From positions 2,625,501 through 2,689,500 of the forward strand of contig BQWY01000001.1 of NCBI GenBank assembly GCA_036984305.1: a stretch of DNA of 64,000 bases, written 5' to 3'. Origin of the DNA: Nitrospira sp. Lineage in GTDB: Bacteria > Nitrospirota > Nitrospiria > Nitrospirales > Nitrospiraceae. How positions within the stretch are numbered: the stretch's first letter is position 1; every line of letters starts with the position of its first letter. A model generated the notes under the pieces. That model saw nothing but the letters and a program-made list of their open reading frames with translations, did no database searches and had not been told where the DNA came from. Both the position numbers and the translations under genes were made by a program. Positions 1 through 64,000 of the stretch are shown piece after piece.

Positions 1-578
1 ACGTCGGACGCGACCAACGCCGCCCCCTTCATCTGTCCCACGACCAATGGGCAACCGGACCGGGCGGCAACGATGCGCCCAGGTTCACGCTCGGAGATCA
101 CGGCGATGGCGTAGCTGCCGTGAATTTCCTTCGTCGCCGCCCGGACGGCATCGGCCAGCGACACACCCTTCTTCACGTGTTTGGTGATGAGGTGGGCCAC
201 CACTTCCGTATCGGTTTCGGAACCGAATTTGAACCCGTCCCGTTCCAACTGTTGCCGAAGTTGCACATAATTTTCGATGATGCCGTTGTGCACGAGGACG
301 CACCCTTCGGACCGATGGGGATGCGCATTCTGTTCCGACGGCTTGCCATGCGTGGCCCAGCGCGTGTGGCCAATGCCGATATGGCCCGCCAGGCTCTTGG
401 CTTGAAGCGCTTTTTCCAAGTTCGCCAGTTTTCCCACACTGCGGCGAACGTCGATCTTGTCCCCTTGAAGCACCGCCACTCCGGCCGAATCGTAGCCCCG
501 GTATTCCAATCGCTTGAGGCCGCCGATCAAAATGGGAACGGCATTCTCAGTGCCCACATACCCGACAATGCCACACAT
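1..578 (-). CDS. glmS: Glutamine--fructose-6-phosphate aminotransferase, N-terminal part (runs off left edge)
   Basis: GlmS makes glucosamine-6-phosphate from fructose-6-phosphate and glutamine, the first step to UDP-GlcNAc. Reading from 578 downwards the protein opens MCGIVGYVGTENAVPILIGG, with Cys2 as the expected N-terminal nucleophile of the class II glutaminase domain after Met removal. HTRWATHG and NGIIENY, both typical of this domain, follow. About 192 codons are visible; the sugar isomerase (SIS) domains lie beyond the window. The start is 4 bases after the glmU stop, with a strong AGGAGG site inside the end of glmU, so the two are very probably one operon. Confidence 0.95.
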   Translation of the reverse strand, partial: MCGIVGYVGTENAVPILIGGLKRLEYRGYDSAGVAVLQGDKIDVRRSVGKLANLEKALQAKSLAGHIGIGHTRWATHGKPSEQNAHPHRSEGCVLVHNGIIENYVQLRQQLERDGFKFGSETDTEVVAHLITKHVKKGVSLADAVRAATKEIHGSYAIAVISEREPGRIVAARSGCPLVVGQMKGAALVASD

Positions 579-582
579 GCCG

Positions 583-2136
583 TTATGCCCTCCTCTTCTT
601 CTTGGATGAGGGACGCGGTGCACCCGTCGTCGCCGATGATTTCGGACGCGCCTTCTTGGCGGACGCATCGCCCTTCCTCTCAGAGGGAGCCGCTTGCAAC
701 GCATTCCGGCGTTTCGCAGCCCACCCCGGCCGAATCACTTGCGGAGCGCGGCCGATTGCGAGTGCATCGGGCGGCACGTTCAGCGTCACGGTCGTCCCCG
801 CCGCAATGAGGGCTCCCTGACCGACCGTGACCGGCGCTATCAGTTGCGTGTCGCTCCCGATGAACACTCCGTCGCCGATCACCGTTCGATGCTTGTGCAT
901 CCCATCATAGTTACAGGTAATGGTCCCCGCACCGATGTTCACTCCGCTCCCAACCACGGCGTCGCCCAGGTAACTCAGATGATTGGCTTTGGAACCCTTT
1001 CCCAACTCGGTTTTCTTCATCTCCACGAAATTCCCGACCTTGGCCTTTTGCCGCACGACCACGCCCGGACGCAGGTGTACGAACGGCCCGACGGCCGTCT
1101 CGTCCTCCAGAGTGGCTTCCCGGAGAACGCAAGAATCCAATACCTCAACGCGATTCCTCACCACACAATCGGACACCCGCGTATGAGATCGGATCACGCA
1201 ATCTTCCCCGATCGTGGTTCGCCCTTCCAGCGAGACGTGCGGATACAGGACGGTGTCTCGCCCAATTACGACATCCGCATCGATCCACGTCGTGGGGGGA
1301 TCGATCAGGGTCACTCCCGCTGCCATCCACCTCGACCGGATCCGGTCACGAATGGTCCGTTCCGCCTCCGCCAGTTGTGCACGTGTGTTGACCCCAAGCC
1401 CTTCCGACGCCTCACGGAGTTGCACCGCGGACACACGGCGCCTTTCGGCGACGGCCATCGCGAGAATATCCGTCAAATAGTATTCGCCCTGCGCATTGTT
1501 CGGCCGCAAGCGGTCCAGGGCCGCGAATAGAAATCCCCCGTCGACCAGGTACGTGCCGACGTTGATCTCGCGCAGGGCCGCCTCCATCGGGGTGGCGTCC
1601 TTATCCTCTACGATCCGCAGCACCGCGGCACTCTTGTGCGCCGCGTCTCGCGGGTCGACGTCGGCTCGTACCACACGGCCATATCCCGAAGGGTCGTCCA
1701 ACGCAGCGGTCAGGATCGTGACGGTCGCCCCCTCCTTGCGATGCGTATCCAGCAATTCGCGGACCGTGTCTTCCCGCAGAAGGGGCGTGTCGCCGTTCAG
1801 AATCAGATAGTGCTGCGGAGTCCGCGGGAGGCCGGCAAAAACCGTGCGAGCCTGCATCACGGCATGGCCAGTTCCCAATTGCATCGGTTGATCGACCACG
1901 TGAAGCGCCGCGTGCGCCTTCAACACCTCGCGTACGCGATCGCCCTGGTGTCCCACCACAACCGCCACGCCGGCGTCGCCGAATCGCTCCGCGAGCTCAA
2001 CGGCATACAGGACCATCGGTCGGCCGGCCACGGGATGAAGCACCTTGCCGAACTTCGACTGCATTCGTTTGCCCAGCCCTGCCGCCATGACAATCACGCC
2101 GATACCTTGCGGCTCCGGTTGCTGCCTCTGGCTCAT
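583..2136 (-). CDS. glmU: Bifunctional GlmU: GlcNAc-1-P uridyltransferase / GlcN-1-P acetyltransferase
   Basis: This enzyme acetylates glucosamine-1-phosphate and couples it to UTP, giving UDP-GlcNAc for peptidoglycan and lipopolysaccharide. The N-terminal half carries the nucleotidyltransferase signature (VMAAGLGKRM, then GKVLHPVAGRPM) and LNGDTPLL. The C-terminal half is a left-handed beta helix of hexapeptide repeats with NFVEMKKTELGKGSKANHLS, the acetyltransferase active-site region. I chose the ATG at 2136 (MSQRQQPEP) over the longer frame from 2304, because it lies just before the conserved core and has GGAG upstream. At 517 residues it is longer than the usual roughly 455; the excess is a Lys/Ser/Ala-rich tail ending in SSKKKRRA, probably disordered. 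Confidence 0.95.
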   Translation of the reverse strand: MSQRQQPEPQGIGVIVMAAGLGKRMQSKFGKVLHPVAGRPMVLYAVELAERFGDAGVAVVVGHQGDRVREVLKAHAALHVVDQPMQLGTGHAVMQARTVFAGLPRTPQHYLILNGDTPLLREDTVRELLDTHRKEGATVTILTAALDDPSGYGRVVRADVDPRDAAHKSAAVLRIVEDKDATPMEAALREINVGTYLVDGGFLFAALDRLRPNNAQGEYYLTDILAMAVAERRRVSAVQLREASEGLGVNTRAQLAEAERTIRDRIRSRWMAAGVTLIDPPTTWIDADVVIGRDTVLYPHVSLEGRTTIGEDCVIRSHTRVSDCVVRNRVEVLDSCVLREATLEDETAVGPFVHLRPGVVVRQKAKVGNFVEMKKTELGKGSKANHLSYLGDAVVGSGVNIGAGTITCNYDGMHKHRTVIGDGVFIGSDTQLIAPVTVGQGALIAAGTTVTLNVPPDALAIGRAPQVIRPGWAAKRRNALQAAPSERKGDASAKKARPKSSATTGAPRPSSKKKRRA

Positions 2137-2191
2137 GGTGTCGTGGTCTCCAATGAGGTTATGGCCCGTCCTCAGGACGCATGCGCCGGCT

Positions 2192-2872
2192 CTATCCGAT
2201 GGAGGTACCCACGCCGGGTTGTTTGATTTTGAGATGCGACCACCGGGAGCCACCTTCACCGCGTGAAGCTTGTCCCTCGGAAGTATAGAGCCCCCCGGAT
2301 ACAATGAGCTTCATCGCTTCCTCCACCGTAATATCGATCGCCGTGACCTCCTTTTCAGGGACCAGGAGAAAATACCCGGAGGTCGGGTTCGGAGACGTCG
2401 GCACATAGACATTGACCAGAGGATCTCGGCTCACGGCCTGTGCGTCGCTGCGCGTCGCTCCCGTGACAAACGCGAAGCAGTAGTGCCCGTTTTTGGGAAA
2501 CTGGATCAGGACGACTCGACGATAATTGCCGCGATCCCCTGCCGACAAGACATCCATCATGGATTTGATCGTGGAATAGATTCCGCGCACGACCGGCACG
2601 CGATGGAGCCAGGCATCCCACCATCGGACGATGCGATGCCCAATCACGTTCGTGGTGAAGACACCAGCGGACAGGATCAGGAGGATCAACGCCACAATCC
2701 CGAGTCCGGGCACGTATGAACCGGGCGTGATCAGATTGGCGACCAGATCTCCGAGAATCCCATCGACCGCCACGAAGAGGGTTTTCAAAATCAGCACGGT
2801 TCCCCAGATCGGGGTGATGACCAACAATCCAGTGAGAAAGTATCGTTTAAGGGCAGCTTGAAGGGGTCTCAT
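2192..2872 (-). CDS. DUF502 family membrane protein
   Basis: A 226-residue protein of the DUF502 family, whose function is not settled. It starts MRPLQAALKRYFLTGLLVIT and has two hydrophobic membrane segments, about residues 12-32 and 56-80, followed by a soluble domain containing VPVVRGIYSTIKSMMDVLS and SPNPTSGYFLLVPEKEV, both family hallmarks. The start at 2872 was preferred over the upstream in-frame start because the membrane-anchored core begins there. It lies 55 bases upstream of glmU on the same strand and may be co-transcribed with it. Confidence 0.85.
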   Translation of the reverse strand: MRPLQAALKRYFLTGLLVITPIWGTVLILKTLFVAVDGILGDLVANLITPGSYVPGLGIVALILLILSAGVFTTNVIGHRIVRWWDAWLHRVPVVRGIYSTIKSMMDVLSAGDRGNYRRVVLIQFPKNGHYCFAFVTGATRSDAQAVSRDPLVNVYVPTSPNPTSGYFLLVPEKEVTAIDITVEEAMKLIVSGGLYTSEGQASRGEGGSRWSHLKIKQPGVGTSIG

Positions 2873-2934
2873 GGGACGGAATACTAATGAGAGTGCATCA
2901 TACCGGGTTCGAAACCGGGCTCGCAAGCATTTTC

Positions 2935-2964
2935 TTGCAAAATTTCAGCTACTTGGACTAGGAT
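2935..2964 (+). promoter_or_regulatory. Candidate sigma-70-type promoter for tmk
   Basis: In the 107-base divergent gap between the DUF502 gene and tmk, TTGCAA (2935-2940) and TAGGAT (2959-2964) are spaced by 18 bases and end 15 bases before the tmk start. Both boxes match the consensus only partly, so this is a suggestion. Confidence 0.25.
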
Positions 2965-2979
2965 ATCGATCCAGTTTTC

Positions 2980-3672
2980 ATGAAAAAAGCACGTGAAAAA
3001 TCCAGGGAAAGGCCGCAGCGGCGCCGCGGCCTGCTCCTGACGTTCGAAGGGATCGAGGGGAGCGGTAAATCTACCCAGTGTCATTCACTCGCCGGCTGGC
3101 TCCGCAATCGAGGTTACCAGGTGCTGGAAACCAGGGAGCCTGGCGGCACCCGGCTCGCGGAAAAGCTCCGCGACTGCTTACTGGCGCGATTGGGAGAACC
3201 CGTCACCCCATGGACCGAAGCGCTGATCGTCCTGGCGGCGCGCAGCCAGCATGTCGAACTCGTCATTCGCCCCGCCCTCGAATTGGGCGCCATCGTGCTC
3301 TGCGATCGATTTCTGGACTCCACGTTGGCCTATCAAGGGTTCGGGCGCGGGATCGACCTCAAGCTACTCACGCGAATGAGCGAGACGGCCGCCGGCAGGG
3401 TCGCTCCCGATGTCACCTTTTGGTTCGATGTCCCGGTCGAGGTCGGACTCCGGCGGCGACACCATGGCCAACTCTCGATTAATCGGATCGATGCGGAATC
3501 GATGCAGTTCCACGAGCGTGTCCGGCGTGGGTTTCGAATCCTCGCGCGCCGGTATCCCAGACGTATTCGTGCCATCAACGCGGATCGATTGCCGGATCTC
3601 ATCAGCACAGACGTGGAACGCCTCGTCGACGCGTATCTGGCCACTCGCGTGCTTCGAAAGTCTCATGACTAG
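2980..3672 (+). CDS. tmk: Thymidylate kinase
   Basis: Phosphorylates dTMP to dTDP for DNA synthesis. The P-loop is FEGIEGSGKST (about residues 22-32). The next hallmark, CDRFLDSTLAYQGFGRGID, carries the DR(Y/F)xxSxxAYQ motif of the family, and an arginine-rich lid (RRRHHGQ) lies in the C-terminal half. The 230 residues include an N-terminal extension of about 16 mostly basic residues before the first beta strand; no other ATG is available nearer the P-loop. It heads a plus-strand run of housekeeping genes and is followed by holB after 32 bases, a common pairing (tmk-holB). Confidence 0.95.
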   Translation: MKKAREKSRERPQRRRGLLLTFEGIEGSGKSTQCHSLAGWLRNRGYQVLETREPGGTRLAEKLRDCLLARLGEPVTPWTEALIVLAARSQHVELVIRPALELGAIVLCDRFLDSTLAYQGFGRGIDLKLLTRMSETAAGRVAPDVTFWFDVPVEVGLRRRHHGQLSINRIDAESMQFHERVRRGFRILARRYPRRIRAINADRLPDLISTDVERLVDAYLATRVLRKSHD

Positions 3673-3704
3673 CATGCGCCTGATCGGAACGAGGATCTAG
3701 AGAA

Positions 3705-4730
3705 ATGCCTTTTGCCGACGTCGTCGGGCATGATCGGGCGAAGTCGCTGTTACAGCTGGCCACCCTCAACAACCGGATCGCCCATGCCTATCTGTTTCAC
3801 GGTCCCGATCGTATCGGGAAGCGCTTGCTGGCCGTGCGATTCATCCAGGCCATGTGCTGCGAGGCGGCGCAGGGGCTCGAGCGTCGAGACGCCTGCGGAT
3901 GCTGCCGTTCTTGCCGACACATTGAACAAGGCAGCCACCCGGATTTCTGCGTAGTTACTCCGGACACGAGCGGCGCCACCCCGCGGATCAAGATCGAGGA
4001 GATCCGGGAACTCGAAAGCCGGCTCATCTATCGGCCGCTCATTGCAGAACGCAAGTATTGCCTGATCGATGACGCCGAATCGCTGACGATTGAAGCCGCC
4101 AATGCCTTACTCAAGACGTTGGAGGAACCGCCTGGCTATGCACTCCTCATTCTCATCGCCAGTCGTCCGTATGCGTTGCCGGCGACGATTCGCTCGCGCT
4201 GCCAAAGTCTCCGATTTACCGCCCTGTCTCAAGCCCAATCGTGTGCAGCACTCATCGAAGCCCGCCGAATATCGGAGGCGGATGCCCAATTGCTGGCAGC
4301 CGTATCCGAGGGACGTTTCGGTGAAGCTCTGACGACGGATCTGACAGCCCTACGGGAACGACACGAGGCTCTGGCCGCGCTGACGGCACCCCGATCCCTG
4401 CGCTCCGTATCCGCAATTCTCGCAGCGGCGGAAGCCCTTGCAAAGAACGACGAACCGGCCGCGGATGCCCTGGATCGATTGGCCTCGTGGGTTCACGACC
4501 TCGTCTTCGTACAAATCGGCATGCCGCCCGAGCGCCTGGCACACCCGAATCATCTGTCGACTCTGCGTACGGTCGCAGCAACCGCTGACATCGATCTCCT
4601 GCTCGACGTCTTGTCGGACATCGAAACATTCCAACGAAACAGCACCCGCAATTTGAACCACCAACTCATGCTGGAACACATCCTGCTTCGACTACGCGAC
4701 GCGACGAACACCGCTTCAGTGGCCCGGTAG
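3705..4730 (+). CDS. holB: DNA polymerase III subunit delta-prime
   Basis: Clamp-loader subunit of the replicative polymerase, 341 residues. The N-terminal AAA+ domain holds a degenerate P-loop GPDRIGKR (about 33-40), as expected since delta-prime normally does not hydrolyse ATP. A cluster of cysteines (C51, C52, C64, C66, C67, C70) forms the zinc module. Then come AANALLKTLEEPP and IRSRCQ, which includes the SRC motif that supplies an arginine finger in clamp loaders. It sits between tmk and metG; metG starts 40 bases after its stop. Confidence 0.93.
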   Translation: MPFADVVGHDRAKSLLQLATLNNRIAHAYLFHGPDRIGKRLLAVRFIQAMCCEAAQGLERRDACGCCRSCRHIEQGSHPDFCVVTPDTSGATPRIKIEEIRELESRLIYRPLIAERKYCLIDDAESLTIEAANALLKTLEEPPGYALLILIASRPYALPATIRSRCQSLRFTALSQAQSCAALIEARRISEADAQLLAAVSEGRFGEALTTDLTALRERHEALAALTAPRSLRSVSAILAAAEALAKNDEPAADALDRLASWVHDLVFVQIGMPPERLAHPNHLSTLRTVAATADIDLLLDVLSDIETFQRNSTRNLNHQLMLEHILLRLRDATNTASVAR

Positions 4731-4770
4731 CAATCAGGCTCTTCCTCCTGCTATCTTTCCACCACACGCT

Positions 4771-6816
4771 ATGAGCGGTCGCTTCTACATCACCACACCC
4801 ATCTATTACGTCAATGACGTCCCGCACATCGGCCATGCGTACACGACCGTGGCGGCCGACGTGCTGGCCCGCTACCGCAGGCTCCGCGGCGATGAGGTGT
4901 TCTTCCTGACCGGAGTCGACGAACACGGACAAAAAGTCCAGCAGGCCGCAGCAAAGGCCGGCATCGATCCGCAGACTTTCTGCGATCAAATCGTGCCCCG
5001 GTTTCAAACCCTGTGGCACCGCCTCAACGTTTCCAACGATCAATTCATCAGAACGACTGACTCCGCTCATAAGTCTGTCGTTCAACGATACCTTCAACAA
5101 TTATTTGATAATGAGTTGATTTATAGCGATCAGTACACGGGATGGTATTGCACATTCGACGAGCGCTTTTGGACCGAAAAAGACGTCGAGGGAGGACTCT
5201 GCCCCGACTGCAGGCGGCCAGTCGAGCAACTGAGCGAGCGGAACTATTTCTTCAAGATGGGGGAATATCAGAAAGATCTGATTGAGCATATAGAATCGCA
5301 TCCCGACTTCGTACGGCCGGAGTCGCGGCGCAACGAAGTGCTCGGATTCCTCAAAACGCAGAAATTGGGAGATCTCTCGATTTCGCGTCCCAAGTCGCGG
5401 CTCTCGTGGGGGATCGAACTCCCGTTCGATCAGGGCTATGTCACCTACGTCTGGTTCGACGCGCTGGTCAATTACGTCTCGGCATTGGAATACCTGGCCC
5501 CGCACGGCTCGTTCGACCGTTTCTGGCCTGCGGACATGCACCTGGTCGGCAAGGACATTCTGACCACTCATGCCGTGTACTGGTCGACCATCCTCATGGC
5601 GTTAAATCTCCCCCTGCCTCGCACGATCTTCGCACACGGGTGGTGGACCGTAGATGGCGAAAAGATGTCCAAGAGCCGCGGGAACGTCGTGGATCCCAAT
5701 GCCATGGCCGATGAGTTCGGCGTGGATGCGTTTCGGTATTTCCTCCTGCGCGAAGTTCCTTTTGGGCAGGATGGTGACTTTTCGCGCGATGCGCTTATCG
5801 GCCGTATCAATAGCGACCTGGCGAATGGCCTCGGGAATCTGCTCAGCCGAACGCTGACGCTCATCGAGCGGTTTGCTGATGGAATGATTCCCACTCAGCC
5901 GGACCCACTCGATACGGAAGACGAGGCAGCTCTGACGGACACAGGCGGGGCTGTATCTAGACAAGGGGCTGCCGACATCGAACAATTGGACTTCAGTCGT
6001 GCATTGGGAGAGATATGGCAATTGGTCCGTGCGGCAGATCAATATCTTGAGATCCATGCCCCTTGGACCCTTGCGAAAGATCCGTCCAAGCGGAAGTTGC
6101 TCGAACGAGTCCTCTATAGAGCTGCTGACTCCTTACGCCTCCTTGCCATCGCTGTGTATCCGTTTATGCCTCACACGGCACAAGCCATCACACAACAGCT
6201 AGGACTGGACATTGATTTCTTAAAACCAATTGAGATTGAAAAGCGACGATGGTTCCTCTTGCCGAGCGGAACCCGAATCCGCAAGGGTGCGCCGTTGTTT
6301 CCACGCATTCTCAAAGCCGACCCAGCGGCACAAGCCGTAGCTGGCCAGGCATCAAAGGGCTCACCAACTAAAGGAGTCAAGACCGTGACCGACGCGACGT
6401 CAGCGCCAGCGCCGGGTGGATCGTCCACCACACCCGCGACACCGTCACCCAGCCCCGCTTCGACTCCCGCGTCAGCCCCGATCGCTTCACCGCCACAGAT
6501 CACCATCGACGAATTCATGAAGATCCAGCTGAAGACGGCTACGGTGCTGACCGCCGAGCGAGTGCCCAAGTCTGAGAAGCTCATCAAGTTGCAAGTCAGT
6601 CTGGGTGCGGAACAGCGACAAATCGTGGCCGGAATCGGGAAGAAGTACGAGCCCGATGCCCTGGTCGGGAAGACCATCGTGATCGTGGCAAATCTGAAGC
6701 CCGCCAAGCTCATGGGGATCGAATCCCAGGGAATGGTTCTGGCGGCGGGCGACGCCGAGGTTCGCGGACTCATTACGATCGCGGAAGACGTTGACCCGGG
6801 AACCAAGGTGAAATGA
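4771..6816 (+). CDS. metG: Methionyl-tRNA synthetase with C-terminal tRNA-binding domain
   Basis: Charges tRNA-Met. The class I signature HIGH is at residues 19-22 and the KMSKS loop (GEKMSKSRGN) at about residue 298. The connective peptide has only partial zinc-knuckle cysteines (WYCTFDERFW, then LCPDC). A long Pro/Ala/Ser-rich linker near residues 540-575 leads to a C-terminal EMAP/Trbp111-type tRNA-binding domain (about 580-681), which usually also mediates dimerisation. At 681 residues it matches the long bacterial type. Its TGA overlaps the ATG of the next gene as ATGA. Confidence 0.96.
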   Translation: MSGRFYITTPIYYVNDVPHIGHAYTTVAADVLARYRRLRGDEVFFLTGVDEHGQKVQQAAAKAGIDPQTFCDQIVPRFQTLWHRLNVSNDQFIRTTDSAHKSVVQRYLQQLFDNELIYSDQYTGWYCTFDERFWTEKDVEGGLCPDCRRPVEQLSERNYFFKMGEYQKDLIEHIESHPDFVRPESRRNEVLGFLKTQKLGDLSISRPKSRLSWGIELPFDQGYVTYVWFDALVNYVSALEYLAPHGSFDRFWPADMHLVGKDILTTHAVYWSTILMALNLPLPRTIFAHGWWTVDGEKMSKSRGNVVDPNAMADEFGVDAFRYFLLREVPFGQDGDFSRDALIGRINSDLANGLGNLLSRTLTLIERFADGMIPTQPDPLDTEDEAALTDTGGAVSRQGAADIEQLDFSRALGEIWQLVRAADQYLEIHAPWTLAKDPSKRKLLERVLYRAADSLRLLAIAVYPFMPHTAQAITQQLGLDIDFLKPIEIEKRRWFLLPSGTRIRKGAPLFPRILKADPAAQAVAGQASKGSPTKGVKTVTDATSAPAPGGSSTTPATPSPSPASTPASAPIASPPQITIDEFMKIQLKTATVLTAERVPKSEKLIKLQVSLGAEQRQIVAGIGKKYEPDALVGKTIVIVANLKPAKLMGIESQGMVLAAGDAEVRGLITIAEDVDPGTKVK

Positions 6817-7685
6817 GCACGCGGCGGTGTCATTCCGTCTTGTGCACCCAAGTGGTCCGTGTGTGTGTGTGCGCGGGCCTGCTGTTCGTATGCCGATTGA
6901 GCGTTGCGCAACTTCCTCCGAATCCGGATCAGCCCCTCAATGAAAAACTGGCCACACACGTGACGATTCGTGTGGTCGGGCATGGCTCCCTGGCCTTGGG
7001 GCGTGAGGTCGGCGGCGCCAAGGTCACCATCACGGATCTCGAGACTGGGCAATTGCTCGCGACCGGATTACAGCAGGGTGAGGCGGGCGACCAAAACCTG
7101 ATCATGCGAACACCTCACGTCATGCGGGAGCCCGTCTACAGCTCCGCTCCCTCGGCTGCCTTCACGACCACGCTCTATTTGGACGCACCCACCCGCGTGG
7201 AAATTGCCGCTCAGGGCCCGATGGGATATCCGATTTCCGCACAGCGGGTCGCGCACACCACGTGGCTGATTCCGGGTCAGCACATGTCGGGCGACGGCGT
7301 CGTGCTGGAACTGTACGGGTATCTGGTTCGCATCGAGGCGCCGCCCGAAGGGGAGTCGCTCATTGCCAAGGAAGATGTGACGCTCCGAGCTTCGGTTCGG
7401 ACGCTCGCGGGGACACCCGTGCAACCCCACGGCGACTGGGACGCACGCAGTGTGTCGATTTTCGGAGAAGTCATGATCGGCGGTCGGGTTATCGAGCGGC
7501 TTCAGATGTTTTTTTCTGGAGAGCGGAGCGTGTTCGAAGCCCCTTTCTTCGTTCCCACCGCGCATGACGCCCCGGACGGGATCACGTTGCGCGTCGTCGC
7601 CGCCAATGCGGCTGACGGAAACGTCGGTGTCGCCGAGGCGAACTATCCGGTCCTGACGGAACGGCTTCGCCCGAACAATCGATAG
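6813..7685 (+). CDS. Exported protein of unknown function
   Basis: A 290-residue protein I do not recognise. The N-terminus has a basic stretch and a hydrophobic core (VCVCAGLLFVCRL) ending in SVAQ, so a secretory signal peptide cleaved near residue 32 is likely. The rest looks beta-rich: segments such as HVTIRVVGHGSLALGREV, KVTITDLETGQLLATG and VTLRASVRTLAGTPV suggest Ig-like or carboxypeptidase-regulatory-like folds, a guess from alternation pattern only. It overlaps metG by ATGA, so translation is probably coupled, and precedes ftsH by 61 bases. Confidence 0.7.
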   Translation: MSTRRCHSVLCTQVVRVCVCAGLLFVCRLSVAQLPPNPDQPLNEKLATHVTIRVVGHGSLALGREVGGAKVTITDLETGQLLATGLQQGEAGDQNLIMRTPHVMREPVYSSAPSAAFTTTLYLDAPTRVEIAAQGPMGYPISAQRVAHTTWLIPGQHMSGDGVVLELYGYLVRIEAPPEGESLIAKEDVTLRASVRTLAGTPVQPHGDWDARSVSIFGEVMIGGRVIERLQMFFSGERSVFEAPFFVPTAHDAPDGITLRVVAANAADGNVGVAEANYPVLTERLRPNNR

Positions 7686-7746
7686 CGCGTCCTTTCCCGG
7701 GACGAAACGACCGTACACGGTCCGTGTACAGCTGACAGGATTCTCC

Positions 7747-9576
7747 ATGGACCCAAAGGCCAGACAATTCTCGCTGTGGTACATCATCCTTGCATTTTGG
7801 ATGCTGCTCCTCTTCCAGACGTTCGTCACCCCGATCCTCGGACCGCAAGAAGTGCCTTACAGCGAGTTCAAGAAAGCCGTGGCCGAGGACAAGGTTCTCG
7901 AAGTGTCGATCTCCACCAACAAGATTCACGGCCGGGCGAAAGAATCGACCTTCGAGCGGGAGACGGATCTGTTCGATACGGTTCGGGTCGAGGACCCCGA
8001 TCTTCTTCGTGAGTTGGCCGAGCATCACGTGAAAGTCACCGGCGTGATCGAAAGCACCTTTCTGCGCGATCTCCTTTCGTGGGTCATTCCCGCATTCGTG
8101 TTCGTAGGGCTGTGGTGGGTGATCTTGCGCCGCCTTGGCCAGGGACAAGGCAGCTTCATGACCGTGGGGCGGAGCAAGGCCAAGATTTACATGGAACGTG
8201 AAGTCAAGGTCACGTTCGCGGACGTGGCAGGTGTCGATGAGGCCAAACAAGAATTGCAGGAGGTAATCGAGTTCTTGAAAACACCCGAGAAGTTTCAACG
8301 ACTCGGAGGAAAAATCCCGAAAGGCATTCTGCTCGTGGGGCCGCCCGGAACCGGAAAAACACTTTTGGCCAAAGCGGTCGCCGGGGAAGCGGCCGTGCCA
8401 TTTTTCTCCATCAGCGGGTCGGAGTTCGTCGAAATGTTCGTCGGGGTCGGGGCAGCCCGCGTTCGCGACTTGTTCCAGCAAGCTATCCAAAAGGCTCCGT
8501 GCATTATTTTCATCGACGAACTCGACGCACTCGGCAAAGCCCGCGGGATGGGACCGATGGTTCACGAGGAACGGGAGCAGACGTTGAATCAATTGCTGGT
8601 CGAAATGGACGGCTTCGATCCCCGTGCTGGCGTCATTCTCATGGCTGCCACCAACCGACCGGAGATTTTGGACCCCGCACTCCTGCGCGCAGGCCGGTTC
8701 GACCGGCACGTTCTGGTGGACCGCCCGGACAAACTCGGGCGCCTGGCTATTCTGAAGGTGCACGCACGGAAGATTCGTCTCAAGTCGACGGATGATCTCG
8801 ACATCATCGCCAGCATGACGCCGGGATTCGTGGGAGCCGATCTGGCCAATGTCGTCAACGAAGCCGCCTTGCTCGCCGCTCGCCGCGGCAAAGAAGTCGT
8901 GGAATTGTCGGAACTTCAAGAGGCGGTCGAGCGCGTCATCGCCGGTTTGGAAAAGAAGAACCGGGTCTTGAACAAGATGGAAAAGGAGCGAGTCGCTCAC
9001 CACGAGGTCGGCCATGCCCTGGTCGCGATGGCCATACCGGGCTCGGATGCCGTGCATAAGATCTCCATCATTCCGCGGGGCATCGCCGCCCTGGGCTATA
9101 CGCTTCAACTTCCAACTGAAGACCGATTTCTCATGACAAAGACCGAGCTGACGAACAAGATCGCCGTCTTGTTAGGAGGCCGAGGCGCAGAGGACCTCAT
9201 TTACCAAGAGGTGTCCACCGGTGCGCAAGACGACCTGCTGAAGGCCACCGACATTGCCAAGAGCATGATCAAGCGCTACGGGATGTCGGAGAAGCTTGGG
9301 CAGGTCAGCTTCGACCGTGAGCGGCAGCCTCTATTTCTGCAGGCTGCCCAATCCTCGCCCTCCGGCGACTACAGCGAAGCCACCTCGCGGGAAATCGATT
9401 GCGAGATCCGCAGGCTGATCGACGAACAGTACGCCCGCGTGCAGGCCTTGCTTCAACGGCAGGAGCCGGCGCTACGACGGGCGGCGACCGCGCTGCTCGC
9501 AAAGGAGACGATCTCCGGGGAAGAGCTCCGAGCCATCGTTGACGCCGCCGGGTCCGCCAAGGAGCTCCCGGCGTGA
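7747..9576 (+). CDS. ftsH: ATP-dependent zinc metalloprotease FtsH
   Basis: Membrane-anchored AAA+ protease that degrades misfolded membrane proteins and some regulators. Residues: membrane segment 1 at about 10-30, periplasmic domain, membrane segment 2 at 108-128, Walker A GPPGTGKT (198-205), Walker B IIFIDELD (253-260), second region of homology [20 protein letters not shown] (301-320), zinc site HEVGH (419-423) and the third ligand in GAQDD (Asp 496). At 609 residues it is slightly shorter than the E. coli enzyme. The end overlaps the next gene as GTGA. Confidence 0.96.
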
Positions 9577-10298
9577 TCCGCCACGTCCTGTTCGATCTCG
9601 ACGGCACGTTGATCGACACGTGGCGGCTGTACATGGAGGCCTACCGGCTCACCTTTGAAGAATTCTACGGGCGGCCGTTCCAGCACACCGAAACGCTGAC
9701 GCTCCTGGCTCTGCGACCCCGGTCAGAGACATGGTTACTGCAAAAGGTGTTGGGACGGAGCATGTCGTCCGATCGGCGCGAAGGCATCGATGCATTCACA
9801 TGTTTCGTGAACCACTATCGTCGCCTGCACGATAGCCACTTCGATGGGGTTTACCACGGAGTGGTCGACATGTTGGGCACGCTCCGCACGGCAGGGTATC
9901 GGCTCGGGCTTGTGACCGGCAAGAGCCGGGCGGCCTGGACGATTACGGAGTCGAAGGCGGCACTGGTTCCCTTTGATATCGTCGTCACAGAAACGGAAAT
10001 CCTTCAACCGAAGCCCGATCCAGAAGGGATCCTCGCCGCCGCTGCCGCACTCAATGCCACGCACGGCGACACGATTTACGTCGGCGACTCACTTCTGGAC
10101 GGTGAAGCCGCCGCTGCGGCGGGCTTCCCGTTCTGGGCGGCGGCCTGGGCCAAGGGACCGGGGGAGGCCTACGACTTCGCACGAGACGCGGAAGCCCAGG
10201 GCGCGGCACACATTCTCCATTCGCCGACGCAACTGCTGACGACTCTGCGAGCGGGAGCAGATCCAACGGTCGAGCAGGGTACGGCGACCTCGCGATGA
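9573..10298 (+). CDS. HAD-family phosphatase (phosphoglycolate phosphatase-like)
   Basis: A 241-residue HAD-superfamily hydrolase starting with GTG and overlapping the ftsH stop by four bases. Motif I is DLDGTLIDT near the N-terminus, motif II lies in LGLVTGKSR, and motif IV is YVGDSLLDGEAA. The helical cap between motifs I and II fits subfamily IA enzymes such as Gph and PpaX, which act on phosphoglycolate or pyrophosphate. The substrate cannot be told from sequence. Confidence 0.85.
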   Translation: MIRHVLFDLDGTLIDTWRLYMEAYRLTFEEFYGRPFQHTETLTLLALRPRSETWLLQKVLGRSMSSDRREGIDAFTCFVNHYRRLHDSHFDGVYHGVVDMLGTLRTAGYRLGLVTGKSRAAWTITESKAALVPFDIVVTETEILQPKPDPEGILAAAAALNATHGDTIYVGDSLLDGEAAAAAGFPFWAAAWAKGPGEAYDFARDAEAQGAAHILHSPTQLLTTLRAGADPTVEQGTATSR

Positions 10299-10314
10299 GA
10301 AAGGACCACACGCT

Positions 10315-10998
10315 ATGTTGGATTCACATTGGCCCGTGACACGTCTGTACGGATGTCTGCTTGCGCTGGGCCTTGTAGTCCAATGGGGCTGCGAACATGG
10401 AGAGGCTCATCACCACCGGCGCCCCACCGACATCAACGAGTACCTTGCCAGACTCGACCGACCCGAACGGGATGACTATCAAAAGCCACAGGAAGTCGTT
10501 GATGCCCTTGCGCTGCAACCTGGTATGGCCGTGGCCGATCTCGGATCAGGCTCCGGGTATTTCACCCGACGCTTCGTCGACGCCGTGACAGGGACCGGGA
10601 CGGTCTATGCCATCGATGTCGAACCCGAGATGCTCGCGTACGTGAAGCACAGCGTTGAAGCGATGCCGCGCCCGAGCCGGATCGAATATATCCTGGCGAA
10701 CGAGGCAGATCCGAAACTCCCGCAGCAATCCGTCGACCTCATTTTCGTCTGCAATACCTACCACCACCTCGAGAATCGAACGAGCTACTTCGCTAGGCTC
10801 AAGCCGGCCCTGAAACCCGGCGGACGCATCGCTGTCGTAGACTTCTATGCCGACGAGCGGTCGGGACCGATCGGCTTCCCTCGCCGGCATCTCGTGTCCC
10901 GAGAGACCGTGATCGAGGAAATAACCGGGGCCGGCTTTCACTTGTCCAAAGAACACGCGTTCCTCCCACGGCAATACTTCTTGGAATTCACCTCCTAG
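10315..10998 (+). CDS. Class I SAM-dependent methyltransferase with N-terminal export signal
   Basis: A 227-residue protein with a Rossmann-type methyltransferase core: motif I VADLGSGSGYF (about 74-84), acidic strand 2 YAIDVEP, and LKPALKPGGRIAVVDFYA. Unusually it starts with a hydrophobic stretch (YGCLLALGLVVQWGCEHG) that looks like a signal or lipoprotein leader with a weak lipobox before Cys26, followed by a His-rich patch. It may therefore act, or be anchored, outside the cytoplasm although SAM is cytoplasmic. The substrate is unknown. It lies 16 bases downstream of the HAD gene. Confidence 0.8.
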   Translation: MLDSHWPVTRLYGCLLALGLVVQWGCEHGEAHHHRRPTDINEYLARLDRPERDDYQKPQEVVDALALQPGMAVADLGSGSGYFTRRFVDAVTGTGTVYAIDVEPEMLAYVKHSVEAMPRPSRIEYILANEADPKLPQQSVDLIFVCNTYHHLENRTSYFARLKPALKPGGRIAVVDFYADERSGPIGFPRRHLVSRETVIEEITGAGFHLSKEHAFLPRQYFLEFTS

Positions 10999-11032
10999 GA
11001 CGATTCCACTGCTGGCACGAAGTCGAGTCGCC

Positions 11033-12397
11033 GTGAAGACCCACGAATCGACCCTTCAGACCTCCGTGCCGCTTTACGCGCAGGTGCTGCTCGCTGCCTC
11101 ATGCGGAGCCATCTTGGGTCTGCTGTTCGGCCAGGAGCCCTACGTCGGCCGGCTGGGGAACCAGGATCTCGGCCGGTTGGGCATGCTGATCGTGGAACTG
11201 CTCAAAACGCTGGCATTGCCCTTGATCTTCTTCGCGATCCTGGACGCGCTGGTGCATACGAAGCTCAGATTGGGGCAAGGGTTTCGCCTGCTCGGGATTT
11301 GTCTGATCAACGTGTCCGTTGCCATGACGATCGGCTTGATTATCATGAACCTCTGGCAACCGGGTCACACCTGGGAGGGCCGTATGGGCGAGTTGCTTCA
11401 AACCGCCCCCTCCAGCGCATCGCCCACGACACTTCCAGTCCCCGGCGCCGCGGGCCTCTCATCGGATCACTCGACGAGCGGAGAACCATCCGGTCTTCAA
11501 CAGATGGCCTCCCTCGCTTCTGAAAATATGGTTCTGACGGTCGCGCTGACGGCCTTCGCCCTGGGCGCGTCGCTCAGAGCCTTGGCCGGCCACCATAGTG
11601 GTGCGGGCATCATCCGGATTTCCACTTGGACGATCGACCGTGGATACCGTCTCCTCAAGCGGGGGCTCGACTGGATCATCAGACTCGTTCCCCTGGGTGT
11701 CTTCGCGGTGCTGGCGCACGTCGTCGGACGATCAGGAATCGAGATACTTTCCGCACTATGGGTGTTCCTCACCGCGATGATGCTGGGGCTCTTGCTGCAC
11801 GCGCTGATCTACTACCCGTCCGTCGCGTGGATGATCGGCGGGAAGCCGCCACGAATCTATCTCGGCAGGGGTGCCGATGCGATCCTCACCGCACTCTCGT
11901 GCAATAGCAGCTTGGCAACCGTGCCTATCACATTGCGCTGCCTTGACCGTATGCACGTGTCCCCGGAGTCGGCCCGCCTCGCCGCCTGCGTCGGTACGAA
12001 CCTCAACAATGACGGCATTACCCTGTACGAGGCCATGGCCGCACTCTTCATCGCGCAGGCGCTCGGCTACGATCTCTCCATCACGGCGCAGTTCACAGTG
12101 GTCCTGACGTCGATCATGGCCGGGGCCGGCGCTGCCGGTATTCCCGAGGCCGGACTGGTCGTGCTGCCGCTAGTACTCTCGTCCGCCGGATTGCCCGCAC
12201 AGGTGATCGCCGCGGCGATTCCACTCATCATGACGGTGGACTGGATCATCGCAAGAACTCGCTCCGGCGTAAACGTCATGAGCGACATGGTCGTCGCCAT
12301 CTTGCTCGACCGCACGGCGGACGCGATGGCTATGAGGTCTTCGATCCCACAACCCGGCCCGCATGCCTCCATCTCCATCGGTTCTTCCGCCGACTGA
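11033..12397 (+). CDS. Dicarboxylate/amino acid:cation symporter (DAACS family)
   Basis: A 454-residue, strongly hydrophobic transporter of the GltP/DctA family, which imports glutamate, aspartate or C4-dicarboxylates with Na+ or H+. It has eight or so membrane segments, the serine-rich hairpin region (LSCNSSLATVPITL), the NNDGITLYEA motif on the TM7 segment, AGAGAAGIPEAGLV as the second re-entrant loop, and TVDWIIARTRSGVNVMSD in TM8. Some positions differ from the common NMDGT and DRxRTxxN patterns, so substrate choice may differ. The start is a GTG, 34 bases after the methyltransferase stop. Confidence 0.88.
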   Translation: MKTHESTLQTSVPLYAQVLLAASCGAILGLLFGQEPYVGRLGNQDLGRLGMLIVELLKTLALPLIFFAILDALVHTKLRLGQGFRLLGICLINVSVAMTIGLIIMNLWQPGHTWEGRMGELLQTAPSSASPTTLPVPGAAGLSSDHSTSGEPSGLQQMASLASENMVLTVALTAFALGASLRALAGHHSGAGIIRISTWTIDRGYRLLKRGLDWIIRLVPLGVFAVLAHVVGRSGIEILSALWVFLTAMMLGLLLHALIYYPSVAWMIGGKPPRIYLGRGADAILTALSCNSSLATVPITLRCLDRMHVSPESARLAACVGTNLNNDGITLYEAMAALFIAQALGYDLSITAQFTVVLTSIMAGAGAAGIPEAGLVVLPLVLSSAGLPAQVIAAAIPLIMTVDWIIARTRSGVNVMSDMVVAILLDRTADAMAMRSSIPQPGPHASISIGSSAD

Positions 12398-12512
12398 TCC
12401 CCCGTTGCGACGCTCGTACCGAGACCATTCACCCCGCCGACCATTGTGCAAGAACGCCTCGCCCCTACCAACCGTTGTGTGAACCGGTCGGGTCGGAGTA
12501 AACTGTCAGTGG

Positions 12513-13229
12513 ATGACGGAACAAGAGTCATCAGGCATTCTCTCTCTTCACGTCTCCGTCGTCCCTAACCTCATGATTCTCCAGAGGCCAATATCCCATG
12601 GTGGTGCTCCACGGCGATGCGCATCTCTGATCGTGGCCGTAAGCCTCACCTTGGGCTCTCTACCCGCGTGGGCCGCCCGCGACCTTTTGGTACCGAAAGA
12701 ACAGGAGGTGACTCAGTTCGGCGATCTTCATATCCCGGCCCTGGATCAGAAGAACTGGAAACGCCCACAGAGCATGTTTTCATGGATCACCATGGCGTGT
12801 CATTGGGAAGTCCCCGGCGACAGTTACGGCCGACCCGGGTGGTTTACGAACTCCCGCATCGTACCCGTCAAACCCGGCGTATCGCATTTTCCGCCCACCC
12901 AACCCGCCGTCTACGTTGTCTTCGAAATCCCTTCGCTTGATGCGCCGATGCAAATGAATGCCGATTGGTATCTGTTGGATGCGGATGAAAAGCCCGCCGG
13001 CGACGCTATCGGCAAGGACGCGCAATATCTCGACATGAACGAAGGCTATGGGTACCTGGAGATCAAAGCGCCGAAAGAAGGGTGGACACCAGGCGAGTAT
13101 CTCGTCAAAATTTATATCAGCAGCCCCGGCCAGCAGATCCACGCATTAAGCCAAGTGGGTACGATGCGCTTCACCATCGACGCAACGGCACAAACCGCCC
13201 AAACCTGCGCCGACGACACCACACCTTGA
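12513..13229 (+). CDS. Secreted protein of unknown function
   Basis: A 238-residue protein I cannot place in a family. A hydrophobic segment ASLIVAVSLTLGSLPAWAA, about residues 37-55 from the first ATG, ends in an AxA-type signal peptidase site, so the mature protein is probably periplasmic. An internal ATG at 12573 would give a more normal signal-peptide length, and neither start has a convincing ribosome site. The mature part is rich in Trp, Pro and Tyr (FSWITMACHWEVPGD, NADWYLLDADEKP, GEYLVKIYISSPGQQ), suggesting a beta-sandwich. It converges on pxpC. Confidence 0.65.
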   Translation: MTEQESSGILSLHVSVVPNLMILQRPISHGGAPRRCASLIVAVSLTLGSLPAWAARDLLVPKEQEVTQFGDLHIPALDQKNWKRPQSMFSWITMACHWEVPGDSYGRPGWFTNSRIVPVKPGVSHFPPTQPAVYVVFEIPSLDAPMQMNADWYLLDADEKPAGDAIGKDAQYLDMNEGYGYLEIKAPKEGWTPGEYLVKIYISSPGQQIHALSQVGTMRFTIDATAQTAQTCADDTTP

Positions 13230-13295
13230 TTCGTTCGCTCGCTCCATCGCCCGATACCAGACAGATATTTCCGACTGGCCTCGAGCAAATCCCGG

Positions 13296-14270
13296 TCAGC
13301 GACGGCTACGGGGTGCTGGAAGAGCCTCGTCCAGTGCTGCCCATTGAGCTCTGAGCACTCTCCGAGCTTCCGCCAGCGTCGTCATCACAAAGTGCACTGA
13401 ATCACCCGGGGCCAGCTGTCCGGCCAGATGAAGGTCTGCGGAAATGACAACGGCAGGCTTGGGATAACCTCCGATCGTCTGACAATCAGCCATTAGCAGG
13501 ATCGGCTGTTCGTCCGCTGGAACCTGCAGCGCCCCCATCACAGTCCCATCGGATATCCACCTGGCAGCCGCGTGGCGTAACTTGGGTCCCACCAGACGAT
13601 ACCCCATGCGATCCGACTGACTCGACAAGGTATACGGCGCCGAGACCAGCGACACGAGGACGTCGGGCAGAAACAGCTCGTGCTGCGGGCCCGGCAAGAC
13701 GCGAAGGACAGGGGACGGGGAGTACCGAGGGCGAAGTCGAACGGGAATCGCCAACCCCTCTCGTGCCTCTCGCTGACTGCACCGTCCTGTATGCAGGATG
13801 ACACCCTTCGTCAGTGGACGACCTTGCAAACCGCCTGTTCGCGTGGCGATGTGAGTCGAGCGGCTTCCCAGATGGGGAGGCACATCGATTCCGCCGGCCA
13901 CCGCCAGATAACAGCGTGCGCCGGTTCGTCGAGCCCCGAATGAAAGCCGGCTACCGGATGGAGCCCGCATACCGGTCCATAACACAATTGGCCGTCCATC
14001 GAGCGTCGGAGACAAATCGCCTCCCGTCACCGCAAATACGCTCTGCGATTCAAAGATGATTTCTGGACCGCTCACCGTAATTTCAAGTGCTGCGGCTCCA
14101 TCCGCATTACCGACAAGACGGTTTCCCAACGTATAGGCAATTCGATCCATAGCTCCGCTGACGGAGACACCATACCGACGGTACCCCTCTCGTCCGCGAT
14201 CCTGGACGGTCGTCAGCCAACCGGGTTTGACAACCGTCATCCGAGTCACTGCGGGGGTTCTCGGACTCAT
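13296..14270 (-). CDS. pxpC: 5-oxoprolinase subunit C (biotin-dependent carboxyltransferase/KipA family)
   Basis: PxpC works with PxpA and PxpB to open 5-oxoproline to glutamate with ATP. The 324 residues show the AHS2/KipA signature: VVKPGWLTTVQDRGREGYRRYG at the start, SGAMDRIAYTLGNRLVGN, LEITVSGPEIIF, and near the C-terminus QTIGGYPKPAVV and QLAPGDSVHFV. It overlaps pxpA as ATGA, so the genes are translationally coupled. The operon order is pxpB-pxpA-pxpC. Confidence 0.93.
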   Translation of the reverse strand: MSPRTPAVTRMTVVKPGWLTTVQDRGREGYRRYGVSVSGAMDRIAYTLGNRLVGNADGAAALEITVSGPEIIFESQSVFAVTGGDLSPTLDGRPIVLWTGMRAPSGSRLSFGARRTGARCYLAVAGGIDVPPHLGSRSTHIATRTGGLQGRPLTKGVILHTGRCSQREAREGLAIPVRLRPRYSPSPVLRVLPGPQHELFLPDVLVSLVSAPYTLSSQSDRMGYRLVGPKLRHAAARWISDGTVMGALQVPADEQPILLMADCQTIGGYPKPAVVISADLHLAGQLAPGDSVHFVMTTLAEARRVLRAQWAALDEALPAPRSRR

Positions 14271-15043
14271 CGACCACGCGTCCCGCGAGACGGTGCCACG
14301 ACGCGGATTCCAGCGGCATCGAGTTCGCTGCGGACGACCCGAGCCAAACCAATTGCTCCGGGAGTGTCGCTATGAATGCACAGGCTCTCGGCCTGCACAG
14401 GCACGGAGGTCCCGTCGAGACTCGTGACCGCCCCTGCGATCAAGCTCCGTACCTGTGCCCGCACCGCCTCTTCGTCGAGCAAGAGCGCCCCTGCGACCGA
14501 ACGAGGAACCAAACTTCCATCGCCGCGATAGGCACGATCGGCAAACATTTCTTCCACGACCTGAATATTCGCGCTCCTGGCTGCCGCGACCAACGCGCAG
14601 CCGGCCAGCGCATACAGCGATACCCCTTCGCTCAGGGTGAGCAGCCCATGGACGACCGCGCGGGCGATGTGCGGCTGCGTCGCCGCCTGGTTGTAGAGGG
14701 CGCCGTGTAGTTTGACGTGAGTCAGGGACAAGCCGTCGGCCGCGATGGCCACCGACAGCGTCGTGACCTGCTCAACGATCAGCCTCGTCACCGCGTCGCC
14801 GGATACGTCGCTGGATGATCGCCCAAACGTCGCGCGATCGGGAAAGCCGGGGTGGGCGCCGATCGCTACCGCGTGCCTCGCCGCCAGACGCGCCGTCCGA
14901 CGCATGGATTCCACGGTCCCGGCGTGCCCTCCGCAGGCAATGTTGACGGATGAGAGCAGCGGCATCATTTCGATTTCGGTCGCGCAGGCATCGGCCGTAT
15001 CGATTTCACCCATGTCGCTGTTCACGTCAAGCTCGGTCAGCAT
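14267..15043 (-). CDS. pxpA: 5-oxoprolinase subunit A (LamB/YcsF family)
   Basis: The catalytic-type subunit of bacterial 5-oxoprolinase. Family marks are DVNSDMGE near the N-terminus, NIACGGHAGT, AIGAHPGFPDRATFGR, HVKLHGALYN, FADRAYRGDGSLVPR and CIHSDTPGA. The ATG at 15043 (MLTELDVNSDMGE) was chosen because the conserved LDVNSDMGE motif normally lies within the first ten residues; a longer frame reaches 15082. It overlaps pxpB by 17 bases and pxpC by 4. Confidence 0.93.
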   Translation of the reverse strand: MLTELDVNSDMGEIDTADACATEIEMMPLLSSVNIACGGHAGTVESMRRTARLAARHAVAIGAHPGFPDRATFGRSSSDVSGDAVTRLIVEQVTTLSVAIAADGLSLTHVKLHGALYNQAATQPHIARAVVHGLLTLSEGVSLYALAGCALVAAARSANIQVVEEMFADRAYRGDGSLVPRSVAGALLLDEEAVRAQVRSLIAGAVTSLDGTSVPVQAESLCIHSDTPGAIGLARVVRSELDAAGIRVVAPSRGTRGR

Positions 15044-15785
15044 CGCATTCGCGCACCAGATGATAGAATTCCTCAGGCTCAATCGGCGTAAATCTCACCG
15101 AATCCCCAGGGCTGAGCAGGAACGGTCGGTCCGCGGTCGGTCGAAAGAGCGGCATCGGCGTCCGTCCGATAATGCGCCACCCACCTGGTATGGCGACCGG
15201 GTAGATGCCCGTCTGGTGTTCCGCGATCCCAACGGAACCGGCAGGGACGACGCGACGTGGCGTGGGCAAGCGCGTCATAGCCAGTCGATCCGGCACCGAA
15301 CCCAAATACGGAAATCCCGGGGCGAACCCCAGCATGAACACCCGGTATTCCACGGAGGCGTGGACTCGAACCGTCTCCTCGACCGATAGCTTGGCCCACG
15401 CCGCGACGTCCAACAAGTCCGGCCCCCACTCTCCGCCGTAGACTACCGGGATGGAATGTCGCCGCCCCCCCTCCCCTCGCACATCCACGGGAAAGGCAGC
15501 CAAACAGCGTACCCGTTTCATCAATGCGACAAGGTTGAGATGGAGCGGATCGACATGCAGTGTCACGGACCGATACGTCGGCACGATGTCGACGACGCCA
15601 CGCCAAGCACGCTTTCGTATCTCCTCAGCAAAGGCGACGGCACGCGCGTTGGTCGTCGGATCGATCGCATCGCCGAATTCGACCGTCATCGCCGCATCGC
15701 CAACAGGGAAACAACGGGGAAAAGGCGAGGGCTGCGGCTTCCTCGACAGAGTTGGAGACCGCGGGGATCGACGGGATCGAAGCAT
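15027..15785 (-). CDS. pxpB: 5-oxoprolinase subunit B (KipI family)
   Basis: Allophanate hydrolase subunit 1-like protein that partners PxpC. The conserved parts are PVGDAAMTVEFGDAID near the start, ARVHASVEYRVFMLGFAPGFPYLGSV in spirit (here VRVHASVEYRVFMLGFAPGF), RRVVPAGSVGIAEHQTGIYP, GGWRIIGRTP and LLSPGDSVRF. I start it at the ATG at 15785 (MLRSRRSPRS); the frame stays open to 15863, but that extension would cover the intergenic inverted repeat. First gene of the pxpBAC operon, divergent from the CDF transporter. Confidence 0.9.
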   Translation of the reverse strand: MLRSRRSPRSPTLSRKPQPSPFPRCFPVGDAAMTVEFGDAIDPTTNARAVAFAEEIRKRAWRGVVDIVPTYRSVTLHVDPLHLNLVALMKRVRCLAAFPVDVRGEGGRRHSIPVVYGGEWGPDLLDVAAWAKLSVEETVRVHASVEYRVFMLGFAPGFPYLGSVPDRLAMTRLPTPRRVVPAGSVGIAEHQTGIYPVAIPGGWRIIGRTPMPLFRPTADRPFLLSPGDSVRFTPIEPEEFYHLVRECDADRA

Positions 15786-15824
15786 AGCCGGGCTCGCGGC
15801 AACGGAAGGATTACAGTAGCGTGT

Positions 15825-15841
15825 TTTACCATGTGGGTAAA
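15825..15841. promoter_or_regulatory. Inverted repeat TTTACC-N5-GGTAAA in the pxpB/CDF divergent gap
   Basis: A perfect 6+6 dyad with a 5-base centre lies 39 bases upstream of the chosen pxpB start and 77 bases before the CDF gene. The position suits an operator for either gene. No bound regulator can be named from sequence. Confidence 0.3.
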
Positions 15842-15918
15842 GGCCGAAAGGCCGGCAAACCAATGGGATCTGTCCCCATTTCCTTGCCCTGAGCCACGGG
15901 TCGTGCGAGACTAGAGCG

Positions 15919-16866
15919 ATGACGCACGTGCACCCTGACTATGCCGAGATCCGGCATCGACTCTATGTCGCGCTGGGATTCAACGCCCTCATCATCATCG
16001 CCGAGTTCGCGAGCGGTTGGTGGATCGACAGCATGGGATTGATGAGCGACGCCGGGCACAATTTGATCGACCAGGGATCGCTGTTTCTCGCGTTGTACGC
16101 CCACATGCTCGCGTCCAGGCCCGCCACGGAAGCGCGCACATTCGGCTATCACCGTGCCGGGATTGTCTCGGCCTTGATCAGTTCCTTGGCGCTGCTGCTC
16201 ACGTCCGTCGCGATCGCTGTCTGGGCGATTCGACGAATCATGGAGCCGGTGCCGGTCCCCGGGGGTTGGGTGATCACCGTTGCCGTGGCCTCCTTCGCCG
16301 CCAATCTCAGTATCGCGCTGCTCTTACAACGGGGAGCCGAAGACGACCTGAACATCCGCGGTGCCTTTTGGCACATGTTGGGAGACGCCTGGGTGTCGCT
16401 CGGTGTCGCCGCCAGCGGTGTGGCGATCATGCTCAGCGGCTGGGCTATCTTCGATCCCCTGATCAGCCTCCTAGTCGTCGGTGTGATTCTCCGCGGGACC
16501 TGGCCGATTCTTCGAGAATCGGTGGAAGTCCTGTTGGAATCGACACCGCCGGGTATCAAAACCGGCCACGTCGTCGAAGCCATCGAACGGATCCCCGGCG
16601 TCAAGAACGTGCACGATCTCCATATCTGGGCAGTCGAACCACGGCTGGTCATGCTGACCTGCCACGTGATGGTCGAAGGGGATGACACTCAGTTGACCAA
16701 TGAGCTCCTGAATACGATTCGCGGGAAGGTCTCCGCGGAATTCGGCATTAAGCATCTGACGATTCAGATGGAAACGCAGTGCTGCAACCCGACCGATCTC
16801 CACTGTAACCTCAGGCATTTGACGGTGGAACCACCCACGAACGAGCCGGCGCACGCCCACCATTGA
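15919..16866 (+). CDS. Cation diffusion facilitator (zinc/cobalt-type efflux, CzcD/ZitB-like)
   Basis: Exports divalent metal ions, most likely Zn2+, from the cytoplasm in exchange for protons. The 315 residues hold six membrane segments and both metal-site motifs: SDAGHNLID in TM2 and HMLGDAWVSLG in TM5, the HxxxD pairs of CDF proteins. The soluble C-terminal dimerisation domain (IPGVKNVHDLHIWAVEPRLVMLTCHVMV) follows, and the tail has His and Cys residues (QCCNPTDLHC, HAHH). The cobW gene follows after 56 bases, pointing to metal homeostasis. Confidence 0.92.
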   Translation: MTHVHPDYAEIRHRLYVALGFNALIIIAEFASGWWIDSMGLMSDAGHNLIDQGSLFLALYAHMLASRPATEARTFGYHRAGIVSALISSLALLLTSVAIAVWAIRRIMEPVPVPGGWVITVAVASFAANLSIALLLQRGAEDDLNIRGAFWHMLGDAWVSLGVAASGVAIMLSGWAIFDPLISLLVVGVILRGTWPILRESVEVLLESTPPGIKTGHVVEAIERIPGVKNVHDLHIWAVEPRLVMLTCHVMVEGDDTQLTNELLNTIRGKVSAEFGIKHLTIQMETQCCNPTDLHCNLRHLTVEPPTNEPAHAHH

Positions 16867-16922
16867 CCGACCGCCATCGATTCTCTATCTTGTATTGATT
16901 CAGTTCACACACGCATCCAGAA

Positions 16923-17891
16923 ATGACCACGCCAGTTCCCTTTTATATGTTGTGCGGCTCATTAGGCGCCGGCAAAACCACCCTGCTGATGCGGCTCCTG
17001 GAACACTGGCGAACAGAGGGCCGCAATGCCGGAGTCTTGATGAACGAATCCGGAGAGGTCAGCATCGATGGTCCCCGGGCCGGGGCCCTCGCCCAGCAGG
17101 TGGTCAACCTTGCGGGTGGATGCGTCTGTTGCGACACCAAGGACGATCTGGCATGGGGAGTTACACAGCTGATTACAGACTTTGGATCCGACTTGATCAT
17201 CCTCGAATGTTCGGGGATTGCCAATCCGGCGGAAGTCATCGACGCGGTGACCGATGCATTTGTGTCCCGGCTGGTACAGCTCGAACGCGTCGTCGCCCTA
17301 CTCAACCCGGCATTGGAGCCGGATCTTGCCTATCTGGACCCAGTGGTGGCCCATTCGATCCGATTTGCAGACGACATCGTGCTCAACAAACGCGATGTGG
17401 CCATCGGTCCGATGTGGGAAGCCTCACGGGTACAGGTTCTCAAACAAAATCCGCATGCACGCTTGTGGGAGACTACCCATGCCAGAGTCGATCTGGCCGC
17501 CCTTCTGAGCCCGCTTCATGAATCGCATGGTCGCTCGCCAAGTCCCAACGTCGTGTTCGGCTCCCCTCCGACGACCCCGACTCCAGTCGTCCGCGCCGAC
17601 TATCACCCCATGGTCGTCACGGTTCGGTTATCCGGTCCGCTGAACCGCCCACGGTTCCTGGTATGGCTGGAGAAGCTGCCCGCCGGCGTGGAGCGGGCCA
17701 AGGGTTTTTTTCGCTTCTCGGGAGAGTCTGCGCTACAAGAATTCCAGTTCGCACCTCCGGGCGTCCGAACGATCGCTCCGCTTCAGCTGCTGGATGAACC
17801 ACCTCATGCGATCGTATTGATCGGCCGCGGATACGATCAGGAAGCCTGCGAGGCAGGTTTGTTGGCCTGTGTCGAGGCCTCGACACAATAA
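16923..17891 (+). CDS. CobW/ZNG1-type GTPase (putative metallochaperone)
   Basis: A 322-residue GTPase of the COG0523 (CobW/HypB-like) group, whose members hand metal ions, often Zn2+ or Co2+, to target proteins. Seen are Walker A GSLGAGKT (about 12-19), the metal-binding CxCC motif in GGCVCC (about 64-69), Walker B LIILECSGIANP and the guanine-specificity motif NKRD. The C-terminal CobW_C domain is present. Next to the CDF exporter, a zinc role is more likely than cobalamin synthesis; no cob genes are nearby. A 20-bp palindrome covers the 3' end. Confidence 0.88.
   Translation: MTTPVPFYMLCGSLGAGKTTLLMRLLEHWRTEGRNAGVLMNESGEVSIDGPRAGALAQQVVNLAGGCVCCDTKDDLAWGVTQLITDFGSDLIILECSGIANPAEVIDAVTDAFVSRLVQLERVVALLNPALEPDLAYLDPVVAHSIRFADDIVLNKRDVAIGPMWEASRVQVLKQNPHARLWETTHARVDLAALLSPLHESHGRSPSPNVVFGSPPTTPTPVVRADYHPMVVTVRLSGPLNRPRFLVWLEKLPAGVERAKGFFRFSGESALQEFQFAPPGVRTIAPLQLLDEPPHAIVLIGRGYDQEACEAGLLACVEASTQ
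17868..17887. terminator. Perfect 20-bp palindrome at the cobW 3' end
   Basis: TGTGTCGAGG is followed directly by its reverse complement, so RNA from either strand can fold an 8-bp stem with a GGCC loop. It lies across the last codons of cobW and 16 bases from the end of the convergent PAP2 gene. There is no T-run, so a bidirectional terminator is plausible but not proven. Confidence 0.35.
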
Positions 17892-17902
17892 TCCGTCACA
17901 CG

Positions 17903-18469
17903 TCAGAGGCTCGACAAGTGGACTTCGGCAGCAGGCTTTGGCGAACTCGGTCTGAACCGCCGCCAGCGGAGCAGCAGCACCGCAGCGCCAGCACCCATCA
18001 TCGTTCCGATGATCCAGCCGACTATCACATCGCCCATGTAATGCACCCCAATATAGACCCGGGCGAGGCCAATGAGGCCGACAATCGGCCATGTAATCCA
18101 TCCCGATTTTGGATACAGAACGTGAAAAAAAGCGGCGAGCACCGCCGCATTAATCGCATGGTTGGAGGGGAAGCTGTGTAGCCCGCCGCACTGCCCCAAC
18201 AGCGTGACGTCTGGCAATGCGAGGCACGGGCGCGGGCGTTGGACCACGTGCTTGAGCTGTGCGCCGACGGCATCGGCAATGGCCACGGCCGAAGACACCG
18301 TCGGAAGCCCCAGTAGGGCTTCCCACCAATTGAACCATCCCCATGCGACGATGGCCGCCACCACCCCCAGAAGGCCAGGGCTGGGGTGGGACCAGAACCG
18401 CATGAACGCATCCAGCCATTCGACATGGCCTGCCAGCCCGTTGATGGCCGAGAAGATCCAGACATCCAT
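17903..18469 (-). CDS. PAP2-family membrane phosphatase
   Basis: A 188-residue integral membrane protein with the three phosphatase motifs of the PAP2 family: KHVVQRPRP (KxxxxxxRP), PSNH and RVYIGVHYMGD (RxxxxxHxxxD). Several hydrophobic segments surround them. Such enzymes dephosphorylate lipid phosphates such as undecaprenyl pyrophosphate or phosphatidic acid; which one applies here is not clear. Minus strand, 31 bases downstream of the TonB-like gene, with the three genes further upstream possibly in the same transcript. Confidence 0.88.
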   Translation of the reverse strand: MDVWIFSAINGLAGHVEWLDAFMRFWSHPSPGLLGVVAAIVAWGWFNWWEALLGLPTVSSAVAIADAVGAQLKHVVQRPRPCLALPDVTLLGQCGGLHSFPSNHAINAAVLAAFFHVLYPKSGWITWPIVGLIGLARVYIGVHYMGDVIVGWIIGTMMGAGAAVLLLRWRRFRPSSPKPAAEVHLSSL

Positions 18470-18500
18470 CCTGATTCGTGCCGTGTTCGCGCACCGAGAA

Positions 18501-18944
18501 CTACTGTGTGCGGAAATGAATGCGAACCGTGAGCTCCCCGTCGACGGGTTCGTCGCCTTTCATCTGCGGATCGAAGGTCCATCGATTGAGCGCACGAAGC
18601 CCTGCCAGCGTCAACTCGCGATGGCGGCACGGCTCCAGCACCACGACGGTAGCGGTCGCGTCCTTCGCAACCAAAAACCGCGCTTTCATCCAGTCGTCGA
18701 TGACCTTTCCATCCAGTTGCGCCGGTATCGCGGGCCATGGAGTCGATTTCGGGACAGGCCCAAGTTGCTGATCCTTGTTGAGCGGTACGCCGTGAACATG
18801 CACCTCCGGCAACTCGAGCACATCGACGTCTTCGACATGATCGGACTCGTGCGTTGCCTGATCACCTTCCACAGCCAACGCACTGGCCACACACCAGCAG
18901 AGTCCGAGCGCACTCACACAAAGTATCCGATCTATCTGGCCCAT
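18501..18944 (-). CDS. TonB-like exported protein (TonB C-terminal fold)
   Basis: A 147-residue protein with an N-terminal hydrophobic leader (ILCVSALGLCWCVASALA) and a C-terminal domain resembling the TonB box-binding fold (GKVIDDWMKARFLVAKDATATVVVLEP, LRALNRWTFDPQM, LTVRIHF). The Pro-rich spacer of true TonB is missing, so it may be an accessory protein, not a full energy transducer. The ATG at 18944 is preferred because AGGAG lies 7 bases upstream; the frame stays open to 19010. It lies 101 bases downstream of the TonB-dependent receptor, which suggests they work together. Confidence 0.7.
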   Translation of the reverse strand: MGQIDRILCVSALGLCWCVASALAVEGDQATHESDHVEDVDVLELPEVHVHGVPLNKDQQLGPVPKSTPWPAIPAQLDGKVIDDWMKARFLVAKDATATVVVLEPCRHRELTLAGLRALNRWTFDPQMKGDEPVDGELTVRIHFRTQ

Positions 18945-19045
18945 CACGCGACTCCTGGTTCCGGACCTGGCCGAGGTGACGATTGTGAGGCAAGACATGT
19001 GCCGAGGCATCTTGCCTCAACCTGATCCTTTGTCTCAAGCTCTCT

Positions 19046-21484
19046 CTAGAAAAACCATTGCCCACGCAAAAAGAACGACCGTGGCATTCCGGCGTGAGAA
19101 ACGCCCAACCCGATGCTCCCTTCCCCCCGATTGATAAAGTATTGTTGATCTAGCAAGTTGATAATGTCGAACCCCAGCAGGAATTTCTGGCCGTGCCACG
19201 GCAACGGTATCGTGTGCGTAATGGACAAGTTATAAATTGTGTACGATGGACTGTGGCTGGAATTGGTCTTGGCCCCCTCGTCAGCGGCAGTTCGCAAACC
19301 AGACGCATACAACATCTGCCCGGAAATAGTGGTCCGTTCCAAAAATCGATAGCTCACGAGCGCCGAACTGGTCACGAATTGCGAGTGGTCGCAAAAGACC
19401 CCGCCCTTTGAATTGATATCGTCGATTTCTTTCTGCTCTAACAGGAAGTGTCCGGAATGCAACCCATAGCCTTTGCACTGACCCCATGCCACGTTCCCAT
19501 ACGCCGACAACTCATCTGTCACCTGAAGCTTCAACGCGCCGTCGATTCCTCGCGTCCACCCGCGCTCGAAGGCGAAATAGTTCAGCAGCGGAGTCGTCCC
19601 GAATTGGCCCGCATCGGACAGGTAGTGGGCCAACTTGTAATACGCCGTCAACTCGAGCGTCGCCCATCGTGAAAGCGCATGGTAACTCCCCACCTCGAAG
19701 TAGTGTGCCCGCTCCGCGCGCACCTTGTTGTTCGTCAGATTCTCCGGCTGGGCGGTCGTGCCGAGCACCCCAAGGTTGGCAAACGAAATGGCCTCTAGGT
19801 TTGGGGGGGTGAATAATCTGCCGTAATAGGCGTGAAACACGTTCGCCTGGTTGGCTTTATACGTGATTCCAATACGCGGGCTCACTTGCCCTTCGCTCAC
19901 TTCATATTGCACGGCATCGCCTCTCACACCGAGGTTGAACGTCCACTGTTCGTGCGGGCTCCATTGGTCCTGGATCCAAAACTCCTCACGCCACCCGATC
20001 AGTCGATTGTCCCCCCGGATGCTTTCCAAGTCTCCAATCGGTTCACCGCTAACGGGGTCCCGTTCGAATGCGTAGGTATTGGTCTTGTTCACCGTCTGCG
20101 TCCGGTCGATTTGAAATCCGAGTTTGATGAGATGCGCCTTGTTCGGCGTGTACGTGTGGTCGAACCTTACGCCCGTCGAAAGGGCCATTCGGTCCTGGTC
20201 GGCCGCCGAAAATGGCTCTTCGGGATCGGCCACATACGAAAGGACGTTGAAGGGATCGGTTGTGAACGTGGCCCTTGTCTGACGGACATAGCCGGCCAGG
20301 CTGAAGAAATGGCTTGCGTTAACATCGTGGCGCCACACCAGATGGCCATATTGATTATTTTCTTTCTGATTTTCATCGATTGCCTGAGAGGCAACGGGAC
20401 TAAATCCGGGCTGACTGCTCTGCAGCAATGGGAGCACCTGTCCGCTGGGGTCGACCTCCCGTCCGGGACTCGTCGGTATTTGATACTTGGCGATCGAGTT
20501 CAGCACGACCACAGTCAGGTTGTTCTTGTTGTCCATTTGGTAATCGCCGCGTATATACGTCTGATTTCGTTCACTCTGCCCATGAAAAATCGAATGCCCG
20601 AGCGTGGGCGGTTCGATGCCGCGATTCGTCGTCGTATAACTGTTTAAGGCGTAAAAGCGGAACTTCTGGCCCACCGTCCCGCCATATTCGAAGGAGGGGT
20701 TGAGGGTTTGATTCGACCCGCCGAACACTTGCGCCGACCCGAAGCCGGGCCTCGTCCCGCTCTTGGTCGTAATGTCGATGACCGCAGCATTCTTATTGCC
20801 GTACTGCGCTTCCAGGCCACCGAGGATCACATCCGCCCGCTCCCAGGCCCGCGGCGCGATCACATCGGTGAAGGTCGAGGAGACGGTATCCGGTATTGGA
20901 ACTCCGTCGATGCGGAATTGTAGATTGGCATGGTCCTGCCGAATATGCACCTGTTTGAGGGCTCCATAGACGGCGCTAGGCAGTGTGATCAAGACATCGT
21001 GGAGTTCGGTGTTGTTCCCACGAGGGAGTTCCTCGATGTCCTTTCGAGTCCTCGCATAGGTCTCGCTCGACGCTTTGTATTGAATGGGGGCCAACGGGGA
21101 CACGATCTCCAGCGCAATCTCGGTCGTCTTCGACAGGGTCAGCGTAACAGGGTCCGGTGCCGACTCGCCAACATTCAGTACGAGGTACTCGCTTCGATAG
21201 GGATCGAGGACTGCGCTGACGGAGTAGGTGCTCGTTCCCGGAACCTCGATGCCGAACTCCCCGGCCTCGTTGGTCACGCCGGACGCGACCAGGTTTCCCT
21301 CCTGATCTCGGACCTGGACCGTGGCTTGAGGGACGCGGCGCAGGTCTTGATTCCGTACCTCCCCGACAATAATTGGATTTTGGCTACGGCTGCGGTCTTC
21401 AGCCCTGGCGACTTCGCTCCCCACTACTCCCCAATACACACTTCCCGCTGCAACGGCACAACACAACGCACACAGTGATCGCAT
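19046..21484 (-). CDS. TonB-dependent outer membrane receptor
   Basis: An 812-residue receptor with, in order: a signal peptide ending near AEDRSRSQ, a carboxypeptidase-regulatory-like Ig domain (about 35-120, VQVRDQEGNLVASGVTNEAGEFG), a plug domain (about 140-260, with FRIDGVPIPDT and VILGGLEAQYGNKNAAVIDITTKSG) and a beta barrel ending in the aromatic C-terminal residue (RGQWFF) needed for outer-membrane insertion. The ligand is unknown; metal or metal complex is inferred only from the neighbours. GGGAGG lies 5 bases before the ATG. Confidence 0.92.
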   Translation of the reverse strand: MRSLCALCCAVAAGSVYWGVVGSEVARAEDRSRSQNPIIVGEVRNQDLRRVPQATVQVRDQEGNLVASGVTNEAGEFGIEVPGTSTYSVSAVLDPYRSEYLVLNVGESAPDPVTLTLSKTTEIALEIVSPLAPIQYKASSETYARTRKDIEELPRGNNTELHDVLITLPSAVYGALKQVHIRQDHANLQFRIDGVPIPDTVSSTFTDVIAPRAWERADVILGGLEAQYGNKNAAVIDITTKSGTRPGFGSAQVFGGSNQTLNPSFEYGGTVGQKFRFYALNSYTTTNRGIEPPTLGHSIFHGQSERNQTYIRGDYQMDNKNNLTVVVLNSIAKYQIPTSPGREVDPSGQVLPLLQSSQPGFSPVASQAIDENQKENNQYGHLVWRHDVNASHFFSLAGYVRQTRATFTTDPFNVLSYVADPEEPFSAADQDRMALSTGVRFDHTYTPNKAHLIKLGFQIDRTQTVNKTNTYAFERDPVSGEPIGDLESIRGDNRLIGWREEFWIQDQWSPHEQWTFNLGVRGDAVQYEVSEGQVSPRIGITYKANQANVFHAYYGRLFTPPNLEAISFANLGVLGTTAQPENLTNNKVRAERAHYFEVGSYHALSRWATLELTAYYKLAHYLSDAGQFGTTPLLNYFAFERGWTRGIDGALKLQVTDELSAYGNVAWGQCKGYGLHSGHFLLEQKEIDDINSKGGVFCDHSQFVTSSALVSYRFLERTTISGQMLYASGLRTAADEGAKTNSSHSPSYTIYNLSITHTIPLPWHGQKFLLGFDIINLLDQQYFINRGEGSIGLGVSHAGMPRSFFLRGQWFF

Positions 21485-21590
21485 CGCATCCTCCCGAACG
21501 TCTTAGGTAACGGCATAACAGGGTGCCGGCAATACCGGCGCGTTGGCGACCGGGGTACGCACGTGACCACCCTGCGTGTTGGAACGACGT

Positions 21591-21902
21591 TTAGGAGATC
21601 GGAGGAGCCCGTGGAGAACCGCCGGGAACCAATACTGCGGCGAGAAAGAAACGATCGGGGGGAATCGTATCGTCAAGTAAGAGAATGTACCGCTCCATGA
21701 GCGGCGCGAGAGCGAGAACCGACTGCCCCGTATGGTGCTGCACCCACTGGCAGAGGTCGAAGTCGGAATGCTCGTGCCCGTCGTGATCGGCCGCTGCCAG
21801 TACGTGATGCACCTCGAGCGCAACCGCAAATGGCGCAAGGGCCAGCAAGAGCAGCACGAGGGCCGTGCTCAGCAAGGGCAGGGCGCGCGCGCGACGGGTC
21901 AT
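21591..21902 (-). CDS. Small His-rich exported protein, putative metal-related
   Basis: A 103-residue protein (start ATG at 21902; the frame reaches 21920) with a hydrophobic leader (LPLLSTALVLLLLALAPFAVA) and a mature part with the metal-ligand-rich stretch EVHHVLAAADHDGHEHSDF followed by DLCQWVQHHTGQ. I know no named family with certainty; DUF2946-type proteins beside metal receptors are similar in plan. It is the first gene before the TonB-dependent receptor on the same strand, with a palindromic promoter region just upstream. Confidence 0.65.
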   Translation of the reverse strand: MTRRARALPLLSTALVLLLLALAPFAVALEVHHVLAAADHDGHEHSDFDLCQWVQHHTGQSVLALAPLMERYILLLDDTIPPDRFFLAAVLVPGGSPRAPPIS

Positions 21903-21930
21903 GATCGTCTCGGAGATCATCGGGGGCCGG

Positions 21931-21960
21931 ACCGTAGCAAAGTCCGTTACGGACTGTCAA
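21931..21960 (-). promoter_or_regulatory. Candidate promoter with operator for the His-rich protein/TonB receptor genes
   Basis: On the minus strand a perfect -35 box TTGACA (21955-21960) is followed after 18 bases by TACGGT (21931-21936). The spacer is filled by AGTCCGTTACGGACT (21941-21955), a perfect 7-1-7 palindrome. A dyad inside a slightly long spacer is the layout of MerR-type promoters, but it would also suit a repressor. The -10 box is weak, and no regulator gene is in the window. Confidence 0.4.
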
Positions 21961-22083
21961 TGACGACGAGCCGTCTTGCCCCTCGCACCGACTCTCCTGC
22001 GATCCTCGATGCCTCATTGGACTTTTTTGCAGGTTCCGGCTATGCTACCAAAATTGCTTGTATTTTTTGCTGTTACGATGATT

Positions 22084-22140
22084 GCTCAAGGACACCCCGT
22101 CCCGATCAGCGAGCCTACCTGTGGACGTGGAGACTTGAGC
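22084..22140 (+). promoter_or_regulatory. Possible structured leader upstream of aroF
   Basis: GCTCAAG (22084-22090) can pair with CTTGAGC (22134-22140), and inside them CGTCC (22098-22102) with GGACG (22123-22127), giving a nested hairpin just before the aroF ribosome site. A 21-codon ORF (22078-22143) covers the same stretch but has no aromatic codon run and no ribosome site, so classic attenuation is not supported. Confidence 0.25.
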
Positions 22141-22155
22141 TGAAGGATCACACCA

Positions 22156-23214
22156 ATGTTCAAACCGATCGATAACCAGCACGTCATCGAGATCAGACCG
22201 CTTCCGTCCCCACGGCAGATCAAGACCGCATTGCCGCTGACGGAGGAAGCGTCGGCGCTCGTCTACGAAGGTCGTCAAGCCATTCGCAACATTTTGCACG
22301 GACACGACAGCGAACGACTGGTCGTAATCGTCGGTCCGTGCTCCATTCACGACCCTCAAGCCGCATATGATTATGCCGACCGCCTAAAACCGCTGGCGGA
22401 CGCCTTGAAGGAGCGATTGTTCATCGTCATGCGGACGTATTTCGAGAAGCCCCGTACAACCATCGGATGGAAAGGCTTGATCAACGACCCGCATCTCGAC
22501 GGCACCTGCGATATCGCCTCCGGAATGGAACTTGCGCGCACGATCCTTTTGAACATCAATCAGCGGGGGCTCCCCTGCGCGACTGAGTTATTGGACCCAA
22601 TTTCCCCGCAATATGTCGCCGACCTGATCAGCTGGACTGCGATCGGCGCACGCACAACCGAAAGTCAGACTCACCGTGAAATGGCCAGTGGGGTGTCGAT
22701 GCCCGTCGGCTTTAAAAATGGCACAGAAGGAAGCCTCCAGGTCGCGATCAATGCCATGATTGCCGCCAAAGCGCCTCACCATTTCGTCGGCATCAATGCC
22801 GATGGCCAGACCTCCATCATCAAAACGATGGGTAATCCGGATCGTCACATTGTGCTGCGTGGCGGGGGCGGCCGAACCAACTACGACGCCGAGCACGTGG
22901 CCAAAGCCGAAGCTGCCGTCTCAGGGGAAGGCATCGCTCGTCCGATCATGATCGACTGCTCGCACGATAACTCCAGCAAGGATCATCGGCGCCAAGCGGA
23001 AGTTGCGCGCGAGGTGCTCCGGCAATGCCGGGAAGGCCGCCAGTCCATCATGGGCCTCATGCTGGAAAGCAACCTCCAGCCGGGCAAGCAAACATGGCAG
23101 CAGGGCAAGGCGCTGTCCTATGGCGTATCGATTACTGACGCCTGCCTTGGCTGGGACGAGACGGCTGCCTTACTGACCGAACTAGCGGGGTCTCTGGATA
23201 CCCGCGCCGTATAA
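22156..23214 (+). CDS. aroF: 3-deoxy-7-phosphoheptulonate synthase, class I (AroG/AroF type)
   Basis: Condenses phosphoenolpyruvate and erythrose-4-phosphate, the entry to the shikimate pathway. The 352 residues match the E. coli AroFGH type: LVVIVGPCSIHDPQAAYDYA, VMRTYFEKPRTTIGWKGLINDP, GARTTESQTHREMASG, and IMIDCSHDNSSKDHRRQ, which carries metal and substrate ligands. This type is usually feedback-inhibited by one aromatic amino acid; which one cannot be read here. A GAAGGATC ribosome site lies upstream. The 253-base gap to the divergent His-rich gene holds the palindromic promoter and the leader described separately. Confidence 0.95.
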   Translation: MFKPIDNQHVIEIRPLPSPRQIKTALPLTEEASALVYEGRQAIRNILHGHDSERLVVIVGPCSIHDPQAAYDYADRLKPLADALKERLFIVMRTYFEKPRTTIGWKGLINDPHLDGTCDIASGMELARTILLNINQRGLPCATELLDPISPQYVADLISWTAIGARTTESQTHREMASGVSMPVGFKNGTEGSLQVAINAMIAAKAPHHFVGINADGQTSIIKTMGNPDRHIVLRGGGGRTNYDAEHVAKAEAAVSGEGIARPIMIDCSHDNSSKDHRRQAEVAREVLRQCREGRQSIMGLMLESNLQPGKQTWQQGKALSYGVSITDACLGWDETAALLTELAGSLDTRAV

Positions 23215-23291
23215 TCCGGCGTCGACCGATACCCTCGGTTCTCTCTTTCACCACGCCTTGCTGCTAGCGCTCTCCTTATCCCGTCATACCG

Positions 23292-24071
23292 ATGTTGATC
23301 GATACGCATACCCATCTCGACGATACCCGCTACGACCTGGATCGAGACGCCATGATCGACCGTGCCAGGTCGGCCGGGGTGACGACCATGATCACGATCG
23401 GATGCGATCTTGCCACGAGCCGGGCAGCAGTGGCGCTCGCAGACCGCTATCCCTTCGTCTACGCCACGATCGGAGTCCATCCGCACGAAGTCAAACACAT
23501 CGCGCCAACATGGTATGACGAGTTCCGCAGCCTGGCCACCAACAAGAAAGTCGTGGCCTACGGAGAAATCGGCCTCGACTATCACTACAATCACTCAAGC
23601 CCAGAACAGCAACGGCGAGGCTTCCGCGAGCAGGTGCGATTGGCGAAAGAGCTCCATCTCCCGGTCATCATCCATACACGCAAAGCCCAGGACGATACGA
23701 TTGCGATACTCAAGGAAGAACAAGCCGCGTTCGTCGGCGGGGTCTTCCACTGTTTCTCAGGAGATTCGTGGTTGGCCAAGGAGGCGCTGGGTCTTGGATT
23801 CCACCTGTCCTTTTCCGGTATCGTCACGTTCCAGAACGCCGGGATGTTGCGAAACGTCGCCAGCACCGTACCGACGGATCGCCTCCTGATCGAAACGGAC
23901 TGCCCCTATTTGACGCCGGTGCCGCATCGAGGCAAGCGCAACGAACCCGCCTATGTACGGCATGTAGCAGAGCAGTTGGCGAAAGGGAGAAACAGCGGGC
24001 AGACATTCACGGCCGAAGAACTCGGCCAAATGACGGCAGACAATGCCAGACGGCTGTTTAAAATCCCTTGA
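23292..24071 (+). CDS. tatD: TatD-family metal-dependent deoxyribonuclease
   Basis: A 259-residue TIM-barrel hydrolase. The metal ligands are visible in LIDTHTHLDD at the start, GEIGLDYHY, PVIIHTRKAQDD, GVFHCFSGD and LIETDCPYLTPVPHRGKRNEP, all family hallmarks. TatD proteins have 3'-5' exonuclease activity and a proposed role in DNA repair. It converges on and overlaps the NYN gene by 14 bases. Confidence 0.93.
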   Translation: MLIDTHTHLDDTRYDLDRDAMIDRARSAGVTTMITIGCDLATSRAAVALADRYPFVYATIGVHPHEVKHIAPTWYDEFRSLATNKKVVAYGEIGLDYHYNHSSPEQQRRGFREQVRLAKELHLPVIIHTRKAQDDTIAILKEEQAAFVGGVFHCFSGDSWLAKEALGLGFHLSFSGIVTFQNAGMLRNVASTVPTDRLLIETDCPYLTPVPHRGKRNEPAYVRHVAEQLAKGRNSGQTFTAEELGQMTADNARRLFKIP

Positions 24072-24591
24072 GTTTGCGCCGCCGGGCCCGCATGGCTTTG
24101 GGCAACTTCCGCGGGTTCCCCTTTTTCTCGGATGGACGACGCATCCGGCTCTCCCCCTCGTCGTCCTTTTTCCAGGGAATAGGTTGCGTCGCTGAACCGG
24201 GGCCGGTCAATCGGCCCATGAATTCCTGAGCCCCCATGACAAACGCTCCGGCTGCCCGGCAGCTCACGGCCACCTCCCGATCCGACGAGACGACCGCGCA
24301 GTTGGAGCCGAGCTCTTGCGCCATCCGCTGGATGACCTGATCCGCGCGTTCCCCACGTCGGGAATACAGGACCTCCACGCCGCTCCGAAACTCCCGTTGC
24401 TCCGTGCCGAACCCATCTCGCCAGCCGTCGAACACGACGGTCACCGCATGTCCCTTCCGCTGGTGGTAGCTGGAGAGTTCCCGAATCAGCAGCTCGCGAG
24501 ACGACTCCGTCATGAAGCTGCCCTTCGAAAAGCCGCGGCTACGCACTCCCAAGAGGTTATAACCGTCGATGATGACGTGGAGTTTCACCAT
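24058..24591 (-). CDS. NYN-domain (YacP-like) putative ribonuclease
   Basis: A 177-residue protein that opens VKLHVIIDGYNLLG, the acidic first strand of the NYN/PIN-like nuclease fold. It continues with AVTVVFDGWRDG, ADQVIQRMAQELGSNCAVVSSDREV and ARAAGAFVMGAQEF-like sequence, matching the YacP (DUF901) pattern of conserved Asp residues. The C-terminal 40 residues are very basic (KKGNPRKLPKAMRARRRKLKGF region) and could bind RNA. RNase function is inferred from the family. It is convergent with tatD. Confidence 0.82.
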   Translation of the reverse strand: MVKLHVIIDGYNLLGVRSRGFSKGSFMTESSRELLIRELSSYHQRKGHAVTVVFDGWRDGFGTEQREFRSGVEVLYSRRGERADQVIQRMAQELGSNCAVVSSDREVAVSCRAAGAFVMGAQEFMGRLTGPGSATQPIPWKKDDEGESRMRRPSEKKGNPRKLPKAMRARRRKLKGF

Positions 24592-24740
24592 GGAGAAGCT
24601 AACGAAGCACTGGATAGGCCGTCAAGCGGCCTCTGGCGCTGGTTCCTGCCGAGCTTTTCCTTGACAATTTCTCCACCCTCGGACTAAATGAAGGATCGGA
24701 CCGATACCCCGACAGTTCACTCGATTACAACGTGCGTATC

Positions 24741-26051
24741 ATGCGACGACTCAGGAGGATTCTTGCAGCCTCGGTGGCGGCGACTATCTTCGCCGCCGTC
24801 CTGGTTCCCGATCCGGCTCGTCCTGAATCAGATCCGATCTCGCGGCAGTCTCAGCCGGCCAAACATTCCCTTGTTTCTCCGAAACGCCTCCCTACCTATG
24901 CGGCCGCCAAGGCACTCGTACAAGATTTACGTGCGAGTCAGGATAACGCATCGTATCGGTTGGTGCTCGATCTCACCAAGAAAGTTCGGATCGTTCAAAA
25001 ACGAGATAAAACGTCAGGACGTCTCCAGCTCGATCTCCTACAGACAAACCTGAGCAAGGCTGCGGCGGACAAGTTCGTGGCCATGACGATTCTCCCTCGG
25101 GATGTCCGCATTGCGTTGGTCCAGCAGCGCAACTCACTCCGGCTCTCACTCAACAAGAACGCCCTCAGCCAATATCACTACTTCCTTCTGGAGCGTCCAC
25201 ACCGATTTGTCCTGGACTTCACGCCCGTTTCGACATCGGGCTCGGATGGGCCACCCGACCAACCGATACCATCCAAGGCTGAGTCGGCTTCACGGCAAGC
25301 AGGGAGCCCACCCGCTCCTATCGCCAACCACTCCGCGCCGGCCTCGACCGCCAGGGGATCCGCACAGGAAATCCGCACCATCGTGATCGATCCGGGGCAC
25401 GGGGGGAAAGACGCCGGCACCATCAGCCGACGAGGGCTCACCGAGAAGCAAATCACCCTCAAGGTATCGCTTCGGCTGCGTGACCTGATCAAGACTCGAC
25501 TTGGGAAACACGTGCTCATGACCCGCGAGCGAGACGAGTTCATCGAACTCGGCGATCGCGCTAAGTTCGCCAACGCCAACAATGCCGACCTGTTCGTGTC
25601 GATCCACGTCAACTCTCATCCACAATCTTCCGTGAAGGGGCTCGAAATTTACCACTTTGGAGAAGCCAAGGATCAGCGTGCCCTCGAGGTGGCGGCCCGA
25701 GAAAACGGCACCCCGATCAACAATGGCGGCGTGGGTTGGGAGTATCTGGTCGCCGACCTGCTCACGACCAAACGGATCGAGGACTCGCTCGAACTGGCCT
25801 GGCAGACCAAAGAGGCGATGTTGCAACGGTTGAACGGCCGTTACCCGACTGACGACCACGGGGTGAAGACGGCGCCGTTCTATGTGCTGCGATATACCGC
25901 CATGCCGAGTATCTTGGCTGAAATCGCGTTCATGTCAAACCCGTCCGAAGAAAAGCTGTTGCGGCAGACCAACTACATCAACGAGGTCGCCGAAGCCATC
26001 TTCCTCGGCCTCAAAAATTATATTAGCCCCACGCGTCCTACCAGCCCCTGA
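24741..26051 (+). CDS. N-acetylmuramoyl-L-alanine amidase with AMIN domain (AmiC-like)
   Basis: A periplasmic zinc amidase that cuts the peptide stem from peptidoglycan, usually during cell separation. Order: signal peptide (ILAASVAATIFAAVLV), AMIN domain (about 40-165, beta-rich, targets the septum), a Ser/Pro/Ala linker, then Amidase_3 (about 210-430) with zinc ligands in VIDPGHGGKDAGT, the Glu in GLTEKQITL, FVSIHVNSHP, and the catalytic Glu in ILAEIAFMSN. I use the ATG at 24741; a GTG three codons upstream is equally possible. Confidence 0.92.
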   Translation: MRRLRRILAASVAATIFAAVLVPDPARPESDPISRQSQPAKHSLVSPKRLPTYAAAKALVQDLRASQDNASYRLVLDLTKKVRIVQKRDKTSGRLQLDLLQTNLSKAAADKFVAMTILPRDVRIALVQQRNSLRLSLNKNALSQYHYFLLERPHRFVLDFTPVSTSGSDGPPDQPIPSKAESASRQAGSPPAPIANHSAPASTARGSAQEIRTIVIDPGHGGKDAGTISRRGLTEKQITLKVSLRLRDLIKTRLGKHVLMTRERDEFIELGDRAKFANANNADLFVSIHVNSHPQSSVKGLEIYHFGEAKDQRALEVAARENGTPINNGGVGWEYLVADLLTTKRIEDSLELAWQTKEAMLQRLNGRYPTDDHGVKTAPFYVLRYTAMPSILAEIAFMSNPSEEKLLRQTNYINEVAEAIFLGLKNYISPTRPTSP

Positions 26052-26120
26052 TTGCCGTCACAGCGTCCGCGGGACTGCCTTGAGCAAAAAGTAGCACGCT
26101 GCGTACAATCCCGAGGAAGC

Positions 26121-26861
26121 ATGGCCGTCGCGACGTTCAAGCTCACGGTGGAATATGATGGATCGGAATTCGCCGGTTGGCAACGCCAGGCCGATCAGCC
26201 GACCATTCAGGCAGCCCTCGAACAGGCGCTCCTGCGGATGAGCCAACACCCGACTCCTCTAGTAGGGGCCGGACGGACCGATGCGGGCGTCCACGCGCTC
26301 GGCCAGGTGGCAAGTTTTCGCAGCGACAAGTCCTTCACCCCGGAGGAGTGGCGTCGTGGGCTCAACGCACTGGTCCCGGAGAGCATTTGTGTGAGAACCG
26401 TTGAGCGAGTGGCGGACGACTTTCACGCGCGGTATTCGGCCAAAGGCAAACTGTACGAATACCGGCTGCTCAATCGAGAGGAACGGACGGCATTGGACCG
26501 AACGAGGATGTGGCATCTCCAACGTCCGCTGGACGTAACGCTCATGCAGGAAGCCGCGCAGTTCCTCCTAGGCCGGCATGATTGCTCGTCCTTCCAGGGG
26601 CCACAGTCAGATGTTGACAATCGTGTATGCGACATCCGAGAGGTCACGGTCCGGCGAAATGATGACATTTTCAGTATTACCATTTATGCGGATCGGTTTC
26701 TGAAACAAATGGTCCGAGCGATCGTGGGAACGCTCGTAGAGGTCGGACTGCGCAAACGATCTCCGACCAGCATGAACGAAATCCTCGCCGCAAGGGATCG
26801 TTGTTTGGCCGGACGAACGGCCCCAGCACACGGCCTCTATCTGGTCCGGGTAGACTACTAA
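26121..26861 (+). CDS. truA: tRNA pseudouridine(38-40) synthase
   Basis: Makes pseudouridine at positions 38-40 in the tRNA anticodon stem-loop. The 246 residues begin AVATFKLTVEYDGSEFAGWQRQ, and the catalytic Asp is in GAGRTDAGVHALGQVASF, the TruA signature. The end FLKQMVRAIVGTLVEVG also fits. The ATG at 26121 has GAGGA 4 bases upstream; a longer frame reaches 26052. Confidence 0.95.
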   Translation: MAVATFKLTVEYDGSEFAGWQRQADQPTIQAALEQALLRMSQHPTPLVGAGRTDAGVHALGQVASFRSDKSFTPEEWRRGLNALVPESICVRTVERVADDFHARYSAKGKLYEYRLLNREERTALDRTRMWHLQRPLDVTLMQEAAQFLLGRHDCSSFQGPQSDVDNRVCDIREVTVRRNDDIFSITIYADRFLKQMVRAIVGTLVEVGLRKRSPTSMNEILAARDRCLAGRTAPAHGLYLVRVDY

Positions 26862-27010
26862 CGGTAGTCAGAGTCCTACGTCTTCCTGGCAATGTGTGAA
26901 ATCGCGATACGGTGTCATTCACAGGAGTATAGCGGGTGCGTGGGCGGGTACCGCCAGTCCTAGCGGGGGAACCGGCCTCCGAGGGCTCGCGGATCGATGA
27001 ATGGCCTCAC

Positions 27011-27034
27011 GGCCTACCTCGTGGAGGTAGGGCC
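27011..27034. terminator. Hairpin between convergent truA and cysE
   Basis: CTACCTC (27014-27020) pairs with GAGGTAG (27024-27030) around a 3-base loop, and the stem extends by GGC/GCC with one bulge. It covers the cysE stop codon. No T-run follows on either strand, so terminator function is only suggested. Confidence 0.35.
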
Positions 27035-27661
27035 ATTCTCCAGCTTCTTGCGCAGTTGGATGAGTTCCTGTTCGAGGGCTTCGAAGCGATCGATAATGGG
27101 ATCGGGGATATTTGTATGGTCCATCGTGGCTTCGGGGACTCGCTCGCCCTCCATCTTGATGATGCGGGCCGGAACCCCGATGACCGTCGAATGTGCCGGC
27201 ACGGACTTCAACACCACGGAGTTCGCCCCAATCTTGACGTTGTCACCGATCCGGATCGCGCCGAGTATTTTCGCACCCGCGCCGATGACCACGTGATTCC
27301 CAACGGTCGGGTGCCGCTTTCCCCGCTCCTTGCCGGTTCCACCTAGCGTGACGCCTTGGAACAGGGTCACGAAATCGCCGATTTCTGCCGTTTCGCCGAC
27401 GACGACTCCCATCCCGTGATCGATGAAAAATCCCTGCCCAATGGTGGCACCCGGATGAATCTCGATTCCCGTGAGCCAGCGCGCCAGTTGCGAGATCAAT
27501 CGAGGCAGAACCGGTATCCCTCGTTCCCACAACCAATGCGAGATGCGGTAGGCCAAAAGCGCGTGGAAGCCCGAGTACGTCAGGATGACCTCGAGTCGGC
27601 TCGTCGCGGCAGGATCCCGCTCGAAGACAACAGCCAGGTCGTGTCGGATTCGTGAGAGCAT
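27014..27661 (-). CDS. cysE: Serine O-acetyltransferase
   Basis: Makes O-acetylserine, the carbon acceptor for cysteine synthesis. At 215 residues it is the short bacterial (EpsC-like) type: an N-terminal helical part, then hexapeptide repeats with [33 protein letters not shown] in segments and the DHG motif that binds serine. [13 protein letters not shown] and [14 protein letters not shown] are typical. It is the last gene of the minus-strand set starting at the PIN/TRAM gene. Confidence 0.94.
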
Positions 27662-27711
27662 GGCAATAGTCGGTCCCGTGTGCTCAGGCCACGGCCATCT
27701 CCGAGCGTATC

Positions 27712-28251
27712 TTACTTGTCGGAAAGTGCCTCGATCAAACAGACGGCTTGCGTCGCGATGCCCTCTTCATGCCCGACCGCGTCCAGGCCCTCACCGCTTT
27801 TCACCTTGACATTCACCGCTCCGGGATCGACCCCCATCACCTCGGCCATCGTCGCAGCCATCGTCGACAGCAACCCGCCAAGGCGGGGAGCTTGCGCAAT
27901 AATCGTACTATCCACGTTGACGATTCGATAACGATGAGTCGCCAACAGGGCGCACACGTGCTTGAGCAGGTTCAGACTGGGAATGTCTTTATAGGCTGGA
28001 TTGGAACTGGGGAAATGCCGACCCAGGTCTCCTTCCCCCATCGCTCCAAGCAGGGCATCGCAGACGGCATGGACCAGGGCATCGGCATCCGAATGTCCCG
28101 CCAATCCCTTGGTATGGGGCACTGCAACGCCACCCAAAATCAGCTTACGCCCGGAGGCGAGCTGATGAACGTCGTAGCCCATGCCGATGCGATACCTCGG
28201 CCTCACGTCTTGCGCCGTACGTCCCGGATCCATCTGACTCGCCTTTGGCAT
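27712..28251 (-). CDS. ispF: 2-C-methyl-D-erythritol 2,4-cyclodiphosphate synthase
   Basis: Fifth enzyme of the non-mevalonate isoprenoid pathway. The zinc site DVHQL follows RIGMGYD, and the family marks [39 protein letters not shown] and [23 protein letters not shown] are all present. I prefer the ATG at 28251, which has GGTGGAAG just upstream; a GTG at 28302 extends the frame. About 20 residues precede the usual start of the domain. It lies 99 bases after ispD. Confidence 0.94.
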
Positions 28252-28350
28252 GTCTTCCACCCGTTCATCATCGTTTCGCTCCAGAAACGCCGACTGCTCC
28301 ACGTTGAGTTTCGAGACCGGACGAGGCCACGCCGATCCGGTCCACCTCGC

Positions 28351-29082
28351 TCACCGCGCTTCCTTTCGCGAAGCCCAAATAGCCTCGCCGATGATCAGGT
28401 CCTCCGGCCGTGTGATTTTGATGTTTTCACCCGATCCTTCGACCACCACAACCGGCTCTCCGATCCGCTGCACGAGGTCGGCCTCGTCCGTTCCGATGTA
28501 GTGATCGGTGCGCGCCTTCTCATGTGCACGCTCCAATACTTCGCGACGAAACGCCTGGGGGGTTTGTGCCTGCCAGAGACGGCCGCGATCCAGGGTACTC
28601 TCGATGTGCGCCTCTGCACCCACCGCCTTCAACGTGTCCCGCACGGGGATGGCAATGATGGCCCCGCCATGCCGTGCCGCAGCGTGACAGACGCGGGCGA
28701 TCATGTCGATCGTCAAGAAGGGCCTCACGGCATCGTGTACGAGAACGAGTTCGACCGTGGGATCGACCGCCGCCAGTGCCGCACCGACGGAATCCTGGCG
28801 CTGAGCACCACCGGCCACAATATGCCGCACCTTGTTGACGCCAAACCGGGCAACGATTTCCTTCTTGCAATAATCGCGATCAGCCTCTGGCACGGCCAGG
28901 ATGATGTGGTCGATCTGCGTCGCTTGCTGAAGGGTGTGCAGCGCGTGCGCCAGCAAGGGGACCCCACCAATGCGTAAATACTGCTTTGGTGTCTCCCCCC
29001 CCATGCGAACACCCCGTCCCGCAGCCGGAACCACAGCCACGGTCGAGCGATGGAGAGAGTCGGCGGCAGGATTGGAAGGCAT
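28351..29082 (-). CDS. ispD: 2-C-methyl-D-erythritol 4-phosphate cytidylyltransferase
   Basis: Couples MEP to CTP in the non-mevalonate pathway. The 243 residues contain VVPAAGRGVRMGGETPKQYLRIGG (nucleotide-binding loop), GGAQRQDSVGAAL, LVHDAVRPFL, AIPVRDTLK, LWQAQTPQAFR and the C-terminal NIKITRPEDL. The order PIN/TRAM, ispD, ispF on one strand is common in several phyla. Confidence 0.94.
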   Translation of the reverse strand: MPSNPAADSLHRSTVAVVPAAGRGVRMGGETPKQYLRIGGVPLLAHALHTLQQATQIDHIILAVPEADRDYCKKEIVARFGVNKVRHIVAGGAQRQDSVGAALAAVDPTVELVLVHDAVRPFLTIDMIARVCHAAARHGGAIIAIPVRDTLKAVGAEAHIESTLDRGRLWQAQTPQAFRREVLERAHEKARTDHYIGTDEADLVQRIGEPVVVVEGSGENIKITRPEDLIIGEAIWASRKEAR

Positions 29083-29132
29083 GATCGTCGGCCGAGCGCA
29101 CGAAACCGGGGCCCTTGCCCGAGGCCAAGCTG

Positions 29133-30149
29133 CTAGCCTCTCGCCGCTTGGAGTTCCTCCCGCTCGCTTTCTTCCTTGAGTCGCGTGAAGATCATGCGGC
29201 CGGCGGTTGTCTGCAACACGCTGGTGACCACGACGTCAATGTTCCGCCCGATCCAGCGTTTGGCGTTATCCACGACGATCATGGTCCCGTCGTCCAAGTA
29301 TGCCACACCCTGACCGGGTTCTTTGCCTTCCTTCAGCACGAACACACGGAGAGCCTCGCCGGGCAATACCACCGGGCGCAACGCATTGCACAGTTCGTTG
29401 ATGTTCAGCACCCGCACGCCCTGCAGTTCAGCCACCTTGTTCAGATTCAAGTCGTTCGTCACGACTTTGGCTCCCATGCGCTTGGCCAGAGCGACGATTT
29501 TGGCGTCGACCTCGCGGATTTGGGGAAAGTCATCCTCGACGATCCGAACGTCGATATCGGGCATTTTCTGGATCTTGTTCAAGATGTCGAGACCGCGCCG
29601 CCCGCGTGCCCGCTTGAGGGCATCGGACGAATCGGCGATGTGCTGGAGTTCATGCAGGATGAAATGGGGCACGACAAAGGCCCCTTCGAGGAAACCGGTT
29701 TCGCAGAGATCGGCGATGCGGCCGTCGATAATGACACTCGTGTCCAAAATCTTCGACCCGATGGTGCCGCCGTGATGTGGAGCGGGAGGAGTTCCGAAAT
29801 GCGCTTGTCCAAACCGGGCGCCCAGCATCGTCCCTAGATAAGGAAGGCCAAGCAGAAACACCAGCCCGCCGATATGGAAGAGAACGGTCTGAACGTCGAA
29901 GACGACACTGCCGACCCACTCGATCAAACCCGTCAGCAAGAGACCGACGCCAAGGCCGGCCGTCCCGCCCATGATAAGTCCAAACGAAAGCCGCTGCAGA
30001 AGATGTTCGCTGAACAGGATGATGCCGCCGGTCGCGGCGCCTACCCCGAACCCAATCATCAGACTCGTCCACTGCCCGTCGTCCCATCGGGCGAGGAGTG
30101 CCATGCCGGCCACCGCGCTAAGCAGGACGAACATTGTACGGGTTGCCAT
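29133..30149 (-). CDS. Membrane-anchored PIN/TRAM domain protein (YacL-like)
   Basis: A 338-residue protein with four hydrophobic segments in the first 110 residues, a PIN nuclease-like domain (about 130-245: [59 protein letters not shown]) with the acidic residues expected for metal binding, and a C-terminal TRAM RNA-binding domain (about 260-325). Biochemical function is not established; a membrane-associated RNase is the usual guess. Confidence 0.88.
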
Positions 30150-30252
30150 AATGCCCCCCTCTTGCCCTCTAGACGATCAACACTGCATTGCTCGGGCCGT
30201 GCATCGGCTCACCTCATCATCCTCCTTCCGTACTTCCGTTCAGCCGGACGGC

Positions 30253-31176
30253 TTATGGTGTCTCGCCCGCGTAGATGCTCATCACCGTCCCGAGAAACTT
30301 CAACGCGTCTACCTTGGGTCGCTGGAAGGAATTTCGACCGATGATGGAGCCGAATCCTCCGCCGTCGCGAATGGCACGGACCTCTTCGAAGACGTTCTTA
30401 TCTTCGCTTTTCGCTCCACCCGAAAAGATCACGATGCGTCGTCCGTCAAAAGAACTTTGCACCACGTGCTTGACCCGCTCGGAAAGGGTCTTGATCGGAA
30501 TTTGAGCGGATTCGTACACCTTCTTGGCCGCGGACTGCTCCAGATGTCCGGATGGGAGCTTGACCTTGACAATGTGGGCGCCCAATTGGCAGGCGATCTG
30601 TGCCGCATAGGCCACGACGTCCATCGCCGTTTCCCCCTCTTTGCTGAGAGCGGATCCCCGTGGATAAGACCACACGACAACAGCCAACCCGACCCCCTTG
30701 GCCTCTTCGGCCAAGACACGAAGCTGCTCGTACATGTGGTTACAATGGGACGAACCGGGATAGATCGTGAACCCAATCGCGGAGCAACCCAGGCGCAATG
30801 CATCGCGGACGCTTCCCGTGACGGAGGGCAGGGGGTCCTTTTCATCGTGCAGGACGTCGTGATTGTTCAGCTTCAGGATCAAGGGGATCCGGCCTGCATA
30901 TTTGCCCGCCCCGGCTTCCAGAAATCCAAGCGGTGCGGCATAGGCATTACATCCCGCTTCAATGGCCAGTTCGAAGTGATAGTGCGGATTGTATCCTGGG
31001 GGATTGGGCGCAAAGCTACGAGCAGGACCGTGCTCGAACCCTTGGTCGACCGGAAGTATCACCAATTTCCCGGTACCGGCCAGGCGACCATGGTTCATCA
31101 GACGAGCCAGATTGGCTTTCGTCCCAGGGCTATCGCTCTCGTACCAATTCAGAATATCCGTCACACGATTTGCCAT
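30253..31176 (-). CDS. Class I fructose-bisphosphate aldolase, archaeal/DhnA type
   Basis: Reversibly joins dihydroxyacetone phosphate and glyceraldehyde-3-phosphate. The 307 residues match the DhnA/FbaB-type class I enzyme: LVILPVDQGFEHGPARSF, NHDVLHDEKDPLPSVTGSV, IGFTIYPGS and VVWSYPRGS, with the Schiff-base lysine expected in HIVKVKLPSG. GGAGG lies 8 bases before the ATG. It is 26 bases downstream of fbp, so the pair probably serves gluconeogenesis, as expected in an organism fixing carbon to C2/C3 units. Confidence 0.92.
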   Translation of the reverse strand: MANRVTDILNWYESDSPGTKANLARLMNHGRLAGTGKLVILPVDQGFEHGPARSFAPNPPGYNPHYHFELAIEAGCNAYAAPLGFLEAGAGKYAGRIPLILKLNNHDVLHDEKDPLPSVTGSVRDALRLGCSAIGFTIYPGSSHCNHMYEQLRVLAEEAKGVGLAVVVWSYPRGSALSKEGETAMDVVAYAAQIACQLGAHIVKVKLPSGHLEQSAAKKVYESAQIPIKTLSERVKHVVQSSFDGRRIVIFSGGAKSEDKNVFEEVRAIRDGGGFGSIIGRNSFQRPKVDALKFLGTVMSIYAGETP

Positions 31177-31202
31177 AAGTCATGCCTCCAGGCTGTTGTT
31201 CC

Positions 31203-32207
31203 TTATGCCGTTCCTATGAATCTCCGTTCGACCTCGGTCACGTTGTCCCGACTCCCGATGACGAGAGGAACCCGCTGGTGCAGCGTCGATGGGACAAGGT
31301 CTAAAATCCGTTGCGTCCCTGTACTGGCGAGGCCGCCCGCTTGTTCGACCACCATGGCCAAGGGATTCGCTTCGTAGAGCAAGCGGAGCTTGCCTTCCGG
31401 CTTACCGATCTCCCCCGGGTACAAATAGATTCCTCCGGTCATCAATATACGGTGGACATCCGCCACCAGACATCCCGAATACCGCCCGGTATAGGGTCTC
31501 CCTTTGGCCTTGTCCTTCACCTTGAGCCCATCGATGTACCCCCGAATCGGCACCGGCCACTTCTCGTAGTTGCCTTCGTTCGCGGCATACACACTACCGT
31601 GTGGAGGAATCTTCATGGCCTCGTGCGACCGCACATACTCCCCGATTCCCGGATCGAGCGTGAAGCCGTGCACCCCTTGGCCGGTCGTATACACGAGCAT
31701 TGTGCTCGATCCGTAGAATAGATACCCGGCCGCAACCTGGTCTCGACCCCGCTTGATCAAGTCCACATCCGAGGGGGGATGCTGGGCCCCGTCGTGCCGG
31801 AGAATCGAGAAGATCGATCCCAGAGGCATGTTCACGTCGGTATTGGACGATCCGTCCAAAGGATCGAACAGGACCATGTATTTCCCGTGTGGCCAGGTCC
31901 TCGACAAGACAATCGGCTTTTCTTCTTCTTCGGAAGCCAACGCACATACCAACCCGCTCGTCTCGAAGACTTTGATAAAGGTTTCGTTGGCCAACGCGTC
32001 AAGTTTCTTGACCGCCTCGCCTTGCACATTCGTCTCGCCGCTCGAACCGAGAATGTTGATGAGTCCGGCCCGACGAAGGTCGTGGGCCATTATTTTTCCA
32101 ACCAATCCCACATGGGACATGAGAATGGAAAACTCTCCCGTCGCCCCAGGATGAGAAGCCTGCTGCTCGAATATGTGGCGCGTCAGCGTGATCGGAAATC
32201 GACGCAT
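31203..32207 (-). CDS. fbp: Class I fructose-1,6-bisphosphatase
   Basis: Removes the 1-phosphate of fructose-1,6-bisphosphate in gluconeogenesis. Metal and substrate sites are seen in ASEEEEKPIV, the DPLDGSSN motif (FDPLDGSSNTDVNMPLGSIF) and YTGRYSGCLVADVHRIL, with PEGKLRLLYEANPLAMVVEQAGG near the end. I start at the ATG at 32207 (MRRFPITLT): the upstream in-frame ATG at 32237 overlaps the -10 box of a near-consensus promoter and so cannot be in the mRNA made from it. Confidence 0.94.
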   Translation of the reverse strand: MRRFPITLTRHIFEQQASHPGATGEFSILMSHVGLVGKIMAHDLRRAGLINILGSSGETNVQGEAVKKLDALANETFIKVFETSGLVCALASEEEEKPIVLSRTWPHGKYMVLFDPLDGSSNTDVNMPLGSIFSILRHDGAQHPPSDVDLIKRGRDQVAAGYLFYGSSTMLVYTTGQGVHGFTLDPGIGEYVRSHEAMKIPPHGSVYAANEGNYEKWPVPIRGYIDGLKVKDKAKGRPYTGRYSGCLVADVHRILMTGGIYLYPGEIGKPEGKLRLLYEANPLAMVVEQAGGLASTGTQRILDLVPSTLHQRVPLVIGSRDNVTEVERRFIGTA

Positions 32208-32235
32208 GGATAGAGGACTGAATGAATAAAGGGGC

Positions 32236-32264
32236 ATTATAGCGGGTCTGACCTAGTCGAGCAA
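32236..32264 (-). promoter_or_regulatory. Near-consensus sigma-70-type promoter of fbp
   Basis: On the minus strand TTGCTC (32259-32264) and a perfect TATAAT (32236-32241) are spaced by 17 bases. The transcript should begin near 32229, leaving a leader of about 20 bases before the fbp ATG at 32207. Confidence 0.6.
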
Positions 32265-32298
32265 TGCGAGGAAGGACAACAATAGGAGCATTTCGGCC

Positions 32299-33084
32299 CT
32301 AGGACGTTGGGCCGGAACCGTACCCATCCACCAATTTGGCAACCACCGAACCGATGATGACCTTGGCCTTCATCAGGAGCGGCACCCGCCGTGCGTCATT
32401 GGACAGCCAGACTCGAACGTTGCCCTCGTTGAGGAAGATCCCTTGAAACGGCATGACGACCAGGAGCCGCACCGCCTCCTGCCGGCCCCATCGTCCCTCG
32501 AGCTGCTCGATCCCTTCGACCCGCACCTCGAGTGTATAGTTCTTCTTGTCGTGGTGGACGTTGAGAAACGTAGACGTACCTGGAATCAGCAGGACGTTGG
32601 AACGGGCGAAATACAGACAGGAGATCGTGTCCTGAGTCCCCGTGGCAATATCTATTTCGGCCGCCTGCCCGTCCTTCACAGCCGTGACCTTTCCCTCCGC
32701 TTGCCGAAAGACATACTGAAAGTCGTTCTTTCGCTTGCCCTCGCGCCTCTGAAAGCTCATCCGCTGAGGGACCAGCGTATCGGCATCGATCCAGGATTCG
32801 ACTCGGTTATGGACGGGATAAAATCTGGTTACGAAGGGGCTGGAGTTGGCTGTCGTCAGGAGCTTCAAGAGGGGATGGTGATCGACCGGCTCGGCGGCTT
32901 CAACCCCCATCACAGCCGTTCCGGCCGTGATGCCCATCCAGGAGAGCTCGTACGTCAGCCGCTCGCCGGCGGCAAACGGGCGGAGTGGGCTTACAGCTGG
33001 CCGGCCCGAATTGGCTCCACTGCTCGATACGGCATGCAGCACCGCCACGAATACGATACAGGAGATCAGCCATCGCAAGATCAT
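32299..33084 (-). CDS. DUF3108 domain-containing exported protein
   Basis: A 261-residue protein with a signal peptide (LISCIVFVAVLHAVSSSGA) and a DUF3108-type beta-rich domain: PFAAGERLTYELSWMGITAGTAVMGVE, FYPVHNRVESWIDADTLVPQRM, QDTISCLYFAR and a C-terminal VWLSNDARRVPLLMKAKVIIGSV. The family's function is unknown, though it is periplasmic and often near envelope genes. It starts 21 bases after the phosphomannomutase stop and is probably co-transcribed. Confidence 0.85.
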   Translation of the reverse strand: MILRWLISCIVFVAVLHAVSSSGANSGRPAVSPLRPFAAGERLTYELSWMGITAGTAVMGVEAAEPVDHHPLLKLLTTANSSPFVTRFYPVHNRVESWIDADTLVPQRMSFQRREGKRKNDFQYVFRQAEGKVTAVKDGQAAEIDIATGTQDTISCLYFARSNVLLIPGTSTFLNVHHDKKNYTLEVRVEGIEQLEGRWGRQEAVRLLVVMPFQGIFLNEGNVRVWLSNDARRVPLLMKAKVIIGSVVAKLVDGYGSGPTS

Positions 33085-33105
33085 CGCTGCATCAGCCTAT
33101 CACAT

Positions 33106-34509
33106 CTAGGAGAGCGACAGTGCGCGCCGTGCTTCCTCCAACTCGCCTTCGATGGCCGCGCGAATGGACTTCAGCTGCGCTTCAGAGCTGGCCTCAAAAC
33201 GTAAGACCAGGGCCGGCTGGGTATTGGAGGCGCGAATAAGCCCCCAACCGTCGTTGAAGATCGTACGAATGCCGTCGATCGTGACGACGTCGCGAATCGT
33301 TAGTCCGCTGGGCCCCAACGGTTGCCGTGCTTCGGCTGCGGCGACCAGTTTCGACTGGACCTGTTTGACCAGATCGAATTTCACGGCATCCGGACAATCG
33401 ACCCGAATCTCAGGTGTGACGCAGGAGGGCGGCAAGTCCGCGACCAAGGAAGACAACGGTTTCTTGCGCTTGGCTAGAATCTCGATCAACCGGCAGGACG
33501 CATAGATCGCATCGTCGTACCCAAAGTAACGATCGGCAAAAAACATGTGCCCTGACATCTCACCGGCAAGGGCCGCGTGTTCCTCTTTCATCTTCGCCTT
33601 GATCAGCGAGTGCCCCGTTTTCCACATGATCGGCCGGCCGCCTCGCTTCTGGATGTCGTCATACAGATGTTGTGAGGCTTTTACCTCTGAGATAATGGTG
33701 CTGCCCGGCTTGGTCTCAAGGATGTCCCGCGCGTACACGACCATCAATCGGTCGCCCCACAGGATATTGCCCTTTTCGTCGACCGCCCCGATTCGATCGG
33801 CATCACCATCGTACCCCATCCCGACATGCGCGCCGGTGTCTCGCACCTTCCTAATCAAATCCTTGAGGTTTTCCGGCATGGTCGGATCAGGATGATGATT
33901 AGGAAATCGACCGTCGAGATCGCAGTACAACTCGGTGACCCGACATCCAAGTTGGGCGATCGCTTGGCCGGCCAGCAGGGACGCCGCTCCATTTCCTGCA
34001 TCCACGACGACTCGAAGACGACTGCCATCCACGTGTACGAACTGCTGCTTCAGGTATGCGAGATAGTCCGGGATGATTGGATGCTCCGACAGAGTTCCCT
34101 TGCCGACAGAGTACTGCCCACTCTCGATGGTTCTCTTCAATTCCTGAATCCCGTCACCATGAAGCGCGCTCTTCCCGATACACAGTTTGAATCCGTTATA
34201 CTCCGCGGCATTGTGACTTCCGGTGATCATGATGCCGCCATCGACCGGGAGGTGATGCAGCGAAAAGTAGACCAGTGGGGTCGCGCAGACGCCGACATCG
34301 ATCACGTTGAGTCCGCCGGTCATTAATCCCTTGACCAGACTTTGATGTAGGTCCGGAGAGCTGAGTCTGCCATCACGCCCCACACTCACCGTCCGGGCAC
34401 CACGAGCTCTTGCCGCAGTACTGTACGCGCGGCCGATCCGCTCCGCCGCGTCGCTCGTCAAATCCTCTCCGACCACTCCTCGAATGTCATATTCACGAAA
34501 AAGTCCCAT
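33106..34509 (-). CDS. Phosphomannomutase/phosphoglucomutase (AlgC/ManB type)
   Basis: Interconverts mannose-6-phosphate and mannose-1-phosphate (often also the glucose forms) for GDP-mannose synthesis. The catalytic serine is in ITGSHNAAEYNGFK, the metal loop is GYDGDADRIGAVD, and the sugar loop is GEMSGHMFF; RASNTQPALVLRFEA binds phosphate. Start taken at the ATG at 34509 (MGLFREYDIRG), where family homology begins. The upstream manC makes the partner reaction. Confidence 0.93.
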   Translation of the reverse strand: MGLFREYDIRGVVGEDLTSDAAERIGRAYSTAARARGARTVSVGRDGRLSSPDLHQSLVKGLMTGGLNVIDVGVCATPLVYFSLHHLPVDGGIMITGSHNAAEYNGFKLCIGKSALHGDGIQELKRTIESGQYSVGKGTLSEHPIIPDYLAYLKQQFVHVDGSRLRVVVDAGNGAASLLAGQAIAQLGCRVTELYCDLDGRFPNHHPDPTMPENLKDLIRKVRDTGAHVGMGYDGDADRIGAVDEKGNILWGDRLMVVYARDILETKPGSTIISEVKASQHLYDDIQKRGGRPIMWKTGHSLIKAKMKEEHAALAGEMSGHMFFADRYFGYDDAIYASCRLIEILAKRKKPLSSLVADLPPSCVTPEIRVDCPDAVKFDLVKQVQSKLVAAAEARQPLGPSGLTIRDVVTIDGIRTIFNDGWGLIRASNTQPALVLRFEASSEAQLKSIRAAIEGELEEARRALSLS

Positions 34510-34613
34510 ACGCCTCGTGTGTCGTTCAGTGTGACGCGTCAATTCCTGTAATCAGAACCAAGGAGACCGCCCGTCGCACACAGACGAAGGCGAGTCGCCG
34601 CGGCTCCCGGACT

Positions 34614-36071
34614 TCACGACGGACGGCTGGGCAGGCGCCCATAATCGTCCTGGAAGCGTACGATGTCGTCTTCGCCGAGATAGGGTCCGTTCTGCACTTC
34701 GATGATATGGAGGGTGTCCGACCCGGGATTCTCCAGCCGATGCCGCGTTTCGAGGGGGATGGCCGTGCTTTGCCCAATGCGGAGATCATAGGCCTTGTCG
34801 CCGCACGTCACGCGAGCCGTGCCGGCAATCACGACCCAATGTTCGCTGCGCTTGTGATGCAGTTGTAGGGACAAGCGTCCGCCAGGATTGACCGTGACGC
34901 GCTTCACCTTATAGCCCGGCCCCTCTTCGAGCACCGTGTAGGAGCCCCATGGCCGGAAGACCGTCACGTGTTCCAGGTGCTCCGGGGCTTGTTGCTTTTT
35001 CAGGACTTCGACGATTTTCTTGACGTCCTGCGATCGGTCTTTCGGGCACACGAGCGTGGCATCCGGGGTGTCGACGACCACCATGTCCTGAAGGCCGATG
35101 GTGGCCACCACCCGCCGATCCGCAAACAGAATGGAGTTGCGGCTTTCGAGATCCACGACCTTGCCGCTCACGACATTGCCGCTTCGATCGCGAACCGCTA
35201 CCTCGTCGATACTGCTCCAGTTGCCGACATCCGACCACTGGAAGTCGACCGGTATCATCGCGGCATGAGATGACCGTTCCATCACCCCCGTATCGATGGA
35301 CACCGACGGGAGGCGACGGTATTGTTCGTCGATGTCTTTCTGGGACGCTCCCGAGTCGAGAAGCGCCTTGATCTTACGAAGTCCGGCTCCTAACGCTGGC
35401 TGGTAGCGCCCGATTTCCTCCAAAATGGTCGCTGCTCGCCAGACGAACATCCCACTATTCCAATACACGTTTCCAGCCTTGACATACTGCGCTGCCTTGG
35501 CGGCATTGGGTTTCTCCACGAACCGAGCCACGGGATGCCCGTACAGCTTTCCGTGCCGTGCCAACACGCGCTTCTCATTGGCTTGAATATATCCGTAGCC
35601 AGTCTCGGGACGGATGGGCTTGATCCCGAACGTCACCAGGTGCCCGGCACCGGCCAACTTCGCTCCCAACGTCACCGCGGCCTGAAAGCGCGATTCGCGC
35701 TTCACCACATGATCCGCCGGCAGCACCAACATGATCCCATCGGGGTCGCGACGGATGATGTCCAGCGCCGCAAGGCCGATTGCAGGCGCGGTATTCCGCC
35801 CTTCCGGCTCGACCACAAAATTGTGCTGCAGGTCTTCTTTCCAGTCGCTCAGTTGCACGCGGATGGAATCGGCCTGTTGCGGGTTCGTCGAAATCAAGAC
35901 CTGAATCGGCGGTACGCATCCCACCACTCGACGCATCGTTTGCTGAATCATCGTCTCATGACCCAGGATGCGCAGCAGCTGCTTGGGATACAAATGGCGA
36001 CTCAACGGCCAAAATCGTGTTCCACTCCCGCCCGCGAGTATCACGGCAAAAATCTTCGACGGCTGAGGCAT
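34614..36071 (-). CDS. manC: Mannose-1-phosphate guanylyltransferase / mannose-6-phosphate isomerase
   Basis: Bifunctional type II PMI-GMP protein of 485 residues. The N-terminal nucleotidyltransferase has VILAGGSGTRFWPLSRHLYPKQLL, and the central part FVEKPNAAKAAQYV and GMFVWRA. The C-terminal cupin domain (about 370-485, RPWGSYTVLEEGPGYKVKRVTVNPGG, LQLHHKRSEHWVVIAGTARV) holds the isomerase site. The ATG at 36071 has GGAATC upstream. GDP-mannose feeds gmd in this window. Confidence 0.95.
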   Translation of the reverse strand: MPQPSKIFAVILAGGSGTRFWPLSRHLYPKQLLRILGHETMIQQTMRRVVGCVPPIQVLISTNPQQADSIRVQLSDWKEDLQHNFVVEPEGRNTAPAIGLAALDIIRRDPDGIMLVLPADHVVKRESRFQAAVTLGAKLAGAGHLVTFGIKPIRPETGYGYIQANEKRVLARHGKLYGHPVARFVEKPNAAKAAQYVKAGNVYWNSGMFVWRAATILEEIGRYQPALGAGLRKIKALLDSGASQKDIDEQYRRLPSVSIDTGVMERSSHAAMIPVDFQWSDVGNWSSIDEVAVRDRSGNVVSGKVVDLESRNSILFADRRVVATIGLQDMVVVDTPDATLVCPKDRSQDVKKIVEVLKKQQAPEHLEHVTVFRPWGSYTVLEEGPGYKVKRVTVNPGGRLSLQLHHKRSEHWVVIAGTARVTCGDKAYDLRIGQSTAIPLETRHRLENPGSDTLHIIEVQNGPYLGEDDIVRFQDDYGRLPSRPS

Positions 36072-36146
36072 AATGATTCCTATGATTCCTGAGACGTGAA
36101 CCGCGATCGCCACAGGCTCGCACGAACGGTCAGGCGGTACGGTCCG

Positions 36147-36695
36147 CTACCGGAGACGCGTCGTCCTTCGCGCGGCCAGAATGAGATCCGCCACCTCTCG
36201 CACGGCGCCTTCCCCTCCCCGTTTTTTGCAGACGTATCGAACCACCAGTTTTGCCGGCGGCATAGCATCGGCAGGGGCTGCAGCGAAGCCGACTGCCCGC
36301 AACGCGTCCACATCGTTGACATCGTCGCCGATGTAGGCCACTTCCGCCAACGTGAGGCCATGGCGCGCCACGATCTCGTCCAAGCAGGCGCGTTTATCCA
36401 TTACCCCCTGATGTAGCTCCGGGATCGTCAGCTTCTGCGCGCGGCGGGCCACTAACTTCGTCTGTTCCTGCGTGATGATGGCAGTGATAAGACCGGCCCG
36501 TTGAAGTAATTTGATGCCCATTCCATCATGGGTATTGAACTTCTTCAGCTCGTCACCCGCTTCGGTATAGTACATACCCGCATCGGTGAGCACGCCATCG
36601 ACATCCGTCGCAAAGAGGCGAATATCGGCCAACCGTCCTTTACTCTCTACGGAAACACGGGCGCGCTCGGATGCGGATCGACGTCGATTAGCCAC
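36147..36695 (-). CDS. KdsC-type HAD phosphatase (KDO-8-phosphate phosphatase-like)
   Basis: A 182-residue small HAD enzyme without cap domain. Motif I is FATDVDGVLTDAGMYY, motif II in AIITQEQT, and motif IV GDDVNDVDALRAVG. This is the KdsC/NeuA-C pattern, which removes phosphate from KDO-8-P or a related sugar acid in lipopolysaccharide synthesis. KdsC is the more likely reading since no sialic-acid-type synthase is nearby, but a related 2-keto sugar acid cannot be excluded. Confidence 0.85.
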   Translation of the reverse strand: MANRRRSASERARVSVESKGRLADIRLFATDVDGVLTDAGMYYTEAGDELKKFNTHDGMGIKLLQRAGLITAIITQEQTKLVARRAQKLTIPELHQGVMDKRACLDEIVARHGLTLAEVAYIGDDVNDVDALRAVGFAAAPADAMPPAKLVVRYVCKKRGGEGAVREVADLILAARRTTRLR

Positions 36696-36800
36696 GGGTC
36701 CTCATATGTCCAGAACGATCTTAGCAAGCATGGTTCAGCGGCACAAGGAAATGGCACGATTACAATTCTCTTCGTCGCTCCTTGGAGCACAAGGGTGAGG

Positions 36801-38237
36801 TCAGCTTGCCCCATCTCCCGACAGTACGACTGGGACCGTCAAGAGCATAATCTGTACGTCCAGCCACAGCGACCATTCATCGATGTATTCCAAATCCATG
36901 GCCATCCATTGCTCAAATGGTATTCGGTTGCGTCCCCGCACAGCCCAAAGACAGGTCAATCCCGGTTTCATACTCAATCGCCGGCGCTGCCACCGTTCGT
37001 ACTTGTCGACTTCGTGTTGGAGCGGAGGCCTTGGCCCCACGATGGACATGTCCCCCTTGATGACGTTGATCAGCTGGGGAAACTCGTCCAGACTCAGATG
37101 TCTTAACCATCTGCCCACTCTCGTGATCCTCGGATCTTTGCGGGACTTGAAGACCGGTCCGCGCAGTTCATTGAGAGCGGCGACCTCGGATAGCCGTCGC
37201 TCGGCGTCCGCAACCATGGATCTGAACTTGTACATCACGAACCGCCTACCATTCAGCCCGCATCGCTCCTGACTGAAAAAGATCGGGCCCTCGGAATCCA
37301 TTTTGATCGCCAACGCAATACCGATCCAGAGGGGCAAACCAATCAAGACAGTCGTCCATCCGATCACTAGGTCCATTGCGCGCTTGGTACCGAGCGCGAC
37401 CCAATTCGTCGGCTTCGTGCTAAACGTCAACAGTGGGATCTGGTTGAGCTCGTCGAGGGATGCGCGGGCAATGAGATGTGGAAACATTCCGACTGCGATC
37501 CGTGCATTGACACCGAGTTCCTCACACATGAGGAAGACGTCTTCGAGGTTGTGGACCATCCGACCTGGCACGACGAAAATGACCTCGTCAACCACTCTGG
37601 AATTGCAGATTCGCTCCAAGTCATCGAGTGAGCCGAGCACGTCATGATCCCCGATCCGCAATTCATGCGATCCCACGCGATTCTCCGAAACCAGACCCAG
37701 AAGGCGGAATCCCCACTTATCGTTGGACGCCACCTGCCTGGCGAACTCCAGCGCCTTTTCATTTGTTCCTACCACAATGACGTTGCACCATTGAAATTCA
37801 CGGCGCCCCGAACGGCGCATCAGGGCGCGGATAACCAAGCGTCCGGTCATCAACGTGACCACCGTGAAGGCCGCAAACGTGACGAGAAAAATGCGGCTGA
37901 TATCCGGTACCTTCAGAAGATACGTCACCCCCATGAGCAGGAACAGTCCGATCCCGCTGACTTTGATGAGATCGATGGGTAGTCGCCTGAAGGTGTTGAG
38001 GCGGCGAGGCTGGTAGAGACCCGATGAAAAGAGAAGGCCGATCCATATCGGAATGATAAATCCATACATCCAGTCGTAGCGCATGGAGGACATCAGGGGA
38101 CTCGGTAACCACTCAGCTAGCAGTGTCGCTAGGGCAGTACCGCGGATCCAGTATGCGGCCTCAAACGCCACGATCAGCGCCACGATGTCGGTGAACATGC
38201 ACCGCCACAATAATTGACGCGAGCGTTCCCTAAGCAT
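36801..38237 (-). CDS. Polyprenyl glycosylphosphotransferase (initiating sugar transferase)
   Basis: Starts glycan assembly by placing a sugar-1-phosphate on undecaprenyl phosphate. The 478 residues hold about four N-terminal membrane segments, a Rossmann-like middle domain (VIVVGTNEKALEFARQV), a membrane helix (about 285-310) and the PF02397 catalytic domain with FSQERCGLNGRRFVMYKFRSM, LDEFPQLINVIKGDMSIVGPRPP and KPGLTCLW. This layout is that of WcaJ/WbaP-type enzymes; the sugar cannot be named. It overlaps the following GT2 gene by 8 bases. Confidence 0.92.
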   Translation of the reverse strand: MLRERSRQLLWRCMFTDIVALIVAFEAAYWIRGTALATLLAEWLPSPLMSSMRYDWMYGFIIPIWIGLLFSSGLYQPRRLNTFRRLPIDLIKVSGIGLFLLMGVTYLLKVPDISRIFLVTFAAFTVVTLMTGRLVIRALMRRSGRREFQWCNVIVVGTNEKALEFARQVASNDKWGFRLLGLVSENRVGSHELRIGDHDVLGSLDDLERICNSRVVDEVIFVVPGRMVHNLEDVFLMCEELGVNARIAVGMFPHLIARASLDELNQIPLLTFSTKPTNWVALGTKRAMDLVIGWTTVLIGLPLWIGIALAIKMDSEGPIFFSQERCGLNGRRFVMYKFRSMVADAERRLSEVAALNELRGPVFKSRKDPRITRVGRWLRHLSLDEFPQLINVIKGDMSIVGPRPPLQHEVDKYERWQRRRLSMKPGLTCLWAVRGRNRIPFEQWMAMDLEYIDEWSLWLDVQIMLLTVPVVLSGDGAS

Positions 38238-39081
38238 GGAGTCCCCTACTCATGCGAGGGACCAGGCCACCCACCGCGTTCCCGCCGAAATACGGGGCGA
38301 CACGGTATTTCCACTCGTATTTGACCCAGGACCACAGGTGTTCAAAGCGCGAGCGGGTCATCCAACCTCTGGCACTCGCGCGATGATGCGAGTGCGTCAT
38401 GACACCCTCGGGATGGTAAACGACGCGCCATCCCGCCAACGAAAGACGTCGGCACAGATCCACATCCTCAAAATAGAGAAAGAAGCGCTCGTCGATAACC
38501 GTCGAAGTCACAAATGCTTCGCGTCGAAGCAGCATGGCGGCTCCCAATACCCAGTCTACCTCACGGGTGGTCCGGTGGTCCCAGTCCGTCATGAGATGCC
38601 GACGGACGATTTTTGCATCGGGGAACCACCTGTTCAGGACAGTCCGGCGAAAGATGATCGTCCCGACACTGGGAAAGGTCCGGCAGGAGTATTGAAGTGA
38701 TCCATCTTCGTTCAATAGTTTTGGCGCGCATAGGCCCGCATCAGGATGCACGTCAAGGTACCGCATTAAGGTGGCGATCGAATCGCGATGCACGCGCACA
38801 TCAGGGTTCAGTATGAGCAGATAGCGACCTTTGGCGAGGCTGACCCCAAGATTGACACCTGCGCCAAACCCGATATTGGTCATGTTACGATGCATTGCCA
38901 CATCGAGGTGTGGTTGGATAGCGATGACTTCGCTCCCATCGTGTGAAGCGTTGTCGACGACGATGACTTCATGACGCCCCGGAACGGCCGCCACGGCCAG
39001 CGCGTCAAGGCAGCAATCCAGATCGCGACCGCTGTTATAGTTCACGATTATTATGGAGAGATCCACGTTATCCTCTCGCAC
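38230..39081 (-). CDS. Family 2 glycosyltransferase (rhamnosyltransferase-like)
   Basis: A 283-residue GT-A enzyme starting with GTG. It opens LSIIIVNYNSGRDLDCCLDAL, then VDNASHDGSEVI, NIGFGAGVNLGVSLAKGRYLLILNPD (the acidic DxD-like motif is NPD), and EDVDLCRRLSLAGWRVVYHPEG, the second catalytic region. The WbbL-type rhamnosyltransferases are the closest group I recognise. It is upstream of and overlaps the sugar transferase gene. Confidence 0.88.
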   Translation of the reverse strand: MREDNVDLSIIIVNYNSGRDLDCCLDALAVAAVPGRHEVIVVDNASHDGSEVIAIQPHLDVAMHRNMTNIGFGAGVNLGVSLAKGRYLLILNPDVRVHRDSIATLMRYLDVHPDAGLCAPKLLNEDGSLQYSCRTFPSVGTIIFRRTVLNRWFPDAKIVRRHLMTDWDHRTTREVDWVLGAAMLLRREAFVTSTVIDERFFLYFEDVDLCRRLSLAGWRVVYHPEGVMTHSHHRASARGWMTRSRFEHLWSWVKYEWKYRVAPYFGGNAVGGLVPRMSRGLHA

Positions 39082-39317
39082 CTCACTCAGCCAACCATAC
39101 CCTGCTCTTAGCAGTTACATATCGAGGGGGCGATCACAGGTGTACACACACACCCACATCAGGCCTCAAATCTCCGCCGGGTCAGAGACCGACGGAGCCC
39201 CCCGCCACCCAAGTTTGTAGCGTTGCCGGATACATCACCTTTCGACCTCTAGCTGACAGCTCTCGATGCGATTATAGTAGACTCTCTCGAATTCATCATC
39301 GGAGGTGCGTAGAGACC

Positions 39318-40067
39318 ATGCTGTTGCCAAGGTGGAGAGCGATTTGGCGCTATTTGAGATGGGCAGAAAGTCCATACAGATGGCGGATTAGCCCTGGCGG
39401 CTGCCCTAATTGCGGGCGTACGTTCTTCCTCTCTCTCAGAGAAGATGCATTCATGACTCGATGCCTGTCCTGCAGAGCCAATGTGACGAGCCTATCCATC
39501 ATCTCAGTCATCGAACAGCACATGCGCCAATATACCGTCACTCGTGCTTGGGAGATGTCGACCTACGGAGCAACGCTTAGGTACCTGAAGCAACACGTGC
39601 ATGCCGTCGTTACCAGTGAATACTATCCGGACCATAGTCCCGGGGCCATGGTTGGACATGTCTTAAATCAGGACGTTCAGCAATTGACATTCGACGACGC
39701 CAGTCTGGATTTGATCACGTCAAACCAAGTTTTCGAGCATGTCCCCGATGATGTTCAAGGATATGGAGAGTGCTATCGGGTGCTCCGAAGCAATGGAGCC
39801 CTTATTTTTACCGTGCCGCTGGCCGACGACCCGACGACGTTTCGACTAGCGGAAATTGTCAACGGCCGCATCATGTTCCATGCGGCGCCGGAGTACCATG
39901 ACAGCAGAATTACGGGTCCACACTCTGTGCTCGCCTTCTGGCGCCATAGCCGGATTGATATCTGCAACCGCGTGGCGCAGGTCGGATTTCGAACGCAACT
40001 CGTGGATGTCATCCTGTCATCCTCACAACGGGTCCCGGCGAAAGTGATTTATGCGATCAAACCATGA
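39318..40067 (+). CDS. Methyltransferase with N-terminal zinc ribbon
   Basis: A 249-residue protein on the plus strand, unlike most neighbours. An N-terminal Cys4 module (CPNCGRTFFLSL then RCLSCRANV) precedes a methyltransferase type 11-like core: HVLNQDVQQLTFDDASLDLITSNQVFEHVPDDVQGYGECYRVLRSNGALIFTVPL in segments. The glycine-rich SAM motif is weak. Such proteins are common in capsule and O-antigen loci; the acceptor is unknown. In the 236-base gap upstream a TATAAT-like box lies on the minus strand at 39271-39276, without a clear -35. Confidence 0.75.
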   Translation: MLLPRWRAIWRYLRWAESPYRWRISPGGCPNCGRTFFLSLREDAFMTRCLSCRANVTSLSIISVIEQHMRQYTVTRAWEMSTYGATLRYLKQHVHAVVTSEYYPDHSPGAMVGHVLNQDVQQLTFDDASLDLITSNQVFEHVPDDVQGYGECYRVLRSNGALIFTVPLADDPTTFRLAEIVNGRIMFHAAPEYHDSRITGPHSVLAFWRHSRIDICNRVAQVGFRTQLVDVILSSSQRVPAKVIYAIKP

Positions 40068-40147
40068 CGATGACCGCCGACACTCAAAGTGGGAAGGCGA
40101 TCAGCCCATTTTCTGGCCAATTGACTCGCTTAGGCGACCGATGTGAG

Positions 40148-40331
40148 TCAGCCTAAAGCCCTTTCCGTCGTTCTTCGTTGGACCTCGCGCCGCCACACTT
40201 CAATGTCCACTTGAGCCTGCGCGAGGTTCACAAACCAATGCTCGTTCAGTCACTCATTACGAACGGCCTGTTAAGGGACTTGACCCAGGCACCCCGGTTC
40301 GGGCTTGTCTGGTTCAATCAGGCACAGGTGG
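40148..40331 (-). pseudogene. IS3-type OrfB transposase C-terminal fragment (copy A)
   Basis: The minus-strand frame from 40331 gives LIEPDKPEPGCLGQVP, a stop, QAVRNE, a stop, then LNEHWFVNLAQAQVDIEVW and RREVQRRTTERALG. It aligns without gaps to the DDE-domain end of IS3-family OrfB (LIQPGKP...FRDECLNEHWF...IEAWRR...LG.LTP). Two in-frame stops and the lost 5' part make it a pseudogene. Confidence 0.8.
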
Positions 40332-40440
40332 TAGCCGGTTCGGAGAACCCATGCAGCCTACATAGATCCTTCATCGCTACCCTCGCCTCGGCCTCTCGCA
40401 AGAACCCGACAATCTGGACCTCTGAAAATCGCTTCTCTAT
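40330..40440 (-). pseudogene. IS3-type OrfA transposase fragment (copy A)
   Basis: In the minus-strand frame starting at 40440 (ATA where ATG is expected) the translation reads IEKRFSEVQIVGFLREAEAR, then VAMKDLCRLHGFSEPATT. This matches the helix-turn-helix start of IS3-family OrfA (KRFSEEQIIGFLREAE... KDLCRRHGFSE...). It breaks off where OrfB-like sequence begins. Confidence 0.8.
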
Positions 40441-40497
40441 ATCCAATCTCCTTCCTGTTTAGGGATTGGACTCTAAGCACCGTGCTACTCAATCCGG
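40381..40497. repeat. Direct repeat, left copy (partner at 41516-41652)
   Basis: Clearly alignable to 41516-41652 in the same orientation. The last 23 bases (40475-40497 and 41630-41652) are identical; the right copy has about 20 extra bases before its OrfA start. The repeat is the OrfA end of the IS remnants. Confidence 0.85.
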
Positions 40498-41432
40498 AGG
40501 CGACGTCGGCTTGACACCAAACGGCTTAAAGCCGATTTGGCTGCCCTTAGAAGAGGCTGACGTTTCGACGCGCAGCTATCATCCAATGCTGAATTTATAG
40601 GTTCTACAACCGCTTGATACGGCTTAACGGGATGGGGCATTAGTGGGGGAGTATGACAGGATTTCAGCTCTATAGGCTGCCCCTTAATGGCGATGAACGT
40701 GCGCCGATCCAACATGATCCGATAGTAGGGATTCTCACAGACATAGAGCGATGAAAATCCGAGATCACTGATGAGATTTCTGAGCGAGGTCTCGGTAAAG
40801 AAATAGGATGGCAACCGGTCCAGGCACGACCAGTTATTTTCGTTCACTTGCAGGTCAGAAGCATCCGGCGAATTTTCCCAAAACAAATCTCCTTGGTACT
40901 CTCCTAGCATTTCGTTTCCATAAAAGGCGAAATGTGTATCAATGACGCATAAATGTCGCGTCAAATCATATAAGAGGCGACAAAATTCTAGGATCGACGA
41001 TTTATCGACATGATACAAGAGGCCTAGGCAAAGCACGATATCAAAACTCCCGAGGTCGGAGGAATCCAGCTTACGAACATCAGCCTCTAATATCTGAAGA
41101 TTCGACAGCCTCAATAGATTTTTGACGAATCTAATGCGCTCGCAATTTTTAGAGCGCCCCTCAATGGCAACAACTTCCGCGCCATGCATTGCGAACTCGA
41201 TCGCGAACCCGCCCTCCAGCGAGCCGAGGTCTAATACTCGGATGCCATCTAATGGCTTGCTCGACAGATCTGCACACAACTGCAGTATGCGACGCAAATA
41301 AAGAATCTGATTGGGATTTGCCTCGCTTCCCATTGTATTAACCCCATCCGCTAAACATATCGAATGGGCAGTCCACGGCCCATTTTTCTTAATATATGCA
41401 TTCAATACATTTTGCGCCTCATTTGGACTCAT
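40485..41432 (-). CDS. SAM-dependent methyltransferase, between two IS remnants
   Basis: A 315-residue protein. A class I methyltransferase core shows IRVLDLGSLEGGFAIEFAMHGAEVVAIEG (motif I and strand 2) and SFDIVLCLGLLYHVDKSS; the C-terminal third is unassigned. ATG at 41432 is preferred to a GTG three codons earlier. The gene is visibly richer in A/T than its neighbours. Its last three residues (R-I-E) and TAG stop lie inside the IS repeat, so the original C-terminus was probably cut by the insertion. Likely imported; glycan modification is inferred from position only. Confidence 0.78.
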   Translation of the reverse strand: MSPNEAQNVLNAYIKKNGPWTAHSICLADGVNTMGSEANPNQILYLRRILQLCADLSSKPLDGIRVLDLGSLEGGFAIEFAMHGAEVVAIEGRSKNCERIRFVKNLLRLSNLQILEADVRKLDSSDLGSFDIVLCLGLLYHVDKSSILEFCRLLYDLTRHLCVIDTHFAFYGNEMLGEYQGDLFWENSPDASDLQVNENNWSCLDRLPSYFFTETSLRNLISDLGFSSLYVCENPYYRIMLDRRTFIAIKGQPIELKSCHTPPLMPHPVKPYQAVVEPINSALDDSCASKRQPLLRAAKSALSRLVSSRRRLRIE

Positions 41433-41506
41433 CTTGATCACCCAATATCAGTTAGGTGCCCCACAATCCGCACCCCTAACGGGCCGCTTGGGGTCCGAGA
41501 TCTCCA

Positions 41507-41575
41507 GGCCGTCAACCCCGCATTGGCCTCTCGCAAAAATCCGATAATCTGGACCACTGGCAAACGCTTCTTCAT
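41507..41575 (-). pseudogene. IS3-type OrfA N-terminal fragment (copy B)
   Basis: The ATG at 41575 opens MKKRLPVVQIIGFLREANAG, the N-terminus of IS3-family OrfA (typically MKKSRFSEEQIIGFLREAEAG). Similarity is lost after about 23 codons. Confidence 0.75.
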
Positions 41576-41652
41576 ATCCGATCTCCCTATATCCAACCTC
41601 CTTCCGATGAGAGAATTGGATTGGTCTCCAAGCACCGTGCTACTCAATCCGG
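41511..41652 (-). mobile_element. Decayed IS3-family insertion sequence, copy B
   Basis: The minus strand carries the same IS end as copy A (41630-41652 identical to 40475-40497), a GGAAGGAGG ribosome site and an OrfA start, with no recognisable OrfB. The next 80 bases towards the methyltransferase gene are not alignable to copy A and I cannot assign them. It lies 12 bases from the end of the glycosyltransferase gene at 41665. Confidence 0.75.
41516..41652. repeat. Direct repeat, right copy (partner at 40381-40497)
   Basis: See the left copy for the alignment. Same orientation on both sides of the methyltransferase gene, as in a composite transposon or after recombination between two IS copies. 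Confidence 0.85.
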
Positions 41653-41664
41653 GGGAACGTCTGA

Positions 41665-42981
41665 TCATTGACTACGAACCTCACCGCGCATGACCGATTC
41701 GAAGACGTCGGCCCGAGCTTCCCAGTCCTGCTCCCGTGCCCACGCTCGTCTACGTTCAATCGCCACATAATCTCGGGCTGTCTGTCGCGCTTCGCATAAC
41801 TGCGCTGCAAACTCCTGTGCGTCGCTGGCCACCCGCACCTGCTCCGGGAGCAAGAGCAATTCCGGAAGTCGCGTGGCGACCACGGGCTTCCCGGCCGCTA
41901 GATATTCGTAGACTTTCACGGGATTAGTCGCCATCGTCAGTAGTGTCAGCTTGAAAGGGATCATGCACACATCAAACTTGCTCAAGTACTCGGGCACACG
42001 GTAATAGTCGACCTCCCCGACGAATTCAATATTCCGTAAGCCGAACGCTTGCTGAACGTCGCATCCGACGGTTGAGCCAACTAGCACGAAACGCCAGGTC
42101 GGAAGCAGTTGTGCGACTAGCATGATCAGCTGAATATCGAACCATCGAGAAATGGCTCCCACGTATCCCGCCACTGATTCGTGGCCATTGGGCGCTTCCA
42201 AAGTTTGGCTGAATAGACGAAATTCACAGCCGTTACGGATCAAGGTATTTGGACGAATACTCCCGACTCGGTCGTGCAAATAGGCCGAACTCGTCACCAC
42301 CTCATCCGCCGTAAGAATAAGGCTCTGTTCGGTTTGAGACATGGAGGGATCACTCGTCTCATGAAAGGCGCGGTGATCGTCCATACAATCGTAGATAATA
42401 CGTGTCTTTCCCAACGACTGGACTAGCGGAGTCCAGTAAGGATGATGAAGGATAGAGATCGTCGACTGCAGACCCACATCCCGCATCAATGCCTGCAACG
42501 AATCGCGGTAGGCATCTCGTACGCGCTCGTCCATGGCATGTCGATACATATCATCGATCTTGTCCTGGACAGCCCTCAACTGACAGACAAACACGCTCGG
42601 AGCCACTCGTCGGATGATTCGATACGAGCGCTCATCACCGGCCAGCATCGGAACGGTCGAGAAGTAGAACACGCGATAGCCGCGCTCGGCCATTGCCAGA
42701 CTCAAATGCTGCGGGCGCTGGTGGCGATAGCTCCAGTCAATAACCGGAAAAACCAAAACATCTGCTTTTGATGTCATGGCGCAGGCTTCGGTCACGAACT
42801 GATCCGACTGCGCCTGACTTGTCCCCGCGCCGTAGAGATCTTGGTACCAGTCGAAAATGTGGCCCAGGCTGTTCCGATCATGCCACAGCATGGACAACGC
42901 CTTCTTGACACGATGAGGCTGTGCCAACTTGATCGTCAGGCTTGGATTCTGCAGCGCCAAACGCAAGAGCTTACCGAACAT
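41665..42981 (-). CDS. Family 1/4-type glycosyltransferase
   Basis: A 438-residue GT-B enzyme. The N-terminal half includes DVLVFPVIDWSYRHQRPQHLSLAMAERGYRVFYFSTV, a start typical of glycosyltransferases in glycan loci of this kind. The C-terminal half has VGYVGAISRWFDIQLIMLVAQLLPTWRFVLVGS and MATNPVKVYEYLAAGKPVVAT, the nucleotide-sugar binding region. The middle GT4 domain of the 998-residue protein at 44120 is similar in these motifs, so the two may share ancestry. Its donor sugar is unknown. Confidence 0.85.
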   Translation of the reverse strand: MFGKLLRLALQNPSLTIKLAQPHRVKKALSMLWHDRNSLGHIFDWYQDLYGAGTSQAQSDQFVTEACAMTSKADVLVFPVIDWSYRHQRPQHLSLAMAERGYRVFYFSTVPMLAGDERSYRIIRRVAPSVFVCQLRAVQDKIDDMYRHAMDERVRDAYRDSLQALMRDVGLQSTISILHHPYWTPLVQSLGKTRIIYDCMDDHRAFHETSDPSMSQTEQSLILTADEVVTSSAYLHDRVGSIRPNTLIRNGCEFRLFSQTLEAPNGHESVAGYVGAISRWFDIQLIMLVAQLLPTWRFVLVGSTVGCDVQQAFGLRNIEFVGEVDYYRVPEYLSKFDVCMIPFKLTLLTMATNPVKVYEYLAAGKPVVATRLPELLLLPEQVRVASDAQEFAAQLCEARQTARDYVAIERRRAWAREQDWEARADVFESVMRGEVRSQ

Positions 42982-42989
42982 CGAGCCTC

Positions 42990-44111
42990 CTATGGCTCCT
43001 CACGAGCAGTCAACTCCTTCATCAAGATCTCGGCAATCCGTGGGGCCGCATGCCCGTCCCCATATGGAGAGACCCCGCGTGACATGGACCGATAGGCCTG
43101 CTCGTTGTCCAACAACTGCAACGACTCGCGTACGATCGCGGCGAAGTCAGGTCCCACCAATTTGACCACCCCTTGCTCCACGGCCTCAGGCCGCTCGGTT
43201 TCTCGTCGCAGCACCAGAACCGGCTTACCCAAGGCAGGTGCCTCTTCCTGTACACCGCCGGAATCGGAAAGAATAAAATGGGCTGTTTTCATCGCTGCCA
43301 CGAATGGCACGTAGTCCAGTGGTTCACAGAGACGAATTCGAGGATGGTTCGCGAGCAGCGTGGTCGCAACATTCGAAATATTGGGATTGGGGTGAACAGG
43401 ATAGAGAAACTCCACATCGTCGCGCGTATCTGCCAAATACCTGATGGCTCGACAAATTGCCGCAAACGGCTCCCCAAAGTTTTCCCGCCTGTGGGCCGTC
43501 ACCAGGACGAGACGTGCCCCTGATCGTACGGCCGGAGCCTGGTCATTACACCGCTTGGCAACGTCGAGAAGGGCGTCGATGACGGTATTCCCCGTGACAA
43601 AAATTTTTCCGGCGCCGATTCCCTCTGCAAGGAGATTACGTCTTGCCGTATCGGTCGGCGCAAAATGCCAGTGAGCCAACCGACCCGCCACGACCCGGTT
43701 CATTTCCTCCGGAAAAGGATAGGACAGGTCGCCGGTACGCAACCCCGCTTCCACGTGGCCGAATGGAATTCGCTGATAGAAGGATACGAGCGCGGTGACC
43801 ATCGCCGTCGTGGTATCCCCCTGTGCCAGGACAGCGGCAGGCTGCTCGTCTGTCAGGACGCCGTCCATAGCCGTGATCAGTCGAGCAGTCAAGTCCGGCA
43901 ACCGCTGGTTGTCCCGCATCACGTTTAGATCAATATCTGGCTGAATCTGAAACATCTCGAGCACCTGATCGAGCATCGAGCGATGCTGCGCGGTCGCCAG
44001 AATCCTCACGGAGAACTCCGTATGGCGCTGGAGTGCGAGGATGACCGGAGCCATCTTAATGGCCTCCGGCCGCGTTCCGACGACACACAGGATCTTGTTG
44101 GTTCGATGCAT
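42990..44111 (-). CDS. wecB: UDP-N-acetylglucosamine 2-epimerase (non-hydrolysing)
   Basis: Converts UDP-GlcNAc to UDP-ManNAc for O-antigen or enterobacterial-common-antigen-like glycans. The 373 residues begin KILCVVGTRPEAIKMAPVILAL and include VQGDTTT-like LAQGDTTTAMVTAL, VEAGLRTGDLSYPFPEEMNRVV, LVTAHRRENFG and SDSGGVQEEAPALGKPVLVLRRETERPE, all strict family marks. ATG at 44111 chosen; the longer frame reaches into the next gene. No wecC-like dehydrogenase was seen. Confidence 0.94.
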   Translation of the reverse strand: MHRTNKILCVVGTRPEAIKMAPVILALQRHTEFSVRILATAQHRSMLDQVLEMFQIQPDIDLNVMRDNQRLPDLTARLITAMDGVLTDEQPAAVLAQGDTTTAMVTALVSFYQRIPFGHVEAGLRTGDLSYPFPEEMNRVVAGRLAHWHFAPTDTARRNLLAEGIGAGKIFVTGNTVIDALLDVAKRCNDQAPAVRSGARLVLVTAHRRENFGEPFAAICRAIRYLADTRDDVEFLYPVHPNPNISNVATTLLANHPRIRLCEPLDYVPFVAAMKTAHFILSDSGGVQEEAPALGKPVLVLRRETERPEAVEQGVVKLVGPDFAAIVRESLQLLDNEQAYRSMSRGVSPYGDGHAAPRIAEILMKELTAREEP

Positions 44112-44119
44112 GGTGGTCA

Positions 44120-47116
44120 CTATCTGGGCCTGAGTGCGGGTCGGAGTAGAAAACACTGATGTCGCCACTGCGTTCCTGCGGCATACGCCATGTCCTCTAC
44201 CTCGAAACCGGCCTCCGCGACCAACTTCTCTACTTCAGGGCGCGTGTACTGCCACACATGATCGTCGATGTACGACGACGGTTGACCTGTAAAGGTTGGC
44301 ATCGCATCGAGCGACGAATAATAGGTAGTGACCCGGCCCCATTCGGCGGCGTCCGGAGTCGTGAGTACAACCCGCCCTTTAGAGGAGACCAATTGACGCA
44401 ATTTTTGCAACGTTGCGCGAGGATGAAAATTTAAGTGCTCCAAAATCTCAGTGAACAAGATCAGGTCGAATTGACCGAACTCTTCAACGCTCGACAGCTC
44501 TATGTTACCGTGGACCTGATGGATGCCGTATCGCTCGACGAGCGTGGGCGCCAGATAGGAGCCCGCGTCCACAGCCAATATATAACTGGGACGATGACAG
44601 TGTATCGAGAAAATTAGGAGAGTCCCGTAGCCTGGACCGATATCCACGACGCGATCTACCGAGGTGAGGCCCCGCACCCACCGCAAAGCCGGGAACCAAT
44701 AACTTGCTTCCTCATGCCTATAGGTCTGCGCGTAGTGTCCGGGGCGACCAGAGACCTGATCACAGGCGGCAATTTCATCCTGGACTTGCGCCAGCGGAAC
44801 ACCCTTCATCGGTTTGCTGAGATTGTCCCGAATCATTTCGGCCACGACGCCAGCCTTGGATTGCCAGGTGTTGTCGGTGGCGTCCTGATGGAGCCGTGCA
44901 CGGTACCTGCTATCGTCTCGCAATGCGAGCGCTTCGTCGATTCGGACGATGAAGTGCTGGGGATCCCTGCCGATCAAGACCGATTGATACTTCCGACATT
45001 CTGGGAGATCGGTCGTCACAATGGGGTGGCCCAGAGCCATGTATTCGAACAGCTTGATGGGTGAAGTCGACTCCGTGACTTCATTGATTCGAAATGGGAT
45101 GGTGGAGACATCGAACCAACAGGCAAACTGAGGCAATCGCTTGTAGTCGATCGGACCCAGCACGGTGATGTTCGGACAATTCTCCAGCTTGTACGAACCG
45201 AGGGATTGATCATAGTTCCATCCGATCAATACAAGTTCGTAGTCCGGGCGGGCATGTGCCAGTTCAAGGATGAGCTCGTAATCAAACCACTTTGCAAGAG
45301 CCCCAAAATATCCGACAATGGGCTTGCCTTTGGACACCACATCACGGAGCTCCATCGGAACCCGCGTAGAATCGCGATGTATGGCAAAATGTTCAAGCTC
45401 AACCCCGTTCGTTATGAGCCGAACATTCTTGGCTCGATGACGGGACGCATCCCGATAAAGCTTATCGGCGCTCGTGATACAAATCACATCGTCGCATTCA
45501 AGAGCGTTTCGATGCCGCTCCAGTAACTCTTGAGGGACCTCTCGACCGGAAATGTCCGAATGGATTTCGTCGATGTATTCGTACAGCACCACGTCTCCGT
45601 CACCCAAATGTCCGCGAAGATACTCCCAGGTGCACTTGGGATCGGCCGCATATACATGAATCACCTTGCGTCGCGGCAATCGGTCTAGCAACTCAAACTG
45701 ATTCGTCACATAACAGCCGTCCGTTACCTCATCGAAGCCCTCTACGGAATCAAAGTTGTTCACGGTACAAAAAAAATAGAGGAAACCGAGCTCTGCCAAG
45801 CACTTCGCCACATGCTGTGGGCGCTGGAACAAGGGGAGCTTCCAATCCAGTAGCGGTCGAAACACGATAATTGGCTTGCCTTGATGTTGCGCAAGAATCC
45901 TGGTGAGTTGCTGCCTGTGGCGTTGTGCCGGCCGACGTGGTCGTAGTTTACTCCACGTCAACTTCAGGACATACGCGAGTCCTCGCGTTTCAAGAAGCAT
46001 GCGGGCATGCCGGCTTTTGCGCGTGTATAGGGCCGTTAGACGTTTCACTTCTCTGAGCGGCCTCGTGACACGCCAGGATCGACTTGCTTCCATCCAGGTA
46101 ATTCGAGCTTGTGCCTCGGCCAGTTGTTCCTGTACCTCACCCAATCGCGCGCTCAAGAGTTGCTGGGCTTCGCGCGTCTGGCTGAGCTCATAATAGAGGT
46201 CGCGCACCCGCCACGTGTCCGACTCTGTCATGCGGATCCGTCGCAACACCTCGAGGAGCCCCGGCAGTCTCGCTCGCATCATGCCGGCCAATGCATTGTC
46301 CTGCACGCGACCGGCCTGATCGCAGGCCCGTTCAAGCCATGCTGCATAAGCGATCGCGACATCCGAGAGCATCCATTCAGTCCCGTGCTTGGCGGTGAAG
46401 TACGTCCGATTTCGATCCACCAATTGACGATACGTCTCCGAATCGAGGTGCTTGAAACTTTGCGATCCCTTATGGAAGACAAAGCAATCCTCCACAACGA
46501 CCAGCTTGTACCCCGCCGCCAAGGCTCGCAGGCAGTAGTCGTCATCCTCGAAAAATCCAAGACCAAACGTTTCATCAAGCATTCCAAGCCGCTCGGTAAC
46601 AGTCCTCGGCGTCGCCAGACAAAAGAAACCCAGACGCTGCGTGTCGTGCCATAGGCCTCGTACGCTTGAGATATACTTCCCCGCAATGCCTGGATAATTG
46701 GTTTCATTCAAGCCTGGAAGATCAATTCGCTGCTCATTGCCTACAGCATTCGTGACCGGCCCCACCATTCCGATAGACGGATCGGCCTCGAGCGGCCCAA
46801 GAAGCCGGTTCAGCCATCCTTCACTCATAAGGGTATCGTTATTCAGGAACACCACGTACTTGCCTGACGCGAGCTTGAGACCGTCGTTACATCCGCCAGC
46901 GAATCCTCTGTTGGCGGAGTTGAGTTGGATCTTCACGTTTCGATGGCGAACTTGTAGTTCGGTCAAATATTTTGGTGTTGCATCGGTGGACGCATTGTCC
47001 ACGACAATCAACTCGAACGATTCTGCTGGAGTCAGGCTGAACAGGCTTTCCAGGCAGGGCGCGGTCGCCTCCTCGAGTTGATTGTGCGTAACAATGATGA
47101 TGCTGGTTTCAACCAT
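44120..47116 (-). CDS. Three-domain glycan protein: GT2 - coiled coil - GT4 - methyltransferase
   Basis: A 998-residue fusion. Residues about 1-250: GT2 domain (TSIIIVTHNQLEEATAPCLESL, VDNASTDATPKYL, NRGFAGGCNDGLKLASGKYVVFLNND, EDDDYCLRALAAGY). About 300-350: heptad-rich coiled coil. About 415-775: GT4-like domain (IIVFRPLLDWKLPLFQRPQHVAKCL, IVGYFGALAKWFDYELILEL, TSPIKLFEYMALGHPIVTTD). About 795-998: methyltransferase (VVDIGPGYGTLLIF, FDLILFTEILEHLNFHPR). It may add two sugars and cap or modify the chain. Every domain looks intact. It lies 8 bases upstream of wecB. Confidence 0.88.
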   Translation of the reverse strand: MVETSIIIVTHNQLEEATAPCLESLFSLTPAESFELIVVDNASTDATPKYLTELQVRHRNVKIQLNSANRGFAGGCNDGLKLASGKYVVFLNNDTLMSEGWLNRLLGPLEADPSIGMVGPVTNAVGNEQRIDLPGLNETNYPGIAGKYISSVRGLWHDTQRLGFFCLATPRTVTERLGMLDETFGLGFFEDDDYCLRALAAGYKLVVVEDCFVFHKGSQSFKHLDSETYRQLVDRNRTYFTAKHGTEWMLSDVAIAYAAWLERACDQAGRVQDNALAGMMRARLPGLLEVLRRIRMTESDTWRVRDLYYELSQTREAQQLLSARLGEVQEQLAEAQARITWMEASRSWRVTRPLREVKRLTALYTRKSRHARMLLETRGLAYVLKLTWSKLRPRRPAQRHRQQLTRILAQHQGKPIIVFRPLLDWKLPLFQRPQHVAKCLAELGFLYFFCTVNNFDSVEGFDEVTDGCYVTNQFELLDRLPRRKVIHVYAADPKCTWEYLRGHLGDGDVVLYEYIDEIHSDISGREVPQELLERHRNALECDDVICITSADKLYRDASRHRAKNVRLITNGVELEHFAIHRDSTRVPMELRDVVSKGKPIVGYFGALAKWFDYELILELAHARPDYELVLIGWNYDQSLGSYKLENCPNITVLGPIDYKRLPQFACWFDVSTIPFRINEVTESTSPIKLFEYMALGHPIVTTDLPECRKYQSVLIGRDPQHFIVRIDEALALRDDSRYRARLHQDATDNTWQSKAGVVAEMIRDNLSKPMKGVPLAQVQDEIAACDQVSGRPGHYAQTYRHEEASYWFPALRWVRGLTSVDRVVDIGPGYGTLLIFSIHCHRPSYILAVDAGSYLAPTLVERYGIHQVHGNIELSSVEEFGQFDLILFTEILEHLNFHPRATLQKLRQLVSSKGRVVLTTPDAAEWGRVTTYYSSLDAMPTFTGQPSSYIDDHVWQYTRPEVEKLVAEAGFEVEDMAYAAGTQWRHQCFLLRPALRPR

Positions 47117-47152
47117 TGGGGTCTTTCAGTCAAGGAAGTGACAGTGGGGGAT

Positions 47153-48742
47153 CTAAATGTATGGCCATCTCAGGTTGGCATACCGCTCGCGAAGTTTTTG
47201 CCCCAGCCACCGACGATCTTCATCCGCAAAGGGAGCCCGAGCGATGCGACCTAGACGTACCAGCCAACGGCGCATGCGAGAATGAACGTGCGGATGCCCC
47301 TCTAACTTCGACATCTTCTCCTCAAGTACGCCGATGAGCCGGTTTCGCTCCGCAAGCACTCCTGACAGTTCGGCTAGTTCCTTTTCTCGTTGTCCCGCAA
47401 GTTGACGATAAAATTGTGTCTCGATATGCGTGGACAGCCTGATATTGGCTTGCTCCCGTGAATGCTGCCGATATTCCAACAAAGGATACGGCGAGCGTAC
47501 GGCATCCCAACCGGCCTGAACCATGCGAACGAATAAAGAGTGGTCTTCCGCCCGCGATTTTTCCTGCTTGTAGCCCCCCACTTGGTCGAAGGCCTGTCGC
47601 CGGAACATGCTGGAACCATGAATAAAATTGGCTTTCCCGAGCTCGCCTCTCGCCTCCGGTGAAAAATCAGGAAACGACACCACAAAAAAATGGTCTTTGA
47701 TTATTCGGCCCTGTCGCTCCCGTGGGTTCTGATCATAGATGAGTCGCGCTCGGGACCCGAACAGCGCGTAGTCCGTGTATGCAACCGCAGCATGTGGGTG
47801 GAGGCTGAGCAAAGCCGACAGTCGCTCGACGTAATCGCTCCGTAGACGATTGTCGGCCCCCAAGATGCACACGAATTGTGCGGCTGTCCTCTGGACAGCC
47901 TGATTGAACGTCTCAATGATCCCCAGGTTGCTGGCGTTCCGATGAAAAAATATTGTACCTCGGGACTTGTCAGCGAAGTATCTTCCTATCTCGCTGGTAT
48001 TGTCCTCAGAACAATCGTCGACGATGTGCACTTCGTCGGGCTTTCTTGTCTGTCTCAACACCGATTCGACCGCCTCGGGGAGATACTGCCCATAGTTGTA
48101 TGAAACGACGATAACGGCCACGCGACTCGCAGGTTCTAACGCCGTGTCGTTGGACACGATGAGCCGGTTCAACGTGTATCGATCACTGTCATTGCCCTGA
48201 ACGCATGATAGGCCTCCTGTAAAGCGTGTGCGAACCTCCTCCACGACCACATTATTGTAGTCACCGTGAGGGTACGCGAACCAACGGAAGCCGGATGGAT
48301 CCAAGGAGCGCAACGAGGGAGGCACCTCCAACTCATCCACAATCCTGTCACGGTCCGTGACCGGGCCTAAATTGAGGTGCGTTCGAGAATGCCACTGCAA
48401 TCGTCCACCCATGCTAACCAGCGTGGCCAATTGGGCTTCATCTGCAAATGTCGCCAGCGGCTCGACACGATCAAACGCGTTGTCGCGGCCGACATAGTCG
48501 CTGGTTACAAATAGTTCGAAAGGGTACGACAGCATACGCAGTAGCGGAGCCGCGTATTGCAGGACATTCTCGTAGACCCCGTCGAACGTAATGACCACCT
48601 GCTTCTCGTCTGACGGATCATAGTCGTCGAGGTAGACGACCTTGCGTCCTTGCAATGCCAACAATTGCCGGTGGAAGGTCTCAACGTCGACCCACCAGCA
48701 TGTTTTATTCTGCGGATGAACCTTGTGGTACAACAGAATCAT
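47153..48742 (-). CDS. Polysaccharide deacetylase-like / GT2 fusion protein
   Basis: A 529-residue protein. Residues 1-200 resemble a CE4 deacetylase (ILLYHKVHPQN, VVITFDGVYENVLQYAAPLL, LQWHSRTHLNLGPV, FRWFAYPHGDYN), but the metal motif TFDDG reads TFDGV, so one of the two Asp is lost. Residues about 210-430 are a GT2 domain (VAVIVVSYNYGQYLPEAVESVL, VDDCSEDNTSEI, NLGIIETFNQAVQ, GADNRLRSDYVE). A C-terminal coiled coil and basic tail follow. It overlaps the methyltransferase gene as ATGA. Confidence 0.85.
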   Translation of the reverse strand: MILLYHKVHPQNKTCWWVDVETFHRQLLALQGRKVVYLDDYDPSDEKQVVITFDGVYENVLQYAAPLLRMLSYPFELFVTSDYVGRDNAFDRVEPLATFADEAQLATLVSMGGRLQWHSRTHLNLGPVTDRDRIVDELEVPPSLRSLDPSGFRWFAYPHGDYNNVVVEEVRTRFTGGLSCVQGNDSDRYTLNRLIVSNDTALEPASRVAVIVVSYNYGQYLPEAVESVLRQTRKPDEVHIVDDCSEDNTSEIGRYFADKSRGTIFFHRNASNLGIIETFNQAVQRTAAQFVCILGADNRLRSDYVERLSALLSLHPHAAVAYTDYALFGSRARLIYDQNPRERQGRIIKDHFFVVSFPDFSPEARGELGKANFIHGSSMFRRQAFDQVGGYKQEKSRAEDHSLFVRMVQAGWDAVRSPYPLLEYRQHSREQANIRLSTHIETQFYRQLAGQREKELAELSGVLAERNRLIGVLEEKMSKLEGHPHVHSRMRRWLVRLGRIARAPFADEDRRWLGQKLRERYANLRWPYI

Positions 48743-49287
48743 TTCCCATAGACCTCAAGGCGATGGACGTATTCACGGTAGGGATAAAAACATTCTTTCA
48801 ACATGAGATAAGGGAATCTGGCTCGATACCACGTGTCAATATGAATGCTGACGAGAATACCGTCGTCCGCCAGTAAATCGTCCACGATCCGATAAATCAT
48901 GGGGAGCGATCTTCCGATGTACTGGTCATACAACACACCCGTGATGATCACCAGATCAAACGGCACCCCTGGCAGGGTGGCCGCGTCGAATAGAGAGCAT
49001 TGCATGAACTTGAGTCGGTGACTTTCATGCTGTCGGGCTCGATCGACGGCCGACCTGGAAACATCAATGCCCACTACCTCCTCTCCAGGTAGTTTCCTAG
49101 TCACAAAGCCTTCCCCACACCCAATGTCGAGAACACGACGATACCGACCGCTAGGCAGTTCGCTCAACAGCATCTCCACGCGCTTGTGGTCGTCAGGGTT
49201 TGACTCGTATCCCCACGGATCAGCCTGATGATACCAATGTTCAAGGTCCTCGAAACTCTGCATGTCTTGATTTTCTGCACCTTCCAT
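48739..49287 (-). CDS. Class I SAM-dependent methyltransferase (NodS-like)
   Basis: A 182-residue compact methyltransferase: FEDLEHWYHQADPWGYESNPDDHKRVEMLL, RRVLDIGCGEGFVTRKL (motif I), VVGIDVSRSAVDRAR, FDLVIITGVLYDQY. The DPWGYES start resembles NodS-type enzymes and similar proteins of sugar-modifying loci. It lies between the Wzt-like ABC ATPase (6-base gap) and the deacetylase fusion (ATGA overlap). Confidence 0.85.
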   Translation of the reverse strand: MEGAENQDMQSFEDLEHWYHQADPWGYESNPDDHKRVEMLLSELPSGRYRRVLDIGCGEGFVTRKLPGEEVVGIDVSRSAVDRARQHESHRLKFMQCSLFDAATLPGVPFDLVIITGVLYDQYIGRSLPMIYRIVDDLLADDGILVSIHIDTWYRARFPYLMLKECFYPYREYVHRLEVYGK

Positions 49288-49293
49288 CGTTGA

Positions 49294-50616
49294 TTAGGAT
49301 GAGATCACGGAACCGTTCACGACGCAATCGACCTTGAACGGAGGATTATACATCGCCCACCGAGACGTTCCCGCCGTGCTGGCGGATTGGAACAGCAGGG
49401 CGGGCTCGATGTAGTCCAAGTAGTCGGTATTGGTCGGGCTCACATAACTGCTGGCTATGGACGTGATGCCATACTTCCCGTCGCGCAGGCGATTTTGAAA
49501 TTCAAACGTGGCTTGCACCGTGTCGCCCTGACTCAATTTCTGAAAATCCACGTGCTCGGCATGCGTGCTGGTCCCCAGGAGGAGCTGACCAGACTCATCG
49601 ATGACGTACATCGACAGGCAAAGATACTCCACCATTCGCTTGATACGAACGAACATTTTCACACGAACACTTTCTCCAAAGAACACCGTGTTCCCCCCCT
49701 GGGTCGTAGAGAGAGTTACAAACGTAATCTCCGCGTGACCACTGCCCGTGCGATGACCGGTAAATGCAGCCAAGAATGCAGCCTCCTCGGCTGCTGTCGG
49801 AGAGCCCTGCCCCTGTTCGTCCGTTGCGATACCAACACCGTGGAACAAACCCGCCGCTTCACCTGGCGGCTGCTTAAGATCGGATTGTGCTGAGCTGATG
49901 TAATGACTGCAGACGCGACTCGGCTCGCCGAACAGGGCCACCTGGCCCTTATCCAAATAAAGCACCCGGTCACAGAGTTTCTGCACCAAACCGATGTCAT
50001 GACTCACAAAAAGTATCGATGCTCCTTCCGCACGCAACTGTTCGATTCTCTTGAGGCATTTGAGAGTAAACACAAAGTCTCCCACTGAAAGTGCTTCATC
50101 GACAACGAGAATATCAGGCAGAGCATGGACTTGGACGGCAAATGCCAGGCGCATATACATGCCGCTCGAATAGGTTTTCACCGGCTGATCGATAAATTGC
50201 CCTATGTCGGCAAACGACAAAATATTGTTGAGCCGGGCGTCTACGTCCCGCCGACTCAGCCCTAACACCGCCCCATTCAGATAGACGTTCTCGCGACCTG
50301 TAAATTCTGGATTGAATCCTGCCCCGAGTTCCAACAACGCGGCCACGCGTCCCTGCACGTCCACACTTCCGTAGCTCGGGGTCAGCGTACCGCAGATCAA
50401 CTGAAGCAGGGTCGACTTGCCCGACCCATTGCGGCCGATCACCCCGACGGTCTCCCCTCGCTGAACATCGAAGGACACGTCTCGTAACGCCCAGAATTCC
50501 CGATAGAACTGCTTTCTCCCACGCCACAAACCTTGCTTGAGCCGATCCTGCGGTTTGTCGTAGATGTGATAGCACTTGCTGATATCCGTGGCACGAATTG
50601 CATAGTTAGAGGACAT
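49294..50616 (-). CDS. O-antigen/polysaccharide ABC exporter ATPase (Wzt-like)
   Basis: A 440-residue ATPase with Walker A GRNGSGKST (about 60-68), signature YSSGMYMRLAFA, Walker B ILVVDEALSVGD and H-loop FVSHD. Beyond residue 280 a C-terminal domain (ITFVTLSTTQGGNTVFFGESVRVKMFVRIK, then DGKYGITSIASSYVSP) matches the Wzt carbohydrate-binding tail that recognises the finished chain end before export. ATG at 50616; it overlaps the permease gene by 11 bases. Confidence 0.92.
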   Translation of the reverse strand: MSSNYAIRATDISKCYHIYDKPQDRLKQGLWRGRKQFYREFWALRDVSFDVQRGETVGVIGRNGSGKSTLLQLICGTLTPSYGSVDVQGRVAALLELGAGFNPEFTGRENVYLNGAVLGLSRRDVDARLNNILSFADIGQFIDQPVKTYSSGMYMRLAFAVQVHALPDILVVDEALSVGDFVFTLKCLKRIEQLRAEGASILFVSHDIGLVQKLCDRVLYLDKGQVALFGEPSRVCSHYISSAQSDLKQPPGEAAGLFHGVGIATDEQGQGSPTAAEEAAFLAAFTGHRTGSGHAEITFVTLSTTQGGNTVFFGESVRVKMFVRIKRMVEYLCLSMYVIDESGQLLLGTSTHAEHVDFQKLSQGDTVQATFEFQNRLRDGKYGITSIASSYVSPTNTDYLDYIEPALLFQSASTAGTSRWAMYNPPFKVDCVVNGSVISS

Positions 50617-51454
50617 CAGCAAATCCCTTTCGGGTGCGTTGAAACCAGATCAGGCCCAACCATGCCACCAGGCAGCTGACGGCATAATACACCGCCAGAC
50701 CAATCCAATCCGGCTTGCCTCCCCAAAATACAAGGTTTCGTGCTTGCTCGATGATGAACGTCAACGGATTGGCATAGAGCCAGGCTCGATACGGCTCTGG
50801 CAACGCCGAGGCCGGATAAAACACGGGACTCAAGAACAGCATGATGGTGGTCAGCATCGCCATCATGTGACCAATGTCGCGAATATAGACGCCAAGGGAC
50901 GCCAGTATCCACGAGACCCCGATCGTCAAGAGTGAGAGGGGGAAAAACAGGACTGGAAGCAGCAGGATAGCTGGAGGGATCGAGAGATTAGCCACGAAAT
51001 AGAACAGCATGAGCACTAGAACGTTCATCGAGGCGTGAAACAGCGCGGAGCCCAAAGCGATCCACGGTAGAACCTCAAGTGGAAACAGCACCTTCTTGAC
51101 GTAATTCACATTCGAAAGAATGAGCCCTGGGGCGCGGTTGACACATTCTGCAAACAACCCGTGCACGATCATCCCCGTGAACAGGGTCATCGCAAAATCC
51201 GCCTTGCTATCTTCGAGCCCGCCTCCCCAACGGGCTTTAAAGACCACAGAGAAGACGATCGTATACACCAGTAGCATCAAGATCGGATTGAAAAAGGACC
51301 AGGCCAGACCAACGAGCGACCCTCGATATCGCCCAATGACATCGCGTTTGACCATCTGCCAAATCAGTTCCCGATGCGCCCAAAAGCTAAAGAAAATCGC
51401 CAACGGAGAATTGGTCAGGATTCTTCGATGGGGAGTGAGTTTCTGGCTGATCAT
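50606..51454 (-). CDS. ABC-2 type polysaccharide exporter permease (Wzm-like)
   Basis: A 282-residue integral membrane protein with about six segments: FFSFWAHRELIWQMVKRDVIGRYRGSLVGLAWSFFNPILMLLVYTIVF at the start, KVLFPLEVLPW, and SPVFYPASALPEPYRAWLYANPLTFIIEQARN, which is the family signature near the C-terminus. With the overlapping Wzt-like ATPase it forms the exporter that moves undecaprenyl-linked polysaccharide to the periplasm. Confidence 0.92.
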   Translation of the reverse strand: MISQKLTPHRRILTNSPLAIFFSFWAHRELIWQMVKRDVIGRYRGSLVGLAWSFFNPILMLLVYTIVFSVVFKARWGGGLEDSKADFAMTLFTGMIVHGLFAECVNRAPGLILSNVNYVKKVLFPLEVLPWIALGSALFHASMNVLVLMLFYFVANLSIPPAILLLPVLFFPLSLLTIGVSWILASLGVYIRDIGHMMAMLTTIMLFLSPVFYPASALPEPYRAWLYANPLTFIIEQARNLVFWGGKPDWIGLAVYYAVSCLVAWLGLIWFQRTRKGFADVL

Positions 51455-52001
51455 CGTGTCAGCAGCATCGAGTGTTCGGGTGTTGTGCTCTGTTTGATCT
51501 ATCGAGGTAGCTCATGGGGGAGTCGCACCATGGCATCCCCGCCCTACCGACGAGGTGGTAGTCCACCACCATAACGTAATCTCTGACTCTGGGAAGACCG
51601 GGATGGCGACCAGTTGGGTGAACTAGCAGGGACAGACGTGTGAGGCACGACGAGGCTAACGGCCGCACAAGAACCTGTCGCCCCCTCCATAAGTCCGAAG
51701 GTAATTCCAACTCTCAGCGGCCTCCTGATCGCCTGCTGCGAACGGGTAGAACCGGCATCGGAATGAAGCAACCGTCCACGAATGGACGCTCTCGATCAAT
51801 TGGCACACCCATGAGGGAGTTAATTCTTCATAACCACACTCTGCCGGTTTCTTCGGACATTAGACTCCCCGACGTACATTCCAGACTCAAGGCAAAATCC
51901 ATCCAGTATACCCTAAATTTTGTAGCAAATGCCGGGAACAACCGTCAATCACTGGAGTCTCTGTCCTTCATAACTTCCGGCGGCATGACATGGGACGCCT
52001 G
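51455..52001. other. 547-base gene-free stretch between wzm and the DegT gene
   Basis: No convincing coding sequence. The only frames are shadows without family similarity. On the minus strand it holds a candidate promoter (51919-51948) and a small hairpin GGTGGT-AGTCC-ACCACC (51550-51566). The long leader before the wzm ATG would be about 460 bases. Confidence 0.5.
51919..51948 (-). promoter_or_regulatory. Candidate promoter upstream of the Wzm/Wzt genes
   Basis: Minus strand TTGACG (51943-51948) and TACAAA (51919-51924) with an 18-base spacer. The -35 box differs from consensus at one position, the -10 box at two. Confidence 0.3.
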
Positions 52002-53156
52002 TCACACCCCGCGCGTTGCGCCTTCGAAAAACGATTGGATTATGCGCACCACAAACTCTTGTTGGTCAGCACGCAATTCTGGATAAATCGGAAGCGCCAG
52101 GGTCTCGCTGGCCGCCAGTTCTGATTCGGGGAAATCTCCGGACTTATGGCCCAACGACTGAAAACACTCTTGCAGGTGAAATGGAACGGGATAATAGACC
52201 TCCGTGGTCACTCCGCGCTCCTTGAGAAACGTCAACAGTTGATCTCGCCGGGGAACTCGGATCACGAACTGATTGTAAATATGATGGTGCGAGCAGCCGC
52301 ACGCTTCATAGACAGCCTGGGGCAACCCGATGTCGGGCTTCGCGGTCAATCCAGCCTCGGTAAAGAGCGCGCAATATCGCCGAGCATTATCTTGTCGTCG
52401 TTTGGTCCATCCGTCCAAGTAGTTCAACTTGACGTTGAGGACCGCCGCCTGAATGCTGTCGAGACGAAAGTTGCCGCCGATCAGACTGTGATAGTATTTT
52501 GGCTTACTACCGTGGACGCGAAGCACACGAATTCGCTCGGCCAAATCGGGGTCGTTCGTCGTTACCATCCCGCCATCGCCGAGCCCCCCCAAATTCTTAC
52601 TGGGGAAGAACGAAAAGCACCCAACGGTGCCCAGGCTTCCAGCCCGACGTCCGTCGGCATATTCAGCCCCGATGGCCTGCGCCGCATCTTCGATGACAGA
52701 GAGCCCATGACGTTGAGCCACCGCCATGATCGGCGCCATGTCCGCACATTGCCCATAGAGATGCACGGGCATAATGGCCTTAGTCTTCTTGGTCACCGCC
52801 AGTTCGATTTTGACAGGATCGATATTATACGTCACGGGGTCGATATCGACGAAGACTGGCGTGGCACCCACTCGAACAATCGCGCCGGCCGTGGCGAAGA
52901 AGGAGTATGGAGTCGTAATGACCTCGTCACCATTCTTGATGCCCAATGCCATCAGTGCAACCAGCAAGGCATCGGTTCCCGAGGTGACACCAATTCCATA
53001 CCGCGTTTGCGAATATGCGGCCACCCGCTCCTCTAGTTTGGTCACCTCCGGACCGAGAATGAACGCCTGACTTTCCAGTACCTGCTGGATAGCGGCCATT
53101 AACTCGGCTTGAATCGGTTTGTGCTGCGCACTGAGATCAAGTAGCGGGACTGCCAT
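52002..53156 (-). CDS. DegT/DnrJ/EryC1 sugar aminotransferase
   Basis: A 384-residue PLP-dependent aminotransferase acting on nucleotide-linked keto sugars. Marks: [65 protein letters not shown], and the PLP lysine in [16 protein letters not shown]. The start at 53156 is the ATG before VPLLDL; the frame stays open to 53198. The VPLLDL opening recalls WbpE/QdtB-type 3-aminotransferases, so a dTDP- or UDP-3-keto sugar is a reasonable but unproven substrate. Confidence 0.9.
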
Positions 53157-53424
53157 TATCGTGTCTCCGTTGTGCACGTTGGAGTATGGGGCGGGCAAGA
53201 CACACTCTCGCCGTAGGCGTCGAAGGTACGCTCTCGACCATCGGAAATTCCGCCCCGAACCAATTGGCCGTTGGCGAGATCAGATTGTCACCTTCACCAT
53301 CATTCATTCCCAAGAATCGAACGCAGGCCGTCCGGACAGGTATGCCTCGATCCTACCCGAAACGCCAAAATTCATCCACTTCACACCCACGCCATTTGGT
53401 TTGTTCAGGAGTCGCCGCTCCCGA

Positions 53425-54741
53425 TTATGCGGAGGCAATCGATCCCTCAGAGCGGTGGCGGCTATTGGTGGACGCCGGCAGAATTTCAGTCGCGGGACGC
53501 ACGGCCCCGGAGCAACGGCCTTCATGCCACCCTGACATGTGAAGTCCCAGTGCGACCATGATCCAAAATAGGTTAGCCAGCGCGCCGATCAGCATGTAGT
53601 CGAACAAATTCCGTGTCGCAACTCCAATGACCATTAGGGCCACACCGAACGGTATCATGCGGTGAGCGATTTCTGTCGGCAGTTGGTCCTGTCGGATCGG
53701 CTGCGTGAGGACTAAGTAGATTTTTGCGATCAGCCAGAGAAAACAGGCCAGCGCTGGCAGGCCGCTGCCCAGGCCCACCACGATAAACGTACTATGCGGG
53801 CCGTACGCTTTCTCCAATTCTGGATGTCCGCTATAGCGCTTGACGAAGTTGTAGTTTCCGTAACCCACCCCGACCAAAGGATGTTCGAACAGATCCGTGG
53901 CCGCCAATTTCCAGACATTCAGTCTGGCCTTGAACGTCCAGGGATCCGCCACCGCAGAGGTCCCGGCTTGCTCGTTCACTGTCACGGTAAGCGCCACCCC
54001 CGCCACAGTCGACGCCAAAATGACCAGCACGATCAACAGGAGCCACCGGCGGCCCGCTAGCCAGAGTCCGACACAAGCTTCAGCCACGAGCCCGATCCAG
54101 CCTGCGCGGGTATACGCAGCGACCTCGGCCACGAGGGCCAACCCCGTCGTGGTGACACCACAGACTTTGAGCCATCCGGCGCGGAATCGCATCGTGGCCG
54201 TGAGGGTCAACGGAAGGGCCATGACCATATACGTGCTGAGCCAGTTGTAATCGGATCCGATGGCCCCAGCGCGCAGGTCTCGACTCCAAGGATCCGGACG
54301 CTGCAACACTCCAATGATGGCATATCCTGCCGTTACTGCAGTCCCGGCGAGCACAGCCACGAGTACGTCGTGTGAACTCCGACGTTCGGTGTCGGCCTTG
54401 AGCACGGCCATACTCCAGTAAAACACCAGTACCTGCGCCGAAAGCTTGCGCCACTCGCGGAAGCTGTAGGCTGGGTCGATGGAGAATGGAATGGTGAACA
54501 AAATCCAGCCGACAAACAGCAACAGCGGAACGTCGAGGGGAGTCCGCACCCAAACGGATTGCCCCTGCCGCCACAGCGTGATGATGGCCAGTATCAGCAA
54601 GGAGAAAAACAGATACCGAGTAGGGCCATGGGCGGGCGGGAAGAAGTTCAGAAACGCGAGTGCGGGCAAACCCAATCGTTGGATCGTCCACACCTTGTCC
54701 AGCAAGGGCGGACGAGCGGACATCGAAACGCTGTCTGTCAT
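53425..54741 (-). CDS. O-antigen ligase/polymerase family membrane protein (WaaL/Wzy-like)
   Basis: A 438-residue protein with about ten or more membrane segments and, between them, the periplasmic loop with HPLVGVGYGNYNFVKRYSGHPELEKAYGPHSTFIVVGLGSG, which carries the conserved Arg/His residues typical of the Wzy_C domain. Since export here uses an ABC transporter, a ligase role (WaaL) is more likely than a polymerase, but sequence alone cannot decide. It begins 1 base after the rfbD stop. The 268-base gap to the DegT gene holds nothing I recognise. Confidence 0.85.
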   Translation of the reverse strand: MTDSVSMSARPPLLDKVWTIQRLGLPALAFLNFFPPAHGPTRYLFFSLLILAIITLWRQGQSVWVRTPLDVPLLLFVGWILFTIPFSIDPAYSFREWRKLSAQVLVFYWSMAVLKADTERRSSHDVLVAVLAGTAVTAGYAIIGVLQRPDPWSRDLRAGAIGSDYNWLSTYMVMALPLTLTATMRFRAGWLKVCGVTTTGLALVAEVAAYTRAGWIGLVAEACVGLWLAGRRWLLLIVLVILASTVAGVALTVTVNEQAGTSAVADPWTFKARLNVWKLAATDLFEHPLVGVGYGNYNFVKRYSGHPELEKAYGPHSTFIVVGLGSGLPALACFLWLIAKIYLVLTQPIRQDQLPTEIAHRMIPFGVALMVIGVATRNLFDYMLIGALANLFWIMVALGLHMSGWHEGRCSGAVRPATEILPASTNSRHRSEGSIASA

Positions 54742-54742
54742 T

Positions 54743-55600
54743 TCATGTGGTTACGGATCGTTGGCCGACGTGTTCGTGCGTCCCCAGATAATCCTGCACC
54801 ATCTCCCGCCAACTTCGCATGGAAATACCGAGGCCGGCCAGCCGCTCGCTGGCCAAGGCTGAGTTCGCCGGCCGACGGGCCGGCCGCTCCAGTTCAGCAA
54901 ATGCAATTGGTTCCAGTCGACGGGCCCCATCAACCATGTCGTAGATCGCCTCAGCATACTGGTACCAGTTGCAGGCACCCGCTCCGGCGACGTGCAGAAC
55001 TCCTGTCGGTTTGAGTTCGGCCAGCTTGAGCAGCACGGCCACGAGATCTCTTGTATAGGTAGGACTTCCAAGCCTGTCGACGACGCCCCGTACGATCTCG
55101 CCCTGTCGGATTCGCTCCATCACCATTGTAATGAAGTGACGTCTACCTTCACCGAAAACCCAGGCCGTACGGACCACGCACGCATGGTTCGATTCCAGAA
55201 GCGCGGCTCGTTCACCGGCCAACTTCGTGGCTCCATAGACACTAATGGGGGCGGGCACATCCGATTCGACATATGGAGCGCCTTTAGTCCCATCGAAAAC
55301 GTAGTCCGTTGAGAGGGCGATGAGGTACGCCCCGGCGTGCGCTGCCCCTGTGGCCACAAGCCTCGTCCCGAGGTCATTGATACGGTTTGCCCGTTCAGGC
55401 TCCCGTTCGCACGCGTCCACGTCGGTCAGGGCCGCAGCGTGAATGACGACATCCGGGCGTTCGCGTTGGATCGTCTTAACGATACGGTCGTCCGAAACAT
55501 CGTCAGACCCGTGGGTCGCCAAATACAGCCGTTCGCGAGGGACGACGCGAGCGATCTCCCGTCCCACCTGTCCGTTGGCGCCCGTCACAAAAATACGCAT
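54743..55600 (-). CDS. rfbD: dTDP-4-dehydrorhamnose reductase
   Basis: Last step of dTDP-L-rhamnose synthesis. A short-chain dehydrogenase of 285 residues: MRIFVTGANGQVGREIARVV, VIHAAALTDVDACEREPERANRIN, STDYVFDGTKGAPYVE, ISVYGATKLAGERAALL with the YxxxK pair, VRTAWVFGEG. All of these are RmlD marks. It is preceded by gmd and rfbB on the same strand. Confidence 0.93.
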   Translation of the reverse strand: MRIFVTGANGQVGREIARVVPRERLYLATHGSDDVSDDRIVKTIQRERPDVVIHAAALTDVDACEREPERANRINDLGTRLVATGAAHAGAYLIALSTDYVFDGTKGAPYVESDVPAPISVYGATKLAGERAALLESNHACVVRTAWVFGEGRRHFITMVMERIRQGEIVRGVVDRLGSPTYTRDLVAVLLKLAELKPTGVLHVAGAGACNWYQYAEAIYDMVDGARRLEPIAFAELERPARRPANSALASERLAGLGISMRSWREMVQDYLGTHEHVGQRSVTT

Positions 55601-55648
55601 CGTCTCCCGGTGTTTGTCGAATCCCGGCCGTCCCTGAAGCCTGGCTCG

Positions 55649-56626
55649 TCAGTGCGTAGCCGAAAAATGCCGGAGATCGCTCTCCACCATCTCCGCAACC
55701 AGATCCTTGAACGAAATCTTTGTCGACCAACCCAGGCGCTGTTTGGCCTTGGTGGCGTCGCCGAGCAAGGTCTCGACTTCGGCCGGTCTCAGCAATTGTG
55801 GATCGAGCTTGACGTAGTCATGGTAATTGAGCCCCACGTGCGCAAAGGCCGCCTCAGCAAATTCTCGTACCGTGTGCTGTTCCCCCGTGGCGATGACGTA
55901 ATCGTCCGGTTCCGGATGTTGCAGCATCATCCACATGGCGCGGACGTACTCACGGGCATGTCCCCAGTCGCGCTTGGCGTCCAAATTGCCGAGCTTGAGT
56001 TCATGAGCCAACCCCAGCTTGATCCTAGCCGCGTGGGACGTGATCTTGCGCGTGACGAACTCGAATCCCCGGCGCGGCGATTCATGATTGTAGAGAATGC
56101 CGCTCGTGGCTCTGACGTTGTAAGCCTCACGATAGTTCCTCGTCAAATGAAAACCGGCGACTTTGGAAATGCCGTATGCCGACCGCGGGTGGAAGGGTGT
56201 CGATTCCTTCTGCGGCACTTCAGCCACTTTTCCGAACATTTCGCTCGACGCGGCAAAATACAGGCGGCAGTCCGGTGCGCAGTCACGGATGGCCGCCAGG
56301 ACGTAATGCGTTCCGTTGATATTGGCATTGAGCGTCGAAAACTCGTCCTCGAAGGAGTACGAGACGAAACTTTGGGCGGCCAGATGATAGCATTCGTCCG
56401 GCTTGAGCGCTTGGAAAACCCGATAGACGCTCGGGAGGCTTTCAAGCGAGGCCGCATGCAGCGTCAGCCTCTCTTTTAAATGGTCGATTCTCCAGAGCCG
56501 ATGCGTCGGGTCTTCGATGGCAACGCGCCGAACCAGACCATGCACCTCATAGCCCTGCTCGAGCAAGAACTCGGCCAGGTACGATCCATCTTGTCCGGTG
56601 ATCCCGGTAATGAGCGCTTTTTTCAT
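55649..56626 (-). CDS. gmd: GDP-mannose 4,6-dehydratase
   Basis: Makes GDP-4-keto-6-deoxymannose, precursor of GDP-fucose, GDP-rhamnose and perosamine. The 325 residues show KALITGITGQDGSYLAEFLLEQGYEVHGLVRR, the Gmd-specific GQDGSYL motif, YHLAAQSFVSYSFEDEF, AASSEMFGKVAEVPQKESTPFHPRSAYGISK, and NHESPRRGFEFVTRKIT. No downstream reductase (fcl/rmd) was found in the window. ATGA overlap with rfbB. Confidence 0.94.
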   Translation of the reverse strand: MKKALITGITGQDGSYLAEFLLEQGYEVHGLVRRVAIEDPTHRLWRIDHLKERLTLHAASLESLPSVYRVFQALKPDECYHLAAQSFVSYSFEDEFSTLNANINGTHYVLAAIRDCAPDCRLYFAASSEMFGKVAEVPQKESTPFHPRSAYGISKVAGFHLTRNYREAYNVRATSGILYNHESPRRGFEFVTRKITSHAARIKLGLAHELKLGNLDAKRDWGHAREYVRAMWMMLQHPEPDDYVIATGEQHTVREFAEAAFAHVGLNYHDYVKLDPQLLRPAEVETLLGDATKAKQRLGWSTKISFKDLVAEMVESDLRHFSATH

Positions 56627-57642
56627 ATGCTTGTTCCCTTCAGGCGTTCGCCGTAAGCGTGCTCATAGTACGCGCGAAATTCTCCGTTTTTGATGGTACG
56701 CCACCAGGACTGGTGCGTCAGATACCACTCCACCGTTTCTTTCAATCCAGATTCGAAGTCGACCTGTGGGGCCCATCCGATGGCGCGTACACGGCCGCAG
56801 TCCACGGCGTAGCGGCGATCATGTCCGGGGCGATCCTGAACGTAACGGATCAGGGAGCGCGGTTTCCCGAGTTGGTCGAGAATGGTCAGAGCCACGACCA
56901 GGTTCTCCCGCTCGTTTCCTCCTCCGACGTTGTAGACCGTACCCGGCTTGCCATGGCGAAAGACGTGCTCGATGCCCGCTGCATGATCATAGACGGAAAG
57001 CCAATCGCGCCGGTACTGTCCATCCCCGTAGAGAGGAAGCGGCTGGTCGTCGATGGCGTTCGTGATGAACAACGGGATGAACTTTTCGGGATATTGATTG
57101 GGCCCATAGGTGTTGCTGCCTCGGGTAATGAGCACCGGAAACTGATACGTCGTCCAATAGCTGCAGACCAAGAGATCCCCCCCCGCCTTGCTCGCGGCGT
57201 AAGGGCTGCGCGGCACGATGGGATCCTCCTCCGTCGAGTGGCCGCTCTCCACGCTTCCGTACACTTCATCCGTACTCACCTGTAAGAATCTGGTGACGCC
57301 GGCGGCACGGGCCGCTTCCAACAGCGTAGCCGTCCCGATCACGTCGGTTTTGGCGAATGCCATCGGCTCGGTAATGGAGCGATCCACGTGCGTTTCGGCT
57401 GCACAATTGATCATACCGTCGATCCGTTCGTCTCGGAGCACCGTCGCCACCAACTCCGCATCACAGATATCCCCTTGCACGAAGCGATAGCGAGCATGCC
57501 CGACCAGATCTGACAAATTTTCGAGATTGCCTGAATACTTCAACGCATCGAGATTCACAACCGTATCCTCGGAATGCGTCACGAATCGACGGACCAAGTG
57601 CGATCCAATGAATCCCGCGCCCCCGGTGACCAGTATCCGCAT
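56623..57642 (-). CDS. rfbB: dTDP-glucose 4,6-dehydratase
   Basis: Second step of dTDP-rhamnose synthesis; also source of dTDP-4-keto-6-deoxyglucose for amino sugars. The 339 residues begin MRILVTGGAGFIGSHLVRRF and contain NCAAETHVDRSI, QVSTDEVYGSV, PRSPYAASKAGGDLLV with YxxxK, RGSNTYGPNQYPEK, and RPGHDRRYAVD. ATG at 57642 has AGGAA 8 bases upstream. It overlaps gmd as ATGA. Confidence 0.95.
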   Translation of the reverse strand: MRILVTGGAGFIGSHLVRRFVTHSEDTVVNLDALKYSGNLENLSDLVGHARYRFVQGDICDAELVATVLRDERIDGMINCAAETHVDRSITEPMAFAKTDVIGTATLLEAARAAGVTRFLQVSTDEVYGSVESGHSTEEDPIVPRSPYAASKAGGDLLVCSYWTTYQFPVLITRGSNTYGPNQYPEKFIPLFITNAIDDQPLPLYGDGQYRRDWLSVYDHAAGIEHVFRHGKPGTVYNVGGGNERENLVVALTILDQLGKPRSLIRYVQDRPGHDRRYAVDCGRVRAIGWAPQVDFESGLKETVEWYLTHQSWWRTIKNGEFRAYYEHAYGERLKGTSI

Positions 57643-57761
57643 CGTCGATTCCTCGTCGTCGCTCGCGTAATAATGCCCTACGCAATACCGGCGCAGCGTA
57701 TCACACGTCCGCATGGATGGACCAGCACACCGAAATCATCCCCCGCCACCACACTGGTCTG

Positions 57762-58523
57762 CTATCCGACCTCGCCCTTCTCCGCCAGGAGAATCACGCA
57801 ATCGCCAAACAGAAGGGTGTCGCCGAGCAGGGCGTTCCGCACCTCCGCCGCCGTTGGATTGTCGCGCACCCAACTTTTCCCCCGAGTTCGGACCACGAGC
57901 TTGAGCAACTGGTGCCACCAGGACCGCCGTTTGGTCATCGCGTCGGTCGCCACACGACTGAGCAGAAAGCCCTCACGCTCGAGAATGAAGCGGAGTTCGA
58001 TGTAACTCACCGGGTTGATGTGCCAGGGCGTGCCCGCCATGTAATCAAACGTGTTCGCCGCGCCATAGAGGAGGTATTGCCACCGGGAGCGTAGGGATAA
58101 GACGTTCGGGGTGGTGATCACCAGACATCCGCCGGTTCTCAGCACCCGAGAGGCCTCTCGTACCAGGTGAAACGGATTCTCGATGTGCTCGACACCCTCA
58201 ATGCAGGTGAAAATGTCGACCGACTCGGCAGGATAGGGTAAGGCTCTGTTCAGGTCGACGTAATCGCACCTCAGCTTCCCGAATTTGAATTGCTCGGGGA
58301 AAATGTCGCCGCAACGCACGTCGAGGCCAAGCTGCCGCTTGTCGATCTCTGCAGCAAACGCGCCTTCGCCCGCCGGCACGTCGAGCAGGCGTTTCCCGGC
58401 GAGCCCCCCCCTCTCCGAGAGCAGCTGGATCACGACGTCCATGATGCCGGGCGCGCTGATCGGATGAATTCCCTCGCGCCCTGCCGGCACACCCGATGTG
58501 GATGTGATGGAACTCGCGCTCAT
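57762..58523 (-). CDS. Class I SAM-dependent methyltransferase
   Basis: A 253-residue methyltransferase: KRLLDVPAGEGAFAAEI (motif I), VRCGDIFPEQFKFG, FTCIEGVEHIENPFHLVREASRVLRTGGCLVITTPN. The C-terminal half with YLLYGAANTFDYMAGTPWHINPVSYIELRFILEREGF is typical for methyltransferases in surface glycan loci. The acceptor is unknown. It lies between rfbA and rfbB. Confidence 0.85.
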   Translation of the reverse strand: MSASSITSTSGVPAGREGIHPISAPGIMDVVIQLLSERGGLAGKRLLDVPAGEGAFAAEIDKRQLGLDVRCGDIFPEQFKFGKLRCDYVDLNRALPYPAESVDIFTCIEGVEHIENPFHLVREASRVLRTGGCLVITTPNVLSLRSRWQYLLYGAANTFDYMAGTPWHINPVSYIELRFILEREGFLLSRVATDAMTKRRSWWHQLLKLVVRTRGKSWVRDNPTAAEVRNALLGDTLLFGDCVILLAEKGEVG

Positions 58524-58553
58524 GCCAAGGTTGACACGGAGGTCGGCACGGTA

Positions 58554-59282
58554 TCAGACGTGATTGGCCCCGGTTTCAGCGACCAATCGATTGGCGAGAA
58601 AGAGCGACTCGATGGTTCCGGCATCCGTCCACCATCCTTCGAGAACGTCCCAGGTCAGCTGTCCCTTGTCGATGTACGCGTTGTTGACGTCCGTGATCTC
58701 AAGTTCTCCGCGGCCGGATGGCTTGAGTGTCTTAATGATGTCGAACACCTGGGCATCGTAAAAATAGATCCCCGTCACGGCGTACCCTGACGCAGGCTGC
58801 TTCGGCTTCTCGTCGATCCTCACGACTCGAGGACCATTCAAGACCGGCACGCCGAAGCGCTGCGGATCCTTGACTTCCTTCAAGAGTATTTTGGCTCCGA
58901 CTTGCTGTTGGCGAAACGCCTCCGTCGCACCCCGAATGTTGCGCTCGATGACGTTGTCGCCGAGAAAGACGCAGACGGCTTGCCCATCGGCAAAATGTTC
59001 GGCCATGCGAAGCGCATCGGCAATGCCTCCCTCGCCCTCCTGATACGTATACGCAAGGTGCTGCAGCCCGTGTTGGCGTCCGTTGCCGAGTAATCTGAGA
59101 AAATCGCCGGCACTATTGCCGCCGGTGACGAGCATAACCTCCGTAATCCCGGCATTCACCAGCGCTTGAATGGGATAGTAGACCATTGGACGGTCATACA
59201 CCGGCAAGAGGTGCTTGTTAGTCACCTTTGTCAGCGGAAGAAGCCGCGACCCCAACCCCCCGGCCAAAACAATCCCTTTCAT
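58554..59282 (-). CDS. rfbA: Glucose-1-phosphate thymidylyltransferase (short form)
   Basis: Makes dTDP-glucose. The 242 residues begin MKGIVLAGGLGSRLLPLTKVTNKHLLPVYDRPMVYYPI, the RmlA nucleotide loop with its Arg and Lys. Then VCVFLGDNVIERNI, GVPVLNGPRVVRIDEKPKQPASGYAVTGIYFYD and GRGELEITDVNNAYI. It is shorter than the E. coli enzyme (about 290) because the C-terminal allosteric part is absent, as in short RmlA variants. Confidence 0.92.
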   Translation of the reverse strand: MKGIVLAGGLGSRLLPLTKVTNKHLLPVYDRPMVYYPIQALVNAGITEVMLVTGGNSAGDFLRLLGNGRQHGLQHLAYTYQEGEGGIADALRMAEHFADGQAVCVFLGDNVIERNIRGATEAFRQQQVGAKILLKEVKDPQRFGVPVLNGPRVVRIDEKPKQPASGYAVTGIYFYDAQVFDIIKTLKPSGRGELEITDVNNAYIDKGQLTWDVLEGWWTDAGTIESLFLANRLVAETGANHV

Positions 59283-59313
59283 CAGTCGCCTCCTTTCCGC
59301 AGCGACCCGTTTG

Positions 59314-60405
59314 TTAGTTACGCACGACTCGGGTATAGACGCCGACCATCTCTCGAGCGGTCCGATCCCAGGCGAATTGCCGGGCCTGAACCAATCCCCT
59401 GGCGCGAAAGAAAATCCTCATGGCTTGGTCCTCGAGCAGAGCGGCCATCGCCCGAGTCAGCCCAGTTGCATCCAGCGGGTCTACTAGAACCCCTGCGTCC
59501 CCCACCACCTCCGGGAGCGACGACGCATTCGAAGCAACCACGGGACATCCACAGGCCATGGCTTCCAACACGGGTAAGCCGAACCCCTCGTATCGCGAAG
59601 GAAATACAAACAGTCGCGCCTCCTGATACAAGTGGATCAAGGTTTCGTCGTCCACAAGCCCAGTAAATTTTGCCCGATTTCCGAGACCATTCGCTTCAAT
59701 ACGCTCGCCAACTTCCCCGCACTTCTGGACATCGCCCACCAGCACCAGCTCGTGGGACGACCGGATATGAGCGGGCAGTTCAGCAAACGCATCAACGAGG
59801 GTACTCACGTTCTTCATCGGATCGTCCCCGGCCACGCAGAGCACGTAGGGCCGACCAACCGAACCGGTCTCGCTTCCGCCGGCGGGACGAAATCGGTCGG
59901 TATCCACTCCGGGATAGACCACGGTGACCCGATCACTCGCCACGGGAAGATGGGCCACAATATCCCGCTGAGAGCAGCGGGAATCGGTCACGACGTGATC
60001 GATCATCGACCACCGGTCGCCCACGACCGCCTGCTCAATGAACTGATTGAGATTCCGTCCACGCGGCTTTGGCCCCACCACGAGCGGCTTGAGGTCGTGA
60101 ATGGTTACCACAAATTTGCTGCGCTTCCAAGCGACACAGGAATCGTAAGGAAAATGCAAAATATCGCAGCGCCCACCGAAGAGCGGTGTCAACTGCTCCC
60201 AGACGCGACGTTTGAACAGCGGGACGCGGATCGTCCGATACCGCACATTCGGGCGAGCCGGAAACACCGTGCCTCCCTCTGGCAAAAGGACGAGATAGTC
60301 GTTGACGTGGTCCACGCGGCCGAGTCCTTCGATGAGTTCCCGCGCATACCGGCCGAGCCCCACGTTGAAATCGCGGAGATGCCAAGCCGCAATCACGACT
60401 CTCAT
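59314..60405 (-). CDS. Family 4 glycosyltransferase
   Basis: A 363-residue GT-B enzyme: [28 protein letters not shown] at the N-terminus, [24 protein letters not shown] at the hinge, and [43 protein letters not shown], containing the ExxxxxxxE donor motif. Donor and acceptor sugar are unknown. It overlaps the GT2 gene upstream as ATGA. Confidence 0.92.
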
Positions 60406-61235
60406 CGACCGAGAGCCTGCCGTGACGGTCGCTCCACGAGCGTATGCCCATACCGGACCGCTTCATAGGATTCCCTCGCCGCTTGTTTGATTCCAGCCCA
60501 TCGACGTTGCAACCAGTTCCCTCGTACCGTGCGCTTCCACTTGGCCGTGAAGTGCCGGAGGTTCTCGGTCGAGTAGGACTGATTCTCCGCGCGCACGATG
60601 GCGGATTGGGTCACCATGCTGAAATGATGAATCAGCACCGACCCTGTCATACCAACCGTAAAACCCGCTTGCATGGCGCGCCATTGGAAATCGATGTCCT
60701 CGCACCCTCCGTACCCAAACGCCTCGTCGAACAAACCGACTCGATCGAACACTCGCCGGGCAATGACCAGACAGGCTCCATAGAGTTCTGCTCGTGCTGC
60801 ATCCCGACACCGATCCGTATACTGTTTCGCATAGGACTCCAAATCGTAGTCGAGCACACCTTCGCGCGCAGCGGGTGACACGATCCCATGCTGGTGCGCC
60901 TCCATGTAACGACGGAGCCCAGACAGCCATCCCGGCGTCACCACGATATCGTTGTTGAGTATGGCAACGACATCGGCGCGGCTCGCCCGTACTCCCTGAT
61001 TCCAGGCCTTGGCACAGCCGAGATTCCGGTCGTTCGTGATGACGGTCGCCGGGACCGTGTCGAGATATTCACGGGAGCCGTCGGAAGAGGCGTTATCCAC
61101 AAGAATCAATTCGAAGGGCGTCTCCGTCCATTTGAAAATTGAGTCGAGACAACGTTTGGTGTAGTCCAACTGATTGTAGACCGGAATGACAAGGCTCGCG
61201 CCAGGCATCGACGAGAGGGACGCGTTCCCACTCAT
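60402..61235 (-). CDS. Family 2 glycosyltransferase
   Basis: A 277-residue GT-A enzyme: ASLVIPVYNQLDYTKRCLDSIF, VDNASSDGSREYL, NLGCAKAWNQGVRASRADVVAILNND (acidic NND motif), and AFGYGGCEDIDFQWRAMQAGF. The start ATG at 61235 overlaps the stop of the upstream GT4 gene as ATGA; the frame reads further back to 61331, inside that gene. Three genes in a row (62386, 61235, 60405) are linked by ATGA overlaps. Confidence 0.9.
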   Translation of the reverse strand: MSGNASLSSMPGASLVIPVYNQLDYTKRCLDSIFKWTETPFELILVDNASSDGSREYLDTVPATVITNDRNLGCAKAWNQGVRASRADVVAILNNDIVVTPGWLSGLRRYMEAHQHGIVSPAAREGVLDYDLESYAKQYTDRCRDAARAELYGACLVIARRVFDRVGLFDEAFGYGGCEDIDFQWRAMQAGFTVGMTGSVLIHHFSMVTQSAIVRAENQSYSTENLRHFTAKWKRTVRGNWLQRRWAGIKQAARESYEAVRYGHTLVERPSRQALGR

Positions 61236-62386
61236 GATGGCATCAATACGGGCACCGAGCCTGCCGCACGCTGAGCAGCAGCGCCATACACAGCCGTCAG
61301 CCCGGACATCATCCGTTCCACCGAAAAGCATTTGATCACGCGCCGTCGCCCTGCGGTTCCCATCGAAGTCCGGCGCGCTTCGTCATGGAGCAGCTCGCAG
61401 CACGCCCGCGCCAGCCTGTCGACGTCCCCGGGGGGCACCAGGAGACCGGTGACGTTCTCGACCACGCTATCGGATACCCCACCCGTCCTCGACGCGACCA
61501 CGGCCCGACCGCACGCCATAGCTTCGAGCACCGAGATCCCGAAGCCTTCCATCAGCGACGGCTGGGTGTAGAGATCGGCCGCCTCCAGGCATGCACGCAC
61601 GTCGTCACGAAACCCGACGAAATGCACCCGCGGTCCGATCCTCAGCTCCCTACACAACTCGCGCAGCCGCCGTTCGTATCCGGGATCGCCCGTTCCGACA
61701 ATCAGATAATGAGCCGGCAGCCCTGCCTGCACGATCCGGTGCAGGGCCCGTAGAGCGACCTCGTATCCCTTGCGCTCGAAGAGGTGGGCGACAGTTGCCA
61801 GGACAAGGTCGTCATCAGAAAGACCCAACTCGCCGCGCACCCGGGCTCGGAGCGAACCATCGGACCGCTCCAGCCATGTCTGTGCCAGGCCACTATGGAG
61901 AACATGAACACGGTTGGCATCAAGGCCCGCGCGTCGTAGGGTACCGGCGACCTGCTCGGAAACCGCACAGACGTCGGCTACCTCGGCAAGCTCGTATTGG
62001 GAGACCTTTTCTCCGGGTAAGTCTTGACGGAAATGTGCCACCAGCGGAAGCATGCCTTTTCTGTTGCGCGGGATCGCACGCAATGTCTGCGGAACCCACC
62101 AGAATTCGTTGACGTGGACCAGATCCGGTTGCAGCTCACCGATCAGGGTCCGCAACGCCCAGACCGAAGGGAATCGCTTCCAAATTCCAGCCAGCTTCCG
62201 CCAGGGCGGAAAGGCCGCCCCGAACGTCCGGATCCCCCGCGCATCCAGCGCAGTACGTAACGGCCCCCTCTCCGGGCAAATCACGGTTGGCTCATAGCCG
62301 CGGGAAGGCAGGTAGTCCATGTACGTCAAGAGTTCGCGCTCCGCTCCACCCACTTCGCCGATGCCATGAATAAAGAGGACCTTCAC
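61232..62386 (-). CDS. Family 4 glycosyltransferase
   Basis: A 384-residue GT-B enzyme: MKVLFIHGIGEVGGAERELLTYMDYL (the GGAE loop typical of GT4), VLATVAHLFERKGYEVALRALHRI, and [45 protein letters not shown] with the donor-binding Glu pair. Its role in the chain cannot be told. First gene of the three-gene coupled set. Confidence 0.92.
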   Translation of the reverse strand: MKVLFIHGIGEVGGAERELLTYMDYLPSRGYEPTVICPERGPLRTALDARGIRTFGAAFPPWRKLAGIWKRFPSVWALRTLIGELQPDLVHVNEFWWVPQTLRAIPRNRKGMLPLVAHFRQDLPGEKVSQYELAEVADVCAVSEQVAGTLRRAGLDANRVHVLHSGLAQTWLERSDGSLRARVRGELGLSDDDLVLATVAHLFERKGYEVALRALHRIVQAGLPAHYLIVGTGDPGYERRLRELCRELRIGPRVHFVGFRDDVRACLEAADLYTQPSLMEGFGISVLEAMACGRAVVASRTGGVSDSVVENVTGLLVPPGDVDRLARACCELLHDEARRTSMGTAGRRRVIKCFSVERMMSGLTAVYGAAAQRAAGSVPVLMPS

Positions 62387-62429
62387 GATTCGCCGTCATC
62401 CTCCTGTTGCATGCAGGTCACCCTGTCCC

Positions 62430-63032
62430 TCACTGCACGGTCCCATACTGTCGAAGAAGTGCCTTCACGTCGGAAGACATCAGCAGCGGGGCCGCTTCTC
62501 GAATACGCTCAATGGGCCAGTTCCACCAGGCGATCGCCTGCAGCGCCTCGACCGTCGGCGGATCGAATCGGTATCGCACAACCTTAGCAGGCACGCCCGC
62601 GACAATCGCATACGCCGGCACGTCTTTGGTCACGACGCTCCTGGCCGCCACCACAGCGCCGTTCCCGATGCTCACTCCAGACAGGATTAAGACATCGTTC
62701 GCCACCCACACGTCATGTCCGATGACCACGTCTCCCTTCGTGCGTGAGGCATACGGGAGGTCTCGTCCGGTTTCTCCCAGGAGATGGAAATGATAGGTGG
62801 AGATCCAATCGGTCCTGTGCTCCAATCCCGTCAGAATGGTTACGCCTGACGCAATTGCACAGAAACGTCCGATCCGAAGGGTCGCACCATCGAGGCATCG
62901 GGGGACCGTCGGGCTGCCATAAGTCCAGTCACCGATCTGAAATCCCGCGTAAGCAGGATTCTGATTCATGAAAAACTTTGATGCCTTTCCTTTCGAAACA
63001 AATCGACGCAGTATTCTTCGGATCAGACCCAC
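62430..63032 (-). CDS. CatB-type hexapeptide acyltransferase
   Basis: A 200-residue left-handed beta-helix protein. Hexapeptide repeats are seen in LRIGRFCAIASGVTIL, KGDVVIGHDVWVANDVLILSGVSIGNGAVVAARSVVTKDVPAYAIVAGVPAKVVRYRF, the usual xenobiotic/sugar O- or N-acetyltransferase pattern with a conserved His in TGLEHRTDW. It probably acetylates a sugar of the surface glycan, inferred from place. It follows the radical SAM gene on the same strand. Confidence 0.88.
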   Translation of the reverse strand: MGLIRRILRRFVSKGKASKFFMNQNPAYAGFQIGDWTYGSPTVPRCLDGATLRIGRFCAIASGVTILTGLEHRTDWISTYHFHLLGETGRDLPYASRTKGDVVIGHDVWVANDVLILSGVSIGNGAVVAARSVVTKDVPAYAIVAGVPAKVVRYRFDPPTVEALQAIAWWNWPIERIREAAPLLMSSDVKALLRQYGTVQ

Positions 63033-63093
63033 GGCTCATTTTCCATCAACAAAGCTACGTTCGGCGGGTATGACAGTCCCGCCCATGAATGCC

Positions 63094-64000
63094 CTATGAT
63101 CGCACTGAGTCGCGTCCAGAGGCTGTCCCCCGGAGGATCGAGGCCGGGAGCATGCCTTGTCCCATGGAATGCTCATACCGGACTGCGGGGGTTCCCTGAT
63201 TATAAGGAATCCCCAAACGTGTCCGCACATGATCCTCAAGCCAGTCACGCATCTGGACCAATTGTTGGGCAGTAAGATGGTCCGTATAAACGTAGGAGGT
63301 GTACTCCCCAGGTACACCTTTGTAATACTCCGCGACCTGCCGGTAGTCGACCTCAAGACTATGGAGTCGGTCTCCACTCTTGTCATAGGTGTATGTCCAT
63401 ACCCCTGGTGACGATTCAACGGCTTCGTCGAAGTACGGCGTCCCAGGGTAGGTAGTAATCACCGATGCATCAAAGTCGTCCGGTTGCACCTCCAACAGCC
63501 AATCGGCTGTAGCTTTGACTGTCTCCTCTGACTCCCCCGGATGTCCGACTGACATGAGCGCTTTGACCTTAAGACCATGTCGTTTGGCGATTTCCATACA
63601 ACGACTGTTGTCGGCTTGCGCCGCTTTTTTTTGGATATTGGTCAAGATCCGCTCATGGCCGGATTCGAATCCGACCAAGATCCACCTAAACCCGGCACGG
63701 TACATTGCATCCGCCTGTTCTTCGGTAAACAGTTCGGCCTTAATAAAACCACGAAGCCGAAACTCAACCTCCAACTGCCGCTGAGCCTGGCCGATTAGAT
63801 TCATCAGCTCCACGATCTTTGGGTTTACGTTGAGTTCATCGTCGTACAGCATGAACCCTCGGACTTTGTATGTGTGATACAAATGGACCATTTCGCTGAC
63901 GATATTCTCCGAGGTCCGCATTCGAATTTTTCTCAAAAACGGGCTCATACGTCCCCCGCAAAACCCACAGCCAAATGGGCACCCTAATTGCGCGATCATA
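63094..64000 (-). CDS. Radical SAM protein, C-terminal part (runs off right edge)
   Basis: The iron-sulphur cluster motif is CPFGCGFC (CxxxCxxC) only about 7 codons from the right edge. Then come MLYDDELNVNPKIVELMN, FRLRGFIKAELFTEEQADAMYRAGFRWILVGFESGHERIL, and LKVKALMSVGHPGE, a pattern of radical SAM enzymes that often carry an N-terminal cobalamin-binding domain. That domain, if present, is outside the window, so the ATG at 63999 should not be taken as the true start. The substrate is unknown; context suggests glycan or lipid modification. Confidence 0.85.
   Translation of the reverse strand, partial: MIAQLGCPFGCGFCGGRMSPFLRKIRMRTSENIVSEMVHLYHTYKVRGFMLYDDELNVNPKIVELMNLIGQAQRQLEVEFRLRGFIKAELFTEEQADAMYRAGFRWILVGFESGHERILTNIQKKAAQADNSRCMEIAKRHGLKVKALMSVGHPGESEETVKATADWLLEVQPDDFDASVITTYPGTPYFDEAVESSPGVWTYTYDKSGDRLHSLEVDYRQVAEYYKGVPGEYTSYVYTDHLTAQQLVQMRDWLEDHVRTRLGIPYNQGTPAVRYEHSMGQGMLPASILRGTASGRDSVRS

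Follow-up and report, generated by a model that had tools for sequence, protein, structure and literature searches.

Does the methyltransferase (MT) at the C-terminus of a large glycosyltransferase (GT) fusion in Nitrospira sp. end a sugar chain, or does it take part in building one? In the characterised ABC-dependent systems, polymerising modules lie near the membrane, an extended coiled coil (CC) carries the terminator at its far end, and Wzt recognises the terminal group through its carbohydrate-binding tail (PMC11231755). The fusion is encoded in a 64-kb stretch of DNA that was analysed as a whole in this work (hereafter the window). The initial annotation proposed that its coil could act as a ruler or docking arm and its MT as a chain terminator, in the manner of the WbdA/WbdD pair of Escherichia coli O9a.

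The gene (44120..47116, minus strand) starts with ATG and encodes 998 aa without an internal stop, in the order GT2, helical/heptad segment, TuaH-like GT4, and class-I SAM MT. Pfam matched Glycos_transf_2 (PF00535; residues 5-130, 4.7e-26), Glyco_trans_1_4 (PF13692; residues 599-729, 1.7e-9), and Methyltransf_23 (PF13489; residues 817-974, 1.3e-13), and no GT99, kinase, or CBM domain was found in the protein by Pfam. We delimited a GT2 module (residues 1-245; 46382..47116), a coiled-coil segment (residues about 298-345; 46082..46225), the motif SRSWRVTRPLR with basic helices (residues 345-395; 45932..46084), a GT4 module (residues 396-767; 44816..45931), and an MT module (residues 775-998; 44123..44794), all on the minus strand. 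The motif is common to the homologous loci L093, L106, and others, and this region may associate with the membrane. An AlphaFold2 model of the full chain, built from 26 sequences, has a GT-A fold at residues 1-245 and a GT-B fold at about 396-767, with ten-residue blocks mostly above pLDDT 90. The two folds are connected by helices 298-343 and 346-378, which have low to medium confidence (blocks about 50-79). A MAFFT alignment with misplaced MT fragments was left out of the folding input. The MT was modelled poorly in the full chain, where it had one homologous row, and reached a pTM of 0.82 when folded alone. With the MT-alone model, all 1000 aligned chains in a PDB fold search had Z >8, and the best 50 of these 1000 were overwhelmingly SAM methyltransferases. 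For the full chain, the matches listed were all generic GT-A and GT-B folds. These results agree with the initial annotation in that three catalytic domains and a coiled coil are present in one chain.

The same annotation had described the catalytic domains as apparently intact, which by their motifs holds for two of them. Both the GT2 motifs (LNNDT and FEDDDYC) and the MT motifs (DIGPGYGTL, TEILEHLNFHP, and DDHVWQY) are present and largely conserved among homologues. The EX7E motif of the GT4 (ESTSPIKLFE) lacks its first Glu. Since this residue is likewise missing in 15/15 aligned members of the subfamily, its absence does not indicate decay. Catalysis by the GT4 is nevertheless a prediction from sequence, and the missing Glu counts against the main reading given below. 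The GT4 module matches NF047676, the family of TuaH from Bacillus teichuronic acid synthesis, with 78.7 bits where the cut-off is 550, and is therefore not a TuaH equivalog.

The gene lies in an operon in which all genes are on the minus strand: Wzm, the ABC-2 exporter permease (50606..51454, PF01061); Wzt, with an ABC ATPase and a Wzt_C carbohydrate-binding tail (49294..50622; PF00005 and PF14524, 2.6e-20); a 182-aa MT (48739..49287, Methyltransf_31); a polysaccharide deacetylase-GT2 fusion (47153..48742, PF01522 and PF00535); the target protein; WecB, a UDP-GlcNAc 2-epimerase (42990..44168; TIGR00236, 456.9 bits, over the cut-off); and a second TuaH-like GT4 (41665..42981; Pfam, with NF047676 below the cut-off). 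Between Wzm and the GT4 that follows WecB, all intergenic gaps fall within -17 to 36 bp. The apparent overlap of 49 bp between the target gene and wecB disappears if WecB starts at Met20 (44111), its probable start, 8 bp past the target stop codon. At the operon edge, positions 40060-40480 (minus strand) hold broken reading frames (RFSEVQIVGFLREAEARVAMKDLCRLHGFS; NEHWFVNLAQAQVDIEVWRREVQRRTTERALG), which resemble remnants of an IS3-type transposase.

Elsewhere in the locus, we found genes for a 318-aa MT (40485..41441, minus strand, Pfam), an initiating polyprenyl-phosphate sugar transferase (36801..38237, minus strand; PF02397, and TIGR03025 over the cut-off), an O-antigen-ligase-like membrane protein (Wzy_C; 53425..54741, minus strand, PF04932), a PseC-like aminotransferase, and further GTs and MTs. 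Genes of the dTDP-rhamnose and GDP-mannose pathways (RmlA-, RmlB-, RmlD-, GMD-, and ManC-like) are also present. The Wzt-like ATPase with a substrate-binding tail that had been noted earlier is confirmed. No Wzx was found at this locus: PF01943, the flippase model searched, has no match in the window, and its nearest match lies 331 kb away. The genome has seven Wzt_C matches, six of them over the cut-off. Some 25 kb ahead of the window, two Wzt_C proteins lie near each other (G000:C1:2598649-2600397). Also encoded in this genome is a protein of 1540 aa (L065, 5264-9883) that combines Methyltransf_24 with two GT2 domains and TPR repeats.

Heptad scoring, for which we used a home-made score and not COILS, found a single segment in the target (residues 303-348), which scores 14.8, while shuffled sequences reach a maximum of 10.8 ± 1.0. 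With about 46 residues, the coil would span roughly 7 nm if fully helical, an estimate that combines this home-made score with a low-confidence helix, and it is about one-third of the coil of WbdD, which measures about 200 Å (PMC5082667). Of the locus proteins scanned with this score, none but the target has a convincing coiled coil. The score also flagged the 318-aa MT, the tail of which is basic and unconvincing as a coil. The C-terminal part of the deacetylase-GT2 fusion looks helical by eye and has a low heptad score.

A scheme in which the GT2 polymerises across the coil, the coil sets a minimum length, and the C-terminal MT halts elongation by capping the non-reducing end, leaving the mark for the Wzt_C tail, has several points in its favour. 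The operon encodes such a tail, known terminators are coiled-coil proteins (PMC11231755) and the target is the sole convincing one of the proteins scanned here, and WsaE is thought to cap through an MT fused to two GTs (PMC2943079). The position of the MT argues against this scheme. In the model, the MT adjoins the GT4 through a short linker rather than standing at the opposite end of the coil, where only the GT2 lies, and the coil is short. The ruler and methyl-cap roles proposed by the initial annotation are therefore not supported by position. Furthermore, a cap could come from any of four other MT genes of the locus. We consider capping by the fused MT possible but rather unlikely.

The target shares with single-chain polymerase-terminators at least two GT modules with a coil, and ABC export with a Wzt tail. 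As a terminator, however, its MT would not be separated by the coil from the polymerising GTs, unlike in the scheme of WbbB and Klebsiella pneumoniae O7 ORF6. WbbB (Raoultella terrigena/K. pneumoniae O12) is similarly a single chain with a coiled coil and more than one GT module, has a GT ahead of the coil at its N-terminus, and works with ABC export and a carbohydrate-binding Wzt tail, but it terminates through a GT99 Kdo transferase, a domain that Pfam did not detect in the target, and no MT is described for it. O7 ORF6, encoded next to wzm/wzt, is also one chain with an MT, two GT modules, and a coiled coil; its order is MT-kinase-CBM-coil-GT2-GT2, with the MT distal, whereas the target is GT2-coil-GT4-MT with neither kinase nor CBM by Pfam. 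WsaE of Geobacillus stearothermophilus likewise has one MT and two GTs per chain and an ABC exporter locus, but its MT is N-terminal rather than C-terminal, and the part of its description considered here mentions no coiled coil (PMC2943079). The WbdA/WbdD system resembles the target in having a polymerase, a methylating enzyme, a coiled coil, and a carbohydrate-binding Wzt tail. It differs in being two proteins, with the MT and kinase of WbdD at the distal tip of the coil; in the target, the MT is beside the GT4 and Pfam detected no kinase domain. Combining polymerising and capping activities, which had been put forward as a departure from WbdA/WbdD, is already known from WbbB and O7 ORF6 (PMC11231755); WsaE is a further case, in which the cap is inferred (PMC2943079).

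Homologues carry parts of this domain order. The four-part order was found in none of 60 relatives, none of 395 genomes of the phylum (C-terminal queries), and none of 277 genomes of the class of L093; the class of L090 was represented by one genome, its own. Scanning genome contigs with the 624-aa C-terminal part of the target returned nothing, and the GT4 module had to be searched as an alignment instead. Many of the compared loci come from metagenome-assembled genomes (MAGs), in which binning errors are possible. Directly after Wzm-Wzt, the Desulfuromonadales MAG locus L093 encodes an MT-CC-GT4-MT protein (5765-8848), which differs from the target in having an N-terminal MT in place of the GT2. 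Its coil-GT4-MT part is 40% identical to the target and the GT4-MT junction is collinear, so the fusion is not an assembly artefact; a sequencing error is ruled out by the same conserved junction. In locus L185, from the same class, the order is Wzm, Wzt with Wzt_C, a GT99 ... GT4 protein, a GT2-CC-GT4 protein, and WecB; an additional gene separates Wzm from Wzt. This GT2-CC-GT4 protein lacks the MT and is 41-42% identical to the target, and the two loci have in common the order Wzm-Wzt-x-(GT2-CC-GT4)-WecB. The neighbouring gene in L185 (5173-8187) encodes 1005 aa with an N-terminal GT99 domain (PF21912, 4e-52), a GT4 C-terminus, and a joint that looks by eye like a long coil; it is a putative WbbB-like terminator with a different polymerase part. 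The Bacillota MAG locus L090 has a GT2-CC-GT4 protein with a weak heptad score. The gene beside it (2534-5725) encodes a 1064-aa GT2 ... GT4 protein with a duplicated-domain look by eye (ISGWALTGIERVEIYL / ISGWVVSDYGIDRVEIYL).

The nearest homologues thus either lack the MT or, as in L093, carry the same MT together with another one at the distal, WbdD-like position, which speaks further against a cap made by the C-terminal MT. Both MT kinds also occur in one locus in L103, where an MT of the target's kind lies near an MT-CC-GT4 gene; in L151, an MT of this kind directly precedes a GT4-family gene. A profile of the target MT did not have WbdD among the best 60 of 90 PDB matches, whereas the distal-MT profile does match WbdD (4azw, 3.6e-6), at low rank among many generic MTs; the class-I MT fold itself is common to the target MT and WbdD. 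Taken together, the MT on the GT4 side, the short coil, the distal MT in L093, and this profile contrast favour a methylating component of a polymerase. We therefore read the target, with a probability of roughly 60%, as a membrane-associated single-chain assembly enzyme of a Wzm/Wzt-exported polysaccharide, in which the GT2 and GT4 build the chain and the MT O-methylates that same chain. This reading draws on the domains, motifs, operon, exporter with a carbohydrate-binding tail, and recurrent GT2-CC-GT4 and GT4-MT arrangements in homologous loci found by computation. The GT2 and the TuaH-like GT4 would both add sugars to one polyprenyl-linked chain at the cytoplasmic face of the membrane; the coil and basic helices would oligomerise the protein and dock it at the membrane; and the MT would O-methylate one of the sugars of this chain, in the simplest case the residue added by the neighbouring GT4. 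We infer the donor sugars and the methylation target. In-chain or side-sugar methylation ahead of a terminal cap is slightly favoured. As a point against this reading, trees and synteny gave no link between the fused MT and polymerisation as opposed to later decoration.

The fused MT could also be a bystander, a general sugar O-methyltransferase joined to a GT2-GT4 pair that makes an adaptor or side branch instead of the repeat. The GT2-CC-GT4 homologues in L171 and L090 have no MT, and other GTs of the locus (38230, 41665, 59314, 60402, and 61232) could polymerise. This seems unlikely to us, given that the GT4-MT junction is conserved between lineages of two phyla. As for the GT2, it is up to 51% identical to standalone GT2s in the class of L093, and in the GT2 tree the target falls outside a clade that unites standalone GT2s with the two remaining fused ones. 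The GT2-CC-GT4 proteins do not form a single clade in either the GT2 or the GT4 tree, both of which are small and sampled by one-query similarity, and they need not share a function.

The GT4 of the target belongs to a widespread family that often adjoins Wzm/Wzt: Wzt was found in 46/82 and WecB in 38/82 of the loci. In 77 GT4-family loci, the extension ahead of the GT4 had either fewer than 160 or more than 390 residues, and the long extensions hold MT, pyruvyltransferase, GT2, GT4, or unrecognised modules. On a quick 103-row GT4 tree with phmmer-based labels, parsimony required 17 changes of the N-terminal label. Polysaccharide pyruvyltransferases are fused to this GT4 family in L116 (5486-8119, with a coil-like spacer), L136 (2-2830), L057 (3386-9151), and L059 (14626-17151), and pyruvylation is a possible chain-end mark in these chains. 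This range of modules invites another view, that the GT4 is a membrane-proximal polymerase or adaptor enzyme and the MT a decoration, since GT4-family and related chains carry GT99, MT, pyruvyltransferase, or GT2 before the coil, and two of these types, GT99 and MT, are known to terminate. Yet GT2s close to that of the target are commonly single proteins or parts of large multi-domain chains, and in L185 the GT2-CC-GT4 protein lies beside the GT99 ... GT4 protein, so the GT2 there is probably not a terminator. We hold this view to be improbable.

The N-terminal module correlated with the Wzt tail when the best GT4 protein was counted (9/14 against 10/33, p 0.05) or any GT4-family protein (11/16 against 8/31, p 0.011), and less so in the first counting version (p 0.12). 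With three ways of counting, all uncorrected for kinship, this is a hint only. The exceptions are mostly Clostridium loci; the single Clostridium tail checked (L097) has no Wzt_C match. Nor does the Wzt tail of L057, so tail length is not equal to a Wzt_C domain. It is a speculative and rather doubtful extension that this family, from several bacterial phyla and archaeal MAGs, is a general cassette of an exchangeable distal module (MT, pyruvyltransferase, or GT2, with GT99 in a related chain), a coiled coil, and a TuaH-like GT4, often beside Wzm/Wzt. The distal module would determine the chain end that the Wzt tail recognises, and the target would be a version with its MT at the membrane-proximal end, in which the GT4 and MT finish the chain without a long ruler.

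In GT2-coil-GT4-MT, a known type of sugar-chain-building machine has a new order of domains. We did not find this order in the openly licensed papers covered, which is weak evidence of novelty; no paper joining TuaH to Wzt was found there, and we found no description of module exchange ahead of one GT4 family. This exchange seems to be a more general point than the target itself. The polymerase-terminator scheme was built on a few enterobacterial and Geobacillus enzymes, and an MT that lies with the GT4 on one side of a short coil puts to the test the rule placing terminators at the far end of the coil. The homologues provide natural swaps of MT, pyruvyltransferase, and GT2 before one GT4 family with which the chain-end question can be addressed.
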